A stretch of DNA of 64,000 nucleotides from Patiria pectinifera (Eukaryota; Echinodermata; Asteroidea; Valvatida; Asterinidae). The notes beneath the pieces are model-generated. The model was given only the letters and a program-made list of their open reading frames with translations. It was not told where the DNA came from and made no database searches. Shown one piece after another: positions 1 through 64,000 of the stretch (the first letter of the stretch is position 1; every line of letters starts with the position of its first letter). Location of the stretch: the NCBI GenBank assembly GCA_029964075.1, contig CM057136.1:6696001-6760000 (forward strand). Reading direction: 5' to 3'. A program made the position numbers and the translations under genes.

Positions 1-1820
1 TGCATTTTCAATCGTTTGAAGCAACAAAGGTGCTCAAAATCTAAAGAAGGATGCTTAACAACTAATCTGAAAATGGTCCTTGTTAATAAAAAAGGGGCAC
101 TCTTTACAAAATATGGGGGGAGGGGGCGTGGAAAAATACCCCCCCCCCCCACTGACTACGCCTATGAGATCCATATTCATAGAATACATGAAAATGAACC
201 TGACTCAATCATTTGTAGTAAAATCATCTTCCATCCCTACAATGGTAGGATTGGCCACAGGGATGAAGGTACACATACTCGTAAACTCTTTTTAAATCTA
301 AATCTGTAACGCCATAGTTCAGGTAATTAGGAGGATTTGGGGGATTGAGGATGTATGGCGGTAAAAGTGCTAGTTGATTTTGGTGGGTGCATTGTCTCCA
401 CGTTTTAAGCTGAACCTTGATCTGTTGCATGAACTTACATGTAGTAATGCAAACACTTTGAACTATATCAAACTGTATACATGTACCGTCACCACTGACT
501 ATGTACTGTAGAAAAACCTTCTTTAAAATAGTCAAATATCAGACATTGTGCACCTGTTTTTAAATTATCAGGAATGGGGTTGTTATAATATGTACTTTTT
601 ACTAAAATGATACTTCTTGAATCTGAGTGAAAGACATTATTTAGTGTGCAAGATATGCATCTTTCAGACATATCTTTCTGAATATTTGAATATTTGGTCA
701 AGTGCAACTTGGAATAAATCATTACGTTAGTACTCTCAACCGCTAAATTGCAACCCTTTAATCATACATGTACGACACCAAATATGAATTAAAAAAAATA
801 TTCTTTTGTAAATAACCCTTATGGCAGATGGAGGTGGCAGTGTACATTTGAGTGATTATTGATTACCTAAAATGTTCCTTTTTTTTCATTTGTAAATAAG
901 TGTGTTTGTTATTGTTTTCCCTGTTGTACTTGGTGATCTGCACAGAGTTGCTCATGTTCTGGCAACGGTTCCAGCCCTACTTGGCCTAGCTGCGCAACGT
1001 TGTAAAAAAGTAAACATCTTAGAGGAAATATAGGACTAATAACTGCATAAACGACGGATGGTTGCATATGATTTTGTTCATTCATGAAACAATCAATGAA
1101 TCACTTCTGCCAACCATTTTGAAAATTTAGTTTTAGCTGACTATCTACGTGCGGTAACCTCAGGGGCGGATCCAGAATTTTCCAAAGGGGGGCGTGAATT
1201 GTTTTAAACATGTGGGGGAAGTTTTGTCGTGATACACGAACTCGTGAAGCCACGGCGTGTGGTTCGGAAGGGTTCCAAAAATGTTGAACTTTACAAGCTC
1301 TCTGGTGCATTTTAGAGCAAATCTGGGGATTTTTGAGGCAGATTTTTCCTGAAAATTCAGAGGAGATATTAAAAAAAAAATTAAATAAAAATGTGATAAA
1401 CATTTCACAAACATTACAACTTTCTGAACTGGAAATGTTTGGATTAAAAGTAAGTTTCAAATTAAAATAATAAGCCAAACAATAAATAATTTTTGCTTCC
1501 TATTACATGGCTTTCCAAAAATTAGGGTCGTTAGGTCGGAATTTATTTTTATTTCGTCAAAAAATATTTTGTGCTGATTGAATGAATGGTGCATACCAAG
1601 AAATCGTGCATATTTTGTGCCTTAATAATATTCATTCGCACCACGAAAGTTATCGAGACTGTCCATTAAAAGTTATAAAAACTGTGGTCTCGAGCAATAT
1701 ACCCGCCGATTTTCAACTTCATACGGTGCCCGGTTCTAAAGATAATCGAAATACAGACAGACAGACAGAAAGAGATTCCTGGAATTATAGTATGGATGGT
1801 TTTATACATGTATACTTATG
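1..1820. other. Non-coding stretch, nothing recognised
   Basis: AT-rich sequence without a convincing coding frame. It holds short homopolymer runs (G and C runs near 115-150), a GGGGCGGATCC-type repeat fragment near 1164-1200 of a kind that also appears at about 39,120-39,170, and a short GACA microsatellite near 1,755-1,770. Open frames are short, overlap on both strands and resemble no family I know. Confidence 0.5.
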
Positions 1821-2417
1821 GGTCATTCCATGTCAGACCAACGCACTTTTTTTACCTCATGTCTTCCGATGTTGATAAAAATTGCTGTGCTTGTAGGTCC
1901 TAATGAGCAATGAATGCACACCAATTTTTAGCTCGATCCGACCTACCATGTGGTCAGGGCAGAAACCACAAAAAACTGACATTTTTAGAGTAAAATACTA
2001 CCCTTTTGGTGGAAATATATCAAAACCATGTCAATTTTCATCGAATATATGCGAATTTGGTAGTAAAATAATAAGAATTGCATGCGCAAATCAACTCTTT
2101 TGTCAAAATTAAATTTTGTGAAAAGGAGGTCACGTGACCTTTAATATGTTATTGTGACCTTTGACCCAATTTATGTAAATGTCTTCCTCTATCAGAATCT
2201 ACTAAAAATCAATTGGGGTCTTCAAAATTTACAACTTTATCACTATTTTTGTACAGTTGGTGGGTTACAAATGAGTCAATTTATAGACTTCACATTAGAA
2301 ATCCACCCACGCAACTTACTATTCTGTTTCTAAAGCTACTTAAATTAATCTTGGTTTGGGAATTTCTCATGTTTAGGGCTGATGAGGTCTAACCAGACTC
2401 ATAATATAAATTATCAG

Positions 2418-2577
2418 CAGTGGCTCACCCAGGATTTGGCTTTTTTAGGGGGGGGGCTCATAGCTTTTTGTTGTCAAATTTCTGTAGAAGATTGAAAAAA
2501 AAAATCAAACAAACAAATTGACAACCTTGGAAGGGGGTGGGTTCAAGCCCCTCGAGCCCCCCCCCCCCGTGCCACTG
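2418..2577. mobile_element. Short CAGTGGC...GCCACTG repeat nested in left arm
   Basis: About 160 bp with terminal CAGTGGC and GCCACTG, with G-run and C-run rich interior. The ends resemble hAT-type MITEs that start CAGTGG; that assignment is inference from termini only. Confidence 0.45.
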
Positions 2578-3338
2578 ATAATTAGTTATCCCACAAGCGC
2601 GCTTGGAATATTGGACTATGAAACAATGCAATGCTGCTGTGAGCTATATGCCACCCAACGCACTTCATTATTCCGTGTTCCACGAGCCATAACGAATTTA
2701 TCTTCAAGCAAACTTGACGTCGAATGCGTACATTTTACGTGGTGAGGGATGTAGGTGCATAGTGTATTGGACCGTTCAGTAAATAAAAAGAACACAATAC
2801 ATACATGTACATGTACATTCGATATCTGGGGTGCAGTATAGCTGTGCAATATTATATCAAATCACACTGTTGTTGCTATAGATGGACTAATCAGGGTCTA
2901 GGATTCAAGGTTGCTTGAAGATAATACTCAGTATCGCAATCAGAGTTACCTTACTCATTCATCACTGCGCTTCTTGAATTTTAATGAGTCTCGCAGACTT
3001 GGCAATTTTTTCCTTCGCGATAAATTTCACCTGGATGGGTGTCCGCTGTACTGGGTCCGGGTAGTAAGCATAGAGCTGTTGCGTACCCTAAACAGTAACT
3101 GCTGATGACAATCGACTCTCAAGCATTCGACGTCAAGTTTGCTTGAAGATAAATTCCTTAGCCCACTTGCGCTTGTGGAACACAGAATAATGTAGTGCGC
3201 GCGGGTGGCATATGGGTCACGGCAGCATTGCATTGCTTCATATTCCAAGCGCGCTCGTGGGATAACTAATTATCAGTGGCACCCCTGGGTGGGAGGGGTG
3301 GCCTCAATTCTAAGCGCACTCGTGGGATAACTAATTAT

Positions 3339-3520
3339 CAGTGGCAAGGGGGGGGGGGCACGAGGAGCTGGAACCCCCCCTCCCCCTTCAAGGTTGTAAA
3401 TTTGTTTGATTTTTGGGTACATTTTTTTCAATCTTCTACAGAAATTTGAAAACAAACAAATTATGAGGCCCCCCCCCCCCCACACACACACACAAAAGCA
3501 AAATCCTGGGTGCGCCACTG
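3339..3520. mobile_element. Short CAGTGGC...GCCACTG repeat nested in right arm
   Basis: The inverted partner of the copy at 2,418-2,577, with the same termini and G-rich and C-rich interior plus a CA microsatellite at about 3,480-3,493. A further partial CAGTGGC start lies just outside it near 3,273. Confidence 0.45.
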
Positions 3521-5472
3521 CTGATAATTTATATTATGAGTCTGGTTATACCTCATCAGCCCTTAATATGAGAAATTCCCAAACAAAGATTAATTTAAGT
3601 AGCTTTAATAAGTAAGTTGTGTTGGTGTACATTTCTAATGTAAAGTCTATAAATTGACTAATTTGTAACCCACCAACTCTACCGAAATAGTCATAAAGTT
3701 GTAGACCCCAATTGATTTTTAGTGGATTCTGATACAGAAAGACATGCTCTATCAAGTCATTTTCATTTCGTTGATTTTCGGAATGATACATAAGTACATA
3801 AATTAGGTCAAAGGTCACGATAACGTATTAAAGGTCACGTGACCTACTTTTCACAAATTTTGACAAAAGAGTTCATTTGAGCATGCAATTCTTAATATTT
3901 TGATACCAAATTCGCATATATTCGATACAAATTGACATGGTTTTGACATATTTCTACCAAAAGGGTGGTATTTTACTCTAAAAATGTCAATTTTTTTGTG
4001 GTTTTTGCCCTGACCAAATGGTAGGTCGGATCGGGCTAAAACTTGGTGTGCATTCATTGCTCATCAGGACCTACAAGCACAGCAATTTTTATTAAAATCG
4101 GACGGACATGAGGTAAAAAAGTGCGTTGGTCTGACATGGAATGACCACAACTGTAAAGGTGTATATATTTAAATAGCTTTTTAAAAATAGCAAATGTAAA
4201 GTTACAGTCCTCGTCCCTTAACAACGCACCTTTTACGTATTAGACTAACCACACTCGTTACAATGTTAGTCACGTTTGAAATAATAATATGAAATGTTTA
4301 CTTAAAAACTGTGATAAAGATCACACAACGTTACGTGAAAAGATGGTTATCGGCGCAATGTACTGTGAAAATGCAGAACCGCGTTGATGTCGCTACGCAA
4401 TGCATCAGCTGAAAATGCGTAGAAAAATGTGGATATTATATTTTATTATTTAGTGGATATTATGCAAGATCCGGTTTTCTTTTAGTAGGCCTATGGGTGC
4501 ACACCAGTAAATAGGCCAAATATCCGTCCACCGAGCTCATGAGTACAAGTTATACACTCAAATTCTTCTATATTAGAGAGTTCCGAGAGCCATGGAATCG
4601 GGAGATTGAGGCAATACACCTCTGGCCCGCACTTGGGGCTTGGGACTTGGGGCCAAAATGGCGCTATTTAGCCATGTTGTGGAGGGATCCCTTTTCAAGA
4701 TGGCTACTTTTTCACTTTGGGAAACATCACTAATTTTAGGGGTCGTTTTTCTTCGGGTGAGAATGTCTCGAAAAGTAATCTGTCGACCCAACAAAAATTG
4801 AAAATAAACTGAAAGATGACATGTTGATTATCATTTTTCTGTGCAGCCGGAACACATGTGAGAGTTTTGAGTATTGTTAAAAGAATATTGAAATATGGGC
4901 ATTTACACTGTTGTCTATGGAAATTTATTTGATTGGGTGCAGCTCTATACGATGTTAAGCCGGGAAATCTTACAGCGCCCTTCTTGATGCACAATTATAG
5001 ACGAGGGACAAAAAGAAATACTTTTCCGCAACTATGCGGAAAAACAAAAAACAAAAAACAAAAAACAGAAAAAACCAATGTCTTTTCCGTTGATGGCGGA
5101 AAAGCCAATTTGCAAATTGGCGGAAAGGCCTGAAGTTCGAAAAGTAATTGCATTTCAATGAATTCAAATCATGGGAAAAACTTCATTGCACGGTCCTTTA
5201 AATGTCTATTCGATAAGATAAAGCTCGACTTTAAACCTGATAAAGAGACTAACACTATAGTTACGTGGCCTGCTTGCATGCGGATCGGAAATCGCCAGCA
5301 AACAGATCATTATTTTTTTTAAATCTAGTTTTGCAATCAAATGACTTATATTAATTGCCTTTAAAAACTCATGATAGTAATTTGGCACAACCACCACATT
5401 TCTGAGATTTCCCTGTAAGACATTATGCTATACTTGCACTTTAACAGATTTTTATGGAGTAGAATTACTTAC

Positions 5473-5638
5473 CTTGTTTACCACGGCACTGGGCTCTGAA
5501 AGACGCGAAAGCCTTGTTACGAAGTGCGGTTAGATCATCACCGGGTGCAGCCTGGACCATGGCACTACACGTGTTCCCTCGTACAGGTAGAATAAAGAGG
5601 GAACTAAAAAGCCCCAGAGTCCAACTGAAGACCCACAT
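5473..5638 (-). CDS. First coding exon of a secreted-protein gene, paralogue of the exon at 41.2 kb; rest of gene outside window
   Basis: Reading the minus strand, ATG at 5,638 opens a 55-residue exon that ends at a consensus donor AAG|GTAAGT with one base left over (phase 1). Residues 1-21 have a signal-peptide pattern: MWVFSW, a hydrophobic core LGLFSSLFIL, then PVRG. The mature part starts NTCSAMVQAAPGDD and has two cysteines (residues 24 and 51). It differs from the 41.2-kb copy at 3 of 55 residues. The frame stays open upstream of this ATG, but the signal-peptide character makes the inner ATG the likely start. No matching downstream exon lies between here and position 1, so the remaining exons would be left of the window. 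By analogy with the 41.2-kb copy it may belong to a discoidin-domain gene; that is inference. Confidence 0.6.
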
Positions 5639-6173
5639 TTTACGCGGGTTTTTCATGACCAGCCAGCAGGTCTTCCCTTTGATATCTGCGATCAAAACGG
5701 GCAGAGCACCACTCCCTGGCACGATGAGCCTAATGTTTGGGATATCGCTTGCTGTCGTCACATAGTTTCCACGGTAACCGTAACAATGGATATTGTTTGG
5801 AGTTGGTTCATCGACGATCATGACAGAGCGAAACCCAATGTCATGTGACGTTCGGGACTGTTTCATTTTTTCCTTGGAGGAAATATTATATTCAACCTCA
5901 AAGCAACTTCTCAGCTATACAAAAATTACTTAAGAAACCAAGGCAATGTCGCAAAATATCTTGACCTTTAACACATTTGGGAATACAGAGTTAATTTTGA
6001 CACAGTACTTCAAGGAGTCCCATTTTGTATGACATTTTGCAATATAGATCCATTTGTAATAGAGATGTACATTTCCAAACTAAAATAACGTTTTGAATCA
6101 ATAGTGCAAGGGATGGTCTGCTATCGTTCATCTTTATCTTATAAATGTAAACACGATACCAAATAAGGATCAG

Positions 6174-6414
6174 GGCCCAATTACATGGCGCTGCTTAGCA
6201 CAACAATTTGCTTAGCACAAAAATAGTCTGGCTTATAAAAGCAGGTAACCAGCCAAAACTCCACGTGATGTATATTGCTCGTGATCAGTATTCAGCTGTT
6301 GTTTGCTTAGCATGAAAATCACATGGAGTTTTGGCTGGTAACCTGCTTTTATAAACCATACTTTTTTTTGTGCTAAGCAAATGTTTGTGCTTAGCAGCGC
6401 CGTGAAATTGGCCC
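6174..6414. mobile_element. 241-bp palindromic MITE with GGCCCAATT termini
   Basis: Nearly full-length inverted repeat: the left half runs GGCCCAATTACATGGCGC then TGCTTAGCA motifs, and the right half is its reverse complement ending AATTGGCCC. The related block A' reads straight through (GGATCAGCTGGTTGAG) with no insert, giving an empty site. Target duplication cannot be fixed because the flanks share only a few bases with the ends. A decayed fragment with similar GTTAAGCAGCGCT motifs lies near 16,703-16,730. Confidence 0.85.
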
Positions 6415-6654
6415 CTGGTTGAGAGCAATCCAAGATTTTTGTTTACTTATACCGACGGTATAGCCTCATCGTTTAAGCGTATGTTTAAATTAAGAGTCCT
6501 CTCAAACCAATCATTAACCTGGGTCCAAAACATAGATGAAATCTCACCCCTACAAAATAGATGAACAAGCGTTTCGCTCTCTAAGATATAGAATATCTAT
6601 GTACGAACCGGATAGGGCGCTCGCGCGCCATGCATGTCAAGTTTAAATGTGAAA

Positions 6655-7382
6655 ATGTTTGACACATTAAATGAGACAATTCCAGTGGTTAAGATCGCGC
6701 AAGGCATGATGGGAAACATCATGGCGCAGTAAGATCGTACCCATGGAAACAAGGTTGCCCAGCAGCCTTCACTTTGTAATTCAATACAGCCTATGCTTGC
6801 ACATTAGTAAAAAGGCCAAATATTCGTCCGCAGAGCTCACGAATAAAAGTTGAACCCTTAAAATATTCTATATTAGATCTGAGAGTTCTGAGAGCCATGG
6901 AATTGGGGAATTGAAAAGATATGGCAATGCACCTCTGTCCCGGACTTGGGGCTTCCAATTCTGAGCATTGTGGATGCAACTGGGCCCGAAAGTGGCGCTA
7001 TTTAGCCATGTTGTGGAGGGATCGTTTTTTAAGCCGTACTAAAGCTGTACTAAAGCTGTACTAAATTTCGAGTTGTCCATATGCTTGTGCACAAACGTGG
7101 ATCCGCCCAACAAGCTTCACTTTGTACAGCGAGTTAGCACTGTAGTAATTCAATATAGCTCTATGTATTCTATTATATAGACTAATCCGGCAACAGCCAT
7201 TTTCTCTGGTAGCACCAGGCTCGCGGGAGTCGCGTAAATGCGAGCCGGGGAAACGCACAAAAGGAGGCCCAACGATTAACTGCCTGCTCCCTGCCTTGTG
7301 TGGGATCCAAAATGTCAACTGGAGCACCGATGATAAGAAATTAATGAACTTCCATCAACCATTCCCATTGTATGGTTTCACT
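6655..7382. repeat. Duplicated block B (partner of 58,107-58,865)
   Basis: Direct repeat of 58,107-58,865, including AATGAGACAATTCCAGTGGT at the start and CTCCAAAATGTCAACTGGAG-like sequence near the end. A sub-segment of about 220 bp (6,790-7,020, with GGCGCTATTTAGCCATGTTG) is also found at 4,490-4,700, 40,170-40,400 and 58,255-58,490, so it is a dispersed repeat in its own right. No coding frame is convincing. Confidence 0.75.
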
Positions 7383-7764
7383 GATGCGTGAAGCCAACAC
7401 ACACACACACGCACATTCCAAAATTTGTATCCTTGTGGAGACATTTCTTTGTTCCCGTGTAGTAAAGTGTTCAATTTTGAAAGTGAATTTTCAAAATGCT
7501 CTTATTTTAACCAGAATAAGTTTCCTGGGCTGAAATTTGGAATTAATATCCCTTTTCTAAAACTCTTCCATCTGCGACAAATAAACACACCTTGGAAATT
7601 CCTAGTTTTTGAGTAAAACCCATATATCTATTTCGTGAAAACCTTGTGGAGACCTATTCATCTATAGAAATTGCCCTGTGGAGACCTTTACAATGTTTTG
7701 TTCACTATTGTGTGTGAGTCTCCACAAGGCAGCGAATTTGTGGTCACTGACACACACCCACCGA

Positions 7765-8063
7765 CGTGTGTTACATACCTTGTGTGGACATTGCTTTGTT
7801 TTCGTGTAGTTAAGAAAACTCGGTACAAAAAATAACTTTACTCAAACTGTGAAAACTCTTTTAACCCAATTTTTTTTCTATGATTCCCTATAGTGTTTCT
7901 CTTCATTCTGCTACAGATAAACCTAACCCAAAAATGCCTCTAAACCTGTTTTCCAGAAAGGGCAAAACCTTATGTGGACACGGCTTAGTCCACATAAGGT
8001 TCACACAACCTGCATTATGTGGACCTCTTTTGTTCACAAGTCCACATAGGGTATGTAACACAA
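7765..8063. mobile_element. ~300-bp MITE with TGTGTTACATACC termini
   Basis: Starts TGTGTTACATACCTTGTGTG and ends with the reverse complement (CACATAGGGTATGTAACACA). The interior also holds a GTCCACATAAGG hairpin near 7,975-8,000. The TIR shares the pattern CTTGTG-GAGA/GGACATTxCTTTGTT-CGTGTAG with the larger element that surrounds it, so the two are probably related families. Confidence 0.65.
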
Positions 8064-8115
8064 ACTCACACACAACAAGTCAAAAGTGGCTATTACTCCC
8101 TGTACTGTTTGTCAC

Positions 8116-9884
8116 CATTTTCATTTTCTCTATCTCTATCGACTTGTATAATTTTATTAATGGTGACCCCGGCTCAAATTATCAATGATCAAAGTAGTAT
8201 CAGACAGAAAGAAATATAAACCAACAGACACAATAATCTTCAGATTTTGAACAGGTATTATTTTAACAATTTATATATGCCAATTTAATATTTACAATTA
8301 ATATATACAAGGATCCAAATAGAACTTATGTTTCCAATCACTGTCTTCTTGGATTGAAGACTTCAGTTTAACTTTTGCACTTATCTAATTCACACAGATT
8401 TTTCTGTAGTTCAGTTTTCTTATTCTCTTGGCTTAAGGTTAAGCTATCAATCATACAAATTTTCTGTAAACTAATTTATCTTATCGCTTATCATGTCTTA
8501 GATTTACACTCAATTCGATAGATCACACAGATCTTCTACCAGTCAATTCTATTAATTCTCACTTAGTTTTCTTATCACCGTATTTAAGGGTGACTCGCAG
8601 ACGTCTCACAGTTAATTTTCCCAACACTTGGGCTTTCTTGTGAACACTTAGTTCTCCTATTACTTACATATACTTGTAACACTTAATTTTATCATATTTA
8701 TTTAAATATCACACAGGTTTCTTGTCAATTATTTATTTGAGGGGTTTTTGATCAATATGGATACCGTACAGTTTTTATTCTAAGGAAATGTTGTCCGCTC
8801 AACTTGACCTTTACGGTGAAAGTAGGACTACTCTGCGCTGAACTTAGACGTGCTGTAGGTAGTTGAGTATGACGGCCAAGTAGCCGATCTCTCAGGCGTT
8901 CTCTCAGGCGGTCTCTCAGGCTCAGTGGCGGGTTAGATCATACCAGTATTTACGGCCATCTATAATAATTATATAATAACCAAAAACCTAAAGAGCATTT
9001 CGTCCAATAATTCAAACAAAGGCAAGGTTAATACAATAAAATTGAAACAACTGCTGTTTCGGCATGCATGTAGACCGTTCTTCGTTTCAATTTCACAACC
9101 ATGGCAATTCACCAAAGGTCTACACGACGTTCAGGATGTGGCCTTACGTGATTTACAATTCATTTCATGGATTGTCAACTTTGCACAATGAAATAAAAAT
9201 GAATGTCTAGATAAGTCTATACATATTTTAAAATAACACTTACGGTTGTGGAGATTGCAGTTTAGTTGATGCCGGGCTGAGTGTTGCGATTTTGGTCACA
9301 ATCGGACCGGGGACGGCTGGTCCGAAGATCTTACTTCGGCACTGTAATTTTGCCGATCGAGCTGACAAACTGGATTTTGTGGCTGATTTCCACAAAAATC
9401 AGAATCTTGGATTTTCTATAACCTGCTGCATTCAGGTGTCTTCGGACGGTTGATACCGGTCACATTCACACACACTCAGACTAACACGGACTAATTTTGA
9501 TGATGCTTTCTGATCTGACGCTACTATCGTTCTGCTCAAGGCTTTCTCTCTCTCTCATTCTCTCTCTCATTCTATGTACATTTACATACCAACCAATTAA
9601 GGGAATAATAGTACCACCAACCACAATGGTTGATGACAATGCTGGAGAATGCTAGAACATGTCCTATTACATCACATCGCTCCATGCATCGAATGCCAAC
9701 GCCTTAAATCTCAGTGGTTATACGTTGTAATGGCGCGGGAACTATAGTCGTTTCTTATTGGAGAAAAACTTTAAGACTCGACTATTTATGTGCGTAGGGT
9801 GATCTCATTACCGAGTAATGAGGTGCGCGAAAAAAATAAAATAAAAGAAAAGAATTTACGTTGTGACACTGTTGTTCTGGAATT
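8116..9884. other. Non-coding interior of the 7.4-10.2 kb element
   Basis: AT-rich, no long frame. It contains three CTCTCAGGCG/GGTCTCTCAGGC-type short repeats near 8,890-8,930 and a CTCT/ATTCTCTC microsatellite near 9,545-9,575. A TGGTGACCCC string at about 8,161 resembles the edge of a retroelement primer-binding site but is not backed by LTRs. Confidence 0.4.
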
Positions 9885-10382
9885 TACTACCTTACGGAGA
9901 CATGAACACAATAGGGAACAAAAGATTGTATACGTCTCCAGAAGAACATTTCTATAGATGAATAAGTCTCCACAAGAATTTCACGAAATAGATATATGGA
10001 TTTTACTCAAAAACTAGGAATTTCCAAGGTAGGTTGATTTGTCGCAAATGGAAGAGTTTTAGAAAAGGGATATTTAGTCCAAATTTCAGCCCAGGAAATT
10101 AATTCTGGTTAAAATAAGAGCATTTTGAAACTTCAATTTCACACTCGAAAACTTTACTACACGAGAACAAAGAAATGTCTCCACAGGAATACAAATTCCA
10201 GAATGTGTGTTTTTTTCGGCACAGAGTACGCGTAACCCTTGATGTAACCCGTCTGGTACACACCCACAATGGCGACTTCTAGTCAAGATAAGGAGGGGAC
10301 ACTGGCGTCGCCAGATTGATATTGGGGTCGGGGGTTAAGGCATCATAGATTGAACATTTCGTTTTGTCAAGACTAATATTAA

Positions 10383-10836
10383 AACCTTACCGGGATTCAG
10401 AAGGGAATATGGAGTCTTCACATTTTTTATGTTTTATATTGTCCTGGCCACGTGGTAAACTCACCCGGGGCCATCTATCACCACATCCTAGTATGGACCA
10501 TAGTACGTCCTTTAGAGGGGGTGTCAGTCTTGTGATCCTACTGGAGGGGTTGGAATTGGCGGGAAAACCCTGTGTGCTTGTGCACATTTACATAGGCTTG
10601 TGTACAAATGCACTATAAACATTGGGATTAGTTTGATCACCCCTGTGACCAAAATGGAATGTCTAATGGGTTATGTCTGTGGTTTTAACGGCTGTTTGGG
10701 GCCTGAGATATACTCCAGACATGCCAGGGGTGAATGGGCTGGTTGTGAGGGTCGGGTGGCTCAAATTACTTGTGGTGAAGTTGACATTCCATACAATCAC
10801 TGCATAGTAAATATTAAAGGGGCTCGCTCCAGCAAG
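10383..10836. mobile_element. 454-bp insertion/deletion flanked by TTAA
   Basis: Block C' reads AATATTAACAAACTC where this copy has TTAA, 454 extra bases, TTAA, then CAAACTC. A TTAA duplication is the signature of piggyBac-type insertion, but I find no matching terminal inverted repeat. Deletion in C' between TTAA microhomologies is an equal alternative. The open frame inside (about 10,600-10,914) matches no family I recognise. Confidence 0.5.
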
Positions 10837-10973
10837 TTAACAAACTCGACTTATCAAGATCTAACTATGATCACATGTACAGCTTCAGTTCTTATGTTAC
10901 CTTTCGTACCCTAAATGTCGCTCCTTCCGTCAAGCATCTTTACCTTCGGAAATCAGAAAATAATGTTTATCAA

Positions 10974-11452
10974 CGGGAAGCCATCGAGATCCGCAAGCAC
11001 AACCCAGTTCCGCAAGACATCGGGTTTCACCTCAACGACATCTGGCTCCCACTTCTCCAGACTGATGGGTCTCCTATACCCTAGGTCCTCAGCTACCACC
11101 TTAGACTGATGGGTCTCCTATACCCTAGGTCCTCCCTCTACTGACACTGCAACCCTACTGTTCCACTTCAGTGGGCACCAAGCTTGTTCTAGGATCCTGT
11201 CCACTTGGCATCCTCACAGGATGCAACTTCTCACTTCATTGACTTCGCCTTTTGCTACTTGTATTGTATTCACTTTCTTAGAGTTTAGGCACTCTCCTGA
11301 AGACGGTCAGAGCATACTGACCGGAACGTCGAGTTTATACCTCTGGTTCTTTTCAGAGCCATTCTCTTAGTTGAGAAATTATTCGCACATGGTGTTTCCG
11401 CAAACCTTTCATTATTTAGTATTTCCACCATGCAAAGCCTCAAATCTTACTT
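10974..11452 (+). mobile_element. 5'-truncated Penelope-like element insertion with 12-bp target duplication
   Basis: Extra to block C' and bounded by two copies of AATGTTTATCAA (10,962-10,973 and 11,453-11,464), as expected from target-primed insertion. It begins in frame with REAIEIRKHNP and continues to DIGFHLNDIWLPLL before a TAG at 11,082-11,084. That pattern resembles the C-terminal GIY-YIG endonuclease tail of Penelope-like retroelements (REA-I-R.. then NRD-G-LP..W..LL). After the stop come a tandem duplication of about 43 bp (11,044-11,135) and a conserved-looking non-coding 3' part with a hammerhead-like core. The reverse transcriptase is absent. Confidence 0.65.
11297..11330 (+). 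ncRNA. Degenerate hammerhead-ribozyme-like core in the Penelope-like 3' region
   Basis: CTGAAGA (11,297-11,303) is followed by a perfect 7-bp stem CGGTCAG/CTGACCG with a six-base loop, then GAACGTC. The hammerhead consensus is CUGANGA, stem II, GAAA; here the last part reads GAAC. Penelope-like elements are known to carry hammerhead motifs. Stems I and III are not obvious, so activity is unlikely. Confidence 0.35.
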
Positions 11453-11895
11453 AATGTTTATCAAGGCATAGTCTATGATACAACAAAGTACGAACATGAT
11501 TGTTCATTTTGTTCATGCGTTAAAAATGAATAAATCTTGTCATATTTAAACTAAACTCGCTTGTAATTTGATACATATGACGTCATCATGACGTCACTTC
11601 TGTTTCAGTCCGGTTTATACTCAAAGCAAATGCGAATGCAAATTTGTGACGTCATGGCAAATTATTGCGCTGCGATTTCGCAAAAGGTGAGCACATTTGA
11701 ACTCCGTCGAATTTTGCATTTGCATTCGTGTGAAGTATTATGGTCGGTTCATACTTCATGCAATGCGAATTTGACGTCACAAAGCATTGGCTACGAAATT
11801 CGCCGGAGTTGAAATGTGCTCAACTTTTAAAACTGCCCTGACGTCACAAATTCGCTATCGCGTTCGCTTTTCGCGCCGTGTATGAACCGGCCTTA

Positions 11896-14800
11896 AACCG
11901 GCCTCAACATCACATCGGTTATTTTATCCCGACTGACCTTTGATCTGGACTACTTCATCGAATTACCGAAGTGCTTTACTGAGGTTATTCAAAATACTTT
12001 TTTGGCAATATTTTCAGTTTAGCTATTCCTATTGGTCGAGAGCCCGTCACGTGGCCGGTCTTAAACGGATGATAAAGACATGGCTAGCTGGTCTTAAACA
12101 CTTTTTCAGTGTCACATAAAATGTGGACTCCTAAAAATCCAGTGCCTCTTACCGTTTTATTGGTTGAACGTTCACAATCCTCACGTAGACATGCGCAACA
12201 CTACCAGCGAGTCAGAATCTTATAGTTCTAAATTCAAAACGCAACGCCCCAGGTGCGTTCTGCGCAACATCGCGCCGAACATGCTACGCCTGCGCAATCT
12301 CCATAAAAGGGTTGTTTACATCTTACTCGCCAGCTGAACACTCCATTATTTTCCTAGAGGGATGTTAAAAAAATCATGAAGTGAACTTGTTGAACAAAAT
12401 CGGGATTTTTTGAACGAATTATTTGATATTTTTTTACCGAAAATGTATTTATGAATGGGAATAAATATGTGCTCGGTCGGTATTTATCACTCTGTTTAAG
12501 ACCGCTTAGAGTCTAGGTGTTGACAATTACCCTCGCCTCCGGCTCGGGTAATTATCAGCACCCAGACTATAAGTGGTCTTAAACAAAGTGATAAAAACCT
12601 CTCGAGCACACATTTATTCCCTTAATAAATGTGTACCTAGATGCAAACTTAAAACCCGGTAGAATCGGGTTAACAAGACAGTAACTGAGACTTTGTGTGT
12701 AAAATTAACTAATTGAACGTAAAGACATGGCTTTCGTGTCCAGATATTAAAGCTAGACTCGAAAGTCACAGGAAGCAGTAATATTTAAAAGAAGTAACAA
12801 TATTCAATCGGCATGAGACAGTGAAGTACTGAAAAGGGGGTAAGACAATCGTTGCTTAATGAATATGAAGACAAACATTTGCTAACTGCCTTTTGATGTA
12901 TAAAGCATCCTAGAAAATAAGACAAACATCTAACATAAAAATCGAAATATTGGGCCTTGATCACAACGATTTGTTATTTGTATCATAAAACGCTTCACTG
13001 TCATTACCTTTCTGGTAATTTTTCTGTCGTAAATTGAATCATAAAGTGAGATTCGTTCATTTATAATTCAGTAACACCGGGAAAATACAACAAAGAAGCA
13101 CAACCATTAATTGCTAGCTTTCTGCCTCATCTTCTCGCCAAACATATGGTCAATTAGGCATAATAAATTAGACTTAAATTATTAAGTTCAGTTATTCATT
13201 GTATTTCAGTTGTATAGTTCGCTGAAGCGCAAAGCAAAGAGTACGCATAACCCTCGGTGTAATCCGCACCAATGGCGGCGATTTCAAGTCAGGATTTGGA
13301 GAGAAAGTGGTGTCAACAGATGAATCTCCACGGGGAAGGCGAGGGGGCCGGGGGGGGGTGATTGCCATGTAGGCACATAAACTGAACATTAAAGTCCGTG
13401 GAGTTTTTAAACTTTATTGTTTAAAAAGTGCACCAGACGCGTCAAGCAATGGCTTGCACAAAGTGCTTCGTGTTTTTTTTGTCCCCTATTTTTACTTGTT
13501 AGCATGATTTCCCCTCTGGGAAAAAAGGTAAGGGGTCTGGTAGACGGGGATAGTCGAATTTAACCCAAGTAGTGTCAAGCCCCATCACCCTGATTTTCGT
13601 GCGATTGCTTCAAGACATTTCATACAAAGTAGCAACATGGAAGAGGTGCCGTCATGAGCGCCCTCCATTCGATGGGAACCACCTTGATGAGGGCACAGTG
13701 CGATGGAACAACGTGATAGAAGTCGAAGTACGACGCGACGCACGACACGACGCACGACGCCAAGCATTACGATCAGCATGAGGTGCAACAAAAGGGGCAA
13801 CGTTCAGGCATAAAATCTGCGAGACGCCACGACGCAATGTACGACGCGACGCCAGATGCAGAGTGTGTGCGAAAGTAGGCAAGGGAGCGGCGGTGCGACG
13901 CGACGGAACCATTGGAACCGGAAGTTAACGCACCTTGAGTGTTTATCCAATGGGCGCTTCAATTAGTGATGCGTGCGCGCGTATGACAAAGTCACAAACG
14001 AACAAGATAGCTATCAAAATAATAAAATTACTGGATCGAAAACGCTCACGCATGCGCCATTCACTTTGCAGAGAATGTTCTCTTTGAGCATGGACGCGCT
14101 AAAAAGTTACGTCGATGGCGAAGAAAATAGAGTTATATTAAAAAAAAAAACCGCACTCGCTGTACGCGCATGTGCCGACATCGGCGGCCATACTTTAGGG
14201 GGAACAACCACTGGTCTCCATTATAATGAACCGGCCTTACACCGGCCTCAACATCACATCGGTTATTTTATCCCGACTGACCTTTGATCTGGACTACTTC
14301 ATCAAAATACCGAAGTGCTTTACTGAGGTTATTCACAATATTTTTTTTTACAATTTTCCTCCATCATGTATTATTTTGTAATGATTGTGTACCTAAAAGC
14401 AAACTTCAAACCCGGTAGAATCGGGTGAATAAGAGAGTATAGTAACTGAGACTTTGTCTGTAAAATAAATATATAACTTTAACTCAAGACACAAGGCTTT
14501 CGTGTCCTGATAAGCTTGACTCGAAAGTCACAGGAAACAATGATATTTGAACGAAGTCACATTACTCAATCAGCGTGAGACAGTGAAGTACTAAAAAGGG
14601 TTAAATCAATCGTTGCTGAATGAACATGGGGACACACAATTGCTACATGCCCTTTGATGTATGGAGCACTCATCCTAGAAAGGCATCCCTTTTCAAAAAT
14701 AAGATAAACATTTCACATAAAAATCGAAATATTGGGCCTTGATAACAACAATTTGGTATGAATTTCATAGAACGCTTCATTTTCATTACCTTTCTGGTAA

Positions 14801-15045
14801 TTTTTCTGTCGTAAATTGAATCATGAAGTGAGCTTCTTTTATTTATAATTCAGTAACTCCGGAAAAATACAACAAAGAAGCACTGCTAGCTTTCTGCCTC
14901 GTCTTCTCGCCCAACATATGGTCAATTAGACATAATAAATTAGACTTAAATTATTAAGTTTAGTTATTCATTGTATTTCAGTTGTACAGTTCGCTGAAGC
15001 GCAAAGCACAGAGTACGCATAACCCTTGATGTAACTGTCTGATAC
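11896..15045. repeat. Local tandem duplication (11.9-13.3 and 14.2-15.05 kb) with intervening insertions
   Basis: The 120 bp at 11,890-12,010 (GCCTCAACATCACATCGGTT...) recur at 14,228-14,345, and 12,630-13,300 recurs at 14,375-15,045 in the same orientation. The first copy has an extra segment of about 620 bp (12,010-12,630). Between copies is about 0.85 kb (13,390-14,228) with repeated CGACGCGACG/CACGACG motifs at 13,730-13,905. No gene is recognised; frames here are low-complexity artefacts of the ACG repeats. Confidence 0.65.
12458..12625. repeat. Imperfect ~165-bp palindrome
   Basis: Sequence from about 12,458 (AATAAATATGTGCTCG...) to 12,535 (TAATTACCC) is repeated in reverse from 12,548 (GGGTAATTATC) to 12,625, around CTCGCCTCCGGCTC. 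It includes GTTTAAGACC-GCTTA on one side and AAGTGGTCTTAAAC on the other. It is the right part of the segment present only in the first tandem copy, so it is probably an element terminus. Confidence 0.6.
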
Positions 15046-15253
15046 GTACCAACATGTCGTTCCGTTGTTTGTTAGACTAAGATGGAGTGTTATTGTTCCA
15101 ATTTCGAAATATAGATATAAAAACACAAGACTCCCACAAGACTCTGCCACTACTCTGATCACCATGCAAACTGTTAGATTAAAGCACTAGAAATATCAAT
15201 ATGCCAGCTCATGGGCGTTACATGAGAATTTCAAATGTAGACCGTGGTCTGGT

Positions 15254-15406
15254 CGTTTGATCGAAGCTTTCGATGGCAATGCCCAAGACTATCTTGAACT
15301 TGCAGACAATCTTGGCATAAACAGATCTACTGCCAGGTCAATTGTAGCCGCGTATCTTAGACCTGACAGACGGGAAAACCTGCCAAGAGGAAGGCCAGAA
15401 ACATAA
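15254..15406 (+). pseudogene. IS630/Tc1-like transposase N-terminal HTH remnant
   Basis: A 50-codon frame RLIEAFDGNAQDYLELADNL then GINRSTARSIVAAYLR and ENLPRGRP. The pattern D-Y-L-x-LA-x-x-LGINRSTAR-x-IV resembles the winged/HTH DNA-binding region of eukaryotic IS630/Tc1-like transposases. Just upstream MRISNVDRG is in another frame, so a small indel separates the usual ISxxDRxRLIEA join. A stop (TAA) follows, and no catalytic DDE/D region remains. The same remnant in block D' (60,717-60,869) has its own stop within AAYL*PGRR, so both were already dead or died separately. Confidence 0.6.
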
Positions 15407-16051
15407 AAATGGACCACGACATGAAGCAGAAATAATCAAAAGGTGAAAGAAATGAAAATAATCGCATCGTATACCTTCGTTTACTTTCATTTTGAATGCA
15501 AAAAGTGCTAAATAGAATGAGCGGAAATGAAAACGAAAACAAGAATCTCATGCAAATAACCCTTGACCAAACTGACTGCTAAATTGAATTATTACTTAAA
15601 CCGAATGACATAACTTCAATTTAGGATGTGTTAAACATGAAAATGTCAGGTCTTAAGATGACTTTGAACGCCTGAAATCTAATGCGAACCAAGGGAATGA
15701 CAGCAGGGCACTACTTCGCTTCATATTGGCCACTATCAAGATGAATTCGAATGCCCACTATCAAGATGAACTCGAATGCCATTTTTGCGAAATTGGCCGG
15801 GAAAACCTATATTAATGGACTTGGTAGAGTTCAGAACACAGCCCTAGACAAAGTAAGAACAGTGGACACATGAGCTAGTAGCGTGTTCATGTATTAAACG
15901 TGCACTGTAACGTGCTCAATTATCCGCCGAATCCAACCGGGCCGGGAAGTTAGCACGCCGGAGAAGTGAGACCGTGACACCGGTAAAGGTATCAAAAAAC
16001 TATACCATCCAGGAGGAGTTTCAAGCATGCTTTTACTGTGCTTACTGCTAA

Positions 16052-16670
16052 ACCCCTCCGCACACCCGTACGATAGCTACCCTACGTGCTGAGCAAAAAG
16101 CCGTTTTGAGCCGTTTGCATAGCACGTAGCTCAACGTATGCGGTGAATTTTTGCTGAGTTTTCTGTCTTGCAAGATGTTCATGAGACAAATATCTATCTG
16201 CTTTGATTTCTTAAATTTGGCCTCGCGAGGCAAACAAACTTTACCGTGAGCAGTAAACCTGCAGTGAGCTACGGGCTGAGCTAAAAGTTTAAGTAACAAA
16301 TGAAAGCATTATTCTTGTTTGTCGGTCGCGTGATTTAAAAAATGAGGACGAACGCCAGCAGGCTTTAGAAGATTTGCACAAAAATATCTTTAAATCACAT
16401 GTACACATAGTACGTGATTTCATTGGCTATTATCTTTTTAACTCAGAATGTAGCTCAAGTTGACCGCATACGGTGAGTTTTTCACCTCGCGAGGTAAAAG
16501 AAATCAAACAGGATAGACATTTGCCTCACGGCCTCGCGAGGCAGACAACTCAGCAAAAAAATCACCGCACACGGGGATATTTTGTGAGCTACGTGCCGAG
16601 CAAACGGCCTCGAATGACTTTTTGCTCAGCGCGAAGCTCTCTTGTGCGGAGGGCTTTGTCGCCTCTATGA
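16052..16670. mobile_element. ~620-bp foldback element with CCTCGCGAGG palindromes
   Basis: The segment 16,052-16,290 (CCCTCCGCAC..., CACGTAGCTC, TTGCTGAGTT, GCCTCGCGAGGC) is mirrored in reverse by 16,440-16,670. Both arms carry CCTCGCGAGG and TTTGATTTCTT. No coding capacity is seen. In block D' the outermost part of the left arm is missing while the right arm is intact, so only one terminus remains there. Confidence 0.7.
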
Positions 16671-16959
16671 AATAAACGGAGGCTGGGTAAGCACAAAATC
16701 GGCTGTTAAGCAGCGCTTTAAATTTGGGTCCCGATGTTTACATATGGAAATTTTAATAAGAAATCACTTTGAACTTTTACTCATTCATCCACCAATCACC
16801 CTAAGATAATCACATGTAAATATTCATGATATAAAACGCGTTCCGCCCGACGTCTGTATATATGGAGATCAATGGGCCCGACCCACAAAAGGTGCCAATG
16901 ACGTCATTATAACAGCAATTTCCGACTGGCACGATTCAGACGACAGAGTACGCAATTAA

Positions 16960-17369
16960 TTCGTGCATGCACAGCCGTGGAACACAGGGTCATTATCTTT
17001 TTCTGCAAAAGTTGTCACAAATTTCACAACATCATCAACAGTTAAAGCTCTTCGATCAACAATTGTAATGTGGCAGGCCCTCTGGAGAAAATCTCAGGGC
17101 GAATTTTCCACTATCTGTGACTGGTTTTTGCTTTTCAGTTCACCTAGCTTGCCCATAGTGGCAAGTGTCGCTCGGCAATTCCTCAGTCCATCGGAGTAAT
17201 CCAGCAATGACTTGTCTCGGATGTTAGGCCGGTTGATGAGGTTTTTTTTTACCCATGCCACCAGTGATGTCGTACTCATTCTCGAATCGGTCTTTGAATA
17301 GCTTTGTTGAAGAGCATAACCGTTTGCACCGGTTAATATATAACCGTGTCTAACCTGGTAATTATTCAT
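16960..17369 (-). pseudogene. BEL/Pao retrotransposon gag remnant
   Basis: Minus-strand frame with LLDYSDGLRNCRATLATMGK followed by LGEL and QIVENSP, then after a frameshift TIVDRRALTVDDVVKFVTTF and AEKDNDPVFHG. The combination of a Y-x-x-GL-x-x-C-x-x-L-x-x-M motif, a VE-x-LP-like stretch and a VKFV...A...NDPVFG stretch matches the gag region (DUF1759-like) of BEL/Pao LTR retrotransposons. It is broken by a stop and at least one frameshift, and no protease, RT or LTR is nearby. Block D' carries the same remnant, further interrupted by an insertion. Confidence 0.65.
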
Positions 17370-17944
17370 AATAAGATGACTTTATCCAAAAGTATGAGTT
17401 AAACCAAGGTTTGTGCAAGAACAAAAATCCTAACTGCTCTGAAAATGGCTACTATGAACAGCGTCACCAACGGTGTCTAAAATCTCTCGGAGGCTGCAGG
17501 ACCTAAATAATACAAATTCTGCTCTTTTCATAACAAAAATCCTCATTTTCACGCTCTTTATATATCATAAACCACCTCAATATCCTTTGACAAAAGTAAA
17601 ACAAAATTAATCACTATCTTAGCTCAGCTGTCCTAGTTTCAAAGAAAAATAATGACGAAATGTGATGGAAATATTCAAGTTGCAAAACGATGACAAGTAT
17701 AATGGTGGAAAGGAGTAGCGCCCTCTAAAGCTTGAACAAAATATCTACCATGAGAATGAATGGTATACTGAGCGATTATTCTGGAGACTGCAGACGGCAT
17801 TGGATGCCATTCAATGCCTGGCTAAGAAGAGATGTATATGATTTGGCATCATCGACTCTTTGGGTATAAAATGTGTGTTCCTCCAGTAGACCCCAGCATT
17901 CTTCTAATGAGTCCGTGAATATTGTGACGCGAGTTCAATCAAGT

Positions 17945-18360
17945 CATACTATTTGCAGTAACTCAAGTTGAGGCTTTGTGAGAACACAATGACTTAAGTC
18001 GAGTGGAGTTGTTCTAAGACAGGCACTTGAGTAGTGGCTCAAATTCGGGTCGAGTCGTTCGGAAATAATGGCAGCTACTGAATTTGAGGAGTTCTGAGGA
18101 GTAATTCGAGTCAAGTTTAGTGTTCTTAGGTAGTGACTCAAGTTGAGTCGTTCTAAGTAAGTGATTAAATTTAAATAGTTCTTAGGCATTGACTCAAGTT
18201 AAGTCATTCTAAGGCAGTGGCATGAGTCACATTGACTCATTCGAAAGAAATGATTGGTTGAGTTTAGTTATTCTTAGGCAGTGACTTGAATCAAATGAAG
18301 TACATCGAAGGCAGTGACTCGAGTCAAGTCTTTAAGTTAACCAAGTTGAGTCGAGTCATG
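17945..18360. repeat. Degenerate ~30-bp minisatellite (GACTCAAGTTGAGTCG)
   Basis: Repeated variants of AGTGACTCAAGTTGAGTCG with TTCTAAGG spacers. The GACTCAA...TTGAGTC core is itself palindromic. Confidence 0.7.
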
Positions 18361-18654
18361 TCACATTCTTGCTTGAGTAACACCAACCTGGGAAGAGTTT
18401 GGGCGTGGGAAGAATTTGGATGAATACTACCTAGAATTTTCTTGGTGTTGTGCAAAACTTGTCGGATTTGATTTAATGTTCTAGTCCTTAATTGACCCTG
18501 AAAAGGATGAAGCTTCTATGGACGGAAAAATGACCTTCTTGTCCCTCTTTGTTGTGATTTAGGTGGAAACGGTCACATCAATGACTACCCTACATGCAGA
18601 TTGTTAAGAGATGCCAAGCTGTCTGAGAAAGGGGCGGAAACAAGCGAGATAAGG

Positions 18655-18950
18655 AGATTATCATTGGCCGAGCTCTCAATGTAGAATACAAATTATCCTA
18701 ATGAGTAATGAATATTCTTAACTTGAAGGCACGATAAATTTTGAGTGGCAAGATATAAGGAGCCTTATCATTGGCAAGCTCTCAACGCAAATCAAAATAA
18801 TGAGCCTATGTCTATGCCTAGATTGAAGGTGTCGTAAATTGTGATTGGGGAGACATAAAGGGCCGGGGCTTATCATTGGCTAAGGTCTCAATACAAAATA
18901 TGAATAAGCCGATGAATATTTATAGATTGAAGATAATTCATTCATTAATG
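18655..18950. repeat. Three degenerate copies of a ~107-bp unit
   Basis: Copies are marked by ATCATTGGC followed by AGCTCTCAA/AGGTCTCAA at about 18,660, 18,767 and 18,875, each followed by AATGA and ATTGAAGG/CTTGAAGG. Confidence 0.6.
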
Positions 18951-19854
18951 CCAGAATGTGTCGAGCTATGTGCGAATTGGAAATTCGATTGGAAAACTGT
19001 GCCTCATGTTTATTCATGACTTGTGCTTTCCTCTCTCTCCCCTATCATAATAAGATATATATGCTGATGTGATGTAACTGTTTTGGTGATAGCGCCCCCA
19101 GCGCTGTGGCGGTGAGATTAGGAAATGATTGTGCGCTTATTTTAAGTACGTTCGACGGGCGACAATGGAATGGAGTACCGAGTTGTGACGTCAATAATAA
19201 CCAGAAAGTGTAGTGCAAACGAATGGAGCACGCGTGCGTGTTGGTTCGCGGTCTGAATCACGCGATATTTTGTCTTTCACACATATTTTGTGCGCCTGAC
19301 GTATTCACTTCGGTACTCCATTATGTGCTCGCAAAAGTGTTTTAGTGTTTTTTTGGCGAGAAGTTTTAACTTTTAAGTGCTGAAATATTTACATCTATAC
19401 TTTTTTTGAACAGAATTATGTGTTTCCAGTAGGTTTTTAGGTTTTATTGGCAAGGAGTTTTAATTTCTAAGACTTGGACGCCAGTTCAGACGTGTTTGCC
19501 CGTGACATCGAGAGAGAAACTAATTATTTTTTAGAAAATATTCTTTTAATTTCATCTTAAAACCAGTAAGAGTTTATTGGGAAAACGTTTTTCTTCCTCT
19601 GGATCTTACCAAAAGTTGCTTTTAATTATTCCGCCAGCTTTTTGGTTTTTTTGATTTATTTGTTAACTTTTAGCTAAAGTTGGTTGGTACAACAACCACG
19701 AAAGAAAACAAGACTAGGCACTTCTAGTAAAGATGGTCTCAGACCAACTTGGTCTGAGGGGTCTAAAGAGTTAACTCAGTCATTTCTTCGGGGGCCACGG
19801 TATAGGGATTATGTAAGTCTAAATCTTAAGAGACAGTCAGTCACGTCAGTTAGG

Positions 19855-19985
19855 CCAGGTCAGGTCAGGTCAGGTCAGGTCAGTCAGGTCAGTCAGGTCA
19901 GGTCGATCAGATAAGGTCAAGTCAGGATAGGATAGTCAGGTTAGGTCAGGTCAGGTCAGGTCAGGTCAGGTCAGGTCAGGTCAGA
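19855..19985. repeat. (AGGTC)n pentanucleotide array
   Basis: Long runs of GGTCA/AGGTC with a few CAGT and GATA variants. The array contains many overlapping AGGTCA hexamers. Confidence 0.9.
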
Positions 19986-21661
19986 CAGTCCGGTCCGGTC
20001 GGTCAGTCAGTGCGTGCGTGCTTTGGAGCACACTAGGCTGGCCCTCTGGGACCAGCACAAATGTAGTCTTGAAAGATACATGTAAGGCCACGAGACACTT
20101 TAAAAAGATCACTGACAGTAATAAATGATATCTAAAAACAACAGAACACCGCCGGTGCACGCTTACACTCTATCTAAAGTGTTTTTATTGAATGAATACA
20201 TGTATAAATTTAACACAGAAAAGAGACGTGAAAGAAAAGGCTTGTGTCGTGATATGCCTAACTTTCTGCATGTCTCTGACTAAATATTAAATTAATTTCA
20301 TTGGCTTTAAGGTAATGGTCACCATTGGCAGAAAAGTTTATATTTGCCTTTTCAAGAAACAATAAACAATAAATCTGAAGCAGGTTATTAATACAAAACT
20401 AAGAAAATGTCGAAATTATGCACAGTAGATGTCATACTTTTGAGAAAACTGTAACAATGCATGTTTTTGTTGGTTGTTTGAAGGTTTGATCCTTACCATC
20501 GCGATGAATTGAGGGTTATTCTTTTTGCCTGGAAAAAGCCAGAATACTGGGCGGAAATTATTTCACAGGATGCTTTATATTCTTTTATTTTCTGAAAATT
20601 AAGTAGGATAATTCATGATATATTGATAGTTTTATGTTTGAGTGTTTGCAAATGGTGTCGATTACCTTTAACCATTTCAAAAGTTAAAGAAAAGGGGGGA
20701 AAAAGAAGGAAAAAAAGGGGTAGGGGTAGAATGGGGTGGGGTGGGGGATAGGGGTTGGAATACTGGGTTTGGGTGGGGTGCGGATGTGTACAAAGCTGCA
20801 ATGACGTCATCTTTGAAACTCTTTTCAATGCACATCTTGTCATTGTGGTCTTGGTTTGAACCAAGTTTAATGTCAATCCAATGAAAAAAGTGTGCAATTG
20901 TTTGAAACAGAATAAAATTATACATATTTAAAAAATCATAAAAAATGATGACGTCATCGTGTCGTGACTTCTAACTTTGCATACTACGTAGTACGATTAA
21001 CTACCTACCCATAAAGTTTCATGACAATCGAACCTTTCCTCATATGTGTTTTGAAAAATCGCATTTTGATGACGTCATGATGACGTCACACATTTTTCAA
21101 AATGTTGTGCTAATACCTATTACCTATACAAAAAGAATTTTGAAATTTGCATGTTGCGTTCGTGAGATATGGCTAAAAGGTCAAAAAATTCAAATATTCC
21201 TATAAAGTCTCAACACATCCCGGTCTAGCCACATACCAAGTTTCAACCCAATCGGACTTACAGTTCTGTAGATATAGGTTTTCAAAATATGCACGTAAAT
21301 TTTCAAAAATCAATAAAAAAAAATAGGTGATGACGTCATGACCGTCAATGACGTCATAGTCTTTGCATAATTTTTGTATGAGGGTCTTCCTTGGCTGTAA
21401 CTTTGATGACGATTCCAGATCGCCAAGTTGTAAAAATGGTGGCTTGAAAACGTGTACAAAGTCAATGGGCTAAAAATCCCACTGCAGAAAAACTGCACCT
21501 TTAAATATGTGATTTGCCTTTAAACTGAAACATTTTTTATAATATATTACTTGATATTCTGACTCTTGGGAATATTTTCAATCAAATGAAAGAGAATAAA
21601 AATACAATTTTGTTTTCCTTAATGCTGAGTATGATCATCTCTTGCTCTATGGCATGGTTAT

Positions 21662-21963
21662 CGACCCATGAATGTGGCGGTATACACCGCCACGCGTTCA
21701 TCTCATTGAACAGCTTTCGATCGGCAAACATCGGCGGGAATAGAATTTCCGTTTGAGTTCCGCAATTTAACGAGCACTTTTATGACCAGAACTTACACAA
21801 AACCTTATCCGCAAACTTTGAGCTGTGTAGGATCGGTCATTTGAAAGAAATTTCGGGACCCAAACAAAAACTCTATTCCCGGCGACGCTTGCCGATCGAA
21901 AGCTGTTCAATGAGAGATGTACGCGTGGCGGTGTATACGTTATATCGCCATGTTCACGGGTCT
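21662..21963. mobile_element. ~300-bp palindromic MITE with GTGGCGGTATAC termini
   Basis: Left half (GTGGCGGTATACACCGCCAC, TTTCGATCGGCAAAC, CGGGAATAGAATTTCC) is mirrored in the right half (CTATTCCCGGCGACGC, GCCGATCGAAAGCTG, GTGGCGGTGTATAC). The same element sits inverted in the right arm at about 56,581-56,822, where one end has been lost. Confidence 0.75.
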
Positions 21964-22169
21964 ATGGCATGGTGCAATTAATTCACAGTGGTTTTAAGGA
22001 CAACTAGTAGAGCGCCCTGTTATTTGGGTTAGTATGGTGCCTCAGAATTTCATACGGACTATACATGTCTTCGATTGCGCTCTACGATCTTTGCTACGAA
22101 CAAACCTAGTGCATGTACTGTATAAAGTATAGTACCCAGAACCATATATCAGCTTTCGAGGTACGACCT

Positions 22170-24260
22170 GCGATATAAGAGCAGTTTTGTTAGCGGAAAA
22201 TTTAGTGATGTTAGCAGATTGTTTTGTTTACCTTGTATTTGTAAATGTCTGTTGGATAATGAATACTGTTTGTATGTAAACGTTTCAGATGAAGTGTTAG
22301 GCCTAATTGTATAATTGGTGATGGTCACGTGGATAATGTATGCAGAGCTGCATGGTGTATCACGTGGACATGTATACAAGCCACGTACCGGCCGGGTCTA
22401 GGTGTATCCATGGTGTATCGTGGCCAGGACGGATGTAATCCACATTAATGTGGCTCAAATACTCCACTTTTTACGTGTTGTTAACTATACTGGGATCATA
22501 TGGGGGGGGGGGCATGTGTTTCACGAAAAGTTGACAAAATTGAGGTGAAGTCATCACGACATGAATATGATTGATGGGATCTTTGTGTTAACATCCTTTT
22601 ATTGGAAGATATACACAAACTCACAGACTCACAGAGTGGTGTGTTGTAGGTCAAAAATAGTGAATGAAAAGAAATCGGAGTACTAAGTGTAGGCATGGAG
22701 CTATTAAAAGTGAAATTGTTCGGACTATATGACCTGAGGCTGTCATGGCTGTTGTTAGTGCAATCTTTTGGATGAACTGACTGACTTACATTTCCTGCAT
22801 AATGATCTATGTTTCCTACCTCCATGTTGCATCCATGTTTGCCTATGAACTGACATGATCTATTTTGAATTGGATGATGTAGTCAGTGAAAATTTATTAA
22901 TTGAAATTTCATGGAAGTGATTGTGTTGAACATCTTTTCTCCAGATGGTTTGATCGTATTGTGTTATCTTTGAGAAATGTGGTTACTTGGTAGGCCCTTG
23001 TGTTTTGTAGCATTTCAGTTGGACTCAATATGGTTACAGCGGCATTCAACTGTATTGAAATGCCCCAAAGAGTGTTAGGTGAATACAAAGTAGGCAGTAT
23101 TGTTAAAGCAGTCTATGTTAATTATTAATTTCGTGGGTTGCTGATGTATATGATGTGTAACATTAGATGATCAATTTACAAAGTGGTGTATTAAATTCTT
23201 TGGTACATCATTTGTCAGACGTCAGACCCTTATGCTTATTGACGTTCAACATTTAGAAATAGGATGAAAACTAAAGTGTTACTACTGCAATGGTATTTTT
23301 CACAAATTAAGGATTGACTATAAACAGAATAAAAGTGCCCTTTACAAATACAATTAAGTATTTACAATCTAAGCTCCTTTTAGCATGATGCCAAAAGTCT
23401 GAAGATCTGTATGTTGTGTAAAGTGTGGCACGATCGTCTACGGATTCAGATGTGTATGCTGTTTGCATTTATCAACCTGCTTGACCTTTGTGTTCGACAC
23501 ATGTTTGAATGTGATATTTGCATGCGAGTGCATGTGATCATGTAGAAGACAACATCAATTACATAACTATGGCGGGGGAGGGGTGTGTATGCCCTCCACA
23601 GACAGATGTTCACGAGTCCTGAGTATGTTCTGGTACAAAATGGTTGAACAATACATATATATGATTTGTCTTCAGTTCTTTCTCCTCCTTTTCAAAAAAG
23701 TACATACTCCTGAAGCCCATATCGCCCTCCCCCCAAGAGTGTGACTGTACATAATGTAGTTAAGTCACTTGAAAAAGGCAAATGTATTTTGATTCTAGTT
23801 GATCATGTGTCTTTTAAAATCTTGAGTATTACACAAATCTGCATGTTAAGCAAGACAAAAGGCAATTTTGTGAAGAATTGTATTGCGGTTGTTACACACT
23901 AGTTGTTAGCGTAACTGTATGCATACTTCATTTAAAAATGTATTTTTTCTTCTTATTTTGTTTTCAGAAATGAAGAGTGTCTTGACACCATCCAAGACAT
24001 CAAGTTCCCTCTGGTCTGTTTTTGTGCATTTCGTCCAGTGTGTCTGTCCCATTAACCATGCCCTGTCATCTCATTTCATTCCTTAGTGTGTTCAGTTCAT
24101 TCCACATTCACTGCAACATTTCATCTCCTAAATATCATATGAATAAAGGTTGTTACATGTGAGCCGAAGTTGTTATATGTGAGCTGAAGTTGTTATATGT
24201 GAGCTGAAGTTTTTTTTGTGAGCTAATCGTGTTCTGTGTTATAGCTATTATGTTCTAAAG
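22170..24260. other. Non-coding 5' region of the left Helentron-like element
   Basis: Present in inverted form at 53,035-55,040 and, in part, directly at 63,163-64,000, so it travels with the element. No convincing frame. It ends with three or four copies of a 20-bp unit GTTGTTATATGTGAGCTGAA (24,150-24,225). Confidence 0.55.
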
Positions 24261-24264
24261 TTAT

Positions 24265-24560
24265 AAAGCTGAAGTTGATTGCCAATTCAAAGGCAAAAAT
24301 TACATGCTCAAGTTGATTGCCAATTCAAAGGCAAAGATTACTTGCTGATGTTGATTGCGAATTCAAAGGCAAAGATTACTTGCTGAAAGTGATTGCCAAT
24401 TCAAAGGCAAAGATTACTTGCTGAAGTTGATTGTCAATTCAAAGAGAAAGATTACTTGCTAAAGTTGATTGCGATTTCAAAGGCAAAGATTGCTTGCTGA
24501 AGTTGATTGCGAATTCAAAGGCAACGATTACTTGCTGAAGCTGATTGCCAATTCTGAGTT
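24265..24560. repeat. 38-bp minisatellite (about 8 copies)
   Basis: Unit AAGTTGATTGCCAATTCAAA then GGCAAAGATTACTTGCTG, with period 38 measured between successive GATTGC positions (24,315 and 24,353). Since 38 is not a multiple of three, a frame running through the array is accidental. The right element has the same array with more copies (52,672-53,034). Confidence 0.85.
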
Positions 24561-24600
24561 TAAGATTACAAATCTGAATTTGATTGTCAATTTGTTGCCA

Positions 24601-25743
24601 AAGATGACAAAGTTGAAGTCAGTTCATGTTTTCAAGGTAAACTCAAGATTTATATCAGGGGATGTGTGGAAACCAAATTTCCAACAAGAATCTAAGTTGT
24701 GTATCATTGAGTTCATACAAGAACGTACAGGAATGCTTGGGTCTAATGCTGAACATGTGTGTGAATCAGAACCTGTGTACATGTTTGTTCCTGTGGCAGA
24801 TGTTGAAAGACATGTGAATCGATGGAAGAAGTGGAGAATCAACAAAATGACCAAAAAGAGATTGAAACAGCAGGAAGCAGTGCGAAGGTTGAAGGCCAGT
24901 GGGCAAACATGCTGCAGTAGACAACAGATATTAGATTGTGTTGTAGAGTATATCAAAGAGACAAATAGGGTGTCAAAACCGAACAGAAAGAAAATCAGGA
25001 GATGTTAACGAAGACAAGCATTGCATAGGTTGAGGAATGGCAAGGTCATGGAACAGCGTATGAGTAAGGAAAAGAGGAAGAACCATGAGAAAACACAAAA
25101 GAGTATGCAGAGTCACATAAAAAGAAGTCTGTCTTATGTTATCAAGAAAATGAAAATTAAAGAGCAAAGCCAAAAAAGGAAGTCGATCAAACATAAGAAT
25201 GAAAAGATTTTGTTGAAGAGAAGTAAATGTTCAGATGGACTAAATAGGAAAATAGGAAGGAAACTTCACAAGAGATGTAGTGTTGAGAAGTCAGCAGTAA
25301 CGGATGTAAATCGTTCTATAAACGAAGTACAAGTCAAGCAATGTTGGTTGTGTGATCAAGTGGCTAGTTAACACGATCAAGTTATGAAGTGTGATACTTC
25401 TAAAATCTACTATCATGTCAATTGTATGGGATTTGCAAACATTCAGTCTGTGCTTGCAAGCAAATCCGTAGCATGGCTGTGTCTAAAATGTGGGAGGTGT
25501 ACCTACAATGACTCTTTGTTGTATGATCTTGGCATTCCGACAGATGAGAACAAATTTTAGATGCCATCATCTGAAGTGTACACGGAGGAAGCAGCTGTTG
25601 AGTCATGCACTGAATGTGTTTCTAGCACGCAAGAGCACATTGAAGTTTCAACTGTACATGGAAATGAGGGTGAGGAACAGGCAGGCAATGACAAAATTGA
25701 GCTGTAGATCACATGGACTGCAAACATGCATGTTTAAATACTG
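24601..25743 (+). pseudogene. Helentron-like protein, N-terminal basic region and broken PHD finger (left copy)
   Basis: The frame starts near MTKLKSVHVFKVNSRFISGD and runs through a lysine/arginine-rich region to a PHD-type zinc finger QCWLCDQVAS that is cut by TAA at 25,369-25,371. It continues HDQVMKCDTSKIYYHVNCMG to WLCLKCG. The right copy reads Glu at the stop and CDTC where this one has CDTS, so a zinc ligand is lost here too. Further stops lie at 25,006, 25,558 and 25,706. The region is missing seven residues (CGQNTIP) that the right copy has before LCIIEF. This is a decayed transposon protein segment; the PHD finger probably bound chromatin or supported target choice. Confidence 0.7.
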
Positions 25744-26673
25744 GTGAAAGATGTTGCATTGTTCAGCAGACTGGAGGTTATTTTTTACGCAGCAAGAAAA
25801 GTAATCCTGAGATTAGTTGTAGTAGTGGAAAGGATAAGAATGAGGAAAATCAAGATAATGTACAGAGGACAAGAGGTCAGTCTGCAGGGAAAAGTAGAGA
25901 TGTTAATGGCAAAAGTAGAAAAAAAGAGCGAGTGTTCATACAGAAAAAAGAACAGTGTTGAGAAAATTAAGTCCAAAAGAAAAGCTGGAGACAACATGGA
26001 AGATTTAGCACAAGATTGTGACAAGAAAAAACTCAGAGCCATAATACATGTATGTACATGTAGTAGTAAACACAGTTGCTCTTGTAAAGACAATCAACAG
26101 ATTAATGAGACTAAAGAAATCGGATGTATTCAAGGTAGCTTCCATCAAGGTGATCTCAGATTTGCAGAACTGGCTGGAAGACAATGTGTTTGTATGAGCC
26201 TGTTTGGAATCCTCTATAGCCGAATTAAGCCGTTAAATATGTGGAGTTGCAAAGACGTGGATTTTGTGTTGAATACTGGGAATGAATTGTACAGTTGTTT
26301 GTCTCGGAGCTCTACAATGATGAATGAATATTTGTTAATCAGTGAGTTGCCTGATAAGATAGATGCATTTGGTAAATGTTTCCACATGAAGATTGCTGAA
26401 TCTGTTTCTGGCACTTTTGCAGAAGAAGGACATCTGACTGAGTTCAATATGATTCCGTTGAGTAGGGCAGTAGAGCAGACAATTAAGAAATACTGTGCCT
26501 GTTTCATTTGTTTCAAAGGCAACACATTTGCAGTAATTGCTAAAGATGGAATGTATTACATTTTTGATTCACATTCTAGCAATCAGCATGGACATCAGCA
26601 CAGTGAAGGCAGAAGCTTGCTCAAATGTGTATCATCATGGCAAGGCGTGTACAGCTATTGTACTGAACTTTGA
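25744..26673 (+). pseudogene. Helentron-like protein, papain-like protease domain (left copy)
   Basis: A basic linker with a Cys-rich patch (HVCTCSSKHSCSC) leads into HQGDLRFAELAGRQCVCMSL at about 26,130-26,200, followed by a helical stretch, YCACFICFKGNTFAVIAKDG and YYIFDSHSS. The QGDxRF..AGxQCVC-N/M-S motif with a later FDSH motif resembles the cysteine protease fold of the Peptidase C76 type, the deubiquitinase domain first known from herpesvirus tegument proteins and also seen in large eukaryotic mobile elements. The presumed catalytic Cys and the Asp-x-His pair are present. A frame change at 26,670 breaks the join to the next segment. The family call rests on motifs only. Confidence 0.6.
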
Positions 26674-27390
26674 AAGTCTATGAATGCAGTGACCACGAAC
26701 AGTTTGAAATTACAGGTGTTACTGTCTGGGTGGATGATGTCAGTATCTGTAATGATGGTGAAACTGACAGTGGAATCAGTGAACCATCTTGTAGTAATGT
26801 ACAAAGAAAAGAACAGAGTGAACGTGATGTAGAAATTAGACAATCTTATCAACCAGTCAATTTGAAATTTGTTCCATTAGATTATGACCATTAGATTGCA
26901 TTGTGTCAAAAATATGGTCTGACAACACATTGTCTAGATGCTAATGAAATTCCCGTAAGATGTGAGCAGTTGAGTAAACCTGATTCTAAAAAGACAATCC
27001 AAGGTGATGGTAACTGTTTCTACAGAGCTATTAGTTATGCTATATCAGGGACTGAAGATAATCATATGTTACTGAGATTGGCAATTGTTCATCATTTGTT
27101 GGAGAATGCAGCTTTGTTTAAGGGATATTTACGTGAAGGTTATACAACAGTGGAAGACTATGTAATGAGGGAGCGATAGTGTTATCATGGCTACTGAGGT
27201 CGAAATCATTGAAACAGCACACATGTTGGATGTCGGTATTTATACGTATGATGATGTTAATAGGTAGTATTTATTTTCAAATAGATATATATGTCCAGCC
27301 AGTAGTACTGATACCGGTAGTTGTATAAAGTCAGGATTTATTTGTATCACAAGAATCAAATACATTACGATTTAGTGAATTGTGTACGTG
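26670..27390 (+). pseudogene. Helentron-like protein, OTU protease domain (left copy)
   Basis: After a linker (KVYECSDHEQFEITGVTVWV...) that ends at a stop in LDYDH*, the frame reads CQKYGLTTHCLDANEIPVRC and QGDGNCFYRAISYAISGTED, the catalytic Asp-Gly-Asn-Cys-Phe motif of OTU cysteine proteases, followed by HHLLENAALFKGYLREGYTT. A stop after VMRER interrupts it at about 27,178. MATEVEIIETAHMLDVGIYT and, after two further breaks, IYLYHKNQIHYDLV supply the C-terminal strand with the expected histidine. OTU domains are typical of Helentron/Helitron2 proteins. The domain is recognisable but cannot be made as one chain. Confidence 0.8.
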
Positions 27391-27589
27391 GGTTTAGAAG
27401 AAAGGTTCTAGACAATAATGAGAAGCATGATAGAAATTCATCCAAAACACCAGTGTTGAAAACTTCAAAGAGACGTAAACGTGCAAACTTAAGGATGAGG
27501 CAAAAATCTGATGAGACCGTCAAAGAAAAAGATATCAAAGAAAGAAAGATGAACAAAATGAAGAGCATGTACAAAACACAAAGTAAAGA

Positions 27590-28812
27590 GTGACTGCAGG
27601 GAGAAAAAGGAGTGTGCAAAAAAAGAAAAATACCATAAAACATGTGAAGCCAACAGAAACTGTGGTTATACGTGTCGTGTGTCAAAATCAAGTAGATCAA
27701 GTTTGTGGATTTGCTTTACATGTCATAAAAAATTGCTTCAGAATAAGATACCACCAGAAGCTTGTGCAAACAATTTGGCATTGGAAGAAATCCCTGAGGA
27801 ATTGAGCTGTTTGAATACAATGGAGGAACATCTGATTGCAATTAATGTAGAATTTATGAAAATGATAGCTTTACCTAGAGGAGGTCAGAATGCTGTGCAT
27901 GGGCCAGTTGTATGTGTACCATCAAATATTTCAGAAACAGTAACATCGTTACCTAGATGTGTAAATAACAATCAGTTAATCAAAGTTAAGTTGAAGAGAA
28001 AATTGTCATTCAAAGGATATTATCAGTATCAATATGTCAGCAGAGAACATGTTGAGCGTGCACAACGTTATCTAAAGGAGCATAATGAATCGTATAGTGC
28101 AATTGAGATTAACTGTGAATGGGACAATCCTTTGAAAGATGAACATGAAAACCAAGAAGAGGATGAATCTGATAATTCAAGTGAAAGTGATGAAGACACT
28201 GATGTGGACACAGATGAAGAACGTCTGACAAGCACTGTTTACGATACATGTTTGCAGCCAGTTAACATTGCTCAAGATGCTTTGGATCAAGATTTTGACG
28301 ATATCATGTGTGTTGCTCCTTGTGAACGAAATACCCCAGTCAGAGTGTTAATGGAGAAAGCTAATGAGGCGAAATGTTTCCCAGCATTATTTCTAACAGG
28401 CACCCCTATTATCAGTGATGATCGTGATGTGAAATTGAGTCTGTCTAGATATTTTCATAATAGGTTAATGAATGCAGATAATAGATTTGCAAGAAATATT
28501 CAGTACATTTTCTATGCTCAGTATCTGTCAGAAATCCAACAAGTAATGTCAAAAGTTTCAATTGCAATGCGTCAGACTTCGGTACACTGTGCTGAAGGTG
28601 TAAATGCTAGCATGATTGAAGATAAAGATCAACTGAGAGATATTTTACAGTCTGATAGTGGTTATAGGTTCTTGAAACCAATCAGAGGTACACCCCCATA
28701 CTGGCAAGCAACTCAAAAAGATGTCATGGCTATGATTAGACAGCTTGGAATACCTACATGGTTTTGCTCATTTTCTGCAGCTGATATGCTAAACTTTCTC
28801 CATCATGTCTGA
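27590..28812 (+). pseudogene. Helitron N-terminal region (DUF6570-like plus Helitron_like_N), truncated before Rep
   Basis: From CHKKLLQNKIPPEACANN through PEELSCLNTMEEHLIAINVE and FMKMIALPRGGQNAVHGPVV the sequence has the DUF6570-type pattern found upstream of Helitron Rep. An acidic linker (EDESDNSSESDEDTDVDTDE) follows, then CFPALFLTGTP, a long helical part, GYRFLKPIRGTPPYWQATQK and MIRQLGIPTWFCSFSAADM, which is the Helitron helicase-like N domain. The family then continues with RW and further sequence to the HUH Rep motif, but here it reads LNFLHHV and stops at 28,812, where DNA resembling 20,270-20,440 begins. The rolling-circle nuclease and helicase are therefore gone from this copy. 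Confidence 0.8.
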
Positions 28813-29040
28813 CTACATATTTAATTACTTTCATTGGTTTCAAGGTAATGGTCACCATTTGCAGAAAAGGTTTATATTTGCCTTTTCAAGAAACAATGAA
28901 CAATAAATATGAGGCAGGTTATTAATACAAACACTAAGAAAATGTCGAAATTATGCACATTAGATGTTTGCAAATGATGTCGATTACCTTACACCACTTA
29001 AAAAGTTAAAGGAAAGGGGAACAAAGAAAAAAGACGGAGT
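28804..29040. repeat. Copy of 20,270-20,710, abutting the truncated Helentron-like gene
   Basis: Shares AAGGTAATGGTCACCATT, TTTATATTTGCCTTTTCAAG and GAAATTATGCACA with 20,300-20,430, then skips about 200 bp and continues with GTCGATTACCTT-like sequence as at 20,655. It marks the truncation point of the element. Confidence 0.75.
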
Positions 29041-29438
29041 AAAGACCCCCAAAACAATTTGCTAAGGAATATTTCCATTTACAATTGGTTTTTATCTATT
29101 TCCACCAGTTACTGAGATTCATGCTTAACCATGTGGGAAAGGACAATTAATAAAGAGTAATAATCTATATATATAATAATGCTTATTTTTAATAAAAAAA
29201 ATAGTGTAAACCAGATTTGCTAAGATAATTAAGTAAGGTATATTGGATATTTGAAAAGTTTCATGCAATATTTTTTGGAATTGTATATAGTGATGTAGAA
29301 CAAAATTGTCGGCAGTGCATACTGAATAATATTCATTCTATGGGTTTACGAAGTGATTTTGAGTTGGTAAACTCTTTTGTAGCAACTCAGATTTACCCAC
29401 TTCAAATAGCGCCCTCTTATTGTGTCCGCCATACCTAA

Positions 29439-29888
29439 CCCTAAAGGGGCCGGGGGGGCGTCCGCCCCCCCTCCCTCAACATTTTCCGTGATAGCTTCTA
29501 AAAAAAAAAATGTCGCGACCCGAGCTGTTATGACTTTTTAGCCTCGAGCTTTGCGCATCTTTTGATACCAAAAACATAAAAATCGGACCACGGGTTGCCG
29601 CGTAGCGAAAAATTTTCCGGCGCTACGCGCCGTGAAAACTGAATTTTCGCGTATACGTCGTGTACACAGAGCAGAATTGCCATTCGTACACATGAATAAT
29701 TAATTAGCCATAATTCCAAAACCCTTTGACCTATAGTCATGAAATTTCTTGGGTGTGTTTAGAAAGAGTTGCTCTATGCATGTGCCGAGTTTCAAAATTT
29801 TTCGTAACTCGATGGCCGAGATCTTAGGGGGGGGGGCGGATTCCGCCCCCGGCTGAGAGATGGTCAAAATAACCCGGCCCCTTTAGGG
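29439..29888. mobile_element. 450-bp piggyBac-like MITE
   Basis: Termini CCCTAAAGGGGCCGGG and its reverse complement CCCGGCCCCTTTAGGG, flanked on the right by TTAA and on the left by CTAA (one mutation from TTAA). TTAA targets and CCC/GGG ends point to piggyBac-type mobilisation. No coding frame of note. Confidence 0.7.
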
Positions 29889-30158
29889 TTAACAAGGGAT
29901 AACTTTCAGGTTAACTTTCATCCGGAGATTGTCAAATGTTAGTGTTTTCTGGGTCCAAGAAAATCCCGACAAATTGTCTGACATTTCCAGAAAAATGTTG
30001 AAAACGCCCGTTTGTTTACTTATCTGGCGCGTCAGCGAATTTTGTCTCTCCTTTACGTATTTCTAGCAGTGAAAAAAAGCCATTGAAGTTCAACTCAAAA
30101 ATGAAACCGTCATTTTTGGCGAGCTGCGAAGCAGATGCAAGCCTATGTGATACCAATT

Positions 30159-30199
30159 CCCGTCCGTCCGTCCGTCCGTCCGGCCGGCCGGCCGTCCGC
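30159..30199. repeat. CCGT/CCGG tetranucleotide microsatellite
   Basis: Uninterrupted CCGT repeats pass into CCGG repeats and back to CCGT. Confidence 0.9.
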
Positions 30200-30479
30200 G
30201 TTCAGATAAAAATGTTGAAGTTTTTGGTTCTAGCGAACTTGGGGAAAAATGAAATGCAGTTTACATGTATCGTCTTTATAACTTCAGTTAGTTTCATATT
30301 GCAGTAAAGTTTATTATTTTATTGAGGATTTTTAATTCAAGAAAATGTTTTATTAAGTTTTTATTATTAAGTTAATTGTTACATGTTCATGTAAACCGGT
30401 ATAACATGTACATGTAAGTATAACGATATAACATTACACTATGCATTTCGGGGATGTGCATGTACTTGAACTTTTAGTT

Positions 30480-31112
30480 TTATGTGGTTGGAGGTAGGGA
30501 GGATGGGGTGGGGAATGGGGGTGGGGGAAAGGGGTTGGAGTTGAGGTTTGGGTTGGTATAGGGATGGATAGGGGAGCTAGGGTGGGGTAGGGTGGGTGGG
30601 TTGGGGCGGGGGATAGGGGTTGGAATACTGATTTTGGGTGGGGTGGGGATGTGTACAAATGTAGGGGTGGGGTGGAGACAGGTAGGGGAGGGTTAGGGGG
30701 TCGGGGAGGGGTAAGGAAATAGGGATTTGAGTAGGGTTAGGGTGGGGATGTGTAGGGGTGGCTGAGGATGGGTTGCGTGGGTGTATAGGGTTGGGTAAGG
30801 GGAGGGGGCAGGATATAAGGATCGGAGTAGGGTTTGGGTCGGGTGGGGAGGTATGGGTCAGTATGGGTAGAGGGATTGGGCTGGGTGGGATATAGGGATT
30901 CGAGTAGGGGTTAGGGTGGGGATGTGTAGGGGTGGGTAAGGAGGGATAGGGGCATTATAGGGTAGGTGGGTGAAGGGGATTGGGGAGGGGGAGGGGAAGG
31001 AGATAGGGATTGGAATTTGGGTGGGGTTGGGATGTGTAGGTGATGGGGTGGGAATGGGTGTGGATGGGAGGTGTGGGTAGGGGTTTGGGAATGGGGTAAG
31101 GTTTGGGGCATG
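30480..31112 (+). repeat. 630-bp G-rich, C-poor tract with quadruplex potential
   Basis: Almost all bases on the plus strand are G, T or A, with countless GGGG/GGG runs separated by one to seven bases and scattered GGGTTAGGG. Irregular repeats of a GTAGGGTTAGGGTGGGGATG type occur. The proline-rich frames read on the opposite strand are artefacts of this composition. Part of it (30,590-30,660) matches 20,690-20,800. Confidence 0.9.
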
Positions 31113-32541
31113 TGGTGATGGTGCTGTGTCTACATGTACATGTATACCCATTCTTGTTCCGCATTTGATTGTTGGGACTACACAAGCGTTCTCCTATGGT
31201 AATACAAGTACGGGGACCCGAAGACACTGTGGGGGCTGCAAAAATCCACAACTGGGTCCTAATTACCCTAACAATGGAAAACTCCCCCATAATACAGTGA
31301 CGGCTAACCTATATACACATGTATTTATTAGGTCATCTATTGACTTTTTATGTTGACATTTCAAAACTGACCCCTTCACCTTGGCACATCAACGAGAATC
31401 CTGATACCCATCATGCCCGTCCCCAACCCTACCTCCAGCCTCCCTTCACACCTTCGACAGCGAGCCATGGCGACTTCGCCGTTCTAGTTCAAGGTATAGT
31501 TGTGTGCACGTTTATATTCTACTGGTCATCAATCTTTCCAATGATTATTATTTCGTGAGAAATGCGTTTTTAGAGCCCAAAAGAGCGCAACTGGCCAAAA
31601 GTGCACATTTAAGAGTATTGTATTTTGAGTGAAAACAATTTCATGTTCTAGCCTGTTTCCCAAAACTATCCCTTTCACCATTATTTTTCTACATGCAAAA
31701 ATGATATTACGTAATTATATGCCCTTGTATTTTATTACAGATTGTACCACTAAGAATCTCAAAATATGCTCAGCAAAAACTTGAAAAAAAGGTAAATTTA
31801 AATTCTGTTCACCATAATTTTTGTTTTAATCCAACTGATTTCTTTTGCCAGCATCAATGTAGCATGGGAAATTCCTGCCTCTAAAGCTCACTGGAAAATT
31901 GGACAGTTCAAAACTGTGGAAAAGTCTATGTCTTAAACCTAGGTTAACCGTTAGACTGGTTACGGGTCTCTCCGTCATAGCACCCACTCAGAATGTAGGA
32001 GGTGGGAACAAGTCCGAACGTCCATATATCGGGGCTCTGTAGGAGCACTAATAAAGTGCAAATGTCTCTTTTGCTTTTGAGCCTTTTTTCCAGTTTAACA
32101 ACAAAATCGCTCAAAATCATGAGAAGGGTGCATAACAAGTTAAACTTGTTGAATTTGCAGCTCAGTGAATACTAGATATTTTGAGAACAAATGCACAATT
32201 TGTTGGCGTCTTGTAAAAAAATCCGTTGCTAACGCTCGTACAAGGCTGTGCCTGTAGGCAAATTTCTAAAACCACCTTCAAAGATTGTTTCTTCCGAATG
32301 ATACCATTTCAGGCAGGGAATTGGTTACCAGTCCTATCTTCATTTTGAGCGAGGAATTTCTTGTTAAATCGCAAGGTACGATTCGGGGTAACTGCAAATG
32401 ATCCTATGTGTTTTATGTTTTGACTGAAGCATTCTTAAATTTAACACCACGCATCTATGACTTGTATATCCCCATGCTCCAATTTGTCGAATTTCCAGCG
32501 AGCACTAGAGCTAGGTTTTCCCAAGCTAGCCTCGATGGAAT
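31113..32541. other. Non-coding stretch downstream of the discoidin gene
   Basis: No gene or clear repeat seen. On the minus strand this is the 3' side of the discoidin gene. The nearest AATAAA on that strand is at about 31,730-31,735, which would give a 3' untranslated region of about 0.8 kb; that is a guess. Confidence 0.4.
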
Positions 32542-32685
32542 TTACTCATTAATTGTGCAGCCGAGGACTTCAAAGCGCATGCAGCAGTAATTGTACAGAG
32601 TAGGCAGGATACGCAGGAACCTTGCCTGGAAAGCCTTCGGGAAAGTGGTGGTCACGTGTGTGTTTCCGTCCGAGTTTCCAGGGAA
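32542..32685 (-). CDS. Discoidin (F5/8 type C) domain protein, exon 4 (C-terminus)
   Basis: Acceptor TTTATTCCACAG precedes an exon in phase 0 that reads FPGNSDGNTHVTTTFPKAFQ, ARFLRILPTLYNYCCMRFEV and LGCTINE before TAA at 32,544-32,542. This is the textbook end of an F5/8 type C domain: F-x-GN-x-D, a V-x-x-x-F-x-x-x-x-x-ARFLRI-P segment, and a closing R-F-E-V-L-GC whose cysteine pairs with one at the domain start. The domain end and the stop nearly coincide, so no further domain follows. Predicted role: secreted carbohydrate- or lipid-binding lectin-like protein, perhaps in immunity or adhesion, from family knowledge only. Confidence 0.85.
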   Translation of the reverse strand, partial: FPGNSDGNTHVTTTFPKAFQARFLRILPTLYNYCCMRFEVLGCTINE

Positions 32686-33028
32686 CTGTGGAATAAACAA
32701 TATGAACAAGATTTTTAAACCAGCGTTGAAAGGTTAATGGGGATGAGTTTTCCCTTGCAGTCACACGGTTTCAGCAGGAGCGATAGAGGGAGCCCTCGTC
32801 CTGCGGCATGCATAATCTTAGATTTCAGGGCTTTGTAGAATCAGTTAAATAATTTAAATAATTTAAAACACTAAGGCAAGACAACAGATTTGTTGATTGG
32901 AAAATGGTCGGAAGGAAACATAGGTCGATCTGACAACAAATCCCAAGTTGGCATTTTTCCCTCCTCAGTTTACTTGCTTTTTTCATTTAGTTTTAAATTC
33001 AAGAGCAAGGAGAGTTGGATGTTTACTT

Positions 33029-33099
33029 GGGTGGGACTTGAACCCACGACATTGTGCTTACTAGTGCGAATGTCTTACCACTCGATCAGCAAACTTGCC
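33029..33099 (-). repeat. tRNA-derived SINE-like fragment
   Basis: On the minus strand GATCGAGTGGTAAGACAT resembles an A box and GTGGGTTCAAGTCCCAC a B box with T-arm pairing. Spacing fits a tRNA head, but the cloverleaf is not clean. The similar sequence at 38,831-38,896 suggests a SINE family. It lies in intron 3 of the discoidin gene. Confidence 0.5.
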
Positions 33100-33303
33100 T
33101 GGGTCTGTGGCTGGTCCGAATCTGATCAAGCTTGATTTCCATCCAACATCAGCACCCGTAAACAGGAGGTCTTGGGTTTGAGTCCCACACGACTAAGTCA
33201 AGCTTGTGAATTTTTTCTCACAAACCCTCGGACAACACTGACTATACATTGTTTGTGGAATTGCATCGGTGAAAGGGCAAATTGAACAATGCGAGTGGAC
33301 TAC

Positions 33304-33515
33304 CTTCATCGGTGTACTTGATCCATCATCGGTGACGTCAGTCCATTCTTGGCCATCGTCGCTGTAGGCCACTTTGAACTCTGTCACCCATAGCTTGGCG
33401 TACCCACTGCCCTGGGTGATAACGCCAGTGATGATGACATGGGAACCAAGTTCGACTTGGATCCATGGATTGGCGTCACTAGATCCAGCATTACACCAGG
33501 AACCAGTTCCGTAGT
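33304..33515 (-). CDS. Discoidin (F5/8 type C) domain protein, exon 3
   Basis: Acceptor CTTACTGTGCAG, then 212 nt entering in phase 1 and leaving in phase 0 at donor AAG|GTAGTC. It reads DYGTGSWCNAGSSDANPWIQ, VELGSHVIITGVITQGSGYA and KLWVTEFKVAYSDDGQEWTD, ending GSSTPMK. These are the core strands of the F5/8 type C fold: G-x-W-C, W-I-Q-V-x-L-G, I-T-G-V-I-T-Q-G and V-x-x-F-x-V-x-Y-S-x-D-G. The variable loops that contact ligand lie here. It joins exon 4 directly into F-x-GN without gap or overlap relative to the family. Confidence 0.9.
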
Positions 33516-33762
33516 CTGCACAGTAAGTAGATAATCAAACCTGCTGAGCATAAAATACTGCTTAGCAAATTGATGTGGTAAGCAAAAACTGACAACCTGC
33601 CACAAGCATTGCACCTGGGAGAGGCTACACTTGCAAAGTAAGCGGATAATAAGGACAAAGTATCGCATGACCAGTTTTATGCGCAAATCAAAAATCGGCA
33701 GGGAAATAGTCACAAGCAATGCACAGACTTTTTGCTGGTAACCATCCTTTATGTGTTTTATA

Positions 33763-34378
33763 CAGCCTGTCCCCCAAAAATGATGCAAGCAGAAACAGGC
33801 TCTGTGTTTTTGGAAATTTGAAAAATATTTCATGATGCTTATATAATGTTAAATCACGGATATTCAGCTTTCAAATGCTATTTGTTTCATCAATTTTGCT
33901 TTTGCCAAGTTAGAGATATAGTCCGTTGAACACAAACACTCAAAAATCAATGTGTACCACTTTCTATATTATTAGGCCTATGACATATAACAAGACATGG
34001 CACCTAATCAAAACCGACTTCAATTGAGGTTCGCAATTCCAGAAGATATGTTTTTATGATGATGATTTGGAGAGTGTATTACAAATAATGAACAGAACAT
34101 TATAATATAAATAACTAAAGTGTTTCTTCACCTGTTCATTACTAATTGTATTTCTGCACGATCATACATGTGTATAATATAGCATCAGCTTACGGAAAGT
34201 GTTCAACGGACCATATCTTTGTTTTGTCAAAAGCAAAATTGATAAAACAAATAGCTAGCATTTGAAAGCTGAATTTCCCAGGTGTAACATTATATAAGCA
34301 TCATGAAACATTTTTTTTCCAATATTCCAAGGACATAGAGCCCGTTTCTGCTCGCAGCATTTTTTGGGGGACAGGCTG
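33763..34378. mobile_element. 616-bp Tc1/mariner-like foldback MITE in intron 2
   Basis: Flanked by TA on both sides (33,761-33,762 and 34,379-34,380), with ends CAGCCTGTCCCCCAAAAA and its reverse complement. Arms of about 170-180 bp (33,763-33,935 and 34,198-34,378) pair imperfectly; both contain a CTTATATAATGTTA-like and an AAATGCTA/TAGCATTT stretch. TA duplication plus a CAG-CTGTCCC-AAAAA terminus is typical of Tc1/mariner MITEs. No transposase. Confidence 0.8.
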
Positions 34379-34643
34379 TATGTTGTGCTCAGCACCTCTA
34401 TTATGACAGTCAGCCATTGAAGAATGAACGACTTGTGTAACTTGGGAAAGTTCCTACTTGTGAAAGTTCCAGACCACAAAATGTGTAGATATACAATTGA
34501 GCAAAGCAGACTTCACTTTGAAGCACCACCCCTTCGAGGAGAGTCTTAAACGTTTGGCATTTTTTGTCACTTTTGATGAATTGTTTTTGTTTGAGTTGTC
34601 TTATTCTTCATCCCATGTAACTGTTGAACGAAAATAACATTAC

Positions 34644-34778
34644 CTTGAAGGTTAAGCCGAGCCCTGGTGGGTCCGTTATCGGCACGGTCTAAATACATTG
34701 ACGACGCTGTGATGCTTGCATCTGGGATGCGACCATCTTCCATCCCAAAGGGTCCTCCCTTAGAGCACTTCAAATCAT
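34644..34778 (-). CDS. Discoidin (F5/8 type C) domain protein, exon 2
   Basis: Acceptor CTACTTCCCACAG, donor CAAG|GTAATG; 135 nt, phase 1 at both ends. With the leading G from exon 1 it reads DDLKCSKGGPFGMEDGRIPD and ASITASSMYLDRADNGPTRA, ending RLNLQ. C-x-x-x-x-x-GMEDG-x-I-x-D-x-x-I-x-ASS is the N-terminal signature of F5/8 type C domains, and this cysteine should pair with the one near the C-terminus in exon 4. Both signal-peptide exons at 41.2 and 47.5 kb end in phase 1 and can splice to this acceptor. Confidence 0.9.
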
Positions 34779-34916
34779 CTGTGGGAAGTAGTCGGAAATA
34801 TCAATCAGGGGGGGGGGGGGGCCGGGTTCATTAAAACAATCATTTTTTTTTAATGGACATCACGGCCGGGCGCGGAATTCGCCTTCTCCTGATCTTAGAA
34901 ATGTGTTATGAAACTT

Positions 34917-35634
34917 CGTCACCGTTTTCACGAAGGGTCGAATTTCATGAAAATCGCCTGTTTTTCCCAATTTGTTTTTTGGTGAAAATGAATAAATATA
35001 TCAATATCTACAACCTGGTGGGGCTATACTTTCAATAAATATTAAAATCTTAATTAACCTAATTAACGAATGGGCGAATTTGCCACAAGTGCCGTTTTGC
35101 ATTTTCACGAAGGGGCGAATTTCCGCACTCTATGGTATTAATAAATTTTCAGTAAATAAATACATTGTAATACAATGACGCGTTATCACGAAGGGGCGAA
35201 TTTCAGGCGCGTGCAATAAAACGTTTTCACGAAGGGGCGAATTTCAAGGCGCACGCGCAGTGGGGCAGAATCTGCGCATACTGTACAAAAAATGCATTGA
35301 CTCAGACCGCAGTAGGGCGAAATCTGCGCGTACTCACTTTAGCGTTTTCACGAAGGGGCGAATTTGCTAATTGGTCGCTTTTTTTCGTTTTCACGAACAG
35401 CCACTTTTGTTCATTGATTAATTCTGCAAAACTAATCACCTATTTTTCCTAAAGTTTGCTACATTTAGGAATATTAGAATCTCTTCTTTCCTCTGATACC
35501 TAAATCTTGCAAATTTTATGCATTTTTAAGTTTCAAATTGTCAAATGAAAAGAGACCAACTTTAAACACGATTATCTCGAATGTTTGTTCAGACAGTGAA
35601 ATACTGAATTCGCCTCTTCGTGAAAACGGTGACG
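34917..35634. mobile_element. 718-bp element with TIRs and internal copies of the TIR motif
   Basis: Ends CGTCACCGTTTTCACGAAG and the reverse complement CTTCGTGAAAACGGTGACG, flanked by ACTT on both sides (34,913-34,916 and 35,635-35,638), a possible 4-bp duplication. The TIR core TTTTCACGAAGGGGCGAATT recurs internally near 35,104, 35,225 and 35,343, with a shorter copy near 35,185. Repeated TIR-like motifs inside an element look like binding sites for its transposase. No coding capacity; family unknown. It lies in intron 1 of the discoidin gene. Confidence 0.7.
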
Positions 35635-35929
35635 ACTTGGTATGTTGATTTTGATTTGTACATTAACGCTGTGCTGTAGCTCAATCAGACGCAGTGTTTC
35701 AAGTATTGTGATTATCATGTTTCACTCAAGCGTCCGTGAATGAATGCAAACCTCTCGTGTGTAACAGGGTTGATAATTGTTCCAAATTTGCATACAATTT
35801 GCATTACAATTCGCGAAACAAAGGTCAGGTCATCCACATCAGATGTGAGATGCGAGATGGCAGATGGGGAACAAATTAGTAGCGCGAATTTCACTTTAGA
35901 AGTGTGCCTAGGCTCGTTTGAACGAGAGA

Positions 35930-36090
35930 CAAATAAGTCGTTCATAAGATATATGTCGTTTAAACCAGATAAAAAAAGTCGTTTAAACAAGATAAAATCC
36001 GTCGTTTAAAAACGAGATAAATAAGTCGTTTAAACGAGATACTTAATCGTTTAAACGAGATAATAAGTCGTTTAACCGAGATACTATGTC
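35930..36090. repeat. ~21-bp tandem repeat (AAGTCGTTTAAACGAGATA)
   Basis: About six degenerate copies, most containing the palindrome CGTTTAAACG. Confidence 0.8.
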
Positions 36091-36315
36091 ACTTTTTTTT
36101 TTTGGCAGCAATACCGGTACGCTCTACAAAACGCAGAACCAGGCCATGTTTTTATTTTTTTATTTACACGCTAGCGGTTTTGGCGCAGAAGTCGGCGGCG
36201 CAACAGACATGAAACAAATTATTTTTATCTGAGACCAGTATTTTTAAAAGGGATTTTTTTAAAGAAAGTGTTGTGGTTTTTAAAATACATTAAAATACAT
36301 TTAACTTTACATTAG

Positions 36316-36616
36316 GACAAAAAAAGTCTCCGGTTTCTGGTATGCGCGCGTCGCCGTACTCAAAACCGCCAAACTCACTGGTTTGACTGGAATCCTGCTG
36401 CTGCACAATTTTAACGTGTTTTTAGATTGGGTTATGGTCGAGAATAAGCTTCATGTGGCCTCTCTGGACTCCCATATATTTGCACTAAGTTTAGTCGAGG
36501 ACCATTTGCAGTCATCAGCCGACATTTAAAGCAAAAAAATCAGGTAAAAAAAAAAAGCCGCGTCGCTGCACCACTTGTTGGGCAAGCTCCATACCAGAAA
36601 CCGGAGACTTTTTTTT
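36316..36616. mobile_element. ~300-bp small foldback MITE
   Basis: AAAAAAAGTCTCCGGTTTCT then GGTATG near 36,318-36,343 is repeated in reverse complement at 36,588-36,616. The interior is GC-rich relative to the surroundings. No target duplication can be fixed. Confidence 0.6.
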
Positions 36617-38830
36617 TAGCCTTACACAACCTCATAATTTATATTAATTGCCTTTGAATAATCTCCTTAAAAGTAAAAGTCATTAACAAGACAAACGAAT
36701 TATTACACTGTAATGTAACCAGTGCTTTGAAAAGCCCGCTGCTGTATTTACTCGCATTTGGCTAGCGGGCTACCACTAAGCTCGAACCATTAATATGTCT
36801 ACATGGCTATCTCCCCTCCTTCCCCCGGAGATTCCACTGTCGACACATGCGTTCCTTTGTGTGTATTCCGGTGGTTAATGTATTATAAATGACTTAACAT
36901 AAAATACAGAAAGGCTTCAGTGATAACGCTTTTGGTGAAAATAATTATCCTTGAGTACGGCAGCCTATATTTGGATTTGGGGAATCTGCCACAACCCGGC
37001 TACCGTTTTAGAATCGTTCGAGCTTTTCTTTCTTTTCCACGGACCGTCATTCTCAGCGACTCTTCTTCAACCTGTTCCCAGCTGGAACTTGAGACATGGA
37101 ACGAAAATCAACCCTGATACAAACTATAGGTTTTCCCGGCCGATTTCAGAATTTTTCGAAACATTTTCATTATCAGCCATTCAATTACGCGTAAGTTTTG
37201 CACATGCGATCAAATTGGGATTTCTTTTCATTTTGGGGCATCCAATTTCATTTTTAGGCAGCCAAGATTTTGCACTGAATGTTCGTTTTCGTTTTGGGGC
37301 ATTTTATTTCGTTTTGGTGAATTCAAGACATACCCTGTAGCATTCTTAAATGAAGTCTTTGCTACCTTTTGACGGTTGACGCATTCAAATTAGCGAACGT
37401 TGGTGCGCTTATAGCGTATAATCATGCTTTTTGTTTTTTATTCGTTTATGGGCAATCACTTTCATCATTTGGTTATTCCAATTAATAAGATGTTTTAATG
37501 ATACATTTTCCTATTTTGCTTCGAGGTAAATTTTCTGCATAAAAATCTTGGTGACTGCAAAATTTACAATGCAACAAGTTAACTTATATCAGGGATACAA
37601 TATGTACCAACATAATGAAATGAAAAGGGCTAAGATAATCATTTCTACATGCTTTAACGTTTGATCAAGGGGCTTGGCTTTGGCAATAGTTGTACCATCG
37701 GGAATACTTCTCTTGGGTGATTTCTTAAATGTTTTTATTTTCATGCGTGTGTCTGACCGAACACCAATTTAAAGGGCACATGCAAAGTACTTTTTCAATT
37801 TAAACCCTGAACACACATCTTTGTGTCACATTTAAACCTTATTTTCAAGTTGTCTCATTTTGAAAGGTGTTTTTGGTGCCTTCTCCCTTTTTATGCTGAT
37901 GCAAAGTTCCATATTCATGAACAAAACTTCGATGTCATTCCGGGCAGATATGTTAACTGGCTATTTCAGCACAAAAAATTGCTAGAATTTTGGATATTTT
38001 TCTGTCATAAAATTCTTTTCTTCGATGATTCTTTGCTTTGTCAGTACATGCCAGTAAGCTATTGAGCAATCCTTTCTCACTAATGGTTTCAATTAGCAAA
38101 ATTTGGGTTAAAATTTGAAAGAAAACCCCTCAACTGATCAGTGTCTACCTGAACTCACACCACAGCAACAGCGGGCTTAGTAATTCAAAAAAAGTATGTT
38201 AACTTGTAAATATTAAAGACGTGCACTTTGCAATAAAACTAATCAGTAAAGGATGTCAAAATAGTTTTCTTACATTTCAGAGTTGTAGCAAAGTGCGCAA
38301 AATGTATTCCTGAGATAAATTAATTGCACGGCCCCTTTAATAAAGAAAGAGAGAAGACATCAGATATGATTTACGCCGAGATAATTAAGAATTTTACATG
38401 TAGGAAGTCTTAAACATGCTTGGCAAAATGTAAAATATGTTTGCCCATTAATGAAAATGAATGCACGATCAACCCCAGGCTAGTGATTCGGACGAAATTG
38501 AATGAATAACGCAATACTTTTAATTTAAATGCATCATTTACAGGGACGAGTGAAGCTTAAATGCGATAGATTGCTCGGATAGTGAAATTAAATGATTCTT
38601 TTTGATTGTCGAATGGCGATCTGCATGATCTTTCAATTTCAATCTAAATAGAATTAGCCAGGCGCTAAATTGAATAAAAACTTGGTGAAATTGGCCGGGA
38701 AAACCTATATTATAAGATGGAATTTTACGTCGGGGTGATATAAATCAATAGGTTTTGCCCTTCACCGACGTATAAACAAATGTATACTCAGTTTGTTACC
38801 TCCCGAGTGAAAGTTTGGAGAAAAAAATCA

Positions 38831-38896
38831 CTCGGGTGATACTCGAATCACGACCTCCTGCTTTCCAGTGCAGATGTCTTACCACTCGACCACCGA
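38831..38896 (-). repeat. tRNA-derived SINE-like fragment
   Basis: On the minus strand: CTCGGTGGTCGAGTGGTAAG (A-box-like TGGTCGAGTGG), an anticodon-arm-like CTGC...GCAG hairpin, GTGATTCGAGTATCAC (B-box-like) and closing CCGAG that pairs with the start. One acceptor-stem bulge and an 8-base anticodon loop make a functional tRNA unlikely. Confidence 0.5.
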
Positions 38897-39861
38897 GATC
38901 GGTTGGAACAACGTATACGCGTACAGCGGCATGGCTTTGGTGCATTTTGATCACAAATGCGTCAGAAGTATAAGCTTTTTCGTCAAGATTTATCATGTCA
39001 AGATGAAATAGTGGCTTTTGTAACGATTATAGTGTGTAATTCCAGCGTATCGGGCCGATACGCACGTGTGTACGTGGGGAGAAGATATAATTGTTGTTGT
39101 TTTTTCCGAAGAAAAAAAAAAGGGGGGCGTGCGCCCTCAACTCCCCCCCCCCCCACGCTGGATCCGCCCATGAACTTTCAATTCTGTCACAAGTAAAATA
39201 GTACAATGTAAGCCACCTTAAATAACTGCGTCATGTCATCATTCGTTGAGCAATCCACAGACTTACGCACTAAGAAACTTTCTAAAAATTGTCGTGACTG
39301 AAATGTTGCGCAACGTACACGATAAATGGTGGCCCGAGTGCTCTTTGTTACATAAAGGTTACATGAAATCGGCTGCAGGAATGAGATTGTCAAATAAAAA
39401 AGTCTAATAGTTGAAAGGTGTGAAAGATGCATATCTGTCTATGCATTTTCATGAAGGACCAAACTATAACTATGTGAACTTGAATTATACTGGGTAAGTC
39501 AAAAAGAAAGTGACCTGGATTAATGATTTTGTATCTTAAAACCAATCTAATTTGACACACTAATGAAGTACGTTTTAAAAGAGCATGTTTTTTTAATATA
39601 AAAAGACTAAGGCAAAAGTAATGGTCCAGCCAAAATAACAAAACATAATAAAAAAATGCACACACTGAAATTAAGTAAGATCAATTGATAAAATTGATAA
39701 AATTGACCTTAAAAGATGACACAGCCACCAGGAATAAGATATTGCAGGAGTACACAGCAGACCCATACATAGTATGATATTGCATAAAGCACACTAAACC
39801 AGACATTTTATGAAACTCAAGAATTTAATAAGCATGGTCTTGTATACTCATCTGAAAAAGT

Positions 39862-42142
39862 GGGTATATTAAAAAAAGCTTTTTAAAAATAGCAAATGTT
39901 AAGTTCCAGGCCCCGTCCCTTAACGACGATCTTTTTACGTATTAGACTAACCACACTAGTTGCAATGTTAGTGGAGTTTAAAATAATAGTATGAACTGTT
40001 TGCTTAAAAACTGAGATAAAGATCACACAACGTAACGTGAAAAGATGGTTATCGGCACAATGTACTGTGAAAAAGCAGAACCGTGTTGATGTCGCTACGC
40101 AGGCAGCTTGAAAATGCGTAGAAAAATGTTTAGTGGATATTATGCCGGATCCGGTTTTCTTTTAGTAGGCCTATGGGTGCACACCAGTAAATAGGCCAAA
40201 TATTTATCCGCCGAGCTCATGAATACAAGTTATACACTCAAATTCGTCTATATTAAAGAGTTCTGAGAGCCATGGAATCGGGAGATTGAAGAGTTAAGGC
40301 GATACACCTCTGGCCCGGACTTGGGGCTTCCAATTCAGAGCATTTTGGATGCAATCGGGCCCGAAAGTGGCGCTATTAAGCCATAATATGTAGGGATCCC
40401 TTTTCAAGATGGCTACTTTTCCACTTCGGGAAACATCACTAATTTTAGGGGTCGTTTGTATTTGGGTGAGAATGTCTCGAAAAGTCATATGTCAACCCAA
40501 CAAAAATTGAAAATAAAATAAAAGATGACATGTTGATTATCATTTTTCTGTGCAGCCTGAACACATGTGAGAGTTTTGAGAATTTTTCAAAGAATTTTGA
40601 AGTATGGGCATTTACACTGTTGTCTATGGAAATTTATTTGATTTGGGTGCACCCCTATACGATGTTAAGCCAGCAGATCTTACAGCGCCCTTCTTGATGC
40701 ACAATTGTAGACGAGGAACGAAAAGAAATACTTTTTCGCAACTATGCGGAAAAGCCAAAAAAAAAAGTATAATAAATAAATAAATAAATTAAAAAACCGG
40801 AGTAAAAAACAATGGCTTTTCCGTAGATGGCGGAAAAGCCAATCTGCAAAGTTGGCGGAAAAGCCTGAAGTTCGAAAAGTTATTGCATTTCAATACATTC
40901 GAATCATGGGAAAAACTCCATTGCACGGTACTTTAAATGTCTATTCGATAAGATGAAGCTCGACTTTGAATATGATAAAGAGACTAACACTACAGTTACG
41001 TGGCCTACCAATTTGCACACGGATCGCAAAACGCCGGCAAACAGATCATTTTAGAAATCTGGTGTTGCAATTAAATGACTAATATTGCAATAGAAAAACT
41101 CATGCTAGTAATTATCTCAACCACCACATTTCTGAGATTTCCCTTTAAAACATTATGCTATAGTTGCACTTTTAACAGATTTTTATGGAGTAGAATTACT
41201 TACCTTGTTTAAAACGGCACTGGGCTCTGAAAGATGCGAAAGCCTTGTTACGGAGTGCGGTCAGATCATCACCGGGTGCAGCCTGGACCATTGCACTACA
41301 CGTGTTCCCTCGCACAGGTAGAATAAAGAAGGAACTAAAAAGCCCCAAAGTCCAACCGAAGACCCACATTTTACGCGGGTTTTTCATGACCAGCCAGCAG
41401 GTCTTCATTTTGATATCTGCAATCAAAACGGGCAGAGCACCACTCCCTGGCACGATGAGCCTAATGTTTGGGATATCACTTGCTGTCGTCACATAGTTTC
41501 CACGGTAACCGTAACAATGGATATTGTTTGGCGTTGGTTCATCGACGATCATGACAGAGCGAACCCCAATGTCATGTGACGTTCGGGATTGTTTTATTTT
41601 CCCTTGGGAGGAAAAATTGTATTCAACCTCAAAGCAACTTTTCAGCTATACAAAAAAATTACTTAAGAAACCAAGGCAATGTCGCAAGCTATCTTTACCT
41701 ATAAGACATTTGGGAATACAGAGTTAATTTTTACACAGTACTTCAAAGGAGTCCCATTTTGTATGACATTTTGCAATAGATCCATTTGTAATAGAGATGT
41801 GCTTTTCCAAACTAAAATAAAGTTTTAAACAAGTTTCAATAGTGCAAGGGATCGTCTGCTCTCGTTCATCTTCAACTCATAAATGTGAACACGACACAAA
41901 ATAAGGATCAGCTGGTTGAGAGCAATCCATTTTTTTTTTTACTTATACCGACGGTACAGCCTCATCGTCTAAGCGTATGTTTAAATTAAGAGTCCTCTTA
42001 AACCAATCATTAACCTGGGTCCGAAACATACATGAAATGTCACATCTACAAAATAGATGAACAAGCGTTTCGCTCTCTAAGATATAAAATATCTATGTAA
42101 CGAACCAGCTAGGGAGCTCGCACGCTATGCACGTCAAGTCAC
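39862..42142. repeat. Duplicated block A' (partner of 4,158-6,640)
   Basis: Direct copy of block A lacking the 241-bp MITE. It lies inside intron 1 of the discoidin gene and carries a same-strand signal-peptide exon at 41,204-41,369. Confidence 0.85.
41204..41369 (-). CDS. Alternative first coding exon of the discoidin gene (signal peptide)
   Basis: ATG at 41,369 opens MWVFGWTLGLFSSFFILPVR then GNTCSAMVQAAPGDDLTALR, ending CRFKQ plus one base before donor AAG|GTAAGT: 166 nt, phase 1. Residues 1-21 form a signal peptide; the mature part has two cysteines. The next acceptor downstream on this strand that I can identify is discoidin exon 2 (34,778), which needs exactly phase 1. Spliced together the start would be CRFKQ-DDLKCSKGGPFGMED and the protein about 218 residues. 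The near-identical exon at 5,473-5,638 shows that the unit is shared with a paralogue. The splice itself is inference; it could also be a dead duplicate. Confidence 0.65.
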
Positions 42143-45100
42143 GTACGAACATGCGTATAACATTTTTAGCTTTTTCGTAATTTTACGGAAAAGCCTTTGT
42201 TTCTCTACGAATTTTGTTTTTCTTTCTTTTGGCTTGTTCGCAATATTTTCGAAAAAAAACGTTCTTTTTGTTCTGATTTTATAGTGGTCGGGCACAACCC
42301 GACCACTCTTTTGATCTGTTACGATAAATCTTTCTTTCTTTCTTTCTTTCTTTCCTGTACAGCACGTTTCCGCGGTTTTTTTCTAAACAGTTTATGATAG
42401 GAACTTGGAACTCTCAATATATTTCGACACTCATCCTAAGTGGTGCATATTACTCTGACGTCATGATTACGTCATCGGGTGTCAAATTACAAGTGATTTT
42501 AGGTGGAAAAGTGACCAATTACTTTCACCTATAACTCTTGAACTAAATAATCATTGAACTAAATAATCAATGATGTTTGTATTGTGCATTGAGATAGACC
42601 CATAATTGCTTTACATTTTTTGTCGTGTACGTAAACTCGCTTGACCTTTACTTCTGGGTCTACCGGAAGGTCAAAGTTAGGAGAATTCAAAATGAAGACG
42701 TGAGCCTGAAATAAAAACAAGGCAAAATTTATTCCGAACGGTTTACGGTACAATCACAAAAACTTGTGTGAACTTGTACCATGTTACGAAAATGTTGTAC
42801 ATTTTGTTACGTCATCATGACGTCATCAGGTATCAAATTACAAGCGATTTAAAGGCAAATTTTGACAAAACAGTTTGTGCTATATCTTTTGAACTAAATA
42901 GAGTATCGTGTTCGTTTTTTCGTGAGGTTGTAGACTATGCTGTGAGAAACATTTCTTTTTCCCGGGCACAAAATCGCTTGACCTTTACTTCCAGTGTTAC
43001 CGGAAGTGCAATGAAAACTGTATATAACGCAAAAGCGGAAGCATTTTACTGCAGACATATATATTATGCAAGTGTTTAGTGAGAAATGCAAGTCACAAAA
43101 AACAGTGTGATGACGTCATAATCCGAAAAGGCGCCCCCTAGCGGCACATAAAATTGTGTTTGTTTTCTTTTACCTGAAGAACATCGGTTCCAATTTTACC
43201 AAATCACCCCTTGATATTCCTTGATTAGCCACAGATAACTTAGCAAGGTTTCAAATTCATGACGTCATCAGACCGGAAGTTACGTCAATGAGAATTTAAA
43301 AATGATCATATTTTAAATTGAATTCTATCATTTGATCCATGCGGTATATCTTCGTAGCCCAAATAACAATTTCATAACAATTAATGTTAACCTTTTGCTT
43401 CCAAATATTAGTGACGTCATGAAACCGGATGTTAGGTGTTATAAATACATGCTTTTATATTTTCCATATTTTCATACGTTACTTAACTTCACAATAAACA
43501 TTTATCAACTCCGAAATAAATCAGTATTCACTTCCCATTTTTTTTTTAAATAATGACGTCATCAACCTAGATATAACTCGTATGTGTACATAAAATGTTT
43601 ATAGAAATTTAGCACACCGTTAAAGATGCATTTTTCAACAAAATAATTTATTGGGATGGACAGTGTTTTTTTTTTTAAATGCCTGCCCGACCACTCTGCG
43701 TTCGTAACAACAAACGCGAACCTCCATCTTTTTGGTTTGTTTTTGGCGCCAAAAATCCCATAGACTTTGTACACGATTTTTCTCTGCAGCACTTTGGGTA
43801 TTAATCTTTGTCAGACATCATTCAAAGTTGGCATAAGCATAGACCCTATAGCAAAGATGTGTCCCGAAGATTGATGTCATGGTGACGTCATCGACTAATT
43901 TACTATAGAATTTTGAATATTTAATTTTGCCCATACACTTTGTACACAGAAATAAAAACAAAATTGTCCATTTTCAAAGGGTATTTTCGACTGTTTGCCA
44001 GTTATTCATTTACACCACTCTTTGTTCAAGCAAAGACCCTAAATCAAACAACATTGTGTGATGGTGACGTCATGATGACGTCATCCGGCATTTATTTATA
44101 GGCAATTAAATTGTGACACTTTTAAAACTTGATAATGCACAAGAAATCAACCGTACGCGTCCGCAGCATTCTGTTGCCGACCAATGGTAGAGTAGGTTGA
44201 GGTCTTTATTTCATTCAGTGTGCGTGCAATCACGTGACCCTTGCTTCTGGTCGAAAAAGGCCGAAACCGGAAGTGGCTTATTATTTAAAAGTGGTAATAG
44301 ATATGAACTTGCTTTCAAACGGTGTTAGTCTCTTGGCTGATAGTATTCTTTAAATCATCTACCGATGACGTAATGCAATCCTCGAGCGCCCTCTAGCGAC
44401 AGGTTGAAAATTTTCAAATATGTATTTTGAATAGATGTCTGTGGCGAAGTTTGTCGGAATCGCCCAAATATTGGTGTATATGATGACCTTGACCCACTTA
44501 AGACGTGTGCGAAGTTTTAGGCGTATGGCGTCATCAGACCGGAAGTTCCGTTGAAAATACCTTTCCTTTATTCAAAAATTGCTAACAAATCAATCCGTAC
44601 AGATATAATCTTGAATTGCCCATTAAATGATAGCGTAAACATTTGCCTCAACAGTGTCAAGTTCCCAGGTTGTCAAATTGTTCACACAGTTAACGCGGCG
44701 TCGGCAAAAAATATCCTTGCGCAAGTTGCAGCAGAGACTAAAAAATGCCTTGTCCAAAGCGAGCATAAACCGCAAGTGTGTGCATGTATACATTGACCAG
44801 ATTTGGCATCGCCTGCTTCCCATGCACCACACATGCACGTGGTCGTGAGGGCGTTTTATCAGGACTTCAGGTAAAGTTACCTGTATACCACGAACGTACA
44901 TGTACATAGCTTACGTATAATTGCCCAAACTGTCGTCTTGAAAAAAAAACCAAGAGGACTACATGTATATGCACATATGCATAGTGAGTGTTCTTATCGG
45001 CACTTTATGTAGCTAGCACACTGTAATTTCACTTTTGGCCGTTTTGATGTATTGTGCCACTGTTTTACTGCCAGGCCAAGTGCATATCTCATCACGAGTT

Positions 45101-47429
45101 GTGACTGGTGAACATCGTTAACGGTGTATGGTATAAATATTCACATGATTGGGGGCGATTCTCTTTACAGAATTTCATCGATTGATTGACAGTGTAATAA
45201 ACCCCCAAACAGGTGATCGCGATACAGAGTTTGCCTTTTGTTTTGTATTAAATGCAAAATTGGTCCTAAAAATGACAAGTTCCCCTCTGTAGACCTTCTC
45301 AAGATGGACAACTGCTCCTCGAAAGCTTAATTAGTCGACCGCTCACAACATTAAAATTGTGGCTCTCCTGAAGAAGGAAACTGACTCCTAAAAATAATAG
45401 TGCTTTTTCACGCGAATAAAACGGACGCTGAACTGGCCACCAAAAGCAAGTGCCGCCTTCGCAGTTACAAAAAAATGGAGATGCACTATCAATTTGCCCA
45501 ATGAAGACAATGTGTCTAATTGTGCCCCGACCCTTCTCAACGCGGTAGGCCTATCTGAGAAACACTAATGGGAAGAAAGTTTGACATCTTTGAAATGGTC
45601 TATAAAAGTTTCGTCAGAAATGTTTATTCAAAATGAGCTTTGATGAATGACATGAACGGTAAACATTTTCAGGAAAACGAATTACATTTCAACTAACAAT
45701 TAATTGAGAATATTTCTTACAAAAATGACACTTTAGTTGTAAAAAAGTTAATAATAATTGATAACATAACTAATCTGTAATTGAAAAAGTAATCTGAAAT
45801 ATTTTATTTGTCAAAAAAATTATCTTTAGTCTAAAACTATAGTATTGTACAGATTTCATACTGCAGACAGGACTTATGGTATTGTATGAATGAGATTGGC
45901 TACATCTTCGTGTAATGTAAAGACAACATTCCGCATACATGTACAGTGTATACCTTTTTCTGCACTCTGTACACTTTAAGTATGTGGTTATGGAATGTCC
46001 TTGTGATTTAAAACAAGAATCGTACAAATCAAATTTATCTTCTTCACCCATGATGAAAAAATGGCCAATGACAACGACAAATCTGTGTGCTTGTTACAAG
46101 TGAAATCACTGGTTTATGTGGTCATAAATATCTGCATGACAGTAACAAGTTTGAAATTCATTTACTTCGTAAAGTTATGATTACATGAATCTGGGACTGA
46201 GGAACATTTTCAATTGTGTTAGAAAATACTGCAATACTAAGAAAATGTTCTTGACTCTCTCTATTTTTTGTACACAACTGCCAAAGTGGCGTCAGGTTGC
46301 AACATTTTTTGCGTCACACGTATAATGTGTTGGTGTCCCTGTTACATGGCGAGCCATGTCATTTGTCATTTTATTAGACAATCAAGTGAGAATTAAAAAA
46401 ACATTATGTTTAAAGTACTAAGATCCACCAGTGCTATAATTTGAAACTGCAAAAGGTTAAAGAAAATAGTTTGCATCCATACATAAAGCATGTCTCACTT
46501 TGGACCCGTTATTTACAGAGTGACAAGATGACAAGATGAAAAACTTAAAGATAATTGCTATTCACATATCAATTGCCAGACTTTACATAAACATTTAGGC
46601 TTATGTCACTAGCAGTCACAAATTATCTCATGAAGCCAACAAGGTCTGTCACTGCATGGAATGCAAAATAACAATGTTCCCCGCACCACCGTGATGGGTT
46701 TGTTATGAGTGTTCTTTTGGACATGCAAGCAGTCATTATGTACATTTCACGGTTGTTTATATGTGAGAAAATGATACACATGTAGCTTGTAACAGCAGAA
46801 GTCAATTTGGGTTCTTAATACTGGCTGAGATTGTAGAATCACCAAGTAACTCCGTATAGCTGGAAACGTGTGATGGAAGAATGTTGCCAACAGTGTGGAA
46901 GCAGATAGGTTGGCATAGCTTCATTTCATGGGCTACAGAATTTGCGTCACTGAATAGAATAAAATGCGAAATGGTTCATTGGAAAAAGTACCATACTAAA
47001 ATCATGTCTACTAAAATAAAGCATATCAAATATCTCTTGCCAATTTGTTAGCACCTACTGGACACAATCACTTTAAAAGCTGCCACTTGCACTTCAAGTA
47101 CAATATTTGCAGGAAGAGTTAAAGGTTTGCAAGGTGGACATGATCAATGAATGCGAGTTATGCAGAAACACCATGTGATTGACATCTTATTTGAATAGTG
47201 TGGTTCTGAGAAAACTGGTTCTTCTCAGAATCACACGAATCACAAAGAGATATCATACACATGGTGTTTGATTATAGCGCAAACCTCTTATTCAATGAGC
47301 TTAGTCAGTACTCAAAGAAACTATACACATAAGCTAGCAAGTCTTTTAAAGAAAGAGTCTTGATCTACATGTTTAATCTCCAATACCACCCCACCCCCCT
47401 TAAAAAAAAAGTCAAACAAGCTCACTCAC
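42143..47429. other. Intron 1 continued: TGACGTCA-rich zone and plain sequence
   Basis: From 42.4 to 44.6 kb there are many TGACGTCA palindromes, often in ATGACGTCATCA context, plus ACCGGAAGT-type strings. Near 42,283-42,305 there is a GTGGTCGGGC/GCCCGACCAC-type hairpin, followed by a TTTC microsatellite (42,330-42,355). A GTTCTGAGAA/TTCTCAGAAT hairpin lies at 47,200-47,240, and a segment of about 40 bp (GTTAAAGGTTTG..GGTGGACATGATCAATGA) occurs at 47,118 and 47,594. No gene recognised between 44.6 and 47.4 kb. Confidence 0.5.
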
Positions 47430-47517
47430 CTGAACAATGTTGAATATTGGCATGCACACTGATACTGATGCAAAGCACACTGGTGATAATTTTGAGAAAA
47501 GATGTCGATTTCAGCAT
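47430..47517 (-). CDS. Discoidin (F5/8 type C) domain protein, exon 1 (signal peptide)
   Basis: ATG at 47,517 starts MLKSTSFLKIITSVLCISIS followed by VHANIQHCS and one base, then donor CAG|GTGAGT: 88 nt, phase 1. Residues 1-23 are a standard signal peptide with likely cleavage after VHA. Joined to exons 2-4 (34,778-34,644, 33,515-33,304, 32,685-32,542) it yields a 579-nt reading frame including stop, 192 residues, with no internal stop. The mature protein is a single F5/8 type C domain of about 155 residues with a short N-terminal lead. The first intron is 12.65 kb and holds block A' with an alternative first exon. The Helentron-like endonuclease remnant ends about 450 bp upstream. Confidence 0.75.
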
Positions 47518-47968
47518 GATGACTTCTATATACAATCGAGTGGAAACAAGAACGACATGTATAAGAATCTCTTAGCTTCATTAAAAAAATGAGAGTTAAA
47601 GGTTTGGATGGTGGACATGATCAATGAGCAAGCAAGTCTTAGTTTGTGAAAGTAAACCACAATGGATGTCAGAATATTCATCTGAAAAGGTGAAAAGATG
47701 ACACCTCTTAGAAGCTTGTACTCCCACTACTCTTCATGCAAAGATTAAATTTAGCTTGTCAAAAAAGGAATATACATGTATACTTTACAGTTATTCATTA
47801 GACATTGAATTACACGTACATTATTTTTGGGGGGAAAACGTTATGTGATACAAATGATGATTATTTACTACTCTATTGCTAGTAAGTTGACATGCAGAGT
47901 TCTGAAGATGTTTGAATCTTGATCTTTCAAGATAATGTTCGACAATATCTTCAATAAAATTGCTCAAA

Positions 47969-48625
47969 TTATATAGTTATAAAAATTGCTTCATTGTAAC
48001 TGTAATAAGTCGGAATCACTGCAGCATCTATTATATCCATATTTCTGACATAAACGTGGTCAATCAATGTGCCGTTTTCTGTTGTTTCATTATTAACACA
48101 CTGTCTATAACCATAATCTTGTATGAACTTTTCAATCTGTGAACAGTCTTTCAGAATGTCTTCATTAAAATCGCCCATTACAATGCATCTATTGGACACT
48201 TTATGAAGTTCGCTCAGCAAAATTGTAAGATAGTCAACAAATTCGTTCATCAAATATGAAGCCGGACGATAAATTACTGCCACACAGTATGACATCTGAC
48301 TAATTATCTGAAATGCAATAAGCTCTAGATTCTGAACAGGAAGAGTCAGTCTGCTAAATGTTCTGTTCTTTCTACCAAATACTGCTACACCTCCACGACA
48401 TTGCTGCTTTAACGTTTGTGTTAGTTTACTTGTATTATCATATGAAGCACTTCTGATCTGATGATAGCATTTGAATTCAGTTAATTCTATGCCAGAGTAT
48501 TCCTCATTATCGATCCATGTCTCAGTAAGACACATAAAATCAGATTTCATCATTTGACGATTACTTTTTAGGTCCATTTGATGTTCCTTTAATCCTTGAA
48601 TATTATGCATCATGATTACAGTCTT
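47969..48625 (-). pseudogene. Helentron-like endonuclease (EEP) domain, right copy
   Basis: C-terminal 218 residues of a frame shared with the helicase tail. Motifs in order: HNIQGLKEHQ, MKSDFMCLTETWIDNEE, RGGVAVFGR, AVIYRPAS, RCIVMGDFNEDI and GTLIDHVYV. These are the endonuclease/exonuclease/phosphatase motifs that distinguish Helentrons from plain Helitrons. The last motif, normally S-D-H, reads YYSYNEAIF: both catalytic Asp and His are replaced, so this domain should be inactive. A stop follows ITI. Downstream, 450 bp remain before discoidin exon 1, and the 3' end of the element should lie there. Confidence 0.8.
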
Positions 48626-49970
48626 GTTTGATTTCTCTTGTCTTGTACATTCTTCACCATCAATAAATTCTGGCATATTCTTTAATGATTCCCAAACTGC
48701 CTTGTTACAGTAGATATATTTTTCATCAAACCCTTGAATCACAAGTCCATGCATTGATGTGACTCTGCTTAGTGCAACATAAGCTTGTCCAGCTGAAAAT
48801 GTACGTTCAAGTGAAACAACTGCTCTATCTGTTGTCATTCCTTGCACTTTGTGAACTGTGCATGCCCAGGCTAATTTTAAGGGAAACTGTTGTCGAACAC
48901 ACCGCTTAGTCACACTTTCCTCTTCCTTCTGAATTGGAACTGTGTCTTTGCCATTTGATGATTTGTATTTTCTTTTCAACTTAGTTCCAAAATCCTCACT
49001 ATCAAACTCAACTTCAATCTACTTTGGCCAAGATTCCTCAGCCAACATAATAATTGCACGTACAGTGCCAAAGATTCCATTCACAAGTCCATCTGATACA
49101 TCAATGTTCTTAGTTAACATTACTCTAGCACCAACACCCATCCACAATGATTCAGTTTCACAGGACTTCAACAATGTTACATCTTCTTCTGACAACTTTT
49201 CCTTCTTACTTTTGACTCGTTACCTATTCAGTACTTCTGCGAACTGTACATCATCTTTTTGTCGCATGGTTTCATTTAGCTCTACTTTCTTGAAAATATC
49301 ATTCCACAGATCTACTGGGAGTGCTCTCTGATACAATGCTTTTCCTTTGACTGGAGGCAACTGATAAAAATCACCAACAGCTAAAATACTGATGTTACCG
49401 AAAGGATTATGACTACATGTTTGTTTTATCTGACGCAGACGTCCATGTATGTAGCACAAAATCTTGTGATCAACCATCGATTTTTCATCTATAATCAAGA
49501 TTTGAAGATCTTGTAACACATTCCTTAGCGTACTCAATTTCTCTTCTCTAAGTAGTTGATATGGTAATCTCGAGTCAACCGGGATTGAAAGAGCACTGTG
49601 AATTGTACTACCATTGACGTGAAATGCCGCAGCAACTCCTGTAGGCGCAACTATCAAAACTGACATTTTGTCAGGATTCTGAAACATTCTAGCAAAAAGT
49701 CGTGTAGCTTCGTAATGAACTTACTTTATTAAGTGGCTTTTCCCAGTTCCAGCTCCACCTGTCACGAATACATGAAATGGTTCAGGATTTTTCCCATTTA
49801 TTTTTGTAAGCACCAATTACGAATCTTATTAAAGACCTGTCTCTACTCTACGTTCAATGATCTTAATAAATGTAGTGCTTCTTGCTTTGATATTTTTGCT
49901 GGATGTGGTTCAATACTACATATGTTTTCTACCATTGCATCAGCTTGCAAATCAGGGATTTGCGAGACAA
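48626..49970 (-). pseudogene. Helentron-like PIF1 helicase, right copy
   Basis: Superfamily 1B helicase in broken frames. GGAGTGKSH (Walker A, about 49,740-49,770) is separated by a stop from [20 protein letters not shown], then [13 protein letters not shown] (Walker B), [15 protein letters not shown] and [10 protein letters not shown]. After another stop come [39 protein letters not shown] and, past a further stop (SWPK*IEVEF), LKLAWACTVHKVQGMT and AYVALSRVTSMHGLVIQGF. The stretch between TLLKS and the GARVMLTKN motif is shorter than usual: the segment with the IFATN-type motif is missing. In the intact element this enzyme would unwind DNA during rolling-circle transposition. Confidence 0.85.
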
Positions 49971-51191
49971 ACAACTGTACAATTCATTGCCAGTGCTCAA
50001 CACAAAATTCACGTCTTTGCAATTCCACATATTTAACGGCTTAATTCGGCTTTAGAGGATTCCACTTAGGTTCATACAAACACATTGTCTTCCAGCCAGT
50101 TCCGCAAATCTGAGATCACCTTGATGGAAGCTACCTTGAATACATCTGATTTCTTTAGTCTCATTAATCTGTTGATTGTCTTTACAAGAGCAACTGTGTT
50201 TACTACTACATGTACATACATGTATTTTGGCTCTGAGTTTTTTCTTGTCACAATCTTGTGCTAAATCTTCCATGTTGTCTCCAGCTTTTCTTTTGGACTT
50301 AATTTTCCCAACACTGTTCTTTTCATTCTGTATAGACACTCGCTCTTTCCTTCTACTTTTGCCATTAACATCTCTACTTTTCCTTGCAGACTGGCCTCTT
50401 GTCCCCTGTACACTGTCTTGATTTTCCTCATTCTTATCCTTTCCACTACTACAACTAATCTCAGCATTAGTACTTTCCTTGCTGCGTAAAAAATAACCTC
50501 CAGTCTGCTGAACAATGCAACATCTTTCACCTGTATTTAAACATGCATGTTTGCAGTCCATGTTATCGACATGCTCAATTTTGTCATTGCCTGCCTGTTC
50601 CTCACCTTCATTTCTATGTACAGTTGAAACTTCAATGTGCTCTTGTGTGCTAGAAACACATTCAGTGCATGACTCAACAGCTGCTTCCTCCGTGTACACT
50701 TCAGATGATGGCATCTCAAATTTGTTCTCATCTGTCGGAATGCCAAGATCATACAACAAAGAGTCCTTGTAGGTACACCTCCCACATTCTAGACACAGCC
50801 ATGCTACGGATTTGCTTGCAAGCACAGACTGAATGTTTGCAAATTCCATACAGTTGACATGATAGTAGATTTTACAAGTATCACACTGCACAACTTGATC
50901 GTGCTCACTAGCCACTTGATCACACAACCAACATTGCTTGACTTGTACTTCGTTTATAGAACGATTCACATCCATAACTGCTGACTTCTCAACACTACAT
51001 CTCTTGTGAAGTTTCCTTCCTATATTCCCATTTAGTCCATCTGAACATTTACTTCTCTTCAACAAGACCTGTTCATTCTTATGTTTGATCGACTCCCTTT
51101 TTTGGCTTTGCTCTTTATTTTTCATTTTCTTGATAACATAAGACAGACTTCTTTTTTGTGTGACTCTGCATACTCTTTTATGTTTTCTCAT
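49971..51191 (-). pseudogene. Helentron-like protein, PHD finger, linker and start of protease (right copy)
   Basis: A long frame (50,052-51,191) reads a basic region, then the intact PHD-type finger QCWLCDQVASEHDQVVQCDT-C, YYHVNCM and WLCLECGRC with the Cys4-His-Cys3 spacing, a long acidic/basic linker, the Cys-rich HVCTCSSKHSCSC patch and HQGDLRFAELAGRQCVCMN of the papain-like protease, before a stop at 50,052. Beyond the stop homology to the left copy continues through the CKDV, FVL and LYSCL motifs to about 49,976, then jumps into pre-helicase sequence. The right copy therefore lost the rest of the protease, the OTU and the whole Rep region in one internal deletion. Confidence 0.8.
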
Positions 51192-52718
51192 GGTTCCTTC
51201 TCTCTTCCTTACTCATACGCTGTTCAATGACCTTGCCATTCCTCAACCTATGCAATGCTTGTCTTCGTTAACATCTTCTGATTTACTTTCTGTTCGGCTT
51301 TGACACCTTCTTTGTCTCTTTAATATACTCTACAACACAATCCAATACCTGATGTCTACTGCAGCATGTTTGCCCACTGGCATTCAACCTTCGCACTGCT
51401 TTCTGCTGTTTCAATCTCTTTGTGGTCATTTTGTTGATTCTCCACTTCTTCCATCGATTCACATGTCTTTCAACATCTGCCACAGGAACAAACATGCCCT
51501 CATAGAAAATCTCTGGCAAAATCCTATGTTTTTCCTATTGAAAATACATTTTCAAGCTATTTTCTCCTAGAAAATAGGAACAAAATATATTTATTTCTAT
51601 TACATAAAATGAGTACAAGTTAATTGCCACTCTATTTTATTTCTAATTCTAAAACTGCACGCTATTTTATGACTATTTTTGGAGACTTACACATGTTTAT
51701 GAGAACCAAGGACTATTTTTTTGCTATTTTGTAGACATATGCTCAGTACATACAACACAATCTGAAGGCCAAGCACTTAATTGGCATACCAGATAAACAT
51801 CCTGTGTGAGTGTGGCAAGTTTGAATTTTGTCGGTTGCATTCTGAAAGCCGTCTGTGAAGCACAGCTGCAGTAGAGATGTGTGCAAATCACTGTAATGGA
51901 GTGATAAGTGCACCACATGGTTAATAGATTTTCCAGGACAATTATGAATAACATTCTTGTACCTTTTCAAGCTGTATTTTGCTGAAAAAGCACGCACACT
52001 CGTAGCATGTTGAACCAAACTGTTTTAATAACTTGATGGTGCATGATGTACGTGTGTATGTTAATTGTTTTGACACTGTGTTGTCACAGCATTATTACTG
52101 TTTATGGTAATAGACTTACATGTATTTTCTCAATTATTCCATTCTTATGCAGTCATATGGTTGCTCACTTCATGTACTATATGTTTTATAAAACAGTTGT
52201 TGCATGGACAGACGCCATTTGTATTTTTTTAAATAGCATGTTTTTTTAAATAGCATGCTATTTTTTAAAAATAGCAACCTATTTTACCTCTATTTTACCT
52301 CTATTTTTAGAAAGATATTTTTTCACTATTCTATTTTTTCGCTATTTTTGGGGGTGTCGAATACAATGGAAAAAAATAGATTAAAAAAAATGTGTTTTCA
52401 ATAAGAACTAAATATATTTTGTTTCTATTTTATTTCAACCTGGGTGTACACAGGTTCTGATACACACACATTTTCAGCATTAGACTCAAGCATGCCTGTA
52501 CGTTCTTGTATGAACTCAATGATACACAATGGGATTGTATTTTGTCCACACTTTGATTCTTGTTGAAAATTTGGTTTCCACACATCTACTGATATAAATC
52601 TTGAGTTTACCTTGAAAACATTAACTGACTTCAACTTTGTCATCTTTGGCAACACATTGACAATCAACTTGATCTGGCAATCAACTTCAGCAAGTAATTT
52701 TTGCCTTTGAATTGGCAA
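51192..52718 (-). pseudogene. Helentron-like protein, N-terminal part split by an insertion (right copy)
   Basis: Frame 52,718-52,425 carries MTKLKSVNVFKVNSRFISVD, WKPNFQQESKCGQNTIPLCI and IEFIQERTGMLESNAENVC up to SEPVY, where a 948-bp element interrupts it. After the element the text resumes as MFVPVADVERHVNRWKKWRI and continues to RVSKPNRK (51,290-51,497). The left copy reads straight through SEPVYMFVPVADV, giving the exact empty site. I do not recognise a domain in this N-terminal part. Confidence 0.7.
51497..52444. mobile_element. 948-bp insertion with CCC...GGG ends and AAAATAG subterminal repeats
   Basis: Comparison with the left copy fixes the insertion to the base: plus-strand TG, CCC...GGG, TG, against a single TG in the empty site, so a 2-bp duplication. 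Both outer thirds (51,497-51,740 and 52,200-52,444) hold many CTATTTT/AAAATAG heptamers plus a shared AACAAAATATATTTA stretch in opposite orientation, while the centre (51,740-52,200) has none. No transposase frame. Family not recognised. Confidence 0.75.
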
Positions 52719-53034
52719 TCAACTTCAGCATGTAATCTTTGCCTTTGAATTGGCAATCAACTTCAGCAAGTAATCTTTGCCTTAGAATTGGAAATCAACG
52801 TCAGCAAGTAATCTTTGCCTTTGAATTGGCAATCAACTTCAGCAAGTAATCTTTGCCTTCGAATTGGCAATCAACGTCAGCAAGTAATCTTTGTCTTTGA
52901 ATTGGCAATCAACTTCAGCATGTAATCTTTCACTTTGAATTGGCAATCAACGTCAGCAAGTAATCTTTGTCTTTGAATTGGCAATCAACTTCAGCATGTA
53001 ATCTTTCACTTTGAATTGGCAATCAACTTCAGCT
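52672..53034. repeat. 38-bp minisatellite, right copy (about 9-10 copies)
   Basis: Reverse complement of the array at 24,265-24,560 (TTTGAATTGGCAATCAACTT, CAGCAAGTAATCTTTGCC). More copies and more homogeneous than the left array. Confidence 0.85.
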
Positions 53035-55042
53035 CTGTAACTTTATAACAAAATAGCTTAGTTTAGCACGTTTAGCTCACAAAAAACAACTTCAGCTCAC
53101 ATATAACAACTTCAGCTCACATGTAACAACTTTTATTCATATCATATTTAGGAGATGAAATATTGGAGTGAATGTGGAATGAACTGAACACACTAAGTAA
53201 TAACATGAGATGACAGGGCAGGGTTAATGGGACAGACACACTGGACGAACTGCACAAAAACAGACCAGAAGGAACTTGATGTTTTGGATGGTGTCACGAC
53301 ACTCTTCATTTCTGAAAACAAAATAAGAAGAAAAAATACATTTGTTAATGAAGTATGAATACAGTTAGGGTGACAAATAGTGTGTAACAACCGCAATACA
53401 ATTCTTCACAAAATCGCCTTTTGTCTTGCACAACATGCAGATATGTGTAATACTCAAGATTTTAAAAGACACATGATCAACTAGAATCAAAAGACATTTG
53501 CCTTTTTCAAGTGACTTAACTACATTATGAACAGTCACACTCTGGGGGGGGGGGGCGATGTGGGCTTCAAGAGTATGTACATTTTTGAAAAGGAGGGAAA
53601 AGAACTGAAGAAAAACCATATATGTATTGTTCAATCATTTTGTACCAGAACATACTCAGGACTCGTGAACATCTGTCTGTGGAGGGCATACACACCCCTC
53701 CCCCCACCATAGTTATGTAATTGATGTTATCTTCCACATGATACATGCACTCGCATGCAAATATCACATGCAAACATGTGTCGAACACAAAGGTCAAGCA
53801 GGTTGAAAAGTGCATACAGCATACACATCTGAGTCCGTACGCGATCATGCCACACTTTACACAACATACAGATCTTCAGACTTTTGGCATCATGCTAAAG
53901 CAGCTTAGATTGTAAATACTTTATTGTATTTGTAGAGGGCACTTTTATTTTGTTTATAGTCAATCCTTAATTTGTGAAAAATGCCATTGCAGTAGTAACA
54001 CTTTAGTTGTCACCCTATTTCTAAATGTTGAACGTCAATAAGCATAAGGGTCTGACGTCTGACAAATGATGTACAATATACTGCCTACTTTGTAGTCACC
54101 TAATACTCTTTGGGGCATTTCAATACAGTTGTATGCCGCTGTAACCATATTGAGTCAACTGAAATGCCACAAAAGACTAGGGCCTACCAAGTAACCACGT
54201 TCCTCAAAGTTAACACAATACGATCAAACCATCTGGAGAAAAGATGTTCAACAAAATCACTTCCATGAAATTTCACTTAATAAATTTTCACTTAATTCAC
54301 CATCCAATTCAAAATACATCATGTCAGTACATAGCAAACATGCATGCAACATGGAGGTAGGAAACATAGATCATTATGCAGGAAATGTAAGTCAGTCAGT
54401 TCATCCTAAAGATTGCACTAACAGCCATGACAGCCTCAGGTCATATACTCCGAACAATTTCACTTTTATAGCTCCATGTCTACAGTAGTACTCCGATTTC
54501 TTTTCATTCACTATTTTTTGACCTACAAAACACTACTCTGTCATGTCTGTGAGTCTGTGAGTTTGTTTATATCTTCCAATAAAAAAAATGTTAACACAAA
54601 GATCCCATCATATTCATGTCGTGATGACTTCACCTCAATTTTGTCAACTTTTCGTTAAACACATGCATGACATGCCCCCATATCATCCCAGTATAGTTAA
54701 GAACACGTAAAAAGTGGACTATTTGAGCAACATTAATGTGGGTTACACCCGTCCTGGGCCACGATACACCATGGATACACCTAGACCCGGCCGGTACGTG
54801 GCTTGTATACATATCCACGTGATACACCATGCAGCTCTGCATACATTATCCACGTGACCACGGTGACGTGACCATATCGTCACCAGTCGTCAAAAAATCA
54901 CTAATTATACAATTAGGCCTAACACTTCATCTGAAACGTTAACATAAAAAAACAGTATTCATTATCCAACAGACATTTACAAATACAAGCTAAACAAAAC
55001 AATCTGCTAACATCACTAAACTTTCCGCTAACAAAACTGCTC
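53035..55042. other. Non-coding 5' region of the right Helentron-like element
   Basis: Inverted copy of 22,170-24,260, including TTCAGCTCACATATAACAAC repeats (53,085-53,130) and a poly-G tract near 53,542. No gene seen. Confidence 0.55.
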
Positions 55043-55051
55043 GTATATCGC

Positions 55052-56509
55052 GGTAGCGTCAGTATCACACTGGGAGGAAGGTACACTTATCATAATTTAT
55101 GCTTACGTCACCATTTCGCTACGGAGGTCATTTAGCATCACTGGAAACATGAATTATGCAGTACGTATGCACATGGATGTCCCGGATGATGGTAGTAGGT
55201 GCATACCTTGTTGCGAACACGTGCATCGCACGCACGGCGCTTTACTAGCGCCGCGTCGCCGAGATCAAGCTTTATGTATGGGCTCCTGAAAACTGTGCAG
55301 AAGCCTTGAGTGTAAAACATTTCTCGTTTCATTTATTTAAATTAAACAGCAGTGCAGGGTGAGTTAAAAAAGAAGAAGCTGAACCCAAACCTCCAAAAAT
55401 ATATTTCATATTAAAAAAAAAAAAATATGTAGCACCAAAATAAGTATAATGACAGGAAAACCTATTTCAGAAACTACTTTTACAGTTTTAGATAAAAAAG
55501 AAATTACTGAAATTGTCCAATCCGTTCAAATAATATCACCATTAAAACGCAAGACCCTAGAAACCTGTTTCGTCAAAAAAGAGCAATTTATTGTGCATCA
55601 TTCTGACTGCTTGGAACAACGAAGAAATTGACACAGAATACTTGTTTCAACAACTGTCAACAACAAGCTCTAGTCATTAGCAATTCGCAAACAATATATG
55701 ATTTATAAAATCCACTTTTTTTTTAAAGATGGGCCTTCAAAATAACTTAGTCTCAGTGGTGATGTTTGACGAAGTTGCAATCAGGTTAGTTGTTCAATTA
55801 AGCACCGGCCGGCCAAGTTAAGATTTTTAGCACTTTTGTTGCAAGCGAAAAAATTGATGAACATCAGTGACATTGTTGTTTTTAAACTACCTTACAGGGA
55901 AGTACAATTCCTTATACGTTTGCATGGATATGGATATCAAAACTGAAAGTTTCGTAAAAAAGGAACGGGAATAATATTGTTTCGTGATCCTCTATCTACA
56001 AAAATGAATAAACTAGAAAGAAAAAATGCATTGTTGATGTCGTTTTTGTTTTTATGCCGTTCAAATGTAATGTAATTTGATCAGGGCCGTAACTGGGCTT
56101 GCCCGCCGCGTTGTCCTTTTTTGAGTATCCTGAGGCAATCTCGTCATTGTTTTAATAAACAGATCTATTTAACCATAAATTGACACAGCAACAGATTTGC
56201 TTTCTGAATGCAATGATTTATTTCTTCCTTTCTTTTCATCTTTTCCCGTAGCTGTACTAATAATGTTTGACTCGCCAAACGGGCTAGTTCGACCATGGGG
56301 GAATAAACCGCCGCTGTCTTGACGGTCAGCTTTGCTAGGCTATCGTTTGCATACGAGCCAGCGCTTTCATCTGGCGCATGCCTCGGCCATTGGAACGGAT
56401 CTGCATAATTCATGTTCTAGCAACGTCATACGACCTGCTCATCAACTTGGTGACGTAGGCATAAATAATGATACGTGTACCTTCCTCTCAGTGTGATACT
56501 GACGCTACC
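55052..56509. mobile_element. 1,458-bp TIR element with 9-bp target duplication
   Basis: Ends GGTAGCGTCAGTATCACACT and its reverse complement AGTGTGATACTGACGCTACC; the similarity extends about 42 bp. Flanks are GTATATCGC on both sides (55,043-55,051 and 56,510-56,518). The left arm of the long inverted repeat has a single uninterrupted TTATATCGC, so the site is an exact empty/filled pair. A 9-bp duplication suggests Mutator-like or Merlin-type transposition. Only short frames inside, so non-autonomous. Confidence 0.85.
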
Positions 56510-56580
56510 GTATATCGCAGGTCGTACCTCGAAAGGTGATATATGGTTCTGGGTACTATACTATGGTTCTGGGTACTATA

Positions 56581-56822
56581 GCTTTCGATCGGCCAGCATC
56601 ACCGGGAATAGAAATTTCGTTGGGTCCCGAAATTTCTTTGGAATGACAGATCCTACACAACTCAAATTTCGCGGATAAGGTTTTGTGTAAGTTCTGGTCA
56701 TAAAAAGTGCTCGTTAAATTGTGGGACTCAAACGGAAATTCTATTCCCGCCGATGTTTGCCGATCGAAAGCTGCAATGAGATGAACGCGTGGCGGTGTAT
56801 ACCGCCACGTTCACGGGTCTTT
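56581..56822. mobile_element. Palindromic GTGGCGGTATAC MITE, truncated copy
   Basis: Inverted counterpart of 21,662-21,963; the outer end with the first GTGGCGG palindrome is missing. Confidence 0.65.
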
Positions 56823-57727
56823 AACCATGCCATAGAGCAAGAGATATGATCATACTCAGCATTAAGGAAAACAAAATTGTATTTTTATTCTCTTTCATTT
56901 GATTGAAAATATTCCCAAGAGTCAGATTATCAAGTAATATGTTATAAAAGCAAATCACATATTTAAGGGTGCAGTTTTTCTGCAGTGGGATTTTTAGCCC
57001 ATTGACTTTGTACACGTTTTCAAGCCACCATTTGCACAACTTGGCGATCTGGAATCGTCATCAAAGTTACAGCCAAGGAAGACCCTCATACAAAAATTAT
57101 GCAAAAACTATGACGTCATTGACGGTCATGATGACGTCATCACCTATTTTTTTTTTTTGATTTTTGAAAATTTACGTGCATATTTTGAAAACCTATATCT
57201 ACAGAACTGTAAGTCCGATTGGGTTAAAACTTGGTATGTGGCTAAACCGGGATGTGTTGTAGGTAAAAAAAAAATGAGGTGACGTTATAATGACGTCATC
57301 CTGAGATTTTATATGAATATTTGAATTGTTTGACCTTTTAGCCATATCTCACGACGAAACATGCAAATTTCAAAATTCTTTTTGTATTTGGTCTGTTAGG
57401 TAATAGGTATTAGCAGACAATTTTGAAAAATGTGTGACGTCATCATGACGTCATCAAAATGCGATTTTTCAAAACACATATAAGGAAAGGTTCGAATGTC
57501 ATGAAACTTGGTGGGTAGGTAGTTAATCGTACTAGTATGCAAAGTTGGAAGTGACGTCACGATGACGTCATCGTTTTTTAATGATTTTTTAAATATATAT
57601 AATTTTATTCTGCTTCCAAAAATTGCACACTTTTTTTCATCGGATTGACATTAAACTTGGTTCAAACCAAGACCACAATGACAAGATGTCCATTGAGAAG
57701 GGTTTCAAAGATGACGTCATTGCAGGG

Positions 57728-58106
57728 CATGTGACGTCATGTGATATCATTATATTTTAGGAATTATTCTAAGCATTTTGAACAACCTTTAACTGCATGA
57801 TGCACTCTGAAAAGTGATTGCAAAAGGGCCAACGAATTATAAATATTTGTAAAATGCGAAAAAGCCCTGTGTTCTGTTTGCAAACAGACATACAGCTCTA
57901 GTTTTTTTCTTGTTGATGCCTGTACGATATGGGTTATGGTAGCTTCGTTTTTTGGCCCAAAATAACCTGTATCTTCGGTTGTAAAGGGACGAAAGAGGTA
58001 AGTACATTAATACGAATCCTTGCTAAATAACGCAACGTCGAAGCCTTATGTTTGAAAGGATTGATTCTTCAAAAAAAAATTGAACATTTTAAACATGGTG
58101 TCGCGC
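57728..58106. other. Short non-coding junction
   Basis: Between the right arm of the long inverted repeat and block B'. No feature recognised. Confidence 0.4.
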
Positions 58107-58865
58107 GTTAGATACATCGACTGACACATTTAAATGAGACAATTCCAGTGGTTAAGTTCGCGCAAGGCATGATGGGAAACAACATGGCGCAGCAAGATCG
58201 TACCCATGGAAACGAGGTTGCCCAGCAGGCTTCACTTTGTAATTCAATACCGGCTATGCTTGCACACCAGTAAATAGGCCAAATATATCCGTCCGCCGAG
58301 CTCATGAATAAAAGTTGAACCCTCAAAACATTCTTTATTAGATCTAGAGAGTTCTGAGAGCCATGGAATTGGGAAATTGAAGAGATATGGCAATGCACCT
58401 CTGGCCCGGACTTGGGGCTTCCAAGTCTGAGCATTGTGGATGCAATCGTGCCCGAAAGTGGCGCTATTTAGCCATGTTGTGGAGGGATCGTTTTCAAGCC
58501 GTACTAAAGCTGTACTAAATTTCGAGTTTTCCATATGTTTGTGCACAAACGTGGATCCGCCCAGCAGGCTTCACTTTGTACAGCGAGCTAGCGCTCTAGT
58601 AATTCAATATAGCTCTATGTATTCTATTATATAGACTAATCCGGCAACAGCCATGTTCTCTGGTGGCACCAGGCCCGCGCGAGTCGCGTAAATGAGAGCT
58701 GCTTTCATTTATAACGCAGCAACTCCGGGGAAATGCACAAAAGGAGGCCCAACGATTAACTGCCCGCTCCCTGCCTTGTGTGGGCTCCAAAATGTCAACT
58801 GGAGCACCGATGACAGGAAATTAACGAACTTCCATCAATCATTACCATTGTATCGTTTCACACGC
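58107..58865. repeat. Duplicated block B' (partner of 6,655-7,382)
   Basis: Direct copy of block B. Contains the dispersed repeat with GGCGCTATTTAGCCATGTTG at 58,255-58,490. Confidence 0.75.
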
Positions 58866-58909
58866 AACAAGTCCAAAGTGGCTGTTACTCCCTGAACTGT
58901 TTTTTTTAG

Positions 58910-59600
58910 CACCGACTACGCGTAACCCTTGATGTAACCCGTCTGGTAGGCCTACACACCCACAATGGCGACTTCTAGTCAAGATACGGATGGGACACTG
59001 GCGTCGCCAGATTGATATGGGGGTCGGAGGTTAAGGCATCATAGATTGGACATTTCGTTTTGTCAAAACTAATATTAACAAACTCAACTTATCAAGATCT
59101 AACTATGAGTCATGTACAGCTTCAGTTCTTAAGTTACCTACCTATTCTACGTAAATGTCGGTCCTTCCGTCAAGAAACTTACTTTCGGAAATCAGGAAAT
59201 AATGTTTATCAAGGTATGGTCTATAATATAACAATATACAAATGTAACCATAAGTACCAACATGATTGTTCATTTTGTTCATGAGTTATAAATGAATAAA
59301 TCTTGTGAAACTAAACTTGCTTGTAATTTGATACCTATGACGTCATCATGGCTTCACTTCTGTTTCAGGCCGGTTCAAACTCAAAGCGAATTTTGCAGCG
59401 AATGTTTCATGACTCCAAATTCCTTTCGCATTCGCATTCGTGTGAAGTAGCATGGTCGGTTCATACTTCATGCGATGCGAAGTTGACGTCACGAAGCATT
59501 CGCTACGAAATTGGCCGGAGTTGAAATGTGCTCAACTTTTAAAACTGCCCTGACGTCACCAATTCACTATCGCGTTCGCTTTTCGCGCTGAGTATGAACC
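58910..59600. repeat. Duplicated block C' (partner of 10,216-11,895)
   Basis: Copy of block C without the 454-bp TTAA segment and without the Penelope-like insertion; it supplies the empty sites for both. Confidence 0.75.
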
Positions 59601-59602
59601 TA

Positions 59603-59860
59603 TGAAGCCCGGGAAGAGACAGGGTGGATTTGTTTTTTTTGGAGTTTGCTTATTCGTTCGCACGAATTACTAATTCGTTCGCACGAATTTGCAATTCGTG
59701 GGAACGAAATAGTAATTCGTGCCAACGAATTAGCGATTCGTGGGAACGAATTAGTAATTCGTGGGAACGAATTTGCAATTCGTGGGAACGAAATAGTAAT
59801 TCGTGCGAACGAATTAGCAAATGCCAAAAAAAATTCCACCCTGTCCCTTCCCGGGCTTCA
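59603..59860. mobile_element. 258-bp MITE with tandem palindromes, TA flanks
   Basis: TA on both sides (59,601-59,602 and 59,861-59,862), with TIRs beginning TGAAGCCCGGGAAG(A/G)GAC and continuing AGGGTGGA to about 45 bp. The interior is a row of units of about 21 bp, each a near-palindrome of the AATTCGTGGGAACGAATT type, with a third base that varies (TGG, TGC, TTCGC). The frames read across it (RSHELLIR-type repeats on both strands) are artefacts of the array. Confidence 0.8.
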
Positions 59861-60509
59861 TACAGTAGGGTACATTTTCGGCAAATGTATTTGTGTGCTG
59901 AGTTTGGTATTGTACTGGTGCACGTATAAAGATCTTGGGATATTTGTATGTATACGTTATTTACAGGGTACCAGTGGAATCCAGAATATTCGTGGCGTGC
60001 GCAACTCCCAATAACCAAAAAGACCAGGAACGAGCAAGGAGTTCGTTCTTAGCCTTTTTAATTCCCTCATGAATACACACATATGACACTGGGAACACAA
60101 ATCAGAATGCTTGCAAGACCATGGAATGACATGACCCACAGGAAGTGGTACATAATACATTCTTGGGTGTCCCTTACTGTGTTATAGGTTTCCCCGCCCA
60201 AGTTAGCAGATTTGGCGGCCAAATTGGCGACCAATCACCCATTTTCGCACGAATTTGAATGCACTTTGAGATCAACATTCAATTACCTAAACACACCAAT
60301 CAATTTAACATCAGAAGCATGTGATTTCACATCAAAAGCATGCGATTTCACATTTTATTCAGGCAATTTCAACAACAGATTATTCAAATTAAAATTGCAC
60401 AAACGAGCATCAAAATTCGCCGGAGCTTCCAGCTGTGTAAGTTTGGTCATTCGAATTCACCATTAGGCAAGCATGTGTGAAAAGTTATCAAAGTAATTCG
60501 AAATACATG
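59861..60509. other. Non-coding junction between C' and D'
   Basis: No feature recognised apart from short direct repeats GCATG(T/C)GATTTCACAT near 60,318-60,352. Confidence 0.4.
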
Positions 60510-60716
60510 TAGGTCCATGTCGTTCCGTTGTTTGATAGACTAAGATGGAGTGTTTTTGTCCCAATTTCGAAATATAGATATAAAAACACCAGATTATCAC
60601 AAGAATCTGCCACAACTCTGATCACCATGCAAACTGTTAGATTGAAGCACTAGAAATATCAATATGCCAGCTCATGGGCGTTACATGAGAATTTCAAATG
60701 TAGACAGTGGTCTGGT

Positions 60717-60869
60717 CGTTTGATCGAAGCTTTCGATTGCAATGCCCAAGACTATCTTGAACTTGCAGAAAATCTTGGCATAAACAGATCTACTGCCAGA
60801 TCAATTGTAGCCGCGTATCTTTGACCTGGCAGACGGGAAAACCTGCCAAGAGGAAGGCTAAAAACATAA
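60717..60869 (+). pseudogene. IS630/Tc1-like transposase HTH remnant (block D')
   Basis: Reads RLIEAFDCNAQDYLELAENL, GINRSTARSIVAAYL, stop, PGRRENLPRG. Same remnant as at 15,254-15,406, but with a stop where that copy has Arg, and PG where it has PD. Confidence 0.6.
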
Positions 60870-62329
60870 AGATGGACCACGACATGAAGCAGAAATAATC
60901 AAAAGGTGAAAGAAATGAAAGTAATCGCATACTATACCTTCGTTTACTTTCATTTTGAATGCAAAAGGTGCTAAATAGAATGAGCGAAAATGAAAACGAA
61001 AACAAGAATCTCATGCAAATAACCCTTGACCAAACTGACTGCTTAATTGAATTATTACTTAAACCGAATGACATAACTTCAATTAAGGATGTGTTAAATA
61101 TGAAAATGTCAGGTCTTAAGACGAATTTGAACGCCTGAAATCTAATGCGAACCAAGGGAATGACAGCAGGTGAGCAGGGTGCTACTTCGCTTCAAATTGG
61201 CCACTATCAAGATGAATTCGAATGCCATTTTTGCGAACCTGGCCGGGAAACCCTATATTAATGGACTTGGTAGACTTCAGAACACAGCCCTAGACAAAGT
61301 AAACACAGTGGACACATGAGCTAGTAGCGTGTTCATGTATTAAACGTGCACTGTAACGTGCTCAATTATCCGCCGAATCCAACCGGGCCGGGAAGCTAGC
61401 ACGCCGGAGAAGTGAGACCGTGACACCGATAAAGGTATCGACAAACTATACCATCCTGGAGGAGTTTCAAGCATGCTTTTACTGTGCTTACTGCCGAGTT
61501 TTCTGTCTTGCAAGATGTTCATGAGACAAATATCTATACGCTTTGATTTCTTAAATTTGGCCTCGCGAGGCAAACAAACTTTACCGGTAGCAGTCAACCT
61601 GCAGTGAGCTACGGGCTGAGCTAAAAGTTTAAGTAACAAATGAAAGCATTATTCTTGTTTGTCGGTCGCGTGATTTAAAAAATGAGGACCAACGCCAGCA
61701 GGCTTTAGAAGATTTGCACAAAAATATCTTAAAATCACATGTACACATAGTACGTGATTTCATTGGCTATTATCTTTTTAGCTCAGAATGTAGCTCAAGT
61801 TGACCGCATACGGTGAGTTTTTCACTTCGCGAGGTAAAAGAAATCAAACAGAATAGACATTTGCCTCACGGCCTCGCGAGGCAGACAACTCAGCAAAAAA
61901 ATCACCGCACACGGGGATATTTTGTGAGCTACGTGCCGAGCAAACGGCCTCGAATGACTTTTTGCTCAGCGCGAAGCTCTATTGTGCGGAGGGCTTTGTC
62001 GCCTCTATGAAATAAACGGAGGCTGGGTAAGCACAAAATCGGCTGTTAAGCAGCGCTTTAAATTTGGGCCCCGATATTTACATACGGAAATTTTAATAAG
62101 AAATCACTTTGAACTTTTACTCATTCATCCACCAATCACGTCCCAAAGATAATCAGGTGTAAATATTCATGATATAAAAAGCATTCCGCCCGACGTCTGT
62201 ATGGAGACCAATGGGCCCGACCCACAAATGGTGCCAATGACGTCATAATAACAGCAATTTCCGACTGGCACGATTCAGACGACAGAGTGCGCAATTAATT
62301 CGCGCATGCACAGCTGTGGAACACAGGGT

Positions 62330-63100
62330 CATTATCTTTGTCTGCAAAAGTTGTCACAAATTTCACAACATCATCAACAGTTAAAGCTCTTCGAACAACA
62401 ATTGTAATGTGACAGGCCCTCTGGCGAAGATCTCAGGCCAAATTCTCCACTGTCTGTGACTGGTTTTTGCTATTCAGTTCACCTAGCTTGCCCATATAGT
62501 GTCCAGTGTCGCTCGACAATTCCTCAGTCCATCGGAGTAATCCAGCAATGACCAGGCGCGGTTCTAGAACCAATATTATCTTTTGGGGGGGCGGCTAGCA
62601 GGGTGGATCCATAATTTTTTTCAGGGAGGCGTGCTGAAAGGTACACCGGTTATTTTCTCCAGACACTTACGCCTCCGAAAATCAATATGTGGGTGGGTGG
62701 GGGAGGGGGCTCATGCCATATTTTCAATGGGGAGCGCCAATAAAATCCTAAAATCATTCACACTATATTAACTACAAATGCACCCTTGTCACGACTATTT
62801 CTTTAGGGGGAGACCGTTCGCATGTACATTACAATCTTTCTTTTTGCTAATGCAATTTCTTTTTACGGAATTTATTTTTTGGGTGGCTAGACAAAATTGG
62901 GGGCTAAAGCCCCGCAGGCCCTCCTGCAGAGCTGCGCCTGCAAAAATTGTCTCGGATGTTAGGCCGGTTGATGAGTTTTTTACCCATGTCACCAGTGATG
63001 TCGTACTCATTCTCGAATCGGTCTTTGAATAGCTTTGTTGAAGAGCATAACCGTTTGCACCGGTTAATATATAACCGTGTCTAACCTGGTAATTATTCAT
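62330..63100 (-). pseudogene. BEL/Pao gag remnant split by an insertion (block D')
   Basis: MNNYQVRHGYILTGANGYAL to STTSLVTWVK is followed by a frameshift and then the 388-bp insertion; the remainder of the gag remnant (matching 16,960-17,205) lies at 62,330-62,552. Confidence 0.55.
62553..62940. mobile_element. 388-bp hAT-like non-autonomous insertion
   Basis: Ends CAGGCGCGGTTCT and AGAGCTGCGCCTG, absent from block D where the site reads AGCAATGACTTGTCTCGG. Flanks CAATGAC and CAAAAATT are an imperfect 8-bp repeat. CAGG termini and an 8-bp target suggest hAT. Confidence 0.65.
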
Positions 63101-63162
63101 AATAAGATGACTTAATCCAAGAGTATGAGTTAAACCAAGGTTTGTGCAAGAACAAAAATCCT

Positions 63163-64000
63163 AGAGTGGTGTTTTGTAGGTCAAAAATAGTGAATGAAAA
63201 GAAATCGGAGTACTAAGTGTAGGCATGTAGACATTAAAAGTGAAATTGTTCGGACTATATGACCTGAGGCTGTCATGGCTGTTGTTAGTGCAATCTTTTG
63301 GATGAACTGACTGACTTACATTTCCTGCATAATGATCTATGTTTCCTACCTCCATGTTGCATCCATGTTTGCCTATGAACTGACATGATCTATTTTGAAT
63401 TGGATGATGTAGTCAGTGAAAATTTATTAATTGAAATTTCATGGAAGTGATTTTGTTGAACATCTTTTCTCCAGATGGTTTGATCGTATTGTGTTATCTT
63501 TGAGAAATGTGGTTACTTGGTAGGCCCTTGTGTTTTGTAGCATTTCAGTTGGACTCAATATGGTTACAGCGGCATTCAACTGTATTGAAATGCCCCAAAG
63601 AGTGTTAGGTGAATACAAAGTAGGCAGTATTGTTAAAGCAGTCTATGTTAATTATTGATTTCGGGGGTTGCTGTGGTCAATTTATACATATATGATGTGT
63701 AACATTAGATGATCAATTTACAAAGTGGTGTATTAAATTCTTTGGTACATCATTTGTCAGACGTCAGACCCTTATGCTTATTGACGTTCAACATTTAGAA
63801 ATAGGATGAAAACTAAAGTGTTACTACTGCAATGGTATTTTTCACAAATTAAGGATTGACTATTAACAGAATAAAAGTGCCCTTTACAAATACAATTAAG
63901 TATTTACAATCTAAGCTCCTTTTAGCATGATGCCAAAAGTCTGAAGATCTGTATGTTGTGTAAAGTGTGGCACGATCGTCTACGGATTCAGATGTGTATG
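63163..64000 (+). repeat. Third Helentron-like 5'-region copy, running off the window
   Basis: Matches 22,633-23,460 in the same orientation (for example GTCAGTTCATCC-complement, GCCCCAAAGAGTGTTAGGTG and TTTAGCATGATGCCAAAAGT). It starts inside the element, directly after the gag remnant, so the join is a rearrangement or an assembly joint rather than a normal element end. Confidence 0.8.

Follow-up and report, generated by a model that had tools for sequence, protein, structure and literature searches.

The window, a 64,000-nucleotide stretch of DNA from Patiria pectinifera, contains two decayed, oppositely oriented remnants of what is very probably one Helentron family. Judged from the two remnants together with intact relatives, the ancestral protein is predicted to have had the domain order PHD - VTD - OTU - DUF6570 - Rep - PIF1 - EEP. 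The anatomy and the assignment to the Helentrons are very probable, and the reading as a whole is put at about 0.8. Domain order and the common frame of PHD finger and VTD protease are observed in the window, and relatives hold the whole set in a single predicted protein. The pairing of VTD and OTU is already known; the PHD finger added to it is apparently undescribed.

Domain organization of the two copies

The features of the two copies are as follows.

Left copy
24604-28788, +, Helentron protein, frame-broken, ending inside Rep at 28788
20796..24603, +, upstream stretch common to the right copy, with 38-bp tandem repeats at 24192-24607
24604..25005, +, basic N-terminal region (start codon putative); no family above cut-off (SWIB at 0.0098, below cut-off)
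25342..25491, +, decayed PHD finger, 21.6 bits against a Pfam cut-off of 24; tblastn with P0050 at 3.75e-05
26128..26670, +, C76-like cysteine protease (VTD / Herpes_teg_N), Gln-Cys and D-x-H motifs present
26895..27395, +, OTU protease, frame broken mid-domain, GDGNC Cys motif and C-terminal H-Y-D motif kept
27739..28119, +, DUF6570, Pfam 2e-21
28453..28788, +, Helitron_like_N (start of Rep), Pfam 3.4e-12, truncated at 28788

Right copy
51500-47970, -, PHD running into the protease and, beyond a deletion, the PIF1 helicase followed by the EEP endonuclease
52599..53109, -, 38-bp tandem repeats upstream of the coding part
50052..51212, -, uninterrupted 386-aa ORF that covers the basic region and PHD and reaches the VTD active-site Cys
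50784..50933, -, PHD finger, Pfam 29.4 bits, 8.5e-07, above cut-off, all eight zinc ligands kept
49974..50141, -, first part of VTD; the deletion fuses the VTD start to the pre-helicase region
49250..49798, -, PIF1-type helicase with GGAGTGKS motif, Pfam 2.7e-24
48041..48547, -, Exo_endo_phos (EEP/AP-like endonuclease), C-terminal to the helicase, a Helentron mark, Pfam 4e-07

With both copies pooled, PHD, Herpes_teg_N, Peptidase_C65, DUF6570, Helitron_like_N, PIF1 and Exo_endo_phos all exceed their Pfam cut-offs. These matches support the sequence-only reading of a Helentron-like family in which a PHD, a C76-like protease and an OTU precede Rep, and the domain order and coordinates it gave for the left copy hold. 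The six domains it named for a profile search were all found; the left copy carries stops and frame breaks and has no single open frame. PIF1 and EEP are present in the right copy only, the left copy having neither. Helentrons are distinguished by a Rep-helicase protein with an EEP/AP endonuclease C-terminal to the helicase; PIF1 followed by Exo_endo_phos is found in the right copy and Helitron_like_N in the left, the pieces being split over the two copies.

Rep core and element ends

The HUH catalytic core of Rep is absent from both copies, residues 492-1060 of the related protein P0024 having no match in the window at E ≤ 0.01. This absence is read as loss by deletion or truncation. Since neither copy has the core, the two are classed as Helentron-derived remnants and not as working members. 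P0024 and P0039 have an HxH-type motif, and the same pattern has no match in P0050. The end features sought were those of Helentrons, namely palindromic subterminal inverted repeats, a 3' stem-loop and insertion between T and T. The 5' limits of the match between the copies, 20796 (left) and 57725 (right), are not T-flanked. There is no exact inverted repeat of at least 12 bases between the 5' part and the searched 3' flank, and the longest exact hairpin arm in about 980 bases of 3' flank measures 9 bases; nothing in the 5' part or the searched 3' flank convincingly qualifies as terminal repeats or a hairpin marking the ends. Both copies are rearranged, with other repeats interleaved.

The VTD and OTU proteases

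A VTD is defined by a catalytic Cys and a D-x-H motif in a herpes M48-like fold. Both motifs occur in the window: the QCVC and FDSH of the papain-like protease described in the sequence-only reading contain the VTD Cys and the D-x-H, respectively, and thus fit the catalytic motifs. Pfam assigns Herpes_teg_N to the ORF at 25738-26670 at 1.9e-12. A VTD (tegument-like deubiquitinase) structure, 8ADD, from Erven et al. 2022 (PMC9741609), is matched by the window sequence at 3e-07 and by its structure model at 5.6e-09; the model also matches M48 (2J7Q) at 6.4e-07. The Cys and D-x-H are kept in the window and in all five relatives that bear the finger described below. According to PMC9741609, VTDs from zebrafish Helitrons cut both ubiquitin probes and K48/K63 chains; ubiquitin cleavage is predicted for the VTD of the window family.

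The OTU protease is recognized by a DGNC Cys motif and a C-terminal His motif, both present in the window with the frame broken between them. Over 26895-27176, Peptidase_C65 scores 31.8 bits against a cut-off of 24.3 (1.3e-07), and OTU itself 22.9 bits (1.3e-04), just below its cut-off of 23.3. The His pattern matches the window, P0008, P0039 and P0048, and does not match P0050 or P0064.

Identity of the N-terminal finger

A PHD finger is defined by C4HC3 ligands together with a Trp that precedes the final Cys pair, and the right copy has them all; the left copy has lost one ligand, a zinc-binding Cys having become Ser, and has a stop codon at 25369-25371. In classical methyl-lysine readers, a Trp helps form the methyl-lysine cage. 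The corresponding position is occupied by Tyr in the window and by His or Asn in the relatives; since the cage Trp is not conserved, the label of chromatin reader given in the sequence-only reading is unsupported for this finger.

A serious competitor to chromatin targeting, at somewhat less than an even chance, is a PHD-like or RING-like zinc finger with a structural or protein-binding role. The substituted cage position is consistent with it, as are the extra partial fingers and closer last Cys pair of P0008, P0039 and P0048 and the RING structures to which the fold of the window finger has matches. Against it, the right-copy finger exceeds the Pfam PHD cut-off, and among solved structures it is closest in sequence to the PHD proteins DPF2 and MLL3. 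The predicted model, a low-confidence one (mean pLDDT 60.7) whose fold matches also include RING fingers, gave no fold match at E ≤ 0.001, the best being MLL3 PHD6 at 7.6e-03. Between the two copies, constraint on the whole ORF is weak (pN/pS 0.52, one-sided p 0.025), and no constraint is seen on the finger, where 79 codons have 1 silent change and 9 replacements, and a second count over 94 codons gives 3 and 9.

Finger homologues and lineage

Relatives were gathered through the N-terminal half (23 proteins) and through the DUF6570-Rep-helicase part (964, of which the best 120 were listed). Among the matches listed, 5 of 141 related proteins carry a homologous finger N-terminal of the VTD, with the same zinc ligands and a common extension: P0050 and P0064 from the crinoid Antedon mediterranea, and P0039, P0048 and P0008 from ENA. 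A profile built from these five alone scores 34.7 bits against the window finger; hhalign gives 95.6% for the match and, when 75 columns that take in the extension after the finger are compared, 92.6%. By tblastn, residues 124-221 of P0050 match the right copy at 1.35e-06 and the left copy at 3.75e-05. The eight zinc ligands and a Trp, Gly, Ile and Asn are invariant in the six-sequence alignment. Homology rests on the custom profile and tblastn because Pfam calls no PHD in the relatives: P0008 reaches 12.2 bits against the cut-off of 24, and P0039, P0048, P0050 and P0064 give none at E ≤ 1. Used as a lone query against 2056 candidates, the N-terminal 520 residues gave no relative at E ≤ 0.001, so the link comes from patterns, profile and tblastn only. 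The first finger pattern matched 0 of the 23 proteins, though P0008 was among them; looser patterns matched 16 of 141, five being the reported fingers and 11 lying elsewhere, mostly in a stretch rich in Cys that precedes DUF6570. Compared with Antedon and the window, the three ENA proteins have the final two Cys spaced one residue more tightly, so the ENA fingers are not textbook PHD; the same three have extra partial fingers that match the first half of the profile only. Sea urchin models of the P0002 type begin right at the end of the finger region. Hagfish P0025 possesses a VTD and an OTU but gives no PHD match at E ≤ 1, and viral contigs scanned with the DUF6570-Rep piece gave no match.

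In the tree, the window, P0039, P0048, P0050 and P0064 fall in one 18-row clade (support 0.999; the fifth finger-bearing protein, P0008, is not placeable), and all ten members with names are echinoderms. The window and P0024 adjoin echinoderm elements. The finger thus seems to have been inherited within a single, mainly echinoderm, Helentron lineage and not captured locally. Recent capture of a host PHD gene is rejected because the relatives have the same finger and extension. Horizontal transfer of the element is possible.

The fold matches of the window finger include Pygo PHD structures; the PDB codes in the LINE study cited next are presumably those of Pygo, going in part by the structure titles. 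Derivation of the finger from a CR1/L2-type LINE ORF1, the same source as proposed for the EEP, is rather unlikely. In its favour, PMC4120745 reports PHD fingers as frequent in CR1 and L2 ORF1, with Pygo structures as best matches of several CR1 fingers, and the Helentron endonuclease is placed closest to CR1 in PMC4067079. By sequence, however, DPF2 and MLL3 score best among solved structures, and a 50-residue finger may be too short for its origin to be traced.

Proposed mechanism

Rep, helicase and EEP would mobilize the element through rolling-circle replication. Its two deubiquitinases may strip ubiquitin from the transposition proteins, or from proteins at the element or target, and would spare these proteins degradation or silencing, while the PHD finger may anchor the deubiquitinase activity on chromatin or on a partner in the nucleus. 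This combination of shield and tether is put forward tentatively, as short of an even bet. It is doubtful that the mainly echinoderm clade has a chromatin-binding PHD that aims both enzymes at chromatin during transposition, editing ubiquitin marks at the donor or target site, with an N-terminus perhaps assembled from module kinds carried by CR1/L2 LINEs (PHD, SGNH esterase, AP endonuclease).

Alternatively, the long protein itself could be the substrate of the proteases, which would separate its PHD-DUB half from its Rep-helicase half and leave host ubiquitin alone; we regard this as distinctly unlikely. Processing by the OTU was proposed earlier for Helentrons (PMC4067079). Several relatives in the clade (P0024, P0030, P0033, P0035, P0036, P0042 and P0043) are about 1800 aa long and begin shortly before DUF6570, as if the halves were separable, and P0008 (N-terminal half) and P0043 (Rep half) each report a longest contig of 47052 bases. 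Such short proteins may, however, be mere gene-model or decay fragments, and the zebrafish VTDs do act on ubiquitin probes and K48/K63 chains, as noted above from PMC9741609.

That the PHD and/or VTD came from a nested element or host gene inserted into an ordinary Helentron, the outcome against which the sequence-only reading was to be checked, is rejected as very improbable despite the rearranged copies and interleaved repeats, because the 386-aa right-copy ORF runs from PHD into the protease and the PHD-VTD order is the same in both copies and the five relatives.

A lineage that fuses PHD to both deubiquitinase types is a testable hint that these enzymes act at chromatin, and it bears on the reason for the presence of deubiquitinases in rolling-circle transposons. 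A further suggestion is that the N-termini of Helentrons evolve by stepwise domain gain followed by retention within a lineage, here in a crinoid and the window's host.

Comparison with known systems

The VTD-OTU Helentrons of PMC9741609, zebrafish DrT2 among them, resemble the window in having VTD and OTU in the Helitron ORF and a C-terminal AP-type endonuclease; that paper's account of the group counts 121 VTD Helitrons that also carry OTU. They differ in that no PHD finger is mentioned, the term 'PHD' occurring 0 times in the text, and no report of a PHD finger in any Helitron turned up in searches of open-access papers. Of the combination first taken as undescribed, the VTD-OTU pair was thus published in 2022, and the PHD addition was not found in print.

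CR1 and L2 LINE ORF1 proteins also are transposon proteins bearing PHD fingers, N-terminal in some subgroups (PMC4120745, in its treatment of ORF1); they belong to retrotransposons, and no DUB or Rep appears among the ORF1 types described there.

P0024 (an NCBI protein of 1789 aa) is the closest Rep-helicase-EEP relative among the matches listed, three of its pieces being 60-65% identical to the window and a fourth, 76 residues long, 45%; unlike the window family it begins after the OTU, without PHD, VTD or OTU. P0050, P0064, P0039, P0048 and P0008, in contrast, all share with the window the PHD-like finger with its extension and a VTD above the Pfam cut-off. They have longer linkers, and the EEP is below cut-off in P0064. 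DUF6570, Rep and helicase are present in four, P0008 (1650 aa) being the N-terminal half only. By Pfam the OTU exceeds the cut-off in P0050 and P0064, whereas P0039 and P0048 fall just short and P0008 scores 19.0 bits; all five match the window OTU at 9.8e-19 to 6e-28.

Domain organization of the two copies

The window holds real remnants of a Helentron with a PHD finger, a tegument-like deubiquitinase (VTD) and an OTU protease. Family scans of the left copy (24604-28788), translated in three frames, located Herpes_teg_N (1.9e-12), Peptidase_C65/OTU, DUF6570 (2e-21) and Helitron_like_N (3.4e-12) in that sequence, bearing out the domain order of the sequence-only reading. The PHD finger also claimed there is under the Pfam cut-off of 24 in the left copy (21.6), where it is decayed by an internal stop codon and the loss of one zinc ligand, whereas that of the right copy is above it.

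50784-50933, minus strand: PHD finger of the right copy (Pfam 29.4 bits, 8.5e-07, above cut-off)
24192-24607: 38-bp tandem repeats, 5' of the coding part, left copy
52599-53109: 38-bp tandem repeats, 5' of the coding part, right copy

A single 386-residue open frame in the right copy takes in the basic region and the PHD finger and reaches the VTD active-site Cys. A deletion fuses the VTD to the pre-helicase region, and the PIF1 helicase and AP-like endonuclease (EEP) come after it. The Rep of the left copy is cut off at 28788, where a different repeat starts. Both copies lack the Rep core, since residues 492-1060 of the relative protein P0024 have no match anywhere in the window at E ≤ 0.01. 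Self-comparison showed left 20796-26306 and right 57725-49963 to be an inverted match with pieces 88-95% identical. The N-terminal coding region of the right copy is split by ~940 bp (51503-52444) absent from the left, for which an insert and an intron are candidates.

In sequence searches against solved structures, the right-copy finger had DPF2 and MLL3 among its first matches, DPF2 reaching 1.2e-05 over the full chain and 0.0031 with its best individual finger. The zebrafish Helitron VTD (8ADD) was the sole match of the protease (3e-07). The structure predicted for the protease has a mean pLDDT of 71.6; it matches both 8ADD (5.6e-09) and M48 of herpes (6.4e-07).

Relatives and the shared finger

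The N-terminal-half search returned 23 proteins: one at 1.1e-05 and the other 22 at no worse than 1.5e-42. The DUF6570-Rep-helicase query (residues 975-1900, covering just the start of EEP) matched 964 proteins; the 120 listed, together with the N-terminal-half matches, gave 141 distinct relatives. Among these 141, 92 carry the VTD (phmmer), 66 of the 92 with at least 150 residues ahead of it, and none has PF00628 in precomputed domain annotation. A finger profile matched five of the 141, namely P0050 and P0064 from Antedon mediterranea and the ENA proteins P0008, P0039 and P0048, by construction, because it was built from these and the window; the other 136 listed relatives gave no match to it.

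None of the five reaches the Pfam PHD cut-off, so the link to the window finger rests on other evidence. A profile of the five relatives alone matched the window finger (34.7 bits; hhalign 95.6%), and the match continues into an extension C-terminal of the finger. Eight zinc ligands and a Trp, Gly, Ile and Asn are invariant in the six finger sequences, the last Cys pair being one residue tighter in the three ENA proteins. By tblastn, P0050 matched both window copies (1.35e-06 and 3.75e-05) and P0039, more weakly, the right copy (0.002). Four of the five relatives, all but P0008, combine the finger with DUF6570, Rep and helicase in one predicted protein, and three of these four have EEP above the Pfam cut-off.

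Other variants occur among the relatives: P0001 (Haliotis) has two FDSH motifs, P0034 (Diadema) has two OTU matches, and an SGNH esterase domain (PF13472), a module known also in CR1 ORF1, is annotated in seven of the 141 listed, all fish (P0063, P0065, P0077, P0092, P0100, P0105 and P0119).

Probable inheritance of the finger

A midpoint-rooted FastTree tree was built from the window together with 134 proteins, 135 rows in all, after seven others had been left out. The window pairs with P0024 (support 0.992), nested in an 18-row clade (0.999) that contains ten named proteins from sea urchins (Strongylocentrotus, Lytechinus, Diadema) and Antedon and seven others without a name. All four finger-bearing proteins in the tree fall inside this clade; P0008 is not among the rows. 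Eight proteins of the clade group have a full VTD match (P0002, P0008, P0037, P0039, P0048, P0050, P0056 and P0064). The three without a finger have predicted starts too late to show one, that of P0002 lying just past the end of the finger region as placed in P0039 and P0048. Because the carriers share the clade and its fingerless VTD members start too late, the finger is best read as a feature passed down within this clade, and as confined to it among the relatives listed.

Constraint and possible function

Between the copies, the open frame has a pN/pS of 0.52, from 33 replacement against 16 silent changes (one-sided p 0.025); the other reading frames give 0.79 and 1.12. In the finger alone one change is silent and 9 are replacements, so comparison of the two window copies gives no sign of constraint on it; in a separate pass the wider finger region gave 0.80 and the open frame again 0.52.

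Given the observed domains, their order, the catalytic motifs and the shared finger, Rep-helicase-EEP would move the element by rolling circle, VTD and OTU would act as a ubiquitin shield, and the finger would tether. The site of the cage Trp in classical methyl-lysine readers is Tyr in the window and His or Asn in the relatives, which counts against such a reader.

Neighbouring features

A 186-bp repeat, 90% identical, flanks the left copy on both sides (20250-20432 and 28782-28967), its downstream unit starting at the break of the Rep frame. Part of the upstream region occurs a third time within 58122-64000 (63163-64000 versus 22633-23458, 97%), fused to another repeat collinear, with gaps, to 6660-17432. 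A 21-bp unit array with an ATTCG...CGAAT palindrome occupies 59601-59862. The minus-strand open frame 33193-33534 may, by resemblance, be a host-gene exon for a discoidin domain (F5/8 type C).

Comparison with known elements

Thomas et al. 2014 (PMC4067079) describe the fused endonuclease, mention OTU and RPA, and describe central repeats in DINE-1/HINE elements. No report of a PHD finger in Helitrons was found among the open-access papers listed, subscription papers and Repbase being outside this scope; in the passages covered of a paper on platyfish Helitrons (PMC4021074), "PHD" refers to an academic degree and to the title of a cited work. PHD fingers are known in CR1/L2 LINE ORF1 (PMC4120745). 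The combination had been thought possibly undescribed: its two deubiquitinases, VTD and OTU, are already known together (Erven et al. 2022, PMC9741609), and what looks new is the addition of the PHD finger, common to one clade.
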